This document shows, one piece after another, positions 1-64,000 of a DNA stretch of 64,000 nt. Position numbers and translations under genes: made by a program. Where the stretch lies: positions 8,742,001 to 8,806,000 of the forward strand of contig NC_088788.1 in the NCBI RefSeq assembly GCF_949628265.1, in the 5' to 3' direction. This DNA comes from Cloeon dipterum (lineage: Eukaryota; Arthropoda; Insecta; Ephemeroptera; Baetidae). The notes under the pieces were generated by a model, which was not told where the DNA came from, did not search any database, and worked only from the letters and a program-made list of their open reading frames with translations. Positions within the stretch are counted from its first letter, which is position 1. Every line of letters begins with the position of its first letter.

Positions 1-680
1 ATGTCGCCTATTCGTGTGAAGAGCCGATTTTATTCTCGGCTGGAAGTGGAAAGGGGCATAAAAGCAGTGCCTTTTTGCTTTACGATGCGCGGCTGCTAAG
101 GTTTTCGACAGTCAAGTAGCGGGCGGCGCGTTTGACTCGCGCTTTTACGCAGCTGCCCCGACCTCGGCGACACACAAATCTACGTCTCTTCATCTCGAAC
201 ATAACTCCTTCAGGGACGATGTAACGAGAAATGAGTCACATTCCAAATTCCTACCCCGTGCACGAATATAAAATGTATAAAAATTCCCATCTAATCTTTT
301 TCTCCATGCTATAAAGCTGACAAAACTCCCAAAATTTCTAACTAGTTTGATTTTTTCAAAATTTTTGCTTTACAATATCATTATTAAAATTATTTATTTA
401 TATTTCCTCCTACAAAGATTTATTACAACATATGTGCGTATGAATATAGACCCAGCAGAGACCGCGGAATTTATATCTAATTTAAAATCACCCAACCCAA
501 TTATTTGATATTAAAAATTTTATTAATATAAATTACTGATTTTGCTCCCTCTTCAAAGTATTAAATTTTAAAAAAAGAAATTTTTTTAAAATTAATTTTC
601 AGTTATATTTTTATTATTCTTTATTCAATTCAAATTTTCTTTACAAATTCAAATAATTACAAAATTCAAAATTAGATTTT
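1..680. other. AT-rich flank, no gene recognised
   Basis: No open frame, RNA gene or repeat could be supported here. Bases 1-230 are less AT-rich than the rest and could belong to a neighbouring gene outside the window. The last 250 bases are very AT-rich and form the 3' flank of the SWI5 gene. Confidence 0.4.
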
Positions 681-947
681 TTAGTCGCCCTTGGTGGGTA
701 GTTGGTACTTGAGGTGCATCTGCTTGATGGTGAGCTGCTCGTGGTTGGCAAGGACGCCGAGCACGACCTGAGCGGCGTCCTTTACCTCGTTGTACTCGTG
801 CAAGGCGTCGATGTGCTGCTTCTTGAGGATGGCGTTCGTCCGCTCGTCGGTCTGCTCGGCAACCAGCGCCCGAAGCGCACGCTCCTCCGCCTCCAGCCGC
901 GCCTCCTCGCTTCGCAGCTCCTCCAACCGCCTCCCGCTGTCCGACAT
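681..947 (-). CDS. SWI5: DNA repair protein SWI5 homologue
   Basis: Swi5 is the small partner of Sfr1/MEI5. The complex stabilises the RAD51 presynaptic filament during homologous recombination in the nucleus. The C-terminal half carries the family block: LKKQHIDALHEYNEVKDAAQ, followed by a segment ending in LKYQL, matching the conserved HxxxLHEYNExKD helix of Swi5. Before it lies a Glu/Arg-rich coiled coil (about residues 5-35, EELRSEEARLEAEERALRAL). The frame runs 18 codons further upstream, but I chose the Met of MSDSGRR because it gives 88 residues, close to the small size of animal SWI5, and the upstream part looks unlike the family. It is apparently intronless. GC content is much higher than the flanks, as in the other conserved genes nearby. 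Identification is by recognised motif, not by search. Confidence 0.85.
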   Translation of the reverse strand: MSDSGRRLEELRSEEARLEAEERALRALVAEQTDERTNAILKKQHIDALHEYNEVKDAAQVVLGVLANHEQLTIKQMHLKYQLPTKGD

Positions 948-2058
948 TACCCTCCGAATCCGACCTTTTGCTATGCTAGGCCACCTGAACGTCACAAACA
1001 CACCAGCTGGAAGCCAAAAGTCTTACTACAGCTTTCCCGCCAGCTGCTAGATCGGTGCTGCCACCTGTGATCGAGTCAAAAGTAGTACATAGCAGAAATG
1101 AGATGAATTTTAAGATTATTTCGATTATTTCTGAACAATGTGCTCTTTGCCCTTAACGTGAGCAATTATTTGATTAGAGGGCTAGTGAAAATAAATAGAG
1201 TAAAAATAAATTTGGCGAGTTTAGTCGTTTTAAAAGTGGAAATCAAATTAAAAGAATTAATAAAATATAATTCGTCTTCATCCCGGCAAAATTGCGCAAC
1301 GTTCAACAAACACCCAAATTTTCATTGTCGAATTGATTGTTGACCTTTTCTTGCAACAAGGAAATTCGCGTTTGGTTGAGGAAAGTTACGCAATTTTGCC
1401 GGGACCAGGACGAATTCTTATTTTTAGACAGTAAAATAAATTTAATAATTATACGATAATGTTTATTTCAGACTTGATTGGAAAAATTAGTCAGCCACAG
1501 TGAAATAAATTAAATTTAAGCTGGATCGAAATTATTACAACATTTGTGGACATATTTTTGGTTAAAAACGAAGTGGAAAGGGAAACGCTTTGATGTAAAT
1601 AAAACTTAACATTTTCTTTCAAATCGATTGCAAGCTGCATTATTTTCTTCAATACATATAACTTGTATATTTCGTTTTCTGTTGTTGTTGTTGTTTTACA
1701 CGCGTAAATGTAGGAACCAATTATCACTATTAATAAGCCTAAGATCAACGTTCAAAGTGAACTATGTCAACAAGCAAATCACACATTTTTCATTTCAAGG
1801 ACAATTAATATTAATAGAAACAAATACATTTGTATAAATGATATGAGAACTGATGGAACTATGGTATAGTTGCAATATAGGTGTAGTGTGTGTGTATAAT
1901 ACACGCAGTTTGCTGCTTATTTCACGAGAGTGATATGCTAAAAATGCTGAAAGACAAACAACTCGCGGGCATCACATTATTCGTCAAGTAATATAGCTTT
2001 AAGTATAAAGCGTTGAATTTATCATCGTGTTGTTTTTTGTTTATTGTCCGGCGGCGTT
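948..2058. other. intergenic: SWI5 5' flank and MITE relic
   Basis: Apart from the foldback element at 1269-1416 I see only AT-rich sequence and short random frames. Bases 948-1080 directly upstream of SWI5 are GC-richer and are the likely promoter and 5' UTR. The TG/GT-rich run near 1885 is a short microsatellite. Confidence 0.4.
1269..1416. mobile_element. foldback MITE, family 1, copy 1
   Basis: About 148 bp with long imperfect terminal inverted repeats. The left end reads AATTCGTCTTCATCCCGG and the reverse complement of the right end reads AATTCGTCCTGGTCCCGG. The arms continue through CAAAATTGCG. The interior shares ATTTTCATTGTCGAATTG and CTTTTCTTGCAACAAG with two other copies in this window (3455-3571 and 61629-61762). 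There is no coding capacity, so it is non-autonomous. Confidence 0.75.
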
Positions 2059-5000
2059 TCACCAGGTGCTGCCAGGAAAGGCGCCAGCGGCGACGGCCGC
2101 GTCCATCGCCTGGCACTCTTCGGGGCTGAAGCCCAGGATGGACTGGATGGCGCGCCAGTGCGACTTGGTGGCCAGGCTCATGCCCTGGCTGCTGTCCGTA
2201 ATCAGGTGGTAAAAGGCCGACTTGAGGAACTTGAGCGTCACCTCGGCCTGTGAGTTCTCCGCAGCTTTCTTCACTCGACTCAGTTGCACCTGCAACAACA
2301 TGAAACAGACGAGTGCAAAACTTTAAATTGGCTGCCTAATTTTGATCGAAAAATACAATATTCACAAGCACAATGCGCCGTCATTGAGCCAAGGCCACGA
2401 AAACATGCCGGCCTCCAGGGCCGCAATTTAGCCACAGGGTGAAATTATTGGTTTTTATTGCTAAGAATTTTATTTTCAGTCAGGACTGGGACAAATTTTC
2501 AATTTATTAGGATTTTAATAGATTATAGCCAATAAATGAGCTTTAAAATATTAATTACGAATATAGTATTAAATTTTAGGAAATAAAAAATTGGAATTTT
2601 TAATTTTTAATCAGGGCCACTATGGGGACACAAAATTAAGGATTTTTGAACGTTTATTAGCTATTTTTATATTCCTCTCTGTGTTATTACAAGCGCAAAA
2701 TATTCAGGGTGTGCCAGTTTTGCTTAGTATGAAAAATCACTTTTTTGGCGCAAAAAACCAGCAGGAAATTTTTTTCTAGTTTTGGTTTTTCCGCATTTAG
2801 CTATGAAAAGGTCATATTTCGCGCCAAAAAAGTCATTAATTTTGGAAAAATACGATTAATTGATTAAATTTTTGGTCTCTTGGTAAAACCCAGTGATTTT
2901 TATCGTTTTTGTAATGACTTTGTAATTTTTGACCTTGAATAAAAAATGCGTGTTTTGTAAAAATGCATACAATTGCAGAAAACCCAGCAAAAAACAATTT
3001 TTAATGCAGTGGTTCTTTCCGGAAAAATGCGGATTTATGCAAACCCTGAAAATATTAGCTTTTCAAGAGATTTTTTTCTGAAAAACTTGGGAAAGATAAG
3101 TAAAAAGTGCAACAAGAACACCGGCAAAAAACGCGAGCAGGTCTCTGTCTGTTTGACGTACCGCTGGCGCAAGATCGAGACGACAGCGCCACAGCGACAG
3201 CCAGCGCAAGAGAAAAGACAGGTCTCAGTCAGCCAGCCACCAGCCTTTTTCGCTTTCACTGGCTGCTGTCTCGATCTTTGTCTAGCTGTGTCAAAGAGCC
3301 AATCAAAGACCCACTCGTTTCTCTGATTGGTCGTCAGACAACGGCGTTCTTCCGGCACTTATTACTTGAAAAACGGTTTCTTAACGTTTCTGCCAATTTT
3401 TGGCACGTCGACTCCAATTGGCAACAGAGTGATTTGGCCGTCTCTCCAGGAGTCGATTGTCAAAAACGAAATTCCAGTGCTTGTTGCAAGAAAAGGGCAA
3501 CAATCCATTCGACAATGAAAATTTATGTATTTGTTGAGCTGTGTGCAATTCTTACGGCACCAAGACGAATTGGAAGAGATGGTTCTATAACACCAGCTTT
3601 GCAAAGACCCTGAAGGCGGGTATTATGTTTACATTTCCCTGGCCAGCGTGACGGCGCATTGTTCTCAAGTCTACAATAGTGCTGCTTTTAAACAATGGCA
3701 AAATCCTGCCAGAGCGTGAAACGGCCGACTGTCGTTTTCCTCCAGTGACAGTCAGCAATTCAGTCCCCATACAGTAAAAAATCACCATAGACTCCAAATA
3801 CCTGATATCTCACTCACTCTCTGCGTATTTTTTCTAACTAAAAAGGTGCCCAATTTAAGTGCGGAGGAGCATGCTGCAAGAGAGAGGAGAGAGGAAAGCC
3901 GACGCCTACGGAGAGGAGCGAACGAAAAAGAAGAGACCCGGGCTCTTTGCCTCTGACCTGAGTGTGGGCTGCTCGCCACAAGACCATCGCCTGCTCCGCG
4001 TCCAGTAGCACGTGTTTCTTGCTTCCAGCGCGCTTTAAACAGCTGCAAGTGCGACACAAACTTACTTTGGTTTCGATTAGGGCCTCCTGCGCCGCCTTCA
4101 GCTGCTCCTCCACGTCGTCTCGCGCATCTGTTTGAATCTCACAGTCCTGAAACCAAAGCCAAAGGCACGTCATTCATACTGTTAGCTCGATGGAATGTAA
4201 AATTTTTAATGAGAGTTTTACGCTTACTTCATAATCCAAAATATGCAAAACTCTGGTTTTTTAATCCCCAAAAGAGAGCCAAAATTGGCACTGCAAATTT
4301 TCAGCTCAAATTTACCGCCAATTAAACTTCGACCAGAGTCAATAGGAAAATCTGTTGTTAAAGAGGCATGACAACTATTTTTCTTTGGGTTTAAATAGTG
4401 CAAAAACAGCGTCAGTTCCTCAGGAAATAGAAATATTTCCTGTCTTTGGTCGTATTCATAGAAAAACACACTTGGCCCCCCTTCTAGTGCCAGAGGTCAC
4501 GCCGTAATGGCGCTTCTTGCGGCCAAACAGGGAGTAAACTATTGAATTGGACAGCTGATTTTAGCTGCTAAAGCCAATTTAAACCTTGATAAAGAATTTA
4601 AACCCGTTTTATAAACAGTTTAATAAAAAAAGTTTAAAAATCGCAGCTCTAAATTTCAACCACAGATTTACCACACAATTTAACTGTTAAAAAACTTTTT
4701 GAAATGAATAGAATTAAAATAGCTGCGAGCCTTTTGCCTGGAATTTAGGTCTCACACCATTTTTTTTAATTTCACGTGGGAAACAAACCTTGGTGCTTTT
4801 GGTGGTGGTTTGGTCGGTGAAGGTGCAGTCTTGTTTGGGTTGCTGGATCACAGGTTTGGCCTCCTCAGGTGACCAGACCGGCATCTGGATGACTACAGGT
4901 AGACTATTGAAGAGGCAGTTGTCCGGCGGGCGGCGGCCCAGGTCCAGAATGTCCGGCCTACTCGGCTTGGGCTCGCACGCGGCGGGGGTAACGGGGGTGA

Positions 5001-7868
5001 CCGGGGCGGAGACGGAGGGGATCGGCTCCCCAGGCAGTTCGCTGTGCGCTGACGAGTCGAGCGAATCTTTTTCGATGCCTGGCGGCGTCGGTGATGACGG
5101 CGACTCATCCACCGCGGCGTCTGGACTGGCGCTCAGCCGTGCGTGCTTCATGCGCAGCTCCACGCACTCTTGCGTCAGGCGAGATATTTCCATATCTCGA
5201 AGGGAAATTTCGTCTAGCGCATGCTTCAACTTTACCTGTAATTAATTCAAACAGTAGTCAGTAATGTATAGTTAAATGTTGAATTATTATAAAAAAATAT
5301 TGAAGAAAATAATAATAGAAATTAACAGGGTAGTAAAAAACGCGTCTTTTTTTAATGCTGTGCAGTGGTAAAACCCGAATTTTAAACCAGTTTCTTGCAG
5401 GTAATGTTTGCACCTCGTTGTCAGTTTTCAATAATTTTCTAATCATTAGCTCTTGAACTTGACTTAAAAAATAGTCAAGGATATTTTTTTGGAGTTATTG
5501 ATGTAGCAAAAATGGCAATTTAAAAGAAAAAATCTGCACAGTCGACGAAATATATATTATTCTGACAGCAATGTGTAATTTTTTATAGGGGAAAATGGGA
5601 AACAAATAATTTTAGCGCAAGAAATTGGTAAAAATTGAGTGGTTAAAAAAAGACGCTGGGAAATAATAATAAAAATAACAAGAAAAAAGAGTTATAAACA
5701 AACGTACTAAATGGCCCATTTTACTGAGCATCTATCTGTGTGAATCTTCTAATTTTCTTTAAACTTTAAGCTATATATAACGTTTTTTTTAGCAATTCAA
5801 CCATTAGCCTTAAGAATTCAAAGCGAGCCACAAGTAAATTGCGAATTTAAATCAATTACTCTGCGATATCAGGCTCAATCCTACCGGTGTGCATTCAGCA
5901 CGTAAATTAATTTCTATTAGTGAGCTGAAAACAAAAACCAATCCAGCCAATCACCCTAGAAACAAAATTTTTTGGAAAACAAAAAATAATCTTGGCTAAC
6001 GTTCCTACGGTGATTGGCTGGACTGATTGTTGCACAACAAAAGAAGACAGTTTAAGTGTAGAGAGCACAGTGGCAGGATTGAGTTTGGAGTTTGGACTCA
6101 CGGCGGAAATGGCTCAAAATCGTAAGTAACCAGTGGCGCAATCAGTTTGTGAATTTAAACACTAAACGAGTACTAACGCAATTGGTGAATTAATGCAATT
6201 TTTAATCCACCAAAAATAAAGATATTGTGTTGTGAAAGAAAATTATGGAAAGACTTTTGTAAGAGAAGCCTCTTTAGAAAGAAAACTACTGCATTTCCCA
6301 ATAAAAATACATTAAAAATTTCAAGCTATATCAGACCTTAAAATAGTAACTGTTTTGACAAATACTTCGTTATATTTGTTCTTTTTTTTGCGTTTAAGCA
6401 TTTTATTTTTTCCAAAAAAGGGTTGACATTTTTTATTTTTATTTAATTTATTTTTTTTTTGTAAATAAAACTAAATTTTAACAGAATTATTGTTAGATGG
6501 TGTCAATAACATCGTCTAAACCGGCACAGAAACCGTGTAAATTTCACGAAAAATGGACTGTAATTTTTTTAAGTAAACGTTCAAAATTCACTGTCCTAGT
6601 GACCATCATACATAATTAACGTAAATATTTTTCTCTTTATCTTTATGACATGTTTATCGTTCCGTTTGATATGATGAACAAGTTTAGTAGGTTCTGACTT
6701 TGAGGAGTTGTCAAGTTTTTCCACAGTTCAAGTATTACAGACAAGTGTGAAAGATCTCACGTACCCTGAGGTCCTTATTGAGCAGGTTAGTTCGCTGCGT
6801 GGGTGTCAGGTAGGGGGTGCCGTTCTGCTGGGCGTGTGCGTCGCCAGAACAGTGCAGGACAAACCGCCTGGCCGAGGAGGTCCTGTCCACGGACATGGTC
6901 GAGTTGTAGCTCACCTCCGAGCACAGATCTGCGTCAAATTAACAAAATTTTACCAACCATTACAGAGTCACAGTGAGTTGTTTCAATTAAAATAGTGCTT
7001 TTCCAGAGCTAGTAAAATTTTTGAAACAAGAAATCGTGTTGGATTTCAATTTATTAAAAAATCTTTTCAGAATATTATTTTTCCTGATTTCTAAAATGTT
7101 TTTTATTTATATTTGTCACCTTAAAATGTGGCAATTAAATGAAAGTTGATAATTTTTTTTAATATTCTGTAGAATTATTCTGAGCATTTCCAGAAGTGTC
7201 AAAATTTTTCTTAATTTTCAATTCTCTTAAGAAAAGTGAGTGAAAATGGCTCATGGTTGGTCAAAAATCAATATTAATATAAAAATTATTGGATACTTCG
7301 AGCATGACCACTTTTTGAAGTCGAAAACTGGGTCTTGAATTCTAGAATAAAAATCATTTATCAGAAACCAGTTTATCCAAAATAGTAGCAAAATATATAT
7401 TTTTTTCAGTGTTAAGTCCAGAAATGATTCCTGAACAAAGACTAAAATATCAGGAAAAATTCCTTACATAAAAATAGTAAGGAAATACACTCTTGGTGGT
7501 TGAAAGGAAAATTAAAACAATTTAATAAATTGGGTTTGAATCGCACCATCTTCGTCTTCGTAGGGCCGTCTACTCGTGGAGAGGGCGAAGGTGTCGATGG
7601 AGGTGTTGGAGCCTCTACAGGAGGCAACCGACAGCGGCGATGACAACTTGTTGTTGTCCCGGCGCAACTGCTGCTGTCGCTTGCCCCACGAGCCGGAGCC
7701 CACGCCCCACACCTCCTTCTCGTGCGCGGGGCTGCGGCTTGGCAGCCGCATCGACCCCGTCCGACGCAGCTGATTGTGAGGCGGCGTCGCCTTCGACGCC
7801 ACCGGGATCCGCGACGGCCGAGCCTCGCCGCCTCCACCGCCGCTGCTGAAGGACGCCGACCGACGCAT
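2059..7868 (-). CDS. coiled-coil protein with GRIP-like C-terminus (quick-to-court-like?)
   Basis: Five exons splice in one frame: 7868-7547, 6928-6765, 5235-4789, 4146-4066 and 2289-2059, about 414 residues. Junctions are clean, for example donor CTCAGG|GTACGTGAG and acceptors ending in GCAG or TTACAG. Exon 1 is basic and Ser/Gly-rich (MRRSASFSSGGGGGEARPSR). Exons 2-3 hold LLNKDLR joined to VKLKHALDEISLRDMEISRL, a coiled coil. A Pro/Ser-rich stretch follows, then a second coil in exon 4 (VEEQLKAAQEALIETK). The last exon has FLKSAFYHLITD and ILGFSPEE, resembling the small helical GRIP-type Golgi-targeting domains of golgins. An acceptor-like TTTGCAG just upstream of the chosen Met means more 5' exons are possible. 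The layout recalls insect quick-to-court proteins, but that name is only a guess. A Golgi role is inference. Confidence 0.6.
3152..3295. repeat. imperfect inverted repeat, foldback element
   Basis: Left arm TTTGAC...AAGATCGAGACGACAGC and right arm (reverse complement) TTTGAC...AAAGATCGAGACAGCAGCC pair over about 35 bp with a spacer of roughly 70 bp. It lies in the last intron of the coiled-coil gene. It may be a MITE or MITE remnant. No second copy was noticed. Confidence 0.5.
3455..3571. mobile_element. foldback MITE, family 1, diverged partial copy 2
   Basis: Inverted relative to copy 1. It shares the interior blocks CTTGTTGCAAGAAAAG and CATTCGACAATGAAAATTT, and one terminal part ending CACCAAGACGAATT. 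The other end has decayed beyond recognition. It sits in the intron between the last two exons of the coiled-coil gene. Confidence 0.6.
5925..6090. mobile_element. foldback MITE, family 2, copy 1
   Basis: Inverted arms CCAATCCAGCCAATCACC (5938-) and GGTGATTGGCTGGACTGATT (6008-) flank a short AT-rich loop. Flanking blocks GCTGAAAACAAAAACCAA and CACAGTGGCAGGATTGAG recur in the element at 39672-39893. No coding capacity. Lies in an intron of the coiled-coil gene. Confidence 0.55.
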
Positions 7869-8886
7869 CGCCACTGCAAATTGGACGCATTTAAATTAAT
7901 TTGTCACACTGACAGCTGGCAAATGGGGCCACCGTCGAAGCCGTATATACAAAAATCAATGCATGAATTTTTACTCTTTTGACCAGAGATTGGAAATGAA
8001 GGATTTAATTACGCCTTGAAGAACTTCGGCAGCAGAAAAAAGGGGCCTCGTTATCTGGTTTCGGCTGATCCTGTCATCGCAGCAGTGCCGAAAATTGGGC
8101 CGCGGATCGAGATTAGATTGCAGCAGCGCAGCATCAGCTGGTTCTGCACCAGTGCGCCCAACACGAACAATAACAAGCAACTTTGTGGCGCTTGGTGCAC
8201 TGAAATCGCGCCAAATCGGCCAACGAAGCCTCCTGCTCTTACTCAAGACGGATGTCAGCCACCGAAAAAGGGCCCAGCTGGGGTAGAAGATGTGGATTAA
8301 TTAGCGCCTTTGCGACTACGCCATTGATTTTCACTCCGCTGTCCACGTGTGCATGGTCGTGAAGCTAGCCACACGTAGAAGACCACCAGTGAATCGACTG
8401 AATCAAGTCACGGTCATCACTGGCCCTTAAAAAACCGGTTTAGATTGGTCAATATAAAAAACATTCAAATCCTAAATAAAGTATTAGAAAATTCTTTCGT
8501 TCTAAATCCAAAATCAATCCAAATTAAGATTCCCTGACAGTTGTAAATTAAAAACCGGTTATCAAATCCCGGTTAATCACAACATTCTAGCAATAAAGAA
8601 TTTTAAACACATTATAAATTATATATAAAATATCAATTTATATACTAATTTTATAAGTTTCTACCCTATCAGTTGAAAATTTGTGCTAAATAAGATTTAA
8701 TATTTAAGCTGTGGTAACCGGTATTTGAACCGTGGCACTCGTGATTGGCAAAGAGAGACAGCTTCACGCAAATCACTCTGCGGGCATGCGCAGTAGATAC
8801 GTTGGTCACCCAGATACCCAGATGTTAAACACTAGACAGGAACAGGAACACAACAAAAACAAAAACAAACAAACAAACTGCTCACG
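7869..8886. other. intergenic between divergent genes
   Basis: Separates the minus-strand coiled-coil gene from plus-strand FANCL. Bases 8015-8300 are GC-richer and may include an upstream exon or promoter of the coiled-coil gene. The part just before 8887 is the FANCL 5' flank, with a CAAAAACAAAAACAAACAAA run. No supported gene. Confidence 0.35.
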
Positions 8887-11584
8887 ATGGACGGGTGTCA
8901 AGTTGCCATGTCGAGACTGGTCGTCCAAATGCTCGAGCGATTCCCCCTGATGGTTCCGAACCGCGAGCTGGACCAGTACCGCGGTTTCTTCTCGGCAGGA
9001 GTAAGTCATCCTGTACAAACTGGCACACATTCTGCTCTGCTCTCTCGGCCGGACAGACAGACACTGCATTAACGCGATATTTAGTTGCCTAAGCTTTTGC
9101 ACGTAACGCCGCGAGAATCCTTCTAGGCAAATTATATTATGGGCGTTGTTACATGCAAGACGCACTTCGGAGCTTCTGTTTATTTTGCATTTTTTATTTT
9201 CTTGTCACTCGCAGGAGGTGGACTTGTTCCTGCACGTCTATGTACCTCACCTGCCGACCGTGAAGGACATGGTCATCAAGGAGATGTCCGACGAGTTGGC
9301 ACAGATCACCAAAGACTGTCAAATTGAAATGCAGCAGGTGTGTGATTGTGATTTGCCAATTATTTTTTGTGACAGTGCGCATAGTTTTCAGATTCGCTAA
9401 CAGATAGCACCACTGTTCATTTTCAATTTTAGACATATACTGCCAGTTAAGATTAAATCCTTTTTAAGTGCGTTCTCAGCGTAAAAATATTAATACTAAT
9501 TATTGTTTGATTCGTCAATCACGGTAGAAACGACAGCAATCTGAAATCGTAAATCCCGAGATTTTCAAGTGATTGGTGGCACCATCTGTTAACGGCTATC
9601 AGTGAATTAAAAATTAATTCAAATCTGGGTTGACAGTGGCTCTCTTCAAATTCACGGGCGTTCTTCGACTTTCTTGTATGGCTGCAGAATTTGGCAGTGA
9701 GTATTTCCATTCTTTGATTTTAAATTTTAATTTATCAGTTTTCTGTTATGTCCAGATGTCAAGAAAGGTCGACGAGCTATTGGCAGGTGTGAAACCAATC
9801 GAGGTGCCGCTGGACTTCTGGAGGAGCGTTGTCAGCGTGCTCTCGTCGATTGGGGACGCGAACATCGTCAGCGTGGATCAGGCGGACCTGGGCAGCTTCG
9901 TGCTCAGTGTCGAGAGCGATGCAGGCACGCATTTATTGCGCGTGCAGGCACACCCTGATGGCTCCTTCAACTGCCAGTGCCCCAATTTACCTGACAAAAG
10001 CGCTCAGCTTGTCTTGCAGGTGCCAGATTCAGTTCACTATCGTGGTAGAGGCTCTTGACAGAATTTTGTTTGCAGTCACGGTCGATAGGTGCCGCGTTTA
10101 AATCGCTGCAGCAGCAGGTGCAAGATCTGCAGCCTTTCTGGAAACAACTCGCAGAGATTGATGCCAAAACTTGGGTCCTGGACCCTGCTGAACCCAACCT
10201 AGGACACACCAGGAGGCAAATTTCCATTGGTGAGTCCAGGAAGCTTTTGTTGTTATTCCTGACAAAAGAGATGCATGGAAATAATTTAAACCTTAATTTC
10301 AAGTTTAATTTCTTTTAAAATATATTAATGTGACCAGTTCCAGATTCAGTTTATTTAGAATTCAATATTTCAAGGGACGGGTTAAGTTTCTTGCGAATAT
10401 TTCATGCTGAAGATTTTTTAATATTTAATGTAATCTATAAAGGCGATTTACTTATTATTTGATATCCCCTTCATAAAAAAACGATTTTTTTTCGACTTTT
10501 TCTTGTTATACAAGTTATAATATTAACTCCAAATCTCGGGTTGAACTAATCAAAATTCAAAAAATTACCCACCACAAGTCTCATCTTGATCTTTCCTGAC
10601 CTGCTGGAGGATTTAGAGGGTGCTTGCTTACCCTCCGCCCCATACCACTCCTTACTACTTTATTCCATTCCTTTAAATACTTTCATACACTGCAATATTA
10701 TGTATTCTCTTATTCCATATTTTAAAACAAACCGTTTTAATTTGGAGATCAGGTAAAGGAGTGAGATTTTCATTGATTAAAAATATTTTCAAGCTCTAAA
10801 GAAGTTCGTTTATCATTAAAACTGTTCCAGAAGGTTTATAAACTGTCTCTATTTTAGAATCAGGATTTTCTGTGACAGTGGCGGTCGACCCGAGCGATCC
10901 GCTGGCGCTGCCCGAACTCTCCTTTCTCGGTCCAGACAGCAAAGTTGACCCTTTGGAGAGTAGAGTGCGCAACAAGCAGGTGCGCAATAATTATTTTAAA
11001 CTGAAAATTTTCCAAATAAAAGCTCTAAATTGGATTCCAGTGGCGAGTGTGCGACGAGTCTTTGCTGGCGTCGTTGCAGGAATTCCTGGGCGTCGAGTTT
11101 GCAGAGGCGGCAGGCGCAGCTGCGTCTCAGGCAGAGTCGCAGGAGCCAATGTGCAGCGTGTGCTTCGCGCCCGACGCGCTGGACCGAACGTGCGAAATGT
11201 GCCAAGGACTCTTCCACGAGCAGTGCCTGCTGCAGTGGCTGCAGTCCGTCCCCTCCAACCGCACCGCCTTCAACAGAATCGTTGGACAATGTCCCCTATG
11301 CAAACAGGTACTTATTTCTTTATTTATTTTGACAATGTGGAAAATGAGTGTACGGAGCTGCCAACAGCCCAACAGATGGTGCTAGGGTCATAATTAATTT
11401 TCGCAGCGATTTCTTGAATTAAATTCCATTACTGAACATTTTTAGCAAAATTATATTTCATTTTTGCGTTCTGGAAACAAATACTGAAACACTGCTAAAA
11501 TTTGATTTTAAAAATCAAGGTGGAGATGTGTTTTATGCTTGAATAATTTTAATTTTGTTCCGTTCCTAATTTTAGCCAATTTAG
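8887..11584 (+). CDS. FANCL: E3 ubiquitin-protein ligase FANCL
   Basis: FANCL is the catalytic subunit of the Fanconi anaemia core complex; it monoubiquitinates FANCD2/FANCI in interstrand-crosslink repair in the nucleus. Exons: 8887-9000, 9215-9337, 9756-10019, 10076-10229, 10858-10979, 11041-11307 and an inferred last 11576-11584, about 350 residues against roughly 375 in vertebrates. All junctions are in phase. The N-terminal ELF-like part is MDGCQ...NRELDQYRGFFSAG. The central DRWD/URD region holds FWKQLAEIDAKTWVLDP, almost as in vertebrates. The C-terminal PHD/RING has CSVC, CEMC, FHEQCLLQWL and GQCPLCKQ, so all zinc ligands appear present. After CKQ an acceptor TTTTAG opens onto Pro-Ile-stop, which agrees with the Pro-Ile that follows the last zinc ligands in relatives. 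Without that splice the frame reads about 25 unrelated residues. Confidence 0.92.
9575..9592 (-). promoter_or_regulatory. CTCF-like motif (weak)
   Basis: Reads AACAGATGGTGCCACC on the minus strand, similar to the AGATGGCGCC core bound by CTCF, with GGT instead of GGC. It is in an intron of FANCL. Two similar motifs lie at 11368 and 11761. Confidence 0.25.
11368..11387 (+). promoter_or_regulatory. CTCF-like motif (weak)
   Basis: Reads CCCAACAGATGGTGCTAGG, a one-base-different relative of the CTCF-type core, just after the RING exon of FANCL. Orientation is opposite to the sites at 9575 and 11761. Confidence 0.25.
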
Positions 11585-12002
11585 CTTAAAGAACCGGTTA
11601 AAAACAGCTTTATAAAAATTATTTTTAAAAAAGCCAGCATTTTGGAGCATTTATATCTTGGAAATTTGTTTTCTCAGGATTTTGACTTGATTGACTGAAC
11701 CAATTTTGGTTTCCAGCACTTAAAATCCAAGCTTTTAATATCAAGAATGCATATTGAATGGTGGCGCCATCTGTTGGTGATTCCGAACACTAATAGCCTT
11801 TCCAACAGATGAATATATTACGAATTTTTAACAAATTTCCCTTTTTACTAATGATATTGTTCTTCTGCAGGAAATTTCTTGCGTAATATAGAGAAAACGC
11901 GAGTCATCTCTCAGTTTGAGTATCTCTCCACGGCTCCAGACTGATAAAAAACGACCAGATAAGATATAAACATCATCCGAATTTGCGCTCTCCAGGCAGT
12001 CA
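11585..12002. other. intergenic, FANCL to GST
   Basis: Contains a CTCF-like site (11761-11777) and otherwise AT-rich sequence. No open frame of note. The last 100 bases lead into the TATA box of the GST gene. Confidence 0.4.
11761..11777 (-). promoter_or_regulatory. CTCF-like motif (strong match)
   Basis: Minus strand CCAACAGATGGCGCCAC fits the consensus CCASYAGRKGGCRSY at all but one position. It lies between FANCL and the GST, so an insulator or domain-boundary role is possible. Alternatively it is a scattered repeat motif. Only the match is seen; binding is inference. Confidence 0.4.
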
Positions 12003-12030
12003 TATAAAAGCACTGAGATTTTTGGGCTCA
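12003..12030 (+). promoter_or_regulatory. TATA box and initiator of the GST gene
   Basis: TATAAAA at 12003-12009 is followed 27 bp later by GGCTCAACT, a plausible initiator with A at 12030. The start codon at 12057 would give a 5' leader of about 27 bases. Confidence 0.5.
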
Positions 12031-12056
12031 ACTCTAGCGGAACTGGAGCTGAAATA

Positions 12057-13525
12057 ATGGAGCCGAAACTGAAGTTGATCTACGTGGACGCCAAGGCGTT
12101 GGCCGAGCCCATCCGCTTTCTCTTTGCCTACGGAAATTTAGCCTATGAAGACTACCGAATCAGCCATGAGGACTTCAAGAGCGACAAGAGCCGTAAGACG
12201 CGTTTATACTGCCTTCTATTTCTCTTTCGTGGTCAATTTCATGCTTAAAGAAGATTAAAAAGTGAAGAAATATGTCTGAAATACAGTGTGTTGGAAATTT
12301 ACAATATTTTTTAGACAAACTTAGAGTATTTGAACGAAAGGAAAACTCAAAATTCCTCATTTTCCAGGCTTCAAAGTGTCACAAGTGGCAAACGGTCCAC
12401 TCAAATAGATTTTTCGTTGTTCTCACGTAAATTTAGACAAAACCTGTTTTATCAGCTTACCTTTATCTTTTATTTAAAACGTATGCAGGCAGTTTAAAGA
12501 ATAGCATGTTCAAATAGTTCAAACGTGTGCCAGGCCTCTTTTAAATTTAACCTGATAGCGTCTGAAAAAAACTTAAATTTGATTTTTCCCCTGAAAGGAC
12601 AAATATAGTCAAGGGGCAGTTAAATCACAATATAATTATTATTTTCTATGAAAGATCTTCTCAATATTAGCATTGTGGCTCTGGATCCCCCTCCCCAAAT
12701 GTCGGCCTAATTATATGTCTTAAAGATTTTTTTTTTCTTATTTTAAAACGTGGTATTGACAGGTTTTCCATACAACAAGATTCCAAACCTGGAGATGAAC
12801 GGCAAGGTGGTGCACCAGAGCATGGCGATCGCACGCTATTTCGCCAAGCAGGTTGGACTGGCCGGCGCCGACCTGAAGGAGGAGCTGCTGATCGACATGG
12901 CCGTCGACACGCTCGCCGACTACAGAGCGCGTCAGTCAAATTCAAATAATCAATTCCTGCTCGCGCTAATCCCGGTTTTCTTTGACCGCAGAGCTGGTCG
13001 ATTTCTTCTACGACACAAACGAGGAGTCTAAGAGGAGGAAGAAGGAGCAAGCCTTCCAGCTCTTCCTGCCCTTCTACCTGCAGCGCCTCGAGCAGCAGGT
13101 CATCAACAACGACGGCTACTTGGTCAACGGAAAGGTGAGAAACTAACCCATTATCATTGCACCGTGTTTTTTCTTAAGAAAAAATCTATTATGGAAAAAA
13201 CTGTTTCTTTTGTCACCGTTTGCGATGGATTTTAGTATTTATTTCATTTACATGTGTCAATTCTACATCCAAGAAAAATTGTAATTACCAAAAACTAAAT
13301 ATTGAACTTGCAGCAAATTTATTTTAAAATCCTACAAAATAAAATAAATAATTTCAGCTATCGTGGGCGGACGTGGTGTTAGCCGGGGTGCAAGACTATG
13401 TCAACTACATGGCCGGCTATGACCTTCTGAAGGACTACCCTGCCCTGAAGGCGCTTGAGCAGAAGGTGTTGAAGATCCCGGCCATCAAGTCCTGGGTCGA
13501 CAAGCGCCCCGACACAATCATGTGA
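12057..13525 (+). CDS. GstS1: sigma-class glutathione S-transferase
   Basis: Cytosolic GST that joins glutathione to electrophiles such as lipid-peroxidation aldehydes; sigma enzymes also include prostaglandin D synthases. Exons 12057-12192, 12763-12930, 12992-13134 and 13358-13525 give 204 residues, the usual sigma length. The thioredoxin-fold half has the catalytic Tyr (about residue 9) in KLIYVDAKALAEPIRFLFAY, then IPNLEMNGK and the glutathione-binding QSMAIARYFAKQVGLAG. The helical half ends in LKALEQKVLKIPAIKSWVDK. The usual MPFGQxPxL turn reads FPYNKIPNL here, so the common Gln is Lys, which may change glutathione contacts. Junction phases 1, 1 and 0 all agree. An ATTAAA signal lies just after the stop. 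Confidence 0.93.
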
Positions 13526-14593
13526 TTGCGCATTCATTAAAAGATATAAGCTCCCTCGCCACTCACAATCAGTTCTTTTCTTTCTCTCGCCCAAGCATCT
13601 GATCACTTTTTAATGCACATTTTTTAGAGCGTTTCATTAATCTCGAACAAAGTAAGAGTTTTTTTTTTGTACATTTCAATATAATTTTTAGCAGGGTCTG
13701 ACAAAATAGGTGGAAATAGACAAAATTTCCTTCTGAAAATAGCCACCCTTTTCCACAATTGTATTGTAAGATTTTTAATGAAAATTGCCACTTTTTGGTT
13801 CTATTGAAAATATCTATAAAAATCATTAGAACCCTTTCCGATTTTATTTAAGCTTCCTTGGATCTGAAAAGGTATCACAATAAACTAAATGGCTGAATGA
13901 CCAGATCAACAAACCACACCAGAATATTTTAAATATATTTTTTAATATTGATTTGGGTAAGGGTTCAATATTTTCAAATCAAACCTAATCGAGAAATTGC
14001 GTTCCGGTATTGGTGGATTTTTCCAAAGCTTCATCCAGCTTGATTTGCTAGCATTTCAAGTTACTTAATTGTAAGTAGTATAGAGTGCAATTTCATATTA
14101 TGTGTATTATTTGTCTAATTACTTTCATTTTTAATTTCTAAAACGAGTTCAATTTAATATTCAGAAATAGAATATGAACGAAGATTTTAAACATTTTGGA
14201 AAGATTTTATCCTCTCCATACATTTCACCACTACTTTTTTGGTAATTTAGTCACAGATTTTAGAGATATAGGGTAAAAAATCTATCGCGTAGAAAAAGAT
14301 CTAATGCTTTTTCCAGAACAAACCTGGACGGATAGCTGTGTGAGCTCTGATTTTTATAAAGTTGTCTTTGTTCCTAGTCAAAATGTATGAAACTTTTAAA
14401 ATAAACTGCTTTTACATACACCGCGTAAAATTGGGATTCATGCTGTGCCGCAGAACATAACTTACAACGAGGTTGCATACACTATTCCATTATATAATAA
14501 AATACTCACATACTATTGAATCAACCAAATCACACTATATTTGATTTTAAAACCTTAAATAACCACAACCAATTAAATCAATCAAACAGACGC
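13526..14593. other. intergenic, GST to lectin-OBP cluster
   Basis: AT-rich with no supported frame. The part from about 13900 to 14590 resembles the 3' flank of lectin-OBP copy B (18800-19200; shared phrases such as TTGCTAGCA and CCGCAGAACATA), so the duplicated unit extends beyond the coding exons. Confidence 0.5.
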
Positions 14594-17500
14594 TTAATTA
14601 TTTGTGGATTCCTCTTTAGAGAAAGGCTGGCAGTAAATGAATGGAACTGTAACACTCGTCATCTTGGAATACCGAACAGATCGCATTTTGGGAGCAGTAG
14701 ATCCTTTGGGTGAGTACAAAAAGCTATGCTCCTTGTCCAGTTTGAAGTTGTCGTCTGACAACTCTGGACTGAGCACAGCGTCTGTGAGGCACCATCTCTC
14801 CTCATTGGTCAGTGGATCAGTATATGTGTTGCCAAAGAAATTGTCGTAATTTGCTCCTTTAATGGTTAAATTTCAAACGGGATTCTTTTTGAATAATTTA
14901 GTTTCATCACCATCCATCCAGTCCCGGATTTTCATGAATTCATCGAGGGTTGTAGCAGCTGGCTGGTGCATGCCAAGAGAGCAACAATAATTGTATGCGT
15001 CGACATATGTCTAAAATGAAATCATTGCGCAATCAACCTCTGAACTCTAATCAAAATCAAATCGTAATCACGTAGTTGTTTCGAGAGGATTTCACCCATT
15101 TTTTCCAATCAATACCAGTAACAGATAATCCTCCGTCATTGGCTTATTTTTCAAAAATCATAATTATTATTATGAAAAATCAATAAAATATTGCTTACTA
15201 GTTCCCATTGTATCGAAAAATTCCTTCCTATCGGGCTTATTTAATAAACATGTTAAAATGATTACAAAATTATTATTAAAATTGATAAAATACATCAATT
15301 TCACATTCGACTTTCATTCTTTTATAGCAAGTTCGGGGTATAGCCCGTGCACGTTCAATCTGAAATGAGGAAAGTATAGGAAAAAGCACTTTAAAACTTT
15401 ATTATTTGATGTACGTCATTATCGTCATAATTATTAAATTTAGGTGACATAATTTTGTTGAAATCCCGAAGAAGACTACTGGATGTTCCGCAGAGGAACA
15501 TGTCGTACGTACTCTGGCAAGCATCGCTGTTTGGAACTAAAATTGAATAAAATTGTATTTAAAAAAAAACAATCTAAACTAGAAACCAAATTCATAGTTT
15601 CTAAAACAGCCGAAATAAATTGCAGCATCGTATATTATACTTATGGCAAATTTTGAAACCGAAAAAACAGTTAATGAGCATTCGTTTAAAATGAGAAAAT
15701 GAGAGATAAAACACACATCTCACCTAGTTTGGTATTGCATAGGTCGAGTGTTTCCATTAATAATTTACCATCAATAATATTGTAAAGATATTCTCTACGC
15801 GTGTCCAGTTTTCTCATGAGGCGCATTGTATAGCCTATGTGCATATTACCATAGACTATCTAATTTTCTATCAATTATTTTCATTCTGTTGAGAATCAAA
15901 ACCAAATTTACCATTCTCAAATTGTCCGCGACACATCTCAGGAAACACTTCAAATTCAAATAGAATTTATTTTTCTAAAGAGTATATCGCTAAGATATTC
16001 AGACCTTCATTGTGTAATTGTACATATATATATTGTCGAGAGCATCAACTTCATCTTAAATTTTTCATAGAAATGTATATGAGCTAAAAATCCTAGAGTT
16101 TAATTTTACCATCGGAAAGACCAATCAGATCAATACATTCATTTTGTATAGATCGCACTGTGGTTGCAGTTTGACGCACCTTCAAAATTATACCAATAAA
16201 TTTTTAATTTAAAATTTTTGCTATTTAATATTAATAAATTCAGACCTCACAGATGTATCGCCTGTTTTCACTGCAGTCGGCCGTTTGCAGAGTTGTGATC
16301 GTCTCCTTGTCGCTCATTTGAATCGTGACGCAGCGCTCCAATTTGTCATTTGGTTTGACAGTGGCCCAACGGACTTCGCTCCTCAGAAAGGCCCTGTCCA
16401 CCGAGCACCATCGGAAGTTGCCCTTGCAGTCCAGATCGGTGCCAGAGGTCCAAAACTCATCGGAGATGTCATTATTATTTCTGGATACAATGTAGCTCTT
16501 CGTGAGTCTGGCCAAGCAATTGCGTTTGGCAGCAGATTTGACGGAGAGCAGTTTCATGCCCAAAGCGCAGCATTTCTCACGGGCATCGTCGTAGGTTGTC
16601 TAAACATGAAAATTCATCAAGAAATTAAAATTTGAGATGCTAATGACGATACAATGATTCAATTATTAAAAGAAAGAATCTGAACCATTGTTCAAATTTC
16701 AACTCACAGATTCATTAGAAAACAGGAAATATCTTCTGCATGCTGAAATATACTCGCCGGAACCATATCTCACTGGAAAGAAAGAAATCGGTACCGAAAA
16801 TGACGTCTGGGGAACTCAATTTTTTAAGTGTACTTTGTGTTAAATCTACTCCCTCGTCAGCAAATTTCTTTATTGCATCCTGATGAATAGAAAAATATTT
16901 TTTTTAATCTGCAAATTCAATTTTAATTGAACGAACATTTTTCTTGCATTGATGGTTGATGCCGCATCTGGTACCCATGCAAGTGCTGTTTACTATCTAC
17001 AAATTAAAATCACATGTACCTACCCTTAAATTAATTTATATAAGAATTATGCAAACCATTTGATCATTCGGCTTCTTTGCAATCAATTCGCAGGCAAGAT
17101 TGGCTTGCGTCCTCATCCGATAATTGGTTTCATTAGTGGTGCATAATTTGTTGGTCAATCTTGCACTTTGGAGAGGTGTATAAACATATTTTATTCCATA
17201 TATGATCGACAAGCAGCGTTCTTCGCTTTCAGTCCTCTCTAAAACATCCTTCAACAGGTCATTGTCAATGGGCTGAGGACTGTCTTTGGTGCACCACAAC
17301 CACGTGTTGCTAATCTCGTGGTTGAAGCCGCCGGTCCAGAATAACGTTTCCATCTCGAGTTCTATATTCAAAATTTGCATTGTGCAGCTAATGAAAATGT
17401 AAATGAAAATAATACTCGAAAGACCAATGGCAGTTCTGAAATCGAGAATTTTTGTTTTCTCAGTTAAAAGAAGTGGCTGCATCCCGATCGAGCAGCAAGT

Positions 17501-18336
17501 TTTCCAGTTATGTTTCCATGAGCCAAGTCGCTGAGGGTTTCTCGAGAGTTAATAAATTTTACAATCAAATTTGTATATTTTAGCGTACCATTGTCCCCAC
17601 CAAAAAGGTTTTACCATTGGTTTCCACAATCTTTCCGTATTTTTGAAGATCTAGAATTACAGAAAAATATGTGGTTTTGTTGAAGATCAGATAATTAGGT
17701 TAAAAAAACTAAGAGCGTACTCCGAACTTTTCCTTCGGCGGTGAGTAATGACATCTAGGGCATTTGAACGAAATTAAAAAGCTTCAACAGTACATATTAT
17801 GTATTTTACACAAATGAACGTAGCACAAATACTTTACCAAATCGAGACAATTATAATGAATTAAAAAACCCATATATTATGTACTGATTTTCAATTATTG
17901 AGAGTATATAAATGAAGCAAAAGTTTTATCTTGTCGTAGCTCATAAATAATCATTACGTTTGGATAGCAAGCGTCAAAGCAATCATATCCCTAGGAACGA
18001 AAGTTTTGTAATTAAATTAATTCAATAGAGTTGTAAGAAATGATATCACGGCTTCATTGTCTGGACCATCCTCTGCAAATCAGAACAGCAATTAATTGGT
18101 TCATATTTGCATTTCACTTTGTTTTTCAATTTTATTGTTAAGAAAACATAAATTTGTAAAACTCGTGTACCAATTAATTTCTTCTGATCATCTGCAAAAT
18201 TGATATCCTGAAATAGTTTTCAATTTAAAAAAATTCAGAGTGATGATTTCTAAATAATCAATGTCTTTAATTTAAGTACAAAAACTACCACAATTATGAG
18301 AATCGCGCAGAATGTGACAACACCAAGCAACTTCAT
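14594..18336 (-). CDS. lectin-OBP chimera, copy A: CTLD-CTLD-OBP-CTLD secreted protein
   Basis: Twenty-two exons join into one open frame of about 723 residues: 18336-18289, 18207-18171, 18072-18050, 17990-17958, 17754-17721, 17650-17589, 17530-17416, 17361-17057, 16996-16937, 16879-16795, 16772-16708, 16599-16246, 16179-16110, 16054-16005, 15947-15912, 15859-15724, 15536-15415, 15359-15294, 15235-15199, 15142-15072, 15010-14911 and 14856-14594. Residues 1-16 (MKLLGVVTFCAILIIV) are a signal peptide or anchor. CTLD1 spans about 60-218 (WKTCCSIGMQPLL, FWTGGF, WLWC, LACE). A Cys hinge follows (STCMGTRCGINHQC). CTLD2 spans about 268-407 (CCALGMKLLSVKSA, DEFWTSGTDLDC, RWCSVD, RYICE). The OBP module spans 408-545. 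IPRTCYKRMKVEC links to CTLD3 (about 580-718: NYCCSLGM, RWCLTDAVLSPE, PFIYC). Likely extracellular. Ligand and role are unknown. Confidence 0.82.
15415..16179 (-). other. odorant-binding (PBP/GOBP) module of copy A
   Basis: Exons 16179-16110, 16054-16005, 15947-15912, 15859-15724 and 15536-15415. The six cysteines fall at about residues 422, 448, 452, 500, 511 and 520 of the reconstructed protein: C1-x25-C2-x3-C3-x47-C4-x10-C5-x8-C6. C2-x3-C3 is CFLRC and C5-x8-C6 is CQSTYDMFLC. These two spacings are the hallmark of insect OBPs. C3-C4 is longer than the usual 35-43 by a few residues. Confidence 0.85.
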
Positions 18337-19213
18337 CTCACTAAAATTTTAGTCTGTCATCAAATAGCTGGCAAAACCTGCCTCTGCGGAGACCAACGGA
18401 AGTGAAACGGGAAATATTCGAGCGAAAAAATAGAGCGTGTCACATACCGTCTCTGTGATATCGAGTTTCAGGAAATCAGGAGCACACTGCATCAAACAAT
18501 ATTTTCCAGTGGGACTTTAGAGCTGTGTCTGCTGTCTTTCAAAATAATAATTTTTTTTGATACAAAAAAATGTTAGTCATGTTCCTTTTGTTGTTATTAA
18601 AATGTGAGTGGCACGAAATTTTGTTATTTTGGAGAAAATTGGTAAAATTTGAATTCCACCCACTGTTACCCCCCTCCCAATGTAATTACTATGGAATGTA
18701 ACGGGATTTTTGGCCCATTGTCAGATAATATTCTCTGCTATCCTTAAAATGTAAAATGTAAAGTGTAACAAACCACTCAAAAAAACTTTTAAGAAGTGTT
18801 TTTCATATTGAGATCCGGGATCAATATTTTTTTAATCTAATCTAATCAAGCAATGGCGTCTGATGATTTTTTCCAGATATTCCAGATTAAGATTTGCTAG
18901 CAATTCAATACATAGTTACAATATAATAGAGTTCAATTTCATACGCATTATCTTTTACCATCATCTGGCTTTTCTAAATTTGTGTTTCTTATACTTTTAA
19001 AATAAACTTACATCTCCTAAAATTCAGAGTGATGCTGTACCGCAGAACATAGCTTACAAGCAGGTTGCATACCAAGCTCTATCCCAATTCAAAATTTAGC
19101 GTCTATTAACTTTTGAATCAACCAAATCACGCTTTATTTGTTTTTAAACCCTTTAATAACCAATCAAACATCAAACAGGTCAGTGCCACTAAATTATTTG
19201 TGGATTCCTCTCA
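18337..19213. other. spacer between copies A and B
   Basis: Contains the 5' flank of copy A (repeat of CTCACTAAAATTTTA after the start codon, shared with B and C) and the 3' flank of copy B. A short C-run in CCCACTGTTACCCCCCTCCC recurs as C-rich runs in the other spacers at 23410 and 27805. No other gene. Confidence 0.5.
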
Positions 19214-22200
19214 TTACAAAGGCTGGCAATAAATGAATGGAACTATAACGCTGCTCATGTTGGAATATGGAACAGATTGCATTTTTGGAGCAGTAGATCC
19301 CTTTGGTGAGTAAAAAAAGCTCTGCTCCTTTTCCAGTTTGAAGTTGTCGTCTGACAACTCTGGACTGAGCACGGCGTCTGTGAAGCACCATCTCTCTTCA
19401 TTAGTCTGCGGATCAGTATAGGTCTCGCCGAAGAAATTGTCGTAATTTGCTCCTTTTTAATAAAGGTTCAATTTCAAATGGGAATCAATTTGTATAATTT
19501 GGTTTCATCACCATCCATCCAGTCCCGGATTTTCATGAATTCATCGAGGTTTGTAGCAGCTGGAAGTTGCATGCCACGATCGCAGCAATAAGTAAATGCG
19601 CCGACATAGGTCTAAAATAAAATCATTTCGCAATCAACTTAATAACTCTAATCAAAATCAAATCGTAATCACGTAGTTGCCTAGTGCGGATTTGTGCCAG
19701 TCTCGACCGTCAATCCCAGTCATTAACTCATAGGCTAATTTTTTAAATCATTTAATATTAAAAAAAAAACAATAAGATTTTCCTTACTAAACATCTTTGT
19801 ATCGGTTTTTATTTAATAAATGTGTTAGAAATGCATATAAAATTAATATCAATTGATAAAATACATTACGTCCACATCTAACGTTCATTCTATTATAGCA
19901 AGCGCGGGGTATTTCTGGCATTAGTGTAGGTTCATTCTGAAATGAGGAAAGTTTAGGTAACAGGATAACTGCAAAACTTTCTTATTTAACGCACGTCATT
20001 ATAATTGGACTTATTGTTAGGTGACATTATTTTGTTGAAGAACTGACGCTGACGGGATATTCCACAGAGGAACATTTCGTAAGTACTCTGGCAAACATCG
20101 CTGTTTGGAACTAGCGGAACAAAATTCAATTAGGAAAAAAAACAATCCCTACTAGAAACCATCAAAGTCACAGTTCTAGCTTAAAACATTCATCGTAAAT
20201 TATATTTTATTGCAAATTTCGAGACTGAAAAATAAACTGTTTCTCAGCAGTCATTTAAAATTTGAGATATAGAACACACATCTAACCTAGTTTGGTATTG
20301 CATAGGTTGATTGTTTGCGTATTTTTGATGAAATCATAATTTTCCTTGTCGTACTTTTCCATGAGGCGCAGTGTATTGCCACCTTTCATGTTTCCAAAGA
20401 TGATCTAATTTTCTGTCAATTGTTTTCATTTCAACTAGTATCGAAACCAAATTTACCATTCCCAAATTGTCCGCGACACATTTAAGGAAGCACTTCAAAT
20501 TCAAGCAGAACATACTTTTCTAAAATGCGTATTGCTAAAATATTGAGACCTTCATCGAGTACGTGTAATTTTTTGTAATGTCGAGACCGTCAACTTCGTC
20601 TAAAAATTTTCATAGAAATAAAAAAGCGCCAAATTACTAGAAATTGTTTACCTTTGGAAAGACCAATCAGATCAATACATTCATCTTGTATAGACTGCAC
20701 TGTAGTTCCTGATTGACGCACCTTTAATATTAAAAAAAATGTTAAAATTTACTAAAACCTTTTTTATATTAAGATAAATTATTCATTCATTTGACTTGTT
20801 ACTTGGTACAAGATAAATGACTGTTTCATTTTAGAGGTTCGATTTTTTTTAAATTTAAATGTGAAGATTTTGAAAATTAAAAAAATTCAGACCTCACAAA
20901 CGAATCGCTTTATTGCGCTGCAGTCGGCCGTTTGCAGAGCTGTGTTAGTTTCCATATCACTCATTTGAATCGTGACGCAACGTTCAGATTTGACAATTGG
21001 TTTAATGTTGGCCCAACGGACTTCGCTCTTCACAAAGGCCCTGTCCACGGAGCACCAACGGTAGTTGCCCTTGCAGTCCAGATCGGTGCCAGAGGTCCAA
21101 AATACGTCGGAGATGTCATTATCCCCTGTTTTTTCCATGTAGCTCTTCGTGAGAGTGGCCAAGCAATAGCGTTTCGCAGCAGATTTGACGGAGAGCAGTT
21201 TCATGCCCAAAGCGCAGCATTTCTCACGGGCATCGTCGTAGGTTGTCTAAACACGAAATTCATTGAGAATCTGAATCTATATAGATCTAATTTCAACCCA
21301 CAGATTCATATGAAAACAGGAAATATCTGCTGCATGCTGAAAGATGTATGCCGGAACCATATCTAACTGGAAAGAAAGAAAGAAAAAATCATTACCGAAA
21401 ATGATGTCTGGGGAACTCAATTTTTAAGTGTACTATTTAATATATCTACTCCTTTGTCGGCTAATTTCTTCACTGCATCCTGATGAATGGGAATATTTTT
21501 TTAATCTGCAAAATTTAATTTGAATTGATCGAACATTTTTCTTGCACTGGTGGTTGATGCCGCAACTGGTACTCCTGCAAGTGCTGTTTACTATCTACAA
21601 AAAATCACTTATTGCTAACAATAATCTTAAATTAATTTTAATAAACTATACAAACCATTTTATCATTCGGCTTCTTTGCAATCAATTCGCAGGCAAGATT
21701 GGGAGGCGTCGGATCCGTGGTTTCATCAGTGTTGCAAAAAATGTTGGCTATTATTGTACTTTTAGGATTGCCCATATCAATATTTATCGACACGCAGTTG
21801 CGCTCGATTTCAGCACTGTTTGATATATTCTTCAACAGTTCATTGCCGATGGGCAGAGGAGTGTCTTTGGTGCACCATGACCACATGTTGCTAATCTCGT
21901 GTCTGAAGCCGCCAGTCCAGAATCGCGTTTCCTTCTCGAGTTCTTATATTTAAAATTTACATTGCGCAGCTGGTCGTGTACAAGAAAAAAATAATACTCG
22001 CAAGAACAACGGCAGCTATGAAATCGTTAATTTTTGTTTTCTCGGTTAAAAGAAGTGGCTGCATTCCAATCGAGCAGCAAGTTTTCCAGTTATCTTGCCA
22101 CGAACCAAGTTGCTGGGGGTTTTCTCGAGAGTTAATAAATTTTACAATCAAATTTGTATATTTTAACGTACCATTGTCCCCACCAAAAATTTTTTACCAT

Positions 22201-23049
22201 TGGTTTCCACAATCTTTCCGTAATTTTCAGGACCTAGAATTACAGAAAAATACGTGGTTTAGTTGAAGATCAGATAATTTAGGTTAAAAAAACTAAAAGC
22301 GTACTCCGAACTTTTCCTTCGGCGGTGAGTAATGACGTCTAAGGCAATTGAACGAAATTAAAAAGCTTAAAACAGTATGTAATTACACAAATGGACATGA
22401 GAGAAAAAAACATTATAATGCACTAATCTCTTCAACTATTGAAGGTATTTAAAGGAAGCAAAAGTTTGAGGTTTGAGGTGTATTATGTAATCATATATTA
22501 CGTTTGGATAGCAAGCGTCAAAGCAATCAGATCCCTGGAAACGAAAGTTTTTAATAAAATAAATCAATAGAATTGTAAAAAATGATATCACAGCTTCATT
22601 GTCTGGTGCATCATCCTCTGCAAATCACAAAATTATATAAGTTTTTTATTGTTATTTCAATTGTATTGGCAAATAAACATCAATTTGCAAAACTCTCTTA
22701 CCAAAAGATGATGCCAATATAAATGTTGAAGCTGTGGTTCCAGTTGTTTTTTTCGTCGTTTTAAATAACATAGTGCTGCTTTTTCTCCTTCTGGTGGTTG
22801 GCTTGCTGGTCGAGGTCTTTTTAAGCGCCTTTCCAACGCTCTTCTTGTTTCCAGCTGAATTGACGTTAGACTTACTCTTTTTATCTGCTGCTTTCTTCTG
22901 GGCATCAGCGATTGTGATAGCCTAAAATAGATGTCAATTTAAAAATCCAGAGTGATGATTATAAACAATCAAGCTCTCTTGAATTGAAGTATACACACTA
23001 CCACAATTATGAGAATGGTGCACAATATGACAACACCGAGCGACTTCAT
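19214..23049 (-). CDS. lectin-OBP chimera, copy B
   Basis: Same order as copy A. It starts at MKSLGVVILCTILIIV (23049). Exon 2 (22921-22702) is longer than in A and codes a Lys/Ser/Thr-rich linker (DAQKKAADKKSKS..., TTRRRKSS). CTLD1 (KTCCSIGMQPLL, MWSWCTKDTPLP, LACE), CTLD2 (around 20887-21250; FWTSGTDLDC, RWCSVDRAF, RFVCE), OBP and CTLD3 (CCDRGM, RWCFTDAVLSPE, PFIYCQPL) all stay open across conserved junctions. Two oddities: the exon ending near 21400 has five A (minus strand) at 21421-21425 where copy A has six, which brings a stop; and one exon seems to be only 7 nt (19788-19794). Either it is a functional gene with a sequencing or splicing explanation, or it makes a shortened lectin. Confidence 0.7.
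19995..20721 (-). other. odorant-binding (PBP/GOBP) module of copy B
   Basis: Five exons give C1-x25-C2-x3-C3-x41-C4-x10-C5-x8-C6, with CFLKC for C2-C3 and CQSTYEMFLC for C5-C6. All junctions keep frame, so this module is intact even though an upstream exon shows a frame break. Confidence 0.85.
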
Positions 23050-23590
23050 CTCACTAAAATTTTATTTTAGCGTTAAATGGCTAGCAAAACCTGCCTGTGC
23101 GGAGACCAACGGAAGTGAAAATGAACATTTTCAGGATGCGCAGAACGAAAAATTGAGCGTGTGGCATATACTCTCTCCGTGGAAACCAGGAGCACTGCAT
23201 CACATCAGATAGTGGAAATTTAGAGCTGTCAGCCATGTTTCAAAATGAAAATCGATTTTTGATACAAAAATGCAAATTTTTAGTCATGTTCCTTGCTGTT
23301 CATAAATGTGAGTGGAAAACATTCGTCCACTTTGGAGAAAATTGGTAAAATTTGAATCCTACCTGTATCTCTAGAACGAATAGTATGGAGATAGATTAGG
23401 ATTCAACAATCCTGTCCCCCCCCCCTAATAGGGTTTGATAAATCTTAAAAATTTAAAAGACTCAAATTTCAGATCAACCAAAACATGTTTTATTTAATCT
23501 CAAGCCTTGTTAAAACCCAATAAACTCAAAACAAACATATCAATAACGGCAATTGATCATATTATGTGGGGATTACTCTTGGCGCCGCAG
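23050..23590. other. spacer between copies B and C
   Basis: Holds the 5' flank of copy B, a poly-C run (near 23410) and the 3' flank of copy C. No separate gene seen. Confidence 0.5.
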
Positions 23591-26500
23591 TTAACGGGGA
23601 GAGCAATAAAAGTACGAGACAGTGACTCTACCCATCTTGTAATGAGGCAGAGAACGCACTTTGGGAGAGCCTTTGGGTAGATAAAAAAAGCTAGGCTCCT
23701 GATCCAGTTTAAAATTGTTTTCCGAAATCTCTGGTTTGACTGTGGTGTCCGTGTCGCACCATTTCTCTTCATTATACTGCGTATCAGTATAAGTCTCGGC
23801 GAGGAAATTATCATAATTTTCTCCTTTAAAGATCCAATGTCAAACAAATTTGTCTTTGTAAATATTCTTAAACCACCATCCATCCAGTCTCTGAGTTTGT
23901 TGAATTCATCGAGGGATGTAGCAAATGGCTTTTGCATGCCAAGAGAGCAGCAATATTTTAATGCGTCGACATTTGTCTAAAATAAATTCATTTCGCAATC
24001 AACCTGTGAACTCGAATCAAAACCAAATCGTAATCACGTAGTTGCCTCGTGCGGATTTGAACCAATTTTGACCATCAATCCCAATAATAGATGAGCCTCC
24101 GTCACTTGCTAAGTTGAAATATCAATATTTATAAAAAAAAATAGTTAAGAAAAGTATCTCACTTATTCTGTTTATATCGTACGAGGCTTTAAGAGTAGTC
24201 TTTTTCATATAAATTCGTATTAGAAATACTTGCAAAAATAATAATTTCAACTTATATCAATACATTTAATGTGCACATGACGTTCTGTTGATAATAGCAT
24301 GTTCGAGGTATTTTCGCTGCTGGCTCTACCTGAAATTTTGAAATTTGAGAATGGAGATATGCATATTTTCTTTTTAACTTTATTAACTCCTAAATTGTCG
24401 AACAATATCTTGTTGAAACCCTGAGGCAGCTGCTCTTTTACGCAGACGAACATTTCGTACACGCTCTGGCAAGCATCGCCATTTGGATCTGATTTGCATT
24501 GAGTCCTCCATTTATAATATATGCATCGAAATTTGAATTCTATATATGTACCCATTTTTGTGTTGCACTGATCAATAGCGTTATCTTTTGTTTTCAAGGA
24601 TGTTTCCACGTCAAATTTTTCAAATAGGCGCATGGTATATCCACATTGCAGATATCCATTATCAATCTTATTTTATACAAGCAGTTACATAAATTGCAAA
24701 TATATTTTGCTTAAGAAAAAATTAACCATTTCTAATCCGTCGCCGACGCATTTCAAATAACACTAAAAATTAAGAAACATTTTAAAGTTTATAGACATAG
24801 TCCAAAAGTGAGAGATGGTAACCTTCATCGCGTATGTGTAATTTTCCGTATCCTGAAGAGCATCAACTTGATCTAATTGAGTTAATGGTTGAAATATGAT
24901 CAAATTGCTAATAATTATCGTTTCAATATAGCACCTTTTTGGAGACCGATCAGAGTAGTACACCTATTCAGGATTGATTTCACAGTTGTTCCAGATTGAC
25001 GCGCCTGAATTTTTAGATATAAAAATGGAATGATAGAAAATATAAAGAATTATATTTGCATCACTATTTCAACACATTAAATACAAGGGAAAATCAAACG
25101 GGTTTCAATTGCGTTTTTTAATTATTCTATTAAGCCTTGTTCCGAATGTTAAGAAAACATAAGAATCTGCTAAACAAAAGTAATCTGACCTCGCAAACGT
25201 ATCGCTTCTTTGCTCCACAGTCGGTCGTTTGCAGAGTGGTGCTGCCAAACATGGTGCTCATTTTGATTGTGACACAGCGCCCTTCCTTGCCATTAGGTTC
25301 ACCGGCAGCCCAGAGGACTTCGCTCTTCAGGAAGGCCCTGTCCACGGAGCACCAACGGAAGTTGCCCTTGCAGTCCAGATCGGTGCCAGAGGTCCAAAAC
25401 TCATCGGCGATGTCTCTGTATTTTCTCGCGAGTTTCGACAAACAGATACGTTTGGTAGCAGATTTGACGGAGAGCAGTTGCATTCCCAAAGCGCAGCATT
25501 TCTCACGGGCATCGTCGAAGGTTGTCTAAACATGAAATTCATAATAGAACACCTTAAAATTGAGATGCTAATGACAATACAATGATTCAATTATTAAATA
25601 AATATAGAAAGAATCTGAACCATTGTTCAAATTTCAACTCACAGATTCATTAGAAAACAGGAAATATCTGTTGCATGCTGAAAAATGTTCGCCGAATCCA
25701 TATCTCACTATAGATAGAAAGAAAGAAAGAAATTGGTAACAAAAATGACATATGGTGAACTCAATTTTTAAGTGTACTATTTGATAAATCTACTCCTTTG
25801 TCAGCAAATTTCTTTATTGCATCCTGATGAATAGAAAAATAATTTTTTGAATCTGATAAATTTAATTTGAATTGATCGAACCTTTTTCTTGCATTGACGG
25901 TTGATGCCGCATCTGGCACCCATGCAAGTGCTGTTTACTATCTACAAAAAAAATTATTGCTAGCAATAATCTTAAATTGATTTTAATAAACTATGCAAAC
26001 CATTTTATCATTCGGCTTCTTTGCAATCAATTCGCAGGCAAGATGTGGAGGTGACGGATCCGTGGTTTCATCAGTATTGCACAAAATGTTAGGCATTGAA
26101 TATTTGGAAGTGCTAATATTAATAGAAATCGACACGCAGTTGTTATCGGTTTTATCAGAATTGTCTGTTATATCCAGCAACAGGTCATCGTCGATGGGCA
26201 GAGGAGTGTCTTTGGTACACCACGACCACATTCGACTAATCTCGTGTCTGAAGCCGCCAGTCCAGAATCGCGTATCCTTCTCGATCTCTATATTTAAATT
26301 TTGTAATGCGATATTCTGTTCGCGTATATAAAACGAATACTCGCCAGACTAGCGGCAGTTATGAAATCGTTAATTTTTGTTTCCTCGGTAAAAATAAGTG
26401 GCTGCATTCCAATCGAGCAGCAAGTTTTCCAGTTATCTTGCCACGAGCCAAGTTGCTGGCGGTTTCTCGTGAATTAATCAATTTCACAATAAAATGTGTT

Positions 26501-27440
26501 TATTTCAGCGTACCATTGTCCCCACCAAAAAGGTTTGACCTTTGATTTCCACAATCTTTCCGTACTGTTCAGAATCTAGAATTACAGATAAATATGTGGT
26601 TTTGTTGAATTTGAGATAATTAGGTTAAAAAACTGAAAGCGTACTCCGAACTTTTCCTTCGGCGGTGACAAATGACGTCTAGGGTGTTTGATCGAAATTA
26701 AAAAGTTTAAACAACAAGTATTTTACGCAAATGAACATGACAGAAAGGCTTTACCAATTCGAGATAATAATTAATTAAAATAAAAACAATATAATGCTCT
26801 GATCTTCAACTATTGAGAATTATTTAAAAGAAGCAAAAGTTTGATGTGTGCACGTGTCTCAGAAATAATAATTACGTTTGGATAGCAAGCGTCAAAGCAA
26901 TCAGATCCCTGGGAACGAAAGTTTTTCATTAAATTAATTCAATAGAGTTGTAAGAAATGATTTCACAGCTTCATTGTCTGGAGAATCCTCTGCAAATCAT
27001 AATAACAATTAAAATAAATTATTTATTTATAATTGTTTCACTTTTATATTTTATTGTTGAGAAAACATGAATTTGTAAAAATCGCACCATTGAAAGGTGT
27101 TGCCAATTTGAATGCTGAAGCTGTAGTTACAGTTGTTTTTTTTCGTCGTTTTCAATAACATTGTGCTACTTTTTCTCCTTCTGGTGGTTGACTTGCTGGT
27201 GGTGGTCTTTTTAAGCGCCTTTCCACTGCCCATCTTGTTTCCAGCAGACTTGACATTAGACTTATTCTTTTTGTCTGCTGCTTTCTTCTGGGCATCAGCA
27301 AGTGTGATAGCCTGAAATAGAATTCGATTTTAAAAAATCCAGAGTAATGATTACTAAAAATAATTAATCTATTCAATATAAGTTTAATTTACCACAATTA
27401 TGAGAACTGCGCAGAATGTGACAACACCGAGCAACTTCAT
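23591..27440 (-). CDS. lectin-OBP chimera, copy C
   Basis: Starts at MKLLGVVTFCAVLIIV (27440). Exon order and phases match copies A and B: linker, CTLD1 (KTCCSIGMQPLI, RMWSWC, LACE), hinge (STCMGARCGINRQC), CTLD2 (25489-25190; CCALGMQLLSVKSA, FWTSGTDLDC, AAGEPNGKEGRC, RYVCE), OBP, IPRTCYYQQNVMC and CTLD3 (YCCSLGM, KWCDTDTTVKPE, SYFYC). CTLD2 keeps an EPN triplet at the place of the mannose-type sugar/calcium motif; A and B do not. Two homopolymer differences break the frame: eight T at 27136-27143 (seven in B) in the linker exon, and five T at 25765-25769 (six in A). All other exons remain open, so the copy is recent or under constraint. Confidence 0.68.
24388..25004 (-). other. odorant-binding (PBP/GOBP) module of copy C
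   Basis: C1-x25-C2-x3-C3-x40-C4-x10-C5-x8-C6, with CYLKC and CQSVYEMFVC. One extra cysteine lies between C3 and C4 (GYLQCGYTM). The short intron between C4 and C5 is open by chance, but splice signals GTACAT..CAAATCAG restore the same junction used in A and B. Confidence 0.87.
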
Positions 27441-28347
27441 CTCACTAAAATTTTATTCTATCATCAAAAAGCTGGAAAAACCATCCGCTGCGCAGACTAA
27501 CGGAAGTGAAAATGGAAATATACAGGATATCGAGAGAAAAACAAAGCGTGTAGCATACTCTCTCCTTGAAATCGAGTTTCAGGAAACTAGGAGCTCGGCA
27601 TCCAACCATATTTTTCAGTTGAAATTTTGCGCTGTCAGCCATGTTTCAAAATAAATAATTGATTTTGTTACTAAAAAATTTTTAATCATGTTTTTTTGCT
27701 GTTCTTCAAATTAGAGTGGTAAATAATACGGATATTTTTAGAAAATTGTTAAAATTTGAATTTATATGTCGAAAGGATAGATTGATTAGGATCCAATAAT
27801 TCTGTTCCCCCCCCCCAATATAATTCTTATTGAGGGCTACAGGATTTTTGGCAAATTGTCGGATTTATACTTTCCTTAAACAGTTAAAATTTGAAATTTA
27901 TTTCAAAGTAATTAAATCTGGGTTAATTTGGCTTAAAATTTTACCCAAAACTTTTTAAATTATTTTAGTGTTCAAAAATTGTGTTGGTATCAAGCGGTAC
28001 CAAGTGCCAAAGCCAAGATTCTTTCAAAGATGGCAATATTAAAAAAAATCATGATGTAAACATGAATAAACGCACTCCTAGCATTTGGGAATTAAAATTA
28101 TCCGTGCCGCAGAACAATATTTCAAAGAAGGTTGTACAATCATCTCTTTTCCACAGTAAAGGTTTAATAAAAATTAAAATTTTGTAAGACTCAAATATCA
28201 GATCAACCAAAACATGTTTTATTCAATCTCAAGCCTTGTTAAAATCCCAAAAACTCCAAACAAATCAGCAAAGGCAATAATTGATCATTGTTACATATTC
28301 ATAGCCTGGAAAATCATATTATGTGGGGATTTCGCCTGGCGCCGCAT
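27441..28347. other. spacer between copy C and relic D
   Basis: 5' flank of copy C, a run of ten C near 27808, and AT-rich sequence. No gene supported. Confidence 0.45.
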
Positions 28348-29508
28348 TTAAAAGGGAGTCTTGCAATAAAAGTACGAGACAGTGACTCTGTCCATCTTGG
28401 AATGAGGCAGAGAACGCACTTTGGGAGAGCCTTTGGGTAGATAAAAAAGCTAGGCTCCTGGTCCAGTTTAAAATTGTTTTCCGACATCTCTGATGGATTG
28501 ACTGTGGTGTCCGTGTCGCACCATTTCTCTTCATTAGTCTGCGAATCAGTGTGTCGGCGAGGAAATTATCATAATTTTCTCCTTTAAAGTTACATTGTCA
28601 AAAAATAGTTATTTTTAAATTTTCTTAAACCACCATCCACCTGTCTCTAAGTTTGTTGAATTCATCGAAGGATGTAGCAAATGGCTTTTGCATGCCAAGA
28701 GAGCAGCAATATGTATACATGTAGGCATATGTCTGAAATAAACTCATTGCACAACCGCAGATTGAGCTTAAATAACAATAATTATTTACGTAATTGCCTA
28801 GTGCGGATTTGAACCATATTTGACCATCAACCCCAGTAACAGATGATCCCCCATCGAGGGCTAAGTTGAAATATCATTATTTATAAAAATAGTTAAGAAA
28901 AATATCTCACTTGTTCCGTTTTTATCGAACAAGGCCCCAATAATGGTCTTTTTAATACAAATTCGTATTAGAAATACTTGCAAAAATAATAATTTCATCT
29001 TATATCAATACATTAAATGTGCATTGGACGTTCTGGTTATAATAGCATCTTCGAGGTATTTTCGCTGCTGGCTCAGCCTGAAATATTGAAATTTTTGGGG
29101 GAAAAATATAGACATTTTATTTCTAACTATATCATTTTCTGAATTGTCGAACAATATCTTTTGCTCTATAACACAGATGAAAATTTCGTACACGCTCTTG
29201 CGAGCATCGCCATTTGGATCTGATTTGCATTGAGTTCTCCATTTATAAAATATGCCTCTCGATATTTGAATTCTTTTACTCATTTTTGTGTTACACTCAT
29301 CAAAAGCCTTTTCTTTTGTTTGCAAGGATTTTTCCACGTCATAATTTTCATATTGGTGCATGGTATTTCCATATTGCACAGCTCCATTAATAATCTTATT
29401 TAATACAAGCAGTTACATAAATTGTAAATATATTTGGCTTGAGAAACAATTAACCATCCGACGCATTTCAAATAACACTAAAAAGTGATGTACAAAAAGT
29501 GAGATACA
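28348..29508 (-). pseudogene. lectin-OBP chimera, truncated relic D
   Basis: Only the 3' half of the unit remains: from the OBP exon with C2/C3 (around 29477, CYLKC-V then a 15-nt deletion) through the C4-C6 exons and CTLD3 to the stop at 28348. The OBP region has lost residues (SDPNGDARKSVYEIFIC shows C5 replaced by Arg). The last exon lacks 4 nt relative to copy C after a Phe-Leu-Ala triplet and has one T fewer in a run near 28445, so the frame is broken. It is closest to copy C. The 5' side stops at about 29508, where a repeated element begins. Confidence 0.8.
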
Positions 29509-29509
29509 A

Positions 29510-29878
29510 TTTTCACTGAACGAAAATTCCCGCGATCTCTGGTCAAGACCTCCCGCTGCGCGTCCGCGATGTGTGTTTCCTATGCTACCACGGTGGCTTA
29601 GCTTTTGTTCACGGCTTTGTTCGTGATTTTGCCCCCAATACACCGCGGATTCGTGTTGTGTGGTTGGTTTCGTTTTCTTTGTGTTGTATTCTTTTGGCTG
29701 TTCTCCTTTTTGAAGTTATTTCTGTGAATTCGTTTCAAACTATTTATACGTAGCTTCTTCCAAATCTTTCTCGGTGATTCCCAGGCGATTTTGTCATTGA
29801 ATTGATCTTTTCTGAAGAATGTTTTTCTTCTTTTTCTTCGTCTTGTGACAGGTATTTCTGCTGCTTTTCTACGCCATT
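29510..29878. repeat. dispersed 0.35-kb repeat, copy 1
   Basis: Direct-orientation relative of 33487-33850 (shared TTCACTGAACGAAAATTCCC and CGATCTCTGGTCAAGACC). It adjoins the truncated end of relic D. Function unknown; possibly part of a larger mobile element. Confidence 0.65.
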
Positions 29879-30161
29879 GAGGCGAAATCAGCGTTTCGAT
29901 TTTTGGTGAGGAAAATAACGCTGAAAAACAAAAATTCCTTAGATTACTTCAGATGTAGGAGCAACCTTTTCCCCCACTATCACCTTATGAATAAAGCGAC
30001 CCCTCTGTGCGTTAGCGAGCGAGGAGGAGCTCATTGTAGGGTAGGCCGTCGCGAACGGCGGTCGTCGTTTCTGAGAATAAATACTCTACTACAGCATCCT
30101 GTATCTCGTGACCAAGTGCTGTGAAGCGAAATCAGCGTTTCGATTTTTGGTGAGGAAAATG
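29879..30161 (+). repeat. short direct repeat pair
   Basis: The phrase GCGAAATCAGCGTTTCGATT followed by TTTGGTGAGGAAAAT occurs at about 29881 and again at about 30125. Between them is a GC-rich patch with AATAAATACTCTACTACAGC, which could be a promoter or first exon of the downstream repeated unit. Confidence 0.4.
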
Positions 30162-30325
30162 GCAATAAATAATTTACTTTAGATTAAATATGATGAATTA
30201 ATCCCTCATTCTGACATATTTACACGTTACAATGGCGAAAAACTAATCTGATCAATAAAATTTATTCATCATTTTCTTATTAAAATTTTTTAAGCCAGCA
30301 ATTAATTAAATATTTTTCTTTTTAG

Positions 30326-32335
30326 AGTACAGCATCCTACTACACAGTTTAGACGCAGCTCCTTAATACATCTTCAATATATCAGGTATTATTTGTCTAT
30401 ATTCTGCACAATTAAAATTAAAATTAAAATGATAAATATAAGTGCCATATGATGATCTTTAGCGGATGTTCAATTTAATATTCAGCATTGAAAAATACGT
30501 CCGGATAGCTTTTTAAACAAACAATACAAAAAAATTTTAAACTGATTCAGTACTAATTTACTCACCAATGTTGATTTTTATGCTTGTTTGGCTTACAAAT
30601 TTTAGCTTTACTCAATCTTTTTTGGTTTTATGGCATTCATTATAAAAGTAAATTTATTTCCAAAATTACATAGTTGCGATTTTAAAATCTTTTACCAAGA
30701 GAGTTTTTAATTTTTAACTCAATATGTGGATTTTAAAACTAACAAGCAGTCTATTAAAAAAATATTTCTCCTGTTAATATCTTATGAAGGTCAGCTGGCG
30801 CAAAAAAATCATGCTTTATATTAAGTTGAAATTAATCAATTGCTTAGCACATCAAGAATAAATTTTTGTTGTTTGACTGTTTCCTACCAGATTTTTAATT
30901 TATTAAATTGTCTCTTACTCTTTTAGAGGCAAAAATTTGACGAGACGAGGAAATCAAGGAAAAATTCTCTACGCTTCAACCAAGTTTCCAAAACTTGATA
31001 ACCGGTAAGAAAAAACATTTAGTCCATATTTTAAAATCTATTTTAAATAAAATTAAAATAATACGCGCAATGATGTCGTTTAGCGGATGTTGATTACGAT
31101 AATCAGCATTGAAAAATTACGTTCAACTGGAATTTTATAGAGCATTAATTTAATTTTAAATTTAATTTAGGGCCAGTTTAATTTAACGATTCATATATTT
31201 GCGTTTTTAAATTCTCGTTAGTAAAAATTTTTTCATTTAATTAAATTAGGATTTTTTAAACTCACAAGTCTATTAAAAATAAACTTCATCTTATTTATAT
31301 CTTAACGATATCAGTTGTCGTAAAATTTAGTGCTCTTTATCAAGTTGAAATAAGTATTATTCTGAGCGCGTCAAGAATTATTTTATATTGTTTGTCTGTT
31401 TCCAATCAGATTATTAATATTTTCTACTCTCTTAAATTTTCAGAGGCCAAATTTTGACGAGATGAAGAAACAATGGAAAATTAGTTACTGCACTTTAAAG
31501 AAGTCTCTAACATTTGATTGAGGGTAAGAAACTGTATTCGTCCTTTCTCAAAATTCGTAGCAATATTTAATATTAAAGATTTTAAAACAATTTTATAAAG
31601 CCAAATGCTGATAAAACCGCAGGTAGAATATAATATTTAGCATTGAAAAATTGCGTTCAGCTGGTTTTTTTTATAGAGTTATCAGTTATTTGTCAAATTT
31701 CAATGATTAAAAATGAAATTAAAAAATGTGGCAAATAATGATCCAAATAATAATACAATGATTTCGAACATATAATGTTAAACGAAAATATGTGAATCGT
31801 GCAGAAAATTTAAATATAACTTGTTTGAGTTTCTAATTTATAGTTGCATCATTAAATTGTTTTTTTTAATTTTTTTTTCTTTGCATTCTGTTTTATTATT
31901 GCTTGTTTATTCTCACCAAATAGATGCTATATTAAAATACTTACTTGTCATATTAAAACAAAGCATATGCCAGCTAGGGCGTGAAATTCGTGCTTTATAT
32001 TAAATTGATATTAAATCAAATCTGATAGGCTTTGCCAAACATGATTTTCGAATTAGGCTTTTCCACATATCAGAGTTTAACTTGATTCTCTTTTACTTTT
32101 AGGACAACCAATTTGACGAGAATCTGCAGAGAATCCGGTGAAAATTAAAAGGTGAATATTAAAAAGTATCACAGAAAACTCTGATTCAATTTTAAAATTT
32201 TTAACTTTTTGTTCACAGGTCAAAAATAAGCAGTCTTTACTAGGAGACATGTTATATGAATGTTCTCCGTCACACACAATTGTTATTATGTAAAGTTTTG
32301 AGTGATATTTTAATAAACTTTCCTGAACTTTAAAT
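30326..32335 (+). ncRNA. putative spliced non-coding unit, block 1
   Basis: Exon-like segments with good splice borders on the plus strand: 30326-30385, 30927-31004, 31444-31523, 32103-32137 and a terminal 32219-~32335 ending after AATAAA at 32312. The three inner segments share the core TTTGACGAGA directly after the acceptor, yet stops occur in all shared frames, so coding is unlikely. Introns have diverged except for a 5' element (AGCATTGAAAAAT) and a 3' element (TGCTTTATATTAA). Block 2 at 35515-39040 repeats this layout. Whether it is transcribed cannot be seen. Confidence 0.35.
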
Positions 32336-33486
32336 TTCGAATATTTGTCAACAATGATATTGATATTGGTCCTAAAAGAGGTTTCAAGTTGTTATTTAAC
32401 TTTTGTAGAGACAACATCTTTTTTTTAATTATTTTCAATAAAACTTGTTAAAAATCTATAAATCTATAATTCAATAAATAAAATTATTCACACCCTAGCG
32501 GGGTTGAGTGTCACGTGACCGCTGGAACTATGCCTGTGCTTCACTGCTCTCGATGGATATGAGCATGCATAGAGTACTGTCGCCGGCAAACAAGCTGAAG
32601 CGTTCTTCCCAAGCAATCAATAGCGTATTTTCTCGACAAAGTTTCAGCAACTAACTGTCAAAATCAAATCTTATATATTTTGGAAATAAAAAGCAGACAT
32701 TCGTTATTGAATTTTGAATTTATTTCTGCTAGTCAAGCGGAATGGTTAAAATTGTGTTATATAGGTTTAAAATTTTTTTATTGTCTCTATCACACCGCGG
32801 TGTGTTTCCTAGTCTTGAAAACATTCAGCTCCGCAAAATAATCATTGCCAAAATCTGGATTTATTGAAGAATCACATTATTTAATATTCAGACGATTTTA
32901 TTTCGAAAATGCTGAATTTGAGAAAATTTTGCTGAGTGGGGAAAAACTGGAAATTTAATCAGCTATCTGAATTTATGCAGTATTTAACGCAACTATGAAC
33001 AGGTGAATTTTAATGAAGCCAAACACAGACCCCATTTTGAAAATCTGCGATTTTTGAAAAAATAAAAAATTACTTTCAAGACTCAAAAGCACTATTTTTT
33101 TTTATTTTCTCACTATTAAATTTACATAAATTTTCTCATCCCGGAAGCGAATCACGAATCACAGCGAACGGAGAGGGAAGAGAGCCAATCGCTGACTGAC
33201 GCATAAAGCGGCCGCCAAATGCACCCTCTCCCCGAGTTATCGAGGAGGCTGCATTTGGCCCGTTTCACAGAGGGTTTTCCGACAAAAGACCATACTCCGC
33301 CTCAGATCCTCCATTTCACCGCGCAAAGCGTGAGGCACCCTGTAAAGCGCGTTGTACGTTTTTGAATCCACACGCTAGCTGGTATCACAATATTTTATCA
33401 GCATTTTAAAAAAAATCACGCAATAAACACAGCTTATGGTTAACAGTCCGTCATTGAGTGATTGAGGCTCATCGCGAATTACAAAG
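32336..33486. other. intergenic
   Basis: Bases 32450-32830 recur at 39150-39540 as the tail of the same segmental duplication. Bases 33140-33370 are GC-richer and include a strong hairpin (33214-33259). No gene supported. Confidence 0.4.
33214..33259. repeat. perfect-armed hairpin
   Basis: GCCAAATGCA pairs with TGCATTTGGC across a 26-nt loop whose CCTC and GAGG parts can also pair. The whole folds into a near-complete 46-nt stem-loop. Confidence 0.6.
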
Positions 33487-33850
33487 TTCACTGAACGAAA
33501 ATTCCCGCGATCTCTGGTCAAGACCTCCCGCTGCGCGTCCGCGATGTGCCTTTCCTCTTTTACCCCGGTGGCTAAGCTTTTGCTCACGGCTTTGTTCATG
33601 ATTTTGCCCCCAATACACCGCGGATTCGTGTTGTGTATGCGTTGTTGGTTTCGTTTTTCTTTGTGTTGTATTGTTTTGCTGTTTTCCTTTTGGACGGTAT
33701 TTTGTGAATTCGTGTCAAACTCTTTAAACAGTAGCTTCTTCGGAATCTTTCTCGGTAATTCCCAAGCGACTTTGTCATTGAATTGATCTTTTCTGAAGAA
33801 TGTTTTACTTCTTTTTCTTCGTCTTTTGACAGCTTTTGCAACTATGAGAT
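33487..33850. repeat. dispersed 0.35-kb repeat, copy 2
   Basis: Same sequence family as 29510-29878. On the minus strand it carries an open frame (33375-33881) rich in Lys/Arg (KRSKTFFRKDQFNDKVAW), but copy 1 has frameshifts in it, so it reads as a decayed gene or transposon fragment that I do not recognise. Confidence 0.6.
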
Positions 33851-33881
33851 GTTCCTGCTGCTTTTCTATGCAACAAATCAT

Positions 33882-35514
33882 CTTGTTTACTTGTGCAGTT
33901 TTGATGATATTTGACTCAAATTTTTAATTTCAAAGGTAGTCAAATCAATAGAGAATATTCACATAGCTATAAGAGATATTTCAGTCTGAGGTGCACTTGG
34001 AAAATCACGTCAAGAAAACCAACAGCGCGCGCGCGTTTTTACGAACACAATGTCAATTAATCGAGTTTCATTATAGCCATCTTTATATTTAAAAAAATGC
34101 AATCTAGCCTAAGGTGTAGTTTTTACATTGATTTTTTTCGGAAAAGAAATGGGCGCTGGATTATTTTCTATCGCACATTCGATAAAAACTAGAAATTTCA
34201 GAACGGGTGCTTGTTTTCACTCTTATGGAACCATTGCTGTTTAGCATTAAGGGGCCCAAAATCCTTGCTCAAATATAATTTTCCTAACTAGTCGCGTCAT
34301 TTCCCACTGGCATGCTCTATTATTATAATTGCTTTGATGAAATGCATTAAATATAAAGATTAAAAAGCAAGAAAGGGGCGAACAGTACTACCGATATAAA
34401 GCTAAAAAGATCGATCATTGTATATAATATCAAGCCGTACCGATGCGCAAAAATTTTAACTATCACTGATCAGATTCAGTATAGACTTCTTTGTTGCCAT
34501 CGGTGCTTTTTCAGAGGGAGGAAATTTAAGCAAAATTGCAGTCCTTGAGCTCTAATAGCACGGATGTACTGCTTTGTAGGAAAAAGCACGCGGGCCGAAT
34601 ACATTGCGGGCTGGCGGCTACAGACGCTGTTGTGGCCGGTCTCTCGCGTCGCCTCGCGTCCGTGCTGTGCTGCTTGCACGCTTGATGGCAAAAAATTGTA
34701 CAAATCAAGAACTTTAAAAACATTCACGATTGGCGCGATCAGGAGTTGTTATGCAACGTGCACCACTTTCGTACTCAACGGCACAGTGTCCGCCTTATAA
34801 ATCCGTCGGTAATAAGTTTTATTAAACGCATCAGCTTTATCGGTCAGGGGCGAGCAGTTGAGCAGCAGTAAGACGCCGAATTTGGAGATTATATTTAGAG
34901 TAATAAGAGAACTATATTAGTTTGAATGATATCGACGCAAAGCGGTACGCGGGTATGATGGAACAAGAAAAAATATGAGTGACCAATCCGACCAATCATT
35001 CAACTATCTAGGCTCTTTCCCTATCCCCTGCGACAATGCCCCCCTCCCCCATTTGCGCTGTCCCGTGGCGAAGGCTGGGACGACTCAGCGCAAAGCGGGC
35101 ACTAGTGAAGCGCTCGAAGGCCGAAGCATTCTTGTTCAAGATTTGTTTGAGAGAACACGTGCTGCATCGAGATGACAAACTTTCAAAAGTTTAGTGCACA
35201 GGGAACACTTAAAAGGTAATTTCAACCCGCGTCGTCCGTCCACCCCATACATAGTAATAACTAATTTAATTATTTGTTTATTTCTCTCCCATGTCGTTTA
35301 CATAGATACAAAGATAATAATGTATAAATAGAAACATCAATTTCTCGTAATAGCGGCTGTTTCAGCCCCAAAGCCACGTCAGCAGTATTTGGCCTCGAAC
35401 ATTAAATTCAGTCTAAATGAAAGCTGCCAAAAAAATTAAATCAGCAATTCAACACGGCCGCCTTTATTCAATAATTTACAAAGCTATTCGCGTTTTATAC
35501 CACGTTGCCGAAAA
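33882..35514. other. intergenic with a TATA-type promoter-like stretch
   Basis: A (CG)n patch lies near 34027. A GC-rich segment (34590-34690) is followed by TTATAAAT at about 34795 and TCAG-type initiators at about 34829 and 34852. No convincing coding sequence follows; the frame 34975-35175 has no recognised feature. Confidence 0.3.
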
Positions 35515-38500
35515 CTTTGTTGTTTGACTGTTTCCTATCAGAGATTTTTAATTAATTCAGGTGTCTTTTATTTTTTCAGAGGCAAAAATTTGACGAGACG
35601 AGGAAATCAAGGAAAAAATTTCAACGCTTCAACCAAGTTTCCAAAACTTGATAGCCGGTAAGAAAACATTTAGTCCACATTTTAAAATCTATTTTCCATA
35701 AAATTAAAATAATACGCGCAATGATGTCGTTTAGCGGATGTTGATTACGATAATTAGCATTGAAAAATTACGTTCAACTGGAATTTTATAGAATATTATT
35801 CAAAATCTAATTTTAAATTTAATTGAACGCCAGTTTAATTTAACGATTCATATATTTGCGTTTTTAAATTCATTTTAGTAAGAAATTTTTCATTTAATTA
35901 AATTAGGATTTTTAAACTCACAAGTCTATTAAAAATAAATTTCATCTTATATTTTTTATCTTAACGATATCAGTTGTCGTAAAATTGATGTGCTTTTTAT
36001 CAAGTTGAAATAAGTATTATTCTGAGCGCGTCAAGAAATATTTTATTTTGTTTGTCTGTTCCCAATCAGATGATTAATAATTTCAACTCTCTTAAATTTT
36101 CAGAGGCCAAATTTTGACGAGATGAGGAAGCAATGGAAAATTAGTTACTGCGCTTTACACAGAAGTCTCTAACATTTGATTGACGGTGAGAAACTGTTTT
36201 TGCCCTTACTCAAAATTCGTAGCAATATATAATATTAAAGATATTAAAACAATTTTATAAAGCCAAATGCTGATAAAACCGCAGGTAGAATATAATATTT
36301 AGCATTGAAAAGTTGCGTTCAGCTGGTTTTTTATAGAGTTATCAGTTATTTGTCAAATTTCAATGATTAAAAATGAAATTAAAAAATGTGGCACATAATG
36401 ATCCAAATAATAATACAATGATTTTGAACATATAATGTTAAACGAAAATATGTGAATTGAGCAGAAAATTTAAATATAACTTGTTCGAGTTTCTAATTTA
36501 TAGTTGCAGCATTAAATTGTTTTTTTTTATTTTTTTTTGCATTCTGTATTATTATTGCTTGTTTATTCTCACCAAATACATGCTATATTAAAATATTTAC
36601 TTGTCATATTATAACAATGCATATGCCAGCTAGGGCGTGATATTCGTGCTTTATATTAAATTGATATTAAATCAAATCTGAGAGGCTTTGCCACACATAA
36701 TTTTCGAATAAGCTTTTCCAGATATCAGAGTTTAACTTGATTCTCTTTTACTTTTAGGACAACCAATTTGACGAGAATCTGCAGAGAATCCGGTGAGAAT
36801 TAAAAGGTGAATATTCAAAAGTATCACAGAAAACTGTTATTCAATTTTTAAATTTTAAACTTTTTGTTCACACGTCAAAAATTTATAATATTAAAGATAT
36901 GAAAACAATTTTAAAGCCAATGATGATATTACCGTATGTAGAATATAATATTTGGCATTGAAATATTGCGATCAGCTGGTTTTTTATAGTTATCAGTTAT
37001 TTGTCAAATTTCAGTAAATTTCAATGATTAAAAATAAAATTAAAAAATATGGCAAATAATTATTAATGATGTAATTAATAACACGGTGGTTTTGAACATA
37101 TAATGTTAAACGATAATATGCGTATTGTGCAGAAAATTTAAATAAAATTTGATCGAGATTCTATATAATTTAAAGCTGCATATAGTTAAATTGTTTTTTT
37201 CAATTTTTTTTTCTTTGCATGCTGTATTATTATTGCTTTTTTATTCTCACAAAAAGATGTACATACATGCTATATTAAAATATTTACTTGTCGTATTTAA
37301 ACAAAGCATATGCCAGCTAGGGCGTGAAATTCGTGCTTTATATTAAATTATGATATTAAATCAAATCTGAGGCTTTGCCACACATAATTTTCGAATCAAG
37401 CTTTTCCAGATATCAGAGTTTAACTTGATTCTCTGTTATTTTTAGGACTAGAGATTTGACGAGAATCTGCAGAGAATTCGGTGAGAGTTAAAAGGTGAAT
37501 ATTAAAAAGTATCACAGAAAACTCTTATTCAATTTAAAAATTTTAAACTTTTTCACAGTTCAAAAATATATAATATTAAAGATATTAAAACAATTTTAAA
37601 GCCAATGATGATAAAACCGCAGGTAGAATATAATATTTAGCATTGAAAAATTGCGTTCAGCTGGTTTTTTTAGAGTTATCAGTTATTTGTCAAATTTCGT
37701 TAAATTTCAATAATTAAAAATAAAATAAAAAAAGATGGTAAATAATTATTAATGATGCAATTAATAACACGGTGGTTTTGAACATATAATGTTAAACGAT
37801 AATACGCGTGTTGTGCAGAAAATTTAAATATAATTTGATTGAGATTCTAATTTATATAGCTGAATAATTAAATTGGTTTTTAAATTTTTTTCTTTGCATT
37901 CTGTATTATTATTGCTTGTTTATTCTCACCAAAAGATTTTAATATGCTATATTAAAATATTTTCTTGTCGCATTAAAACAAAGCATATATGCCAGCTAGG
38001 GCGTGAAATTCGTGCTTTATATTAAATTGATATTAAATCAAATCTGAGGCTTTGCCACACATAATTTTCGAATAAGCTTTTCCAGATATCAGAGTTTAAC
38101 TTGATTCTCTTATACTTTTAGGACAACCAATTTGACGAGAATCTGGAGAGAATCCGGTGAGAATTAAAAGGTGAATATTAAAAAGTATCACAGAAAACTG
38201 TTATTAAATTTTTAAATTTTAAACTTTTTGTTCACACGTCAAAAATTTATAATATTAAAGATATGAAAACAATTTTAAAGCCAATGATGATATTACCGTA
38301 TGTAGAATATAATATTTAGCATTGAAAAATTGCGATAGCTGGTTTTTTTATAGTTATCATTTATTTGTCAAATTTCAGTAAATTTCCATGATTAAAAAAT
38401 ATAATTAAAAAATATGGTAAATAATGATGCAATTAATAACACGGTGGTTTTGACCATATATTGAACATAGACTGTAAAACGAAAATATGCGTATTGTGCA

Positions 38501-39040
38501 GAAAATTTAAATATAATTTGTACGAGATTCTAATTTATAGTTACATATTTAAATTGTTTTTTTTATTTTTTTTTCTTTGCATTCTGTATTATTATTGCTT
38601 GTTTATTCTCACCAAATACATGCTATATTAAAATATTTACTTGTCATATTAAAACAAAGCATATGCCAGCTAGGGCGTGAAATTCGTGCTTTATATTAAA
38701 TTATGATATTAAATCAAATCTGAGGCTTCGCCACACATGATTTTCGAATCAAGCTTTTCCAGATATCAGAGTTTAACTTGATTCTCTTTTACTTTTAGGA
38801 CTAGTAATTTGACGAGAATCTGCAGAGATTCCGGTGAGAATGAAAAGGTGAAGAATAAAAAGTATCATAGAAAACTACTGTTATTCAATTTTAAAATTTT
38901 AAACTCTTTGTTCACAGGTCAAAAAGCAGCAGTCTTTACTAGGCGACTTGTTAAATGAATGATGTCCGTCAAACATAATTGCTATTATGTAAAGTTTTGA
39001 GTGATATTTTAATAAACTTTCCTGGACTTTAAATTTTGAA
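35515..39040 (+). ncRNA. putative spliced non-coding unit, block 2, with amplified module
   Basis: Repeats block 1 in order. Exon-like segments with the TTTGACGAGA core start near 35580, 36105, 36760, 37447, 38124 and 38800; a terminal segment follows at about 38918 with AATAAA near 39011. The third module (about 680 bp, exon plus intron) occurs four times in tandem here but once in block 1. Each copy keeps acceptor TTTTAG or TTTTTAG and donor CG|GTGAG around a 35-nt exon. Intronic elements with AGCATTGAAAAATTGCG and GCCAGCTAGGGCGTGAAATT are preserved in most copies. Stops argue against coding. Confidence 0.38.
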
Positions 39041-39671
39041 TGTTTGTCAACAATGATATTGGTCATAAAAAGTTGTTAATTAATTTTTGTAGAGGCAACA
39101 TCTTTTTTTTTAAATATTTTCAATAAAACTTGTTAAAAATCTACATATAATTCAATATATAAAATTATTGACACCCTAGCGGGATTGAGTGTCATGTGAC
39201 CGCTCGAACTGCTTGTGCTTTACTATGCTCTCGATGGGTATGAGCATGCATAGAGGACTGTCGCCGGCAAACAAGCTGAAGCGTTCTTCCCAAGCAATCC
39301 ATAGCGTATTTTCACAACTAAGTTTCAGCAACTAACAGTCAAAATCAAATCTTATATATTTTGGAAATAAAAAGCAGGCATTCGTTATTGAATTTTGAAT
39401 TTATTTCTGCTAGTCAAGCGGAATGGTTAAAATTGTGTTATATAGGTTTTTCTAGCTTTAAAATTTTTTATTGATTCTATCACACCGCAGTGTGTTTCCT
39501 ATAGTCTTGAAAACATTCAGCTTCGCAAAATTATCATTGCCAACAAATGGATTTTTTGAAGAATCTCAAAATTTGATTATTAGTTTATTTCAAATCTGGC
39601 AAGCGTGACTTTACTGATTTTTAAAAGGACTTACATTCACAAGTTGGTGTTCGAATTTCGATATTAGGGCA
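39041..39671. other. tail of segmental duplication
   Basis: Matches 32340-32830 nearly base for base in stretches (for example CGCCGGCAAACAAGCTGAAG), so it marks the end of the duplicated block. No gene. Confidence 0.55.
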
Positions 39672-39893
39672 CTTCCGCTGTGATTTCAGTCCGGTTCACT
39701 TAATATGTTTTCTTTTGACGTGCAAAAGTCCAACGCCGTAGAAACGTGAAAAACTATTTTTTTTTTAAATAAAAAATATTTTCCAACGTTTCTATGGCGA
39801 AATGCTGGACTGATTTTTGTTTTCAGCGCGTCTGAAGAAATAATTCTAGAAGCAGAAAGTACAGTAGCAAGATTGAGCGGAAAGTGCCATAAA
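39672..39893. mobile_element. foldback MITE, family 2, copy 2
   Basis: Arms GTCCAACGCCGTAGAAACG and, in reverse complement, GTCCAGCATTTCGCCATAG pair around an AT-rich loop. The right flank shares CTGAAAACAAAAAT and GTAGCAAGATTGAG with copy 1 at 5925. Confidence 0.5.
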
Positions 39894-40069
39894 ATCTAAA
39901 GTATACGGTTGCTCCGTCCGTTGGTGACTTCGAACACCAATTTAAGGGTTTAGCCAACTTGTTTTTTTTTTACTTTCAATTATATGGTATTTTGAAAGAA
40001 TTCCGTCTTTGAACCGCTGAAAAAAAGAACGTGCTTGCTCCGAGAGAACAAAGAATCGATCCGTTCTTG

Positions 40070-40683
40070 TTATTCATCTTGTTGGTATGTCTGCTTCTTC
40101 TCCAAATAAAAAATCCACAAGCGAATGTACCACTCCAAACAGATTTCATCGTCATCACAACTGATTTCCGTTCGAACAATCGAGTTGATGATGTCGTGGT
40201 CCTCTTCCTCGGTGCACTGCTTCATTGCTAGAATAAATGAGTTTTTAATATAATATGGAGCGCTTAATAGAATTCGGTTTCCAACCATTACACACGGTAT
40301 TCCTGGTGATGAAAAGCGAGCGGTTGAGCAGTTCCCTATAAACGTTCAACCACATGGTGACCAAATCATTGACATACGAGTAGTAGAGGTCATTAGTGAT
40401 ATCATCGCCTCCTTCTTTGCTGAACAGTCCTAGGATTGATGCAACGAGAGATGATCTCTAATTATTTTCATAATTAATTAGTACTCACGGATCAATTGCA
40501 AGCAAGTGTCCTCGCTCAGGGTTAAGTCGTGATCAACTGCTAGCAGCGCTTGCAGATAGCTCTTGTCGATGGTACCCTGCTCCCAGGGACCACGAAATGG
40601 AATTTCCTAAAATTAAATTTAAAAAAATAATAGATTTAGATGAATATTCTAATATTCACTGAGTATCCAGAGCATGTGGCCAT
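40070..40683 (-). CDS. small penta-EF-hand-like protein 1
   Basis: Exons 40683-40660, 40606-40489, 40429-40292 and 40227-40070 give 145 residues (phases 0, 1, 1). It begins MATCSGYS. The region LLAVDHDLTLSEDTCLQLIR corresponds to the (F/L)SLETCRLLI helix of calpain PEF domains. LYYSYVNDLVTMWLNVYREL follows as the next helix pair with its conserved Trp, then a last degenerate EF-hand (IINSIVRTEISCDDDEICLE). The canonical calcium loops are mostly lost. No catalytic calpain domain lies upstream. The exon plan is identical to the next gene, so the two are tandem duplicates. A cytosolic, possibly regulatory, role is inference. Confidence 0.6.
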
Positions 40684-41285
40684 TCTGAGAATTTAATTTC
40701 CGGTATTGATGAGAATTTGTAGTTTCTTTGCAGCGATGTGTGTCGGCCTGCACTAGAAAGGCAAATAATGACAACTGCATTGATTAGATTCCAAATATTG
40801 TTGTTGGAAACTCTTTCCATTTCAGCCATTCCTTTGCCTCCTTTCGAGAAGCAAAAATATTTTGTTCAACTGCACCAATAACTCACACTTCACTTCTTAA
40901 CCTGAATATAATAAAGAATTTTTCTCCAGTGGAATTTCTAATCACCAACGAAATGTTTTGTTCTGCTACAAGCTACAGGCATTGAATAAATAATTATATT
41001 ATTTTATTTTTTCTCTCTATTTTTCCTCAAATTAATTCATTCCCTTCAATTCTGTAAAGCAACGGAAAATTCCGAGGCTTAATATTTGTCTAAAATATTT
41101 ACGTTTTCATTTCTTGTTCAAATTGATTATAAAAACACTTTTCTGCTTCAATTTGAAAACGATTTCTTTATTTCGTTTATAAAAGTACACTATTTTATAT
41201 GAAACCTCACACCATGCCTGCATTTTACTGCCGTCAAGTCATAGTTAGTTCAGAGCTCAGGATAATCTAGAAAATGCTGAATATT

Positions 41286-41880
41286 CTATTCCAAGCGAAG
41301 CATTCCTTGCTGCGTCAGCAAGACTAACAATTGGATGAATTTGTCCAATGCAACTCGATTTTCCTCACCAATGAACCAACGAATGGTGGAATTGCTGATT
41401 TCCGAAGGCACGCCAGGGAACGGCAAAATAGCTAAAATTTCAGGGGTTTGAAAGTTTCCCTAATGAGAACAATAAATTAAAAGATTCTTACTTTTGCACA
41501 TGTCATCTTTGTTGGCGAAGCCTCGGCCTTCGCATTCAATTCGTCTAAAGACATTGAACCAAATTTTAACCACTTTTTCTAGATAGCAAGCATATCCTTC
41601 CAAGGTAATCGTGTCCTCCAGTCCTTTATTGCAAAATTCTAGGAATATATACATGGTAAATAAAATTTAATTGGTTAGAAAAAATTTCAACTCACGAATT
41701 AGGAGGTAACAAGTTTCGTAGCTCAAGGTAAGGTTGAGTCTCACGGCCAGCAACCTTCGCAGCCGGGATGAATTCACTGTTTCCGCGGACAGAATTCTTT
41801 CAGACTCCTGTAAAATGGTCAATTTAACATTAAATAAAAAAAACTCAATTGCGTACCGAGTATCCCAAGTAGTGTGCCAT
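41286..41880 (-). CDS. small penta-EF-hand-like protein 2
   Basis: Exons 41880-41857, 41807-41696, 41638-41492 and 41431-41286 give 142 residues. Start MAHYLGYS matches the neighbour. LRRLLAVRLNLTLSYETCYL corresponds to the calpain-type helix, then TITLEGYACYLEKVVKIWFN with the conserved Trp before Phe-Asn-Val-Phe, and at the end STIRWFIGEENRVALDKFIQ, the paired last EF-hand with its hydrophobic FIQLL. It is the clearest PEF-like member of the cluster. Acidic loop residues are sparse, so calcium binding is doubtful. An earlier alternative frame upstream (signal-peptide-like, 42080-41880) shares no frame with the start and is probably 5' UTR. Confidence 0.62.
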
Positions 41881-44550
41881 GCTTTGAAATGGTTATTAAA
41901 ATGGTGATTGTTTCTGCAAGCGGAATTTTCACCCAGATGTGTGTCAGCTTGCATGAAAAGGTTAAGAATAAAAACAGGAGAAGCTATGACATAGCTGAAT
42001 AGAATGAATTTTTCTATTTTTAACTCTCGTCTATGCGGAACAAATTCCAAATGAATTGTTACGGTGACGTCGATTTTCAAATTATTGTTATTGGGAAATG
42101 ACTTGTTTTAAAGCATATATTTTCAGGAAGATTTTGTTATTAACTAAAAATAATTTTTTCTTCGTTCAATTAAAAAGTCTTTTTCTTTTTTAACTACTTT
42201 CTGGGAGTTTCTTTGGTATTTTTCTTGTCACGCGGCTATTACAAAATGTTGGAAACACAGAGATTAAAAATATCTCCAGATCAAGATAATCAAAGTCACT
42301 CATATTAGCTCGTCTGGTTTTTTCCTTTTTCGATGCGCTCGCCTGTCAGAAATTTCTGCCGATCGACGGCGACCTGCAGCTCCCTGCTCTCGGCTGCAGC
42401 TGCCGCCTGCTTGCACCGATCTCGGCTAAAATGTGTTTGAATATATCGTGTCGTAACACATAGAGTGGACTGATATGTTTCCCCCAAATGCAAGGCGTGC
42501 GTGACAGCAAGATTTAAATAAGTATAGTGTGATTTTGTGTTATTTGTATTTTTTCTATAGTTTTTGTGAGTATTTAAATAAAAAAATCGTGAATTTGTGT
42601 ATTACGAACGGTATTTTGAGAGTGCCAAAATGTTTGCTTCCCAAGGAAACCTCTGGCCGGATGGCTGTAGATTGCTCCTGAGCCCATTTTTAAATTAAAT
42701 TTAACGGTTTAAATCAGTCTTTAAAATTTTAATTAATGAAATTGTGGATTTCTTTACCGAGCCTAACAAATTTTGTCCAGATTAAGATCAAATTTAATTC
42801 CGACCCGAGAGTGAACAGTTAATTTTAATACTGCTTTGGTAGAAAATTACAATTATTTATACACAAAAAACATATTGAAAACTAAAATCAAAAGGAAATA
42901 AAAAATGTGTGTCTGACGTGGAAACCAGAGAGTGGTATAATTTGAAATGTACAAAAGAAATAACATATCAACATATAAAAGTGTCCCCCAATCCCTTCCG
43001 TTGGTCTCGCTGCTGGTTACGCTCTTTTCTCCGGCATCAGGCGCCTGCCGCATAACGCGCACATTAATTCAGACACGCGGCTTTTCTCTGTTATTCGCCC
43101 ACAACGAATGCTTCTCTTATTTATGACTGATTCGTTTTCTGCGCTAGCAAACACTCGCCTAAATGATATCATGACAATATTCACCAAATGAGAAAGGCAG
43201 AAAATACGAAGAAATTTTATCTTTTCCTCCCTTCAATTTTTCAATAGTAAAATAGGAATTTAAAAAAATATCAAAAATAGAGATACTAAAACCTCACATA
43301 AATTAGTTTACGTTTAAAGCATTCGCTAGAATGTAATAAAACTTATGGCTTTTAGTTTTAATCCTAGTAAAAATATACTATAAACAGAAGCGGAGATCTA
43401 AGCTCCAATGAGAAAAGAGAGATCGATATGTTTCTCTGCAAAAACAGCAGCCGAAACTTGGCTGAGCAGGAATTCTTTTAGGAATATGGAAAAAAATATC
43501 AGCTCACCACACACCGAGCAGACTGCGTTTAATAAAAATTAAAAAAAGTACCTCCTATCCCTTTATTGTAATCTATTCCATAAAATATTAAATCGAGCCG
43601 GAATTTTGAAATTTTCCGAACTCTTTGCAGGCGTTGAGAACTTGGTAGCTTTTATCGCAACGATATTAGGATTCAATTTATTTTCTTCAATTCCATTATG
43701 ATCTAATAGCGTTTTGCAACTGGAAAAATGTGCCGTGTTCGGCAGGAAAAAGGTGCACGCATTGCATAACCACTCTGGATCACACCAATCGTGTGTGTTT
43801 TTTTTAGTTTGAATTTATTTGGTGTTCCATATTGTTACTTCTAAAGAAGTAGAGCAAATAATCAGTGTCAAAAGTTGTTTCTTTTGCATTTTGATGATAA
43901 AAAAGATTCATTATTAAGCAAATAAAATTTATTACCCTCAAGTTGATTGGTTCTTCTCTTTTAAGATGAGCGACCCCCTGATAGCGCGACAACCTCTCAA
44001 AATCTCCTTGTCCCAATTTTATCTCGAACGAATAAAATGGGTGAAGGGACTCACTGGAGGAAGCTCATGAGTCGAGAATTGGACCAGCTTCAGGGGCTTG
44101 TCACTTACGCAATTTTGACATTCATACCGTAAAATAATTTCATTTCTCATTGCGTGCAAGAGAGTTAACTCTTTCATAAACCAGGCTAAGCACTATAGTG
44201 CACAAGCTCTTTGCAGCTTAAAAACGTTGCTAATTTAACTTATAGATAGCGTGCAGAAAAATTACATGCAAAATAATTATGCTATATGTGAAATAAAGGG
44301 AAATGGAGTTGCTATGTTGCTTTTAAAAATACTCGCTAAATATATATATCTTCTTCTGAAATATGTATTCTGTCGATGGCTTGCGCTTTATATGAGAAAT
44401 ATTTGAATAATTACTATAAATTTACTTAAATTATATTTATTATATATATATATTAGTTTTCTTAAATACAGTTTCCGTTTTAAATTAAGTTCCGTTATAA
44501 AATTGTTCTGGTTGTCTCTTAGTAGGCCGTGACACATGGAAGCAAACTTT
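41881..44550. other. intergenic with isolated exon-like islands
   Basis: A GC-richer island (42304-42430, minus) has an acceptor-like ATTTTAG and an open Ala/Gln-rich frame but no partner exon. A second island at 43930-43995 (minus; QGVAHLKREEP) has a relative at about 63595 on the plus strand. Neither could be assigned to a gene. The remainder is AT-rich. Confidence 0.3.
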
Positions 44551-46964
44551 TCATTCACAACGACGAATCGCAAAAAGAAGGCAAATTGCGATGAAGTTGT
44601 TGAGAGTAACCTCCCCTTTGTCCTTTTCCTTAAATTTGTCGTAGGTGAACTTGGCAAATTCATCAGTTACAACCAAGCTTAGACACTTGAATGCTATTGG
44701 AAGGGTGTAAAAAGGGTCAAAGAAAAAAGTGATTAATTGCGAAAGTCATACCTTGTATCATTCTATCTAGATTTAAGACGCCCCACCGAATAGCAGAGAA
44801 GAATTCGAGAGATTCTGCTTCGACATAATATGTGCCAATAACCTCGCCAACCCAAACATAAGCGAATTTGCAAAATCCTAGCATCCATTTGTGCAAATTA
44901 GCCAGCAAATTGTTGAATTTTACACCGCTGACAGTTTCTTTGGCAACATCCTGGCTTGTCGGGTGAATCACACCTGCGGACACAAATAATATCAGTAATA
45001 TAATTACGAGCAATACAATTTTAACACCGCCTTACGTATCATTAGACCGCAGACAACAGGGTGGAAGTTGTATTGGAATATATCATAGAGGTTCCTCTGT
45101 AGAATTTGGCTGTGAATATTAAAAATTTTAAGAGACTGTGTGAATGGTATGCTATTTGTGATATTTTTAAGGCTGGGGTGACATACAACATGAGAACATA
45201 TTATGTTTGAAAATTGACGTTCATTGAGAGCTTGATGAACAGTTTTACTTGAAGGTATAAATTTTTATTTTTATTATTTTCTTCCATATTATATATTTGT
45301 TTGGAATGAAATCGATTGATTTAAGTTCCCCTGGCCTCGTAGGTAGAAATCCTTTTAAGAAATTAAAATTTTGGTTCGATCAGGTGTAATAATGATCTTT
45401 AAAACGTTTAGTACAAAATAGCAGTTTAATTTCTATACTTAAAATGGGTCCTAAAAATCCTAAATATTGGCTATGAAATAAATTTTTCATTATTATATTT
45501 TTGTTTTATGAAAAAACTTAAACGCTGCTTGGTTCTGAATTGATTAAAAAATGTTTGTCTGGATTGAATAAATATTAATATTATATCTTTTCCAAAAGCA
45601 TAAAATATTTTAAAATATGTCATTACGTGGTTGAGGAAGAGTAGATGTTGCGGAGGAACGTCCTTGGGTTTACCCTGCCGTTTAAGGATTCCTTATTTCC
45701 ACCAAAGGCCTGCTGGTTGCTGAAATTTGCAATTGAACTATGTTAATTTTCTTCTACATCACACATCGCTTTTAAGGATATAATTTGAATCATTTAACCG
45801 AAACTAACCCCCCAGTTGGATAATAATGTTAAGGAAATTGGATTTAACATATTGAGATGCATCATTTCAATTGATAAATATAAATTTTTAAATCACGATA
45901 GGGAGGCTACTGTCGAATTTCTTTAATTTTACATAATTAAATCAACTGTAAGGAATTTATTCACCATATAAATAATAAAGAAGGTTTCTGACAACTAGAG
46001 AAGCAATCTTAAAATAGTTTGAAAGATTGAAAAGTGCAAACCCTAAAGATGGCAAATCTCCGTCTGTAAGGTGCAGATTTATTAAAGCATCTAAACTGGC
46101 CTCTGTTGATGTGTTGTCATCATCATCGGTTCTGAAATTGACAAATAAACAACAAAATAAAGACTTTCTGAATTTGGGGCTATCTCAAACGCAGGATTTA
46201 TCGGGGAAATTTTAGTGTATCCTGAGGTTCCACGCGAGTGACCGCCATTGCAGCATAGAGGCACGGGAGATAATTTGAATTTTTAATCTTCTAAAATTTA
46301 CTCCATTAAATATGTTTTCATTTTTCAGCTGGGACTTATCTCTTGTTTGACAAGCGCCTGCTGCGGAACGCGATGACGGGCGACCCGGCTGCTCGCGCCT
46401 TCGGTTCTTTGGGCGCCTGCCACCATGCTGGCAACCGTCAATCGAGACCGTTTCTCGTCAATCGTGTTGAAAAACGCCGAAAAATTCAGTAATGAAAAAA
46501 ATCTCCGCCTGCCCTTAGCTCAGGTAGCGTGACCTGGCCAGGTCACCCGCCAATGGCTGTTCGCGATAGAGCCGATGAGGTCCACCGAGTGGCGGAGGAG
46601 AGCGCTTGCAATAAAAAACAAAAGTTCCCATTAATATAACATTGGACAACGCGGCAGATCGTTTGCGGGTCCGAATAGCAATAAATTAAGCAAAAAATCG
46701 ATGCAGCAGTTCACCCACAACGTTGAAGCTCTATATGCGAATTCAATAACTGCGTTGAGAAAATCGAGAGAGCAAAAATAAGCGCCGTCGCGTTAATGGG
46801 GAAGAATATGCGTATTATTCAAAATTTATTATTACCCATCATGGACCGTTGAAGGCGAGGGAGTTAATAGCTCCGTGGGAATTACTACACCTCCAGGAAT
46901 GAATTGATCAGATTGTGGCTGCATCATCCAGTTTTGTGCGTCATGAGGATTGTCATTAGGAATT
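44551..46964 (-). CDS. exon-repeat/PEF gene, smaller paralogue
   Basis: Confident exons: 44693-44551 (stop), 44973-44752, 45109-45036, 45719-45627, an acidic exon from 46131 to about 46046, and the first repeat exon 46964-46836. Phases agree. The C-terminal part is PEF-like: NFHPVVCGLMI (the SLETCRLMI helix), LANLHKWMLGF (helix with Trp), then TDEFAKFTYDKFKEKDKGEV and NNFIAICLLF, similar to the EF4/5 pair of ALG-2 and sorcin. FGGNKESLNGRVNPRTFLRN is the first EF-hand. One linker exon around 45830 is unresolved and the acidic exon has a GC rather than GT at its expected donor. Upstream repeat exons (to 47945) are partly decayed. The true N-terminus is unknown. Confidence 0.55.
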
Positions 46965-47945
46965 CTGTAAATGGAATTAAAATAAATGAAGATGAAGGGT
47001 ACGAAAATTAAGAAAATCATAACAGGAACTCAGTACAGAAAAATAAGCTGTTCGATTTTCTTTCTGAAAAGTTCTTTGATGTACTTTTCTAGAATGGATT
47101 AGTTTACAAATATTTTTCTGAGGGTTAATTGAGGAAGAACATGCAAAATATTATAAATTCAATATTACCCAACACGGGACGTTGGAGGCGCGGAAGTTTG
47201 CTCCGCGCGAACGAATGGATCTGATTGTGGCTGCACCATCCAATAGTGTGTGTTAGATTCAAAATCGGTTTATTACGGTTCAGCAGATGGCAACTGTGCC
47301 CCATACAGCCACATCCAGAAAACAACCAAATATAACAAAACCTTTTTTTGTATTGATAACAGAGGGAAAAGTAAAATCAGTCTGTTATATCAGTATTTGG
47401 CAAAAATATTATAAATTTAATATTACCCCACACGGGGCGTAGAAGACGCGGAAGTTTGCTCCGCGGGAATGGATGGATCTGATATTGTGGCTGCACCATC
47501 CAATTGCTGTACGCTATGAGGATCATTATTTGGAATTCTGTAAATGTAAATGAAATAAATGAAGGTGAAGGAAACCAAAATTAAGAAAATCATATAAGAG
47601 AAATTGTTTACAAAAATATTTCTAAGCGTTAGAATATATTACCCATCATGGAGTGTTGAAGACACGGGAATTTGCTCCGCGGGAATGGATGCATAAGGTT
47701 CTTGCTGCGGCATCCATTTGTTTGCATTTTGAGGATAGTCACTATATATTTGGAATTCTGTAAATGGAATTCAAATAAATAAAGATGAGGGTTCCAAAAT
47801 AAAGCAAACCATGCAAATTATTCAAAATTTAATATTACCGTCCATCATGGAGCGTCGAAGACACGAGTTTGCTCCGCGGGAATGAATGGATTTTATGGCT
47901 GCGTAAAGTTGCGTGCGTTTTGAGGATCACTTTCCAGAATTCTGT
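46836..47945 (-). repeat. degenerate array of repeat exons, smaller paralogue
   Basis: Five copies of the 36-residue-type exon: 46964-46836 (expanded to 43 codons, intact), one near 47168-47260 (acceptor lost), one near 47437-47538 (a 1-nt and a 2-nt insertion that compensate), one near 47647-47750 (an in-phase alternative acceptor rescues the frame), and one near 47835-47936 (frame broken). The common core is WMMQPQSDPF or a derivative. Confidence 0.6.
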
Positions 47946-48351
47946 AAATGGAATTAAAACTCCGACATCCCTGCTAAATTAAGCGAAAACTAATTAATAC
48001 AACTCTTATTCTGGCCGTTATTTGTTCGGGTTATAATTTTTTAGGAAAAACTTCTTCTATCAGTTGAAGATCTGGATGAAAAATTTTATCACCGTTGTAG
48101 GATAGACTGACTCCGCATATTGTAACAATTACAATTATGTCGTGAATCTGCTCAGTAATGTGTAAGCTTTAGCCGGCAGTGACTTTTTGAGCGCCGTGAT
48201 CACATGGAAAATCTTTGCAGCTCTGTTAAACTATGCTAGATAGAGGAATTTTAATTGGTGCTTGTCTCTTACTGCACCTAATAATAAAAATTGGCGGCGA
48301 GTATTCCGATTCGCCTGGCGGAACATATTCCTTGTGAGGACGAGACTTTGA

Positions 48352-48790
48352 AAATAAAAGATCGATTATTCTTACTGTGACTGACAAGGCAAAAGAGGGA
48401 AACTAGTAGGCAGAGGCGCAGGAGAGATGAGGCTCGGCAGGGGCCAGGAAACCGTCTGCGGTCCGAGCCGGCGAAAGCCGCCTCGAAGCTGGGGGGTGGG
48501 GGGTTGATATTTATTGTGACACCGCTTGGGGTGTTACGTGCCAGTCAGAGTGATTTGAAAAAATATTTGAATGCCTTTAACTTTACCAATACACAGGATT
48601 GCACTCGAAATTTCTCAATAATGATCTTTGCGTAAGAATATTGTTTGTTGCACAGGTAATCTTTTTGGTAACAAAAGAAAAGCCCAAACTAAAGCACTTA
48701 ACCCTCGAATATCTCTATTTCATTACGTAAGGGTGTTTTATTTGCTCATTGTAAAGTGTGGTGAAACAATTGCTCACTCCCATACCCGGG
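48352..48790. repeat. duplicated upstream segment, copy 1
   Basis: Almost identical to 63105-63530 (for example GGCGAAAGCCGCCTCGAA and GACACCGCTTGGGGTGTTAC). It lies upstream of the repeat-exon gene on the minus strand in both places, so it probably carries that gene's promoter or first exon. A G-run (GGGGGGTGGGGGG) is at about 48490. Confidence 0.6.
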
Positions 48791-48825
48791 CCTCGGCCAT
48801 GTGAATTTTAAACTCAACATATTGA

Positions 48826-49075
48826 GTGCAGTCAATAGCTGGAAGGCATGGCTGGCGGCTGCATAATTCTAGGCTGACTCTCGCTACTTGCTGGTTTGCA
48901 CCTTTCCAGCATGCGTGGTTTGGCTTCACGGGACGAATGTCTAGCGTTCCGATGCAGTCCTCGGTGCGGAGGCAAGTGGCCCTTGAGTGGGCTGCGTCCT
49001 TGTGCGGCCTGGTGCGCCAATGTTATCCGTTCGCGGTGTTATTGGCACTCGGAATTCAGGAATTTTCAGGAATTT
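48826..49075 (+). mobile_element. 5S-derived SINE, copy 1
   Basis: Shares its body with 51246-51600 and 52150-52430: CTGCATAATTCTAGG, GACGAATGTCTAGCGTT, CAGTCCTCGGTGCGGAGG and GTTATCCGTTCGCGG. The 5S-like head is truncated to GAGTGCAGTCAATAGCTGG. Confidence 0.65.
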
Positions 49076-49967
49076 TGCTTTTTCTAAGATCATTTGCATG
49101 TTCCAAAGGTACAATAACACCCAATCTTGTCTCCTCCAATCAAAGAGCACCCACTATTTGAACGACATCAAAATATTCTTTCAGATTTTCTTCTTCTCCC
49201 CTCAGTATAAGTGTCCTTTGTTACAGGCCAAAAGTTTTAGCCCCTATAAGAGGAAAAAATCTACCAGCCAGCAACTAACAAAAAAATCTCGACATAGGTA
49301 ACAAAATATTTATTTTAGAAAGTAACTAAAAAATATGAGCATTTTTAGCTTCACAGTTGTTGTAAAATTAAGAAATATGTATGTGCGAATTATGAGCAAT
49401 CCCAGATTAAACGATAAAAGATTTTTAATATGATTACACACGGTCGATTCCAATTATGGAGCATTAAGACATCGGCGGTGAGGTGCTCCGCTGGCTGGGA
49501 AATATTTAAACAGTTGTTCAAATTTGGCAGCGCTTGCTCGCCACCGGCAGAAGTGCTCTCGGGGGTCGTGCCGCTGCTCTTCTACGTGCGTGTTTATATT
49601 AATACTAGAATCGCAATTCTCGAAGCAAAAAACATTTTATGAAACTATAAGAACGCTCAATTGCGACCAAATATTTTTGTAACCTTCAAAATCACGGCCC
49701 GGGGGGGCAGGGGGTAGGTAACTGCCCCTATCCACGGCCTTAAAAAGCCATAATTTATCAATGTTCAATCTATTTTGTGTCAATAGCCATGTGAATTATG
49801 AAAAAGATTACCAAATATCCACAAACCCTCTCAATTATCAGAGCTAAATATAAATATTTTGTCATTTTGATATGACCCTTGAATTACCCTTTTAAAGCGT
49901 CAAACTGAAATAGAGCTTCATGCGCAGTAGATGATAATAATTGAAATTATTCTTTTACAAATTCCAG
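49076..49967. other. intergenic
   Basis: AT-rich, with a G-run (near 49700) and one GC-richer island at 49440-49590 that faintly resembles a repeat exon (ATGGAGCATTAAGACATC). No supported gene. Confidence 0.3.
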
Positions 49968-50443
49968 CCACCAGCAGACCTTTGGTTTAGAGTTCTTTGT
50001 TGTCTGTAATTATTTTAATATTCACAGGGCTGCAGCTGCCAATCAAACTAGACAATTGAGAAAAAAACTTATCAGTATATAGAGGAAACTAAATGATATA
50101 TTAAAATATAACTTCAGCCTTGATGTCTGCTGTAAAATGATATGTAAGGCAGTGTTAAAATTGTGTCAATATGTCAAAGCAGAAACTGTAAAATTCTTAC
50201 CTGCTATTCAGCAGGGCTTCTTAAATCTCGATAGAATGAAAAAAAGTATAAGACTCGCAATTTATCACTTTTTTCTCTGACCGTTTTTACACCCTTCAAA
50301 TAGCATTGCAGTTTCTAGGCTGGGATATTCCTGATGAATTTGCCGAATTCGTCTACAGCAAAATTAAGGAAGAGGACAAAGGAGGTGTTTCCCTAAACGG
50401 CTTCATCGCGATTTGCCTTGATTTTCCATTTCCCCGTGCTTAA
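49968..50443 (+). pseudogene. inverted, internally deleted copy of the PEF gene
   Basis: Plus-strand relatives of four exons of the minus-strand PEF genes: a piece of the first EF exon (CACCAGCAGACCTTTGG at 49970), the helix exon to 50143 (KYNFSLDVCCKMI), the end of the large exon (50170-50245: QYVKAETVKFLPAIQQGF), and the last exon 50304-50443 (LQFLGWDIPDEFAEFVYSKI, stop TAA). About 150 nt of the large exon is missing between donor-like GTAAGG and 50170. Retained frames suggest a fairly recent origin. Confidence 0.7.
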
Positions 50444-51245
50444 TGGTAACTTTTACAACTATTTTATTAGTTATATATTTAATTTAATTCTTCCATTTAG
50501 ACATCTGAGCCGCCCAAATTTTGATCGGCTCCGGTTCCGAGCCGTCAATACAGACATCGGCGGCTGGCTGGCCAAATTTCGTCGGCTCGTCCGGCGGTCG
50601 GATTGCAGCCGGCTCATGTGCTTTTCTAGACCACGCAACCCGAAAGTCGCAACTCAAATCGTCAGTGTAACACGCAAAAACCCGCATTTTTTCCGGAAAA
50701 CACACTGCATTGCAGAAAAGCTGTAGTTTTTCTGGATTTCTTTCACTCTCATCATTTTCTATTGAAATGCGGCGAAATTTTTTTTGTAATAATTTTATTG
50801 TACTTAATCTAATCTCAAAATTTGTCTCGTTGTAATTAAATCAGACAACCACGATTTCTTGTATAAGATAATTTACAAAACTACACATTTAAAACGGAAA
50901 ACAAGCACATTGACAAGTAGAAACTTAAAAAATGGAATTCGACAGTTGCATCCCTTTTTAAATAAAAATTTAAATTTTATATCAATTGAAAAAAGTCTCA
51001 CGTTTTTCATTATTTAATACATGACAACGTGAAAAAATTATGACAAGTCTTCATCTCCATATTATATTATATTTCCATATAAAGAATTCAAAATTATGTT
51101 CCGCAACATGGAGTCGATTTGCAAAAACCAGCTGCACATCCAGCTTCTCCCGACCATATCGCACCCTGAAGGTACCATTAATGGCCAGATCACCCTCACA
51201 GCAATGTCCTTCGCTAAATATATCTTCTAAAATATGTATTCTGTT
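50444..51245. other. intergenic
   Basis: A GC-richer patch (50500-50640) and AT-rich remainder without recognisable gene. The end (51215-51245) repeats ATATCTTCTAAAATATGTAT, a relative of 44345, marking the edge of the segmental duplication. Confidence 0.35.
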
Positions 51246-51600
51246 GCTCTTTTTATCCCTGTCCGAGGACCGGGAATGGCGCGCACTGCACTAGCACGAA
51301 TGCTGAAACCCGGGTCCCAATAACACCGCGAACGGATAACACGGGCGCAGCATGCCGCACAGGGAGGGACCCACCCAGCCCACTGAAGGTCCTCCGCACC
51401 GAGGACTGCATTGAAACGCTAGACATTCGTCCCGTGATGCCAAATCACGCATGCTGGGAAGATGCAAACCAGAGCAAGTAGCGAGTCGGCCTAGATTTAT
51501 GCAGCCGGCAGCCAGGCAGTCACCCATCCACCTATACTGACTGCAATCAATGTTGCTTAACTTCGGTGATCTAACGATGTTGCGAATTAATATGTTCCCC
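51246..51600 (-). mobile_element. 5S-derived SINE, copy 2 with intact head
   Basis: On the minus strand the first 140 bases carry a 5S rRNA-like head: GATCACCGAAGTTAAGCAAC (A-box region) then TAGGTGGATGGGTGACTGCC (C-box region), the internal promoter pattern of 5S genes. The body continues with GACGAATGTCTAGCGTT and GTTATCCGTTCGCGG and ends in CAGGGATAAAAAGAGCA. The rest of the 5S structure is missing, so it is a SINE3-type retroposon, not a 5S gene. Confidence 0.75.
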
Positions 51601-51686
51601 ACGCACACCCTTTACACTAGACGAAATTAATCGAGATTTTGTTCACAGACAGCTGAATGCAACAAGAAAATTTGTAAGAGCCACCA

Positions 51687-51801
51687 CACACACACACACG
51701 CAGAAGCGGCGTGCTCGCACACACACACCCGCAGGAGCGGCGCGCGCGCACACAAACACACACGCTGGAGCGGCGTATTCGCACACACACACACACGAAA
51801 T
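51687..51801. repeat. (CA)n / GGAGCGGCG minisatellite
   Basis: Three to four imperfect units of about 38 bp combine CACACACACA runs with GGAGCGGCG-like blocks, plus a GCGCGCGCGC run. Alternating purine-pyrimidine tracts are dense. Confidence 0.8.
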
Positions 51802-52149
51802 AGCGGTGGACTCACGATCAGAAATGGACTTTCAGTACACATTGCCTTCTTTATAACATCCACCGGTGCGCAGTTGGTCGCAGGCCCCTAATTCCTTCAT
51901 CGGCCAGTAAGTTTGCCGTACAGCCTTTCGGGCAAGCCACGAAGGAATTGGGACTTGGTCATCCGGTCCTGAAGACTCCTTCGAGAGGCGGCTGTCTCGC
52001 CTGCGTAGGATGGCCGGAGGCGGATGAGGCTGAGTCATGTCACGGCAAACGAGAACTGTTGAGTCCAACATGCTACACCCTAGATGGCTTGCGTTTTATT
52101 TGCGAGCTATTTGAATAATTACTATAACTTTACTTAAATTTTATTTATT

Positions 52150-52430
52150 AGATTTATTAATTTTGTTTGCTCTTTTTATCCCTGTCCTCTCGGATCGGGA
52201 AGGGCGCGCACTGCACTAGCACGAATGCTGAAACCCGGGTCCAAATAAAACCGCGAACGGATAACATGGGCGCACCGGGCCGCACAGGGACCCAGCCCAC
52301 TGAAGGGCCACTTGCCTCTGCACCGAGGACTTTTTTGAAACGCTAGACATTCGTCCCGTGAATCCAGATCACGCATGCTGGAAAGGTGCAAAGCAGCAAG
52401 TAGCGAGTCGGCGCCGCTGCGCCTCCCAGC
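52150..52430 (-). mobile_element. 5S-derived SINE, copy 3
   Basis: Body only, minus strand, ending with the CAGGGATAAAAAGAGCA tail. It splits sequence that is contiguous at 44420-44470 in the paralogous block (TTATTTATTA ... TAGTTTCCGTTT), showing it inserted after the duplication. Confidence 0.7.
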
Positions 52431-52686
52431 CCGTTGAGCAATTTGAGCATTTCGAGTCACTAAACTAACCACTTTTTGCCATTTCTGACATTGGGTTGGG
52501 TAGCCAGTATTAGATCTCCGAACTGCTCAAATACCTCCCATTGCTTTGACACTCCTGAGAGTGCCTTAACAATGCGAGCCAACGGGCTGGTTTTCGGGCT
52601 TGTATATATGTATATATATACATAGTTTCCGTTTTCAAGTTCCGTGATAACATTGCATTCGTCGACTCTTACATAGTAGGCTGTGG

Positions 52687-52717
52687 TGAATGAAAGGTCG
52701 CCACGACCTTTCATTCA
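52687..52717. repeat. 14-bp perfect hairpin over a stop codon
   Basis: TGAATGAAAGGTCG, spacer CCA, CGACCTTTCATTCA. The stop codon of the large exon-repeat/PEF gene (52713-52711) lies inside one arm. The smaller paralogue lacks the other arm. Confidence 0.85.
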
Positions 52718-55700
52718 CAACGACGACGAACCGCAAAAAGAAGGCAAATTGCGATGAAGTTGTTGAGAGTAACCTCCCCTTTATCCTTTTCCTTAAATTT
52801 GTCGTAGGTGAACTTGGCAAATTCATCAGTTACAACCAAGCTTAGACACTTGAATGCTATTGGAAGGGTGTAAAAAACGGTCAAAGAAAAAAGTGATCAA
52901 TTGCGAAAGTCTTACCTTGTTTCATTCTATCGAGATTTAAGACACCCCGCTGAATAGCAGGCAAGAATTCAAGAGATTCTGCTTCGACATATTGATTGCC
53001 AATAACCTCGCCAACCCAAACATAAGCGAATCTTTGAAATCCTAGCATCCATTTGTGCAAATTAGCCAGCAAATTGTTGAATTTTTCACCGCTGACAGTT
53101 TCTTTGGCAACATCCTCGCTTGTCGGGTGAATCACGCCTGCGGAAACAAATATTATAAGTAATATAATTACGAGCAATGCAATTTTACCAACGCCTTACG
53201 TATCATTAGACCGCAGACAACAGGGTGGAAGTTGTATTTGAATATATCATTGAGGTTCCTCCGTAGATTTTGTCTGTGAATATTAAAAATTTTAAGGGAC
53301 TGTGTGAATGGTAAGCAGTTTAATTTCTATTCTTAAAGTTGGTCCTAAAAATAGAAATATGTTCAAGTTATATCTCATGTGTTGTGTGTCACCCAGCCTT
53401 AAAAATATTGCAAATTGCGGGGGTTTCTCAACTGTTTTGTCGGTCATTTAGAGCAAAGTTTGCGAAAAAACTTTCGTCAAAATCTATCGACACCTGGACA
53501 AAAAATGTTTGCTTTGAGATTTTTGCTCGCATATTATACATTTTCCATTAGCATAAACTGTTTTAAATTATGTCATTACGTGGTTGAGGAAGGAATGATT
53601 TTGCGAAGGACCGTCCTAAGACTGACCCGGCCATTGAAGGATTCATCATGTCCACCAAAGGTCTGCTGGTTGCTGAAATTTGCAATTGAACAATGTTACT
53701 TTTCTTCTACTTCACACATCGCTTTTAAGGACGTAGTTTGAATCATTTATGAGGTGAAGACACCGATGATAGCCCCCCAGTTGAATAGTATGGTGGAGGT
53801 TTACAAAATTGGACTTCACAAATATTGAGAAGAATCATTTCAATTGATAAATATAAATATTCAAATCACGATACGGAGGTTTTTGTCGAATTTCTTCAAT
53901 TTTATATATAATTAAATCAACCGTAAGGGATTTATTCACCATAAAAAAAAATTTTGCCAACTAGAGAAGCAATCTTGAAAGTTTTAAAGATTGAAAAGCT
54001 TACAAACCCTAAAGATGACGAATATCCGTCTGTAAGGTAGAGCTTTATTAAAGAATCTAAATTTCCATCTATTGATGCGTCGCAATCATCATGGGTTCTG
54101 AAATTAACAAATGAGCAACAATATTAAGGCTTTTTTTAATTTGGGGCAAGATCAATTGTAGGAATTATCGGAGAAAATTTTGTGAATCTCCTGAGGTTCC
54201 ACGCCATTGTAGCATAGAGGCACGGGAGATAGTTTGAATTTTTAATCTTCTAAAATTTACTCCATTAAATATGTTTTTTATTCAGCTGGGACTTATCACT
54301 TGTTTGACAAGCGCTTGCTGCGGCACGCGCTGACGGGCCACCAGGCTGCTCGCGCCTTCAGGTAAATGTCCGTCGAGACGATCGTGCCGCGTTAGCTCGA
54401 GCACGTGCTCGCCGTCCTTGCCGTTTCTCGTCAATCGTGTTGAAAAAAGTTCTCATTAATATAACATTGGACAACGCGGCAGATCGTTTTGCGGGTCCGA
54501 ATAGCAATAGATTAAGCAAAAAATCGATGCAGCAGTTCACCCACAACGTTGAAGCTCTATACGCAAATTCAATATCTGCATTGAGAAACTCGAAAGAACC
54601 AAAATAAGTGACGTCACGTTAATGGGGAAGAATAAGCATATTATTCAAAATAAATTATTACCTAACAGGGGACGCTGAAGACGCGGAAGTTCGCTTCGCG
54701 GAAATGAATGAATCTGATTTTGGCTGCATCATCCATTTGTGTGCGCTATGAGGATCTACATTTAAAATTCTGTAAATGGAGTTAAAATAAATGAAGATGA
54801 AGGGTACGAAAATTAAGAAAATCATAACAGGAAGTCAGTACAGAAAAATAAGCTGATCAACTATCTTTCTGAAAATTACATTGAGATACTTTTCTATAAA
54901 AAAATGCTTAAAAAATTATTTCTAAGGGTTAATTGGGGAAGAACATGCAATTTATTAAAAATTTAATATTACCCATCATGGACCGTAGAAGAAACGGAAG
55001 TTTGCTCCGCGGAAATGAATAGATCTGATTGTGGCTGCATCATCCAGTTGTGTGCGTTATGAGAATCGTCATTTAGATTTCTGTAAATGTAAATAAAATT
55101 AATGAAGTTGAAGGGTACCAAAATTAAGACAATCATATAACATGAAGTCAGTTACAGAAAAAAACTGATCAATTTTCCTTCTGTAAATTTCATTGAGATA
55201 CTTTTTTATAAAGAATTGTGTACAAAAAATATTTCTAAGGGTTAATTGGGGAAGAACATGCAATTTATTCAAAATTTAATATTACCCATCATGGACCGTA
55301 GAAGAAACGGAAGTTTGCTCCGCGGAAATGAATGGATCTGATTGTGGGTGCATCATCAATTTGTGTGCACTATGAGGATCTACATTTAGAATTCTGTAAA
55401 TGGAATTAAAATAAATGAAGATGAAGGGCAGTAAAATTAAGAAAATTATAACAGGAAGTCAGTACAGAAAAATAAGCTGATTGATTTCTTTCTGTAAATT
55501 TCATTGATATACTTTTTTATAAATAATTTTTTACAAAAAATATATCTAGGGGTTGATTGGGGAAGAACAAGCAATTTATTCAAAATTTAATATTACCCAA
55601 CACTGGGCGTTGAAGGCGCGGAAGTTTGCTTCGCGGAAATGAATTGATCTGATTGTGGCTTGTTCATCCAATTGTGTGCGTTATGAGGATCTTCATTTAG

Positions 55701-58700
55701 AATTCTGAAAATGGAATATAAATAATTGAAGATTAAGGGTTCGAAAATTAAGAAAATCATATAACATGAAGTCAGTGACAGAAAAAAAACTTATCAATTT
55801 TCCTTCTGTAAAATTCATTGAGATACTTTTTTATAAGGAATTGTGTACAAAAAATATTTCTAAGGGTTAATTGAGGAAGAACAAGCAATTTATTCAAAAT
55901 TTAATATTACCCATCATGGACCGTAGAAGAAACGGAAGTTTGCTCCGCGGAAATGAATAGATCTGATTGTGGCTGCATCATCCAGTTGTGTGCGTAATGA
56001 GAATCGTCATTTAGATTTCTGTAAATGTAAATAAAATTAATGAAGTTGAAGGGTACCAAAATTAAGACAATCATAAAACATGAAGTCAGTTACAGAAATA
56101 AACTGATCAATTTTCCTTCTGTAAATTTCATGAGATACATTTTTATAAAGAATTGTGTACAAAAAATATTTCTAAGGGTTAATTGGGGAAGAACATGCAA
56201 TTTATTAAAAATTTAATATTACCCAACACAGGGCGTTGAAGGCGCGGAAGTTTGCTTCGCGGAAATGAATTGATCTGATTGTGGCTTGTTCATCCAATTG
56301 TGTGCGTTATGAGGATCTTCATTTAGAATTCTGAAAATGGAATATAAATAAATGAAGATTAAGGGTTCGAAAATTAAGAAAATCATAGAACATGAAGTCA
56401 GTACAGAAAAATAAGCTGATCGACTTTCTTTCTGAAAATATCAATGATATACTTTTCTATCAAGAATTGTTTTTCGAAATATTTCTAAGGGTTAATTGGG
56501 GAAGAACATGCAATTTATTCAAAATTTAATATTACCCATCATGGACCGTAGAAGAAACGGAAGTTTGCTCCGCGGAAATGAATTGATCTGATTGTGGCTG
56601 CATCATCCAGTTGTGTGCGTTATAAGAATCGTCATTAGGATTTCTGTAAATGGAATTAAAATAAATGAAGATGAAGGGTAGTAAAATTAAGAAAATTATA
56701 ACAGGTAGTCAGTACAGAAAAATAAGCTGATCGACTTTCTTTCTGAAAATATCAATGATATACTTTTCTATCAAGAATTGTTTTTCGAAATATTTCTAAG
56801 GGTTAATTGGGGAAGAACATGCAATTTATTCAAAAATTAATATTACTCAACACTGGGCGTTGAAGACGCGGAAGTTTGCTCCGCGGAAATGAATGAATCT
56901 GATTGTGGCTGCATCAACCAGTTGTGTGCGTTACGAGGATCTTCATTTAGCATTCTGTAAATGGAATTAAAATAACTGAAGATGAAGGGTAGTAAAATTA
57001 AGAAAATTATAAAAGGTAGTCAGTACCAAAAAATAAGCTGATTGACTTTCTTTCTGTAAATTTCATTGATATACTTTTTTATACAGAATTGTTTACACAA
57101 AATATATCTAGGGGTTGATTGGGGAAGAACAAGCAATTTATTCAAAATTTAATATTACCCAACACAAGGCGTTGAAGGCGCGGAAGTTTGCTTAGCGGAA
57201 ATGAATGAATCTGATTGTTGCTGGATGATCCAGTTGTGTGCGTTATAAGAATCGTCATTTAGATTTCTGTAAATGGAATTAAAAAAACTGATGATGAATG
57301 GTACATAAATTAAGACAATCATATAACATAAAGTCAGTTACAGAAAAATAAACTGATTGATTTTCTTTCTTTAAAATTCATTGAGATACTTTTTTATAAG
57401 GAATTGTTTACAAAAAATATTTCTAGGGGTTAATTAGGGAAGAACACGCAAATTATTCCGAAAAAATATTACCTAACACAGGGCGTTGAAGGCGCGGAAG
57501 TTTGCTCCGCGGAAATGAATGGATCTGATTGTGGGTGCATCATCAATTTGTGTGCACTATGAGGATCTACATTTAGAATTCTGTAAATGGAATTAAAATA
57601 AGAAGAACAAGCAATTTATTCAAAATTTAATATTACCCAACACTGGGCGTTGAAGGCGCGGAAGTTTGCTTCGCGGAAATGAACGGATCTGATTGTGGCT
57701 GCATCATCCATTTGTGTGCGTTATGAGGATCTTCATTTAGAATTCTGAAAATGGAATATAAATAAATGAAGATTAAGGGTTCGAAAATTAAGAAAATCAT
57801 ATAACATGAAGTCAGTACAGAAAAATAAGCTGATCGAATTTCTTTCTGAAAATATCAATGATATACTTTTCTATCAAGAATTGTTTTTCGAAATATTTCT
57901 AAGGGTTAATTTGGGAAGAAAATGCAATTTATTAAAAATTTAATATTACCCATCATGGACCGTAGAAGAAACGGAAGTTTGCTCCGCGGAAATGAATGGA
58001 TCTGATTGTGGCTGCATCATCCAGTTGTGTGCGTTACGAGGATCTTCATTTAGATTTCTGTAAATGGAATTAAAATAGCTGAAGATAAATGGTACATAAA
58101 TTAAAACAATCATATAACATAAAGTCAGGTACAGAAAAATAAACTGATCGATTTTCTTTCTGTAAATTTCATTGAGATACTTTGTTATAAAGAATTGTTT
58201 ACAAAAAATATTTCTAGGGGTTAAATGAGGAAGAACATGCAAATTATTCAAAATATAATATTACCCATCATGGACCGTAGAAGAAACGGAAGTTTGCTCC
58301 GCGGAAATGAATGGATCTGATTGTGGCTGCATCATCAATTTGTGTGCACTATGAGGATCTTCATTTAGAATTCTGTAAATGGAATTAAAATCAATGAAGA
58401 CGAAGGGTAGTAAAATTAAGAAAATTATAACAGGAAGTCAGTACAGAAAAATAAGCTGATTGATATCTTTCTGTAAATTTCATTCATATACTTTTTCATA
58501 AATAATTTTTTACAAAAAATATATCTAGGGGTTGATTGGGGAAGAACAAGCAATTTATTCAAAATTTAATATTACCCAACACTGGGCGTTGAAGGCGCGG
58601 AAGTTTGCTTCGCGGAAATGAATTGATCTGACTGTGGTTTGTTCATCCAATTGTGTGCGTTATGAGGATCTTCATTTAGAATTCTGAAAATGGAATATAA

Positions 58701-59307
58701 ATAAATGAAGATTAAGGGTTCGAAAATTAAGAAAATCATATTACATGAAGTCAGTGACAGAAAAAAAACTGATCAATTTTCCTTCTGTAAATTTCATGAG
58801 ATACTTTTTTATAAGGAATTGTTTACAAAAAATATTTATAGGGGTTAATTAGGGAAGAACATGCAATTTATTAAAAAAAAAATATTACCTAACACAGGGC
58901 GTTGAAGACGCGGAAGTTTGCTCCGCGGAAATGAATGGATCTGATTGTTGCTGGATCATCCAGTTGTGTGCGTTATGAGAGTCATCATTTAGATTTCTGT
59001 AAATGGGGTTAAAATAAATAAAGATGAAGGGTAGTAAAATTAAGAAAATTATAACAGGTAGTCAGTACAGAAAAATAAGCTGATCGACTTTCTTTCTGAA
59101 AATATCAATGATATACTTTTCTATCAAGAATTGTTTTTCGAAATATTTCTAAGGGTTAATTGGGGAAGAACATGCAATTTATTCAAAATTTAATATTACC
59201 CAACACAGGGCGTTGAAGGCGCGGAAGTTTGCTTCGCGGAAATGAACGGATCTGATTGTGGCTGCATCATCCATTTGTGTGCGTTATTAGGATCTTCATT
59301 TAGAATT
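52711..59307 (-). CDS. exon-repeat/PEF gene, large paralogue with 16 tandem exons
   Basis: C-terminal exons: 52856-52711 (stop), 53137-52916, 53273-53200, 53672-53580 and 54097-54004. Upstream are sixteen 108-nt exons from 54769-54662 to 59307-59200. Repeat exons enter and leave in phase 2 (GG|A), the same phase in which exon 54097 enters, so all can be spliced in one frame: about 576 residues of repeat before the PEF part. Each repeat reads like ILNEDPHNAHNWMMQPQSDP followed by FISAEQTS and ends in VHDG or SVG. The PEF part holds NFHPVVCGLMI, LANLHKWMLGF, TDEFAKFTYDKFKEKDKGEV and NNFIAICLLF. One linker exon near 53790 and the N-terminus (repeat remnants run on to 62497) are unresolved. No catalytic domain. 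Function unknown; a repetitive binding or structural protein is possible. Confidence 0.58.
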
Positions 59308-59420
59308 CTGTAATTGGAATTAAAATAACGGACGATGAAGGGTAGTAAAATTAAGAACATCATAAAAGGAAGTCAGTACAGAAATACAAGCTGATCGACT
59401 TTCTTTCTGAAAATTTATTT
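54657..59420 (-). repeat. tandem array of 313-bp exon-intron units
   Basis: Exons at 54662, 54973, 55286, 55597, 55911, 56223, 56536, 56847, 57159, 57473, 57637, 57950, 58265, 58576, 58889 and 59200 (low ends; each 108 nt). The period is about 313 bp except between the 57473 and 57637 exons (164 bp, intron deletion). Two variants occur, one ending VHDG (donor side CCCATCATGGACCG on plus) and one ending SVG or CVG (CCCAACACTGGGCG). Acceptors read CATTTACAG or CATTTTCAG and donors GG|GTAATA. Confidence 0.9.
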
Positions 59421-61527
59421 GATATGAGACGACCAACACCATGCAAGTTATAACATGTCAATAGATATAGGTAAGTAAATTTGGAGTAGGGAGCGACACT
59501 TTAAATAATGCGCGGCAGCTCTGATTGTAATCATTCTGAGTTTCGCAACCTGTCGAGTCTAGTTAGTCCGTCAGAGCAGGAGCTATACATATAGCTCAGT
59601 CGTTTAGTGTGTCATTCCTTACCCTGATCACTAACTTGCTATCGGCAAGGGAGAAACCGACCTGAGGTTTCCCCTGTATACAGCCCGGCTGTTCGTCAAA
59701 TTGTTTATCCGTTAGACGCCGATTGCAAGAGTCCCTTACTTTAATCCGCGCGACCGATCGACTTGTCCAAGTCGTCGTAGGAGTGCCCGTCGCCATTAGC
59801 TTTTTAAGTCTTTGAAATCCCCTAGTCTCGCTTAGTGCGTTCATCGGGCCCAATTTTTGCTGCCCGGGCAGGATTGTACCCTAGTGACGGAACCCGGACC
59901 CGCTCGTAACTGATTTTTTTTTAATCATCTCATTGCTTGAGCGCGCCCGGACCCGATATTCAGGGCCCGCGTGCGCCCGCCTAAAAAATGAATTAAAATT
60001 TCCTTTTCATATCAATACATTTTAATATCAACAGTATTTTATTTGCATAAATTTATGCTGCGAAAGAAAAAAATCTTCACATTTGAGGAAATATTGACCA
60101 CTCCGACCGAATATTTCCTCTGAATTTTATACTGTCATTTTTTTGCTTCTGGCTCTGTTTTTAAAAAATGCAATTTTCACAATTTTTTGAAGTCGAGATT
60201 ATTACCTAATAATTAGAAAATTATTGAAAACTAAGGTGCAAACATTGCCTGCAGGACTGGTTAAAATTAAAAAAAACGACGCATTTAATAACCAAACTGC
60301 ATTTAAAAAAATGTGGGTTATTTTTCCCACGGCCGTGCCCACTCATTGTCAGCTCTTTTCACTCTCTCATTGAACAAAATTTTCCAATACATTGGAATTT
60401 GTTCTGAGAGCGTAAAATAATAGCAATGTCTTTATTGTCTTTTGGCGAGGTCATACATCAGATATGGTTACATTTCTGATTATACGCCCCCCAATTTCAA
60501 TGCACACATAAAATAAATACACACAAAAATCATAAAGTTTCTACAAATGCCAAACATTCACCTGAATCATAAAATCATAAAAGGTACAGAAATTCTTTTA
60601 AAGCCAATACAAATTATATGAGACTGAGGTTTGAGTTTATTGGTTGATCGGGTTTCTTAAATTACCCGCACCTGGTTGGCTAAACCATAAGAATAAATAT
60701 TTTTGTCAGATTAATATTAATTACCTTTTTCCCTTTTGAACAAATCAGTTTGACATTAATTTTTTTCTTGATAATTTTTTAAATATGTGACTTCTAAATA
60801 AAAATAGAAACGTATACTAGAGCACTCACATCAGCCAGCCTCGCCAAATTTTGGTTAGCCAATTTGGTTTTAGCTCGCCAGGCACGCCAGCCGCCGGTCA
60901 AAATTTCGAAAATGGAAAAAAAACAAGTTTCAGCTCCTTCAGCCGTTTGGTGGCCTATTCTCATCCAAATCTAATAGAAACGCAGCCCAAAAAATGCATT
61001 CAATAGTTGCCGCGCTAGTTAGAAACACGCAAAGCGAATTTTTCACTCTCGAAGTGAGGGCCGCCGAGTCCTTGTACCTGATCAAGCTCTCGATTTAATT
61101 TTTATTCCTGTGTGCAAAGACGGAAAAATCAAGGATATAATAGTTTTTCCCGAGTGCTCATTCCCCAATAAAAATATGATAATATGAATTTAACGAGGAA
61201 CGGGCCGAACGAACGGCCAAAGCGGTGGGCCGGTGGGCATGCAACAAGCATAACGAAAATAAAACTTTATTTTTCGTTTTTTTTTTTATTTTCAAGATTT
61301 TTCCTTTGATTTTGAAAATATTTTAGCCAAAGCAAAGAATTGAATTTGTTTTGCCGCCAGCCCCAGTCCCAACACGGAAAAATCACAAAAAATATGCGCT
61401 GCGACAGCCACAAACGCGGGCTGCTTGACAGTCTTGGATAAATTGGGCCCACTTGGGCCGCAGCCCACCGGGGTTTCGCCCGGTGCGGCCGATTACCAGT
61501 CCGGGCCTGCCGACGAGAGAATAAATT
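59421..61527. other. non-array insert splitting the repeat
   Basis: The array stops inside an intron at about 59420 and resumes inside an exon at about 61528. The insert contains a GC-richer 0.5-kb stretch (59480-59960) with a minus-strand open frame 59853-59596 that I do not recognise, AT-rich sequence, and a GC-rich patch near 61440-61520. No repeat ends were identified. Confidence 0.5.
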
Positions 61528-62497
61528 ACCCGGTTCCGGTTGTGTGCGCTATGAGGATCATTATTTGGAATTCTGTAAATGTAAATAAAATTAATGAAGT
61601 TGAAGTGTATCAAAATTAAGAAAATCATCCTGGTCCCGGTAAAATTGCGAAACTTTCAACAACCAAACGCGAATTTCCTTGTTGCAAGAAAAGGTCAACA
61701 ATCAATTCTAATGAAAATTTGGGTGTTTGTTGAATGCTGCGCAATTTTACCGGGACCAGGACAAAATCATATAACATGAAGTCAGTTACAGAAAAAAAAC
61801 TGATCAATTTTCCTTCTGTAAATTTCATTGAGATACTTTTTTATAAAGAATTGTTTACAAAAAATATTTCTAGGGGTTAATTGGGGAAGAACATGCAATT
61901 TATTCAAAATTTAATATTACCCAACACGGGACGTTGAAGATGCGTAAGTTTGCCCCGCGGAAATGAATTGATCTGATTGTGGGTGCATCATCCAGTTGTG
62001 TGCGTAATGAAAATCGTAATTAGGAAATCTGTAAATAGAATTAAAATAAATGAAGATGAAGGGCACTAAAAATAAAAAAATCATATAACATGAAATCAGT
62101 TACAGAAAAATAAACTGATTGATTTTTTTTCTGAAAATTTATGCAATATTCTTTTCTAGAAATAATTGTTTACAAAAATATTTCTAAGCGTTACAATATA
62201 TTACCCATCATAAAGCGTTGACGAAACGGGAATTTGCTCCGCGGGAATGTATGCATAAGGTTCTTGCTGATATATCCATTTGTCTGCATGTTGAGGATAG
62301 CCACCATATATTTGGAAATCTGTAAATGAAATTAAAATAAATGAAGATGAGGGTACCAGAATAAAGCAAACCATGCAAATTATTCAAAATTTAATATTAC
62401 CGTCCATCATGGAGCGTTCCAGAGACACGAGTCTGCTGAATGGATTTTATGGCTGCGTTAAAGTTGTGTGCGTTTTGAGGATCACCTTTCATAGTTC
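61528..62497 (-). repeat. distal remnants of the repeat-exon array
   Basis: A half exon (to 61572), one full 108-nt exon (61921-62028), and two diverged ones (about 62205-62321 and 62401-62497). The last two match the distal exons of the smaller paralogue (near 47647 and 47835), so they are ancestral array ends. Both show frame breaks. A MITE sits in the first intron. Confidence 0.6.
61629..61762. mobile_element. foldback MITE, family 1, copy 3 with target duplication
   Basis: Ends CCTGGTCCCGGTAAAATTGC and GCAATTTTACCGGGACCAGG form near-perfect inverted repeats. AAAATCAT stands directly on both sides (61621-61628 and 61763-61770), and the flanking array unit is continuous if the element and one AAAATCAT are removed. 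An 8-bp duplication fits hAT- or P-type insertion. Confidence 0.85.
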
Positions 62498-63104
62498 TGT
62501 AAATGGAATTAAAATAAATAGTGTCTGTATCCACTGACCCATTTCTAAAAGTGAGCACCCTTGCGAGGTTTACAATTCACATACGCAGTTGTTATTTACT
62601 GACAAAAATTGGCTAATTTTAAAAGTTAAGTTTAGTTTTTTGAAAAATTACGGATCTGATAAGGAGTTGAGGGGGGACTAAAGAGGTACAGAGTGACAAT
62701 CCCGAGAAAAAAATGGATTTTTTCAGGGATGGGATCAAAAACTCGTCCCGGTTCCCGTCTATATTTTGGTGTTAATTTGGCTCTAAGATCCGAGCATTTT
62801 TCAAAAAGTGTTGGTACTTTGAAATATGAAGGAAATTTTCAAAAAAATATTAACATTTTAGAAAAAAGTATTACTTTTCATAAAATGCTTGGATTTTAAA
62901 AAAACCAAACATTTTTGGACACTTTTGATAATATTTTGGTTTTACCACGTGGACACTCTTAATATTAGTAAACCATGCTAGATAGAAGAAATTTAATTGG
63001 TGCTCGTTTATTACTGCAACTCGTACTCAAAATTGGCGGCGAGTATTCCAATTCGCCGGGCGGAACATATACCTTGTCAGAACGAGACTTTGAAAATAAA
63101 AGAT
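62498..63104. other. 5' flank of the large exon-repeat gene
   Basis: Parallels 47946-48351 in its last part (AATTGGCGGCGAGTATTCC, TAGATAGA). A short frame (TYVPPGE-like, EYSPP) is conserved in both copies and could be a first exon, but no splice or start is convincing. Confidence 0.3.
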
Positions 63105-63530
63105 CAATTATTCTTACTGTGACTGAAAGGCAAAAGAGAGGAAACTTGTAGGCAGAGGCGCAGGAGAGATGATGCTCGGCAGGGGCCAGGAAACTAACTG
63201 CGGTCTGAGCCGGCGAAAGCCGCCTCGAAACTCGGGGGGGGGGGGGTTGATATTTATTGTGACACCGCTTGGGGTGTTACGTGCCAGTCAGAGTGATTTG
63301 AAAAAATATTTGAATGCCTTTAACTTTACCAATACACAGGATTGCACTCGAAATTTCTTAATAATGATCTTTGCGTAAGAATATTGTTTGATGCACTTGT
63401 AATCTTTTTGGGGTAACAAAAGAAAAGCCAAAACTAAAGCACGTAACCCTCGACCATCTCTATTTCATTACGTAAGGGTGTTTTATTTGCTCATTGTAAA
63501 GTGTGGTGAAACAATTGCTCACTCATATAC
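63105..63530. repeat. duplicated upstream segment, copy 2
   Basis: Counterpart of 48352-48790 with a few substitutions and a longer G-run (GGGGGGGGGGG near 63235). Probable promoter-proximal region of the large exon-repeat gene. Confidence 0.6.
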
Positions 63531-64000
63531 CTCGTTTCCAGCCATCCCCCCTCCCTCGCAGCTTTTAAATAAATGTTAAGTCGGTTTTGATATTTTGTCG
63601 CTCTCAGGGGGTCGCTCATCTCAAAAGAGAACCACTCAACTTTTGAAGTTCAATTTTAATTAGTGCGAATGTTTTTTATACTATATGTTGAGTAATTAAT
63701 ATTTTATAATTAATATAATTTGATAAGTTTTCATTGAAATGCATCAATATATTTGTAGTGCAAAAGAAACTTATGACTTTGATTTTATTTTGTCTCCTTC
63801 TTTAGTATAGCAATGGCACACAAAAGTAAATTCTACAAATCAAGCAATATGTACACGATTTTGGTGTCGTTATTTATCCTTTATTAAAGTTTTATTAAAT
63901 ACAGCTTCCTCGGTGTGTGCTGAGCTGATATTTTGCCATATTTCTAAGCTTCTAAACATCTTGCTCACTTTTGAGTTTTGGTATCTAAACCAGGGTTCGC
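63531..64000. other. window end, no gene recognised
   Basis: Bases 63590-63650 carry a plus-strand relative of 43930-43995 (QGVAHLKRE). The remainder is AT-rich. Confidence 0.35.

Follow-up and report, generated by a model that had tools for sequence, protein, structure and literature searches.

Odorant-binding proteins (OBPs) are normally small, free-standing and secreted. They are commonly regarded as carriers that act on their own, and many are without a known role in smell. To our knowledge, D7 proteins carry OBP-like domains only and no lectin modules. In the mayfly Cloeon dipterum the OBP family is expanded to 191 genes, some with gill-specific expression, and the main text reporting this, in its accessible portion, contains the word "lectin" 0 times (PMC7250882). 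As far as the accessible parts of two further papers extend, OBP and lectin families are assigned to separate proteins (PMC3091792) or placed on separate rows of a domain table (PMC8418000). The same parts of these three papers, and those of PMC5381652, PMC6275457 and PMC3395120, describe no lectin-OBP fusion. None turned up among the titles and abstract starts listed by searches of open-licence PubMed Central papers for this combination; within that scope, the result agrees with an initial annotation of this DNA, which knew of no described fusion of the kind.

Here we analyse a 64,000-nt stretch of the C. dipterum genome (the window), in which OBP exons lie between exons of lectin type in three tandem genes. 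The sequence is best explained by a family of chimeric lectin-OBP genes.

Three tandem genes and a remnant

The three genes are present at 14594-27440, where the initial annotation had placed them, on the minus strand, as are all features given below, and each is described by a 22-exon model. Copy A (14594..18336) yields a predicted product of 710 aa in the order CTL-CTL-OBP-CTL, rather than the 723 residues first proposed; copy B (19214..23049) yields 739 aa, and copy C (23591..27440) has a +1 frame change in exon 2. Exon 1 of copy A (18289..18336) is a putative signal-peptide exon, with a hydrophobic N-terminus by direct reading, and exits in phase 0. All 22 exons of copies A and B form an open, phase-compatible chain linking the OBP exons to lectin exons on both sides, as had been claimed. 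Exon phases are the same in A and B, and copy C matches them from exon 3 onward, after the +1 in exon 2. The GT-AG intron ends were imposed by the gene-modelling script and thus carry no evidential weight. An alternative end of exon 7, ~9 nt upstream, was dropped; copy B has no GT at the right phase there.

The exons of a lectin module follow the phase pattern 0-1, 1-0, 0-1, 1-0, except that module 2 has the final pair fused into one exon. Every module is preceded by a short 0-0 exon that carries a cysteine. The OBP block consists of five exons (13-17) between lectin modules 2 and 3 and is in phase 0 at both ends; such a block could be inserted by exon shuffling, and also skipped, with the reading frame intact. 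Where exon lengths differ between copies, the difference is divisible by 3 in 9/9 exons (A and B), 5/6 (A and C) and 8/9 (B and C); for introns of differing length the fractions are 6/18, 6/17 and 6/20, respectively. One exon, the 19th of copy B, is only 7 nt long and doubtful.

Both exon-length exceptions to multiples of 3 involve copy C exon 2. A homopolymer in this exon, at 27136-27143, has eight bases versus seven in B, giving the +1 frame shift. There is also a degraded fourth copy, D, a remnant of exons 15-22 (28310..29485, ends approximate) found by tblastn (28351-29403) and HMM matches, with the exon 15 remnant identified by eye. In copy D the fifth OBP cysteine (C5) is replaced and the lectin-3 pieces are spread over more than one frame. 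Neither copy D nor the copy C homopolymer appears in the initial annotation.

The OBP block and the lectin modules

The OBP block matches the Pfam family PBP_GOBP (PF01395; curated cut-off 22 bits) in copy A (15415..16179; E 1.5e-9, 38.4 bits), copy B (19995..20721; E 1.5e-9, 38.4 bits) and copy C (24379..25004; E 6.2e-10, 39.6 bits). The absence of this match in copy A had been set beforehand as one of two refuting results, and the match lies above the cut-off in all three copies. The six-cysteine spacing that had been claimed, with the C2-x3-C3 and C5-x8-C6 hallmarks, is likewise present in each, the gaps being 25-3-47-10-8 in A, 25-3-41-10-8 in B and 25-3-40-10-8 in C. In a PDB search the best match of the copy C block was moth pheromone-binding protein 1 (4inw, E 5.9e-5). 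Copy C has a seventh cysteine within the 40-residue gap of the domain. An antisense match of the OBP profile within the window (E 0.0063) was taken as chance and not counted as support.

The profile search of the spliced product suggested at the outset found both families in the same predicted chain: PBP_GOBP (2.9e-8) and Lectin_C (7.8e-8) in the full copy B product, and PBP_GOBP (1.1e-8) and Lectin_C (1.8e-6) in the first 532 residues of copy A. None of the three copies has an ATG in the open sequence that leads in frame into exon 13, and on this ground the block does not qualify as a free-standing secreted OBP with its own signal peptide, although a stand-alone isoform made through exon 1 is conceivable.

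Three lectin domains had been proposed for each gene. The second (exons 11-12) passes the Lectin_C cut-off (PF00059; 22.6 bits) in all three copies: copy A (16246..16772) with 33.6 bits on exon 12, copy B (20893..21366) with 33.5 bits for the full product, where residues 332-450 are the best stretch, and copy C (25190..25707), in which EPN is kept, with 37.7 bits (3.7e-9). In the PDB the copy C domain matched LY75 best (E 9.4e-10 for the whole chain; top single domain i-Evalue 1.9e-4). An AlphaFold model of copy C exon 12 alone was uninformative (mean pLDDT 39.8). The first module (exons 5-8) stays under the cut-off in copy B (21656..22338; 18.6 bits) and copy C (26001..26678; 18.7 bits) and has no Pfam match in copy A (17057..17754).

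The third module (exons 18-22) is degenerate. It is drawn in copy A (14594..15359) from hhalign and exon phases as in lectin 1, and in copies B (19214..19936) and C (23591..24329) from the exon model and hhalign. Sent alone to Pfam, it gave no Lectin_C match in either copy tried (A and C), and only NGF (E 0.11) in A; a PDB search with copy C gave five matches, all of E 0.19 or worse and no lectin among them. In hhalign, lectin 1 aligned to lectin 2 with Prob 93.6, and lectin 3 to lectin 1 (P 4.7e-5, Prob 68) and to lectin 2 (P 1.4e-4, Prob 52). These profile comparisons argue that lectins 1 and 3 are lectin modules, modestly so for lectin 3, for which the repeated exon phases speak as well. 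In a window-wide HMM scan the lectin-3 profile reached the lectin-2 exons at E 0.0097-0.046 only, which was not counted as support. Viral contigs scanned with the OBP and lectin-2 alignments, and prokaryote genomes scanned with the lectin-2 alignment, contained no relatives, as expected since the genes are from an insect.

Between copies, dN is below dS in all three pairs for the OBP domain (p 0.025, 4e-4, 2.3e-9), lectin 2 (p 0.011, 2.5e-4, 3.8e-4) and lectin 3 (p 0.0051, 2.2e-5, 7.6e-5). These tests are one-sided, uncorrected and made from rounded counts, and the weakest OBP value, 0.025, would fail correction for 12 tests. No purifying selection was seen on lectin 1 in the three pairs (p 0.68, 0.36, 0.54), where dN is about equal to dS.

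One transcript or several

Each copy is probably a single gene whose product is one secreted mosaic protein, comprising a signal peptide, two lectin-like modules, an OBP domain and a third lectin-like module. From the genomic sequence, we infer that lectin and OBP exons share one mRNA; a single transcript would join all 22 exons and so place the OBP between lectin modules 2 and 3. Intron 17, leading from OBP to lectin 3, is 55, 58 and 49 nt long in A, B and C, and intron 12, leading from lectin 2 to OBP, is 66, 171 and 185 nt, against a median intron length of 60 nt (n=63 introns). The splice sites of both introns score no differently from the spread seen at the remaining introns of the gene; this test is weak because donor scores barely separate the chosen sites (median 4.3) from 494 other GTs (2.4). 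Points against one protein include the copy C frameshift, the 7-nt exon of copy B, and lectin 1 without purifying selection.

That lectin, OBP and lectin are separate neighbouring genes, merged by gene modelling alone, is highly improbable. In its favour are the manual assembly of the exon chain and the length of intron 12 in B and C, which at 171 and 185 nt exceeds most introns of the gene. However, no copy has an ATG in the open sequence leading in frame into exon 18, just as for exon 13; the gap between OBP and lectin 3 is 49-58 nt throughout, and that between lectin 2 and OBP is 66 nt in A; and the module order is identical across the three copies.

The main rival, itself unlikely, gives each gene alternative 3' parts. 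Exons 1-12 would make a lectin isoform that terminates within intron 12, a splice from exon 1 to exon 13 would make an OBP isoform, and lectin and OBP would rarely or never occur together in one protein. The direct splice is possible, as exon 1 exits and exon 13 enters in phase 0, and a protein assembled hypothetically from exons 1 and 13-17 of copy A still scores as an OBP (PBP_GOBP 1.6e-9). The exon-12 donor reads GTCTGA in A and B, where a retained intron would add a single Val before a stop codon and so close the lectin naturally; ATTAAA lies within intron 12 in all three copies. Copy C, however, has no such Val-stop, and its retained intron stays open until a later stop. Splicing across short introns is usually to the neighbouring exon. 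A direct join of exons 1 and 13 would skip 11 exons. Furthermore, lectin 3 starts only 49-58 nt past the OBP and the open stretch in front of it lacks an ATG, so that an OBP isoform would be an OBP-lectin protein anyway unless it ended in intron 17; there AATAAA, the sole signal sought, occurs only in copy A. The excess of dS over dN fits one joint mRNA and separate isoforms alike and cannot separate them.

The single mosaic protein remains the preferred reading, and its OBP exons may have entered the lectin array by exon shuffling as a phase-0 block.

Function and relation to known systems

The residues of the lectin 2 sugar-binding motifs were read by eye, at what we take to be their exact positions. 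The EPN position holds KPN in A, KPI in B and EPN in C, but copy C lacks the acidic residue two positions ahead of the following cysteine. The ND pair is AD, AD and TD in A, B and C, with Asn replaced in all three. An alignment to Clec4a4 fixes the EPN position and ends before ND. Lectin 2 lacks the full set for Ca2+-dependent sugar binding (EPN/QPD, acidic residue, ND pair), and inspection of lectins 1 and 3 by eye revealed no canonical site. The suggestion that a ligand is presented on a glycan surface is therefore not supported, the canonical Ca2+ sugar-binding residues being incomplete. The accessible part of PMC6275457 tabulates EPN, WND and QPD as C-type lectin motifs, and states that carbohydrate binding is lacking in most members of the C-type lectin domain family.

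The most likely function, less certain than the mosaic protein itself, is that of a secreted lectin-like scaffold whose OBP pocket would take up a small hydrophobic ligand, in extracellular capture or recognition. The lectin modules would work chiefly by protein contacts and not by canonical Ca2+-dependent sugar binding. A possible though disfavoured alternative keeps the fused architecture and makes the OBP a ligand-free structural spacer in a fast-changing, partly decaying family; it differs from the preferred explanation in function only, and its probability overlaps with that explanation rather than competing with it. Copy D is a remnant and copy C frameshifted, dN and dS are about equal in lectin 1, and the Ca2+ residues of lectin 2 are incomplete, all consistent with a spacer; the six OBP cysteines in canonical spacing in every copy, with dN below dS in all pairs, argue for a working domain instead. 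It is doubtful, though conceivable, that the genes represent a new secreted insect recognition class, in which a phase-0 OBP pocket shuffled into a lectin array would let one molecule recognise a hydrophobic ligand at the same time as a surface or partner, and skipping of the block would produce lectin-only forms.

An OBP under selection inside a lectin-type protein would, if true, be a clear-cut example of the OBP fold serving as a module, and would point to roles in immunity or secretion. Genome surveys that count OBPs may then include domains of larger proteins in their totals.

Compared with insect OBPs (PF01395), the window blocks are alike in six-cysteine canonical spacing and Pfam score; they differ in being five internal exons without a start of their own. 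Tandem C-type lectin receptors (PF00059), such as LY75 and the mannose receptors, resemble the window genes in having several lectin modules per chain. In contrast to these receptors, the window genes have an extra OBP domain, a strongly degenerate module 3 and incomplete Ca2+/sugar residues. Long-form D7 salivary proteins are alike in holding an OBP fold inside a larger secreted protein, a likeness that is weak for the copy C block in the PDB (6v4c, E 0.022; 7tx8, E 0.41, not significant), and to this arrangement the window genes add lectin modules.

Tandem genes and their odorant-binding module

Exon models were built by reading the minus strand of 12-32 kb and aligning the three tandem copies, with GT-AG ends imposed by script. 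The alignment gave 22 exons in each of three minus-strand genes, copy A (18336-14594, 710 aa), copy B (23049-19214, 739 aa) and copy C (27440-23591), the three tandem genes described in the initial annotation. The frame is open across the whole chain in A and B, and from exon 3 onward in C, where the phases are as in A. Exon 2 of C has a homopolymer of eight (27136-27143, plus strand) versus seven in B (22747-22753), which, if not an assembly error, is a frameshift. Among exons that differ in length, the difference is a multiple of 3 in 9/9 (AB), 5/6 (AC) and 8/9 (BC), with exon 2 of C accounting for both exceptions; the corresponding counts for introns are 6/18, 6/17 and 6/20. The introns are short (n=63 over three copies, median 60 nt, range 49-203). 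Exon 2 of A (18171-18207, minus) is 183 nt shorter than that of B and is devoid of the lysine/serine/threonine-rich linker.

The odorant-binding protein (OBP) model PBP_GOBP, whose cut-off is 22 bits, is matched by exons 13-17 at 38.4 bits in A and in B and at 39.6 bits in C, and the proposed OBP identity therefore passes this check in every copy. Both PBP_GOBP and Lectin_C are matched by the full B product and by the first 532 residues of A. The best PDB match of the OBP is moth pheromone-binding protein 1 (5.9e-5); other OBPs were also matched, and some hits with E values of 0.03 or higher are chance matches. A three-copy profile retrieved 5 PDB matches up to E 0.01, all of them OBPs, pheromone-binding proteins or Anopheles AGAP005208-PA. 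The six-cysteine spacing reported earlier is borne out: the gaps are 25-3-47-10-8 in A, 25-3-41-10-8 in B and 25-3-40-10-8 in C, with an extra cysteine inside the 40-residue gap of C. Intron 16 of C (24489-24551, minus; 63 nt) is open in frame, and its retention would add 21 OBP residues including two cysteines.

Next to C lies a degraded fourth copy, D (28310-29485, minus), with remnants of exons 15-22; OBP C5 is replaced and the lectin-3 pieces are in different frames. Just past its cut end, similar open frames at 29598-29948 and 33375-33923 (minus), both with a KTFFRKDQFNDK stretch and neither with a Pfam match at E 0.01, are apparently a dispersed repeat. A second duplicated element consists of similar 104-aa open frames at 44717-45031 and 52881-53195 (minus; 87/104 residues identical); the first, the one searched, had no Pfam match. 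Conserved neighboring genes identified by Pfam are Swi5 (681-1022, minus), a FANCL C-terminal domain (11029-11385, plus) and a glutathione S-transferase N-terminal domain (12747-13031, plus).

The lectin modules

Lectin 2 (exons 11-12) is above the Lectin_C cut-off in all three copies, and lectin receptors are among its PDB matches. Lectin 1 falls under that cut-off in B and C and has no Pfam match in A; its alignment is related to that of lectin 2 (hhalign, Prob 93.6). Searched by itself in two copies, A and C, lectin 3 gave no Lectin_C match in either, and there was no lectin among its PDB matches. It aligns to lectin 1 at hhalign P 4.7e-5 (probability 68) and to lectin 2 at P 1.4e-4 (probability 52), both probabilities being modest; the control of OBP versus lectin 2 gave 0.1. 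Lectin 1 (exons 5-8) has the phase series 0-1, 1-0, 0-1, 1-0. Exons 19-22 of lectin 3 repeat it, as do exons 10-12 of lectin 2, where the final two are merged into one, and short cysteine-bearing 0-0 exons (4, 9 and 18) precede modules 1, 2 and 3. Given these hhalign relations, recurring phases and preceding exons, the initial count of three lectin domains is probably right, with the third much degraded.

A single product or separate ones

The OBP block begins and ends in phase 0, and in all three copies the in-frame open stretch directly upstream of exons 13 and 18 contains no ATG. In A, B and C, respectively, 55, 58 and 49 nt separate the OBP from lectin 3, and 66, 171 and 185 nt separate lectin 2 from the OBP; separate genes would hardly fit into the former gap in any copy or into the latter in A. 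With short introns, splicing to the neighboring exon is the default. Splice-site scores of introns 12 and 17 are inside the gene's own range, donor scoring separating poorly from background. Against a single protein, retained intron 12 in A and B reads Val and then stop, a natural lectin end; in C the read-through continues for ~19 residues. ATTAAA is found in this intron in all three copies. Exon 1 could also splice in frame to exon 13, the hypothetical product still being recognized as an OBP. For OBP-lectin transcripts to be wholly absent, several special splices would be needed, because lectin 3 must join something upstream. From these gene models, we consider it fairly probable that A, B and C each encode one mosaic lectin-OBP protein, possibly with isoforms alongside.

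Selection, function and relation to known families

Rounded Nei-Gojobori counts were used in one-sided tests for dN<dS, with p values uncorrected for 12 tests and sites treated as independent. For AB, AC and BC, respectively, dN<dS was found in the OBP (p 0.025, 4e-4, 2.3e-9), lectin 2 (0.011, 2.5e-4, 3.8e-4) and lectin 3 (0.0051, 2.2e-5, 7.6e-5); lectin 1 gave no such signal (0.68, 0.36, 0.54). These tests do not separate one mRNA from isoforms. In lectin 1 (17057-17754, 21656-22338 and 26001-26678, minus) dN is about equal to dS and dS between copies is low; it evolves either free of detectable constraint or under constraint and diversification combined. For the short stretches of exons 3-4 and 9-10, the counts alone give dN/dS of 0.21 to 1.69. 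Since dS differs by domain (BC, 0.15 in lectin 1 versus 1.52 in the OBP), gene conversion in the 5' half of the genes is suggested, as it is by the low dS of lectin 1, possibly with diversifying change.

Retention of all six OBP cysteines, together with dN<dS, makes a ligand pocket plausible. By eye, lectin 2 reads KPN, KPI and EPN in A, B and C at the EPN position (the Clec4a4 alignment places that position only) and AD, AD and TD at the ND pair, and C lacks the acidic residue at the second position ahead of the next cysteine. As judged from sequence, the lectin modules are short of a full canonical Ca2+/sugar site, so the idea that the protein presents a ligand on a glycan surface is unsupported. 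The favored, tentative reading of the product is an extracellular lectin-like scaffold bearing an OBP pocket.

A lectin-OBP fusion was not found in the full-text literature searched for the combination (open-licence PubMed Central papers), as judged by titles and abstract openings; insect protein databases may contain one that has been annotated without being discussed. The mayfly genome paper gives 191 OBP genes, and the word "lectin" has 0 occurrences in its main text (PMC7250882). In the relevant excerpts, OBPs appear only in the reference lists of PMC6275457 and PMC3395120, the former stating that most C-type lectin domain family members do not bind carbohydrate. C-type lectins and OBPs are treated apart in the pertinent portions of PMC5381652 and listed as separate families in those of PMC3091792 and PMC8418000.
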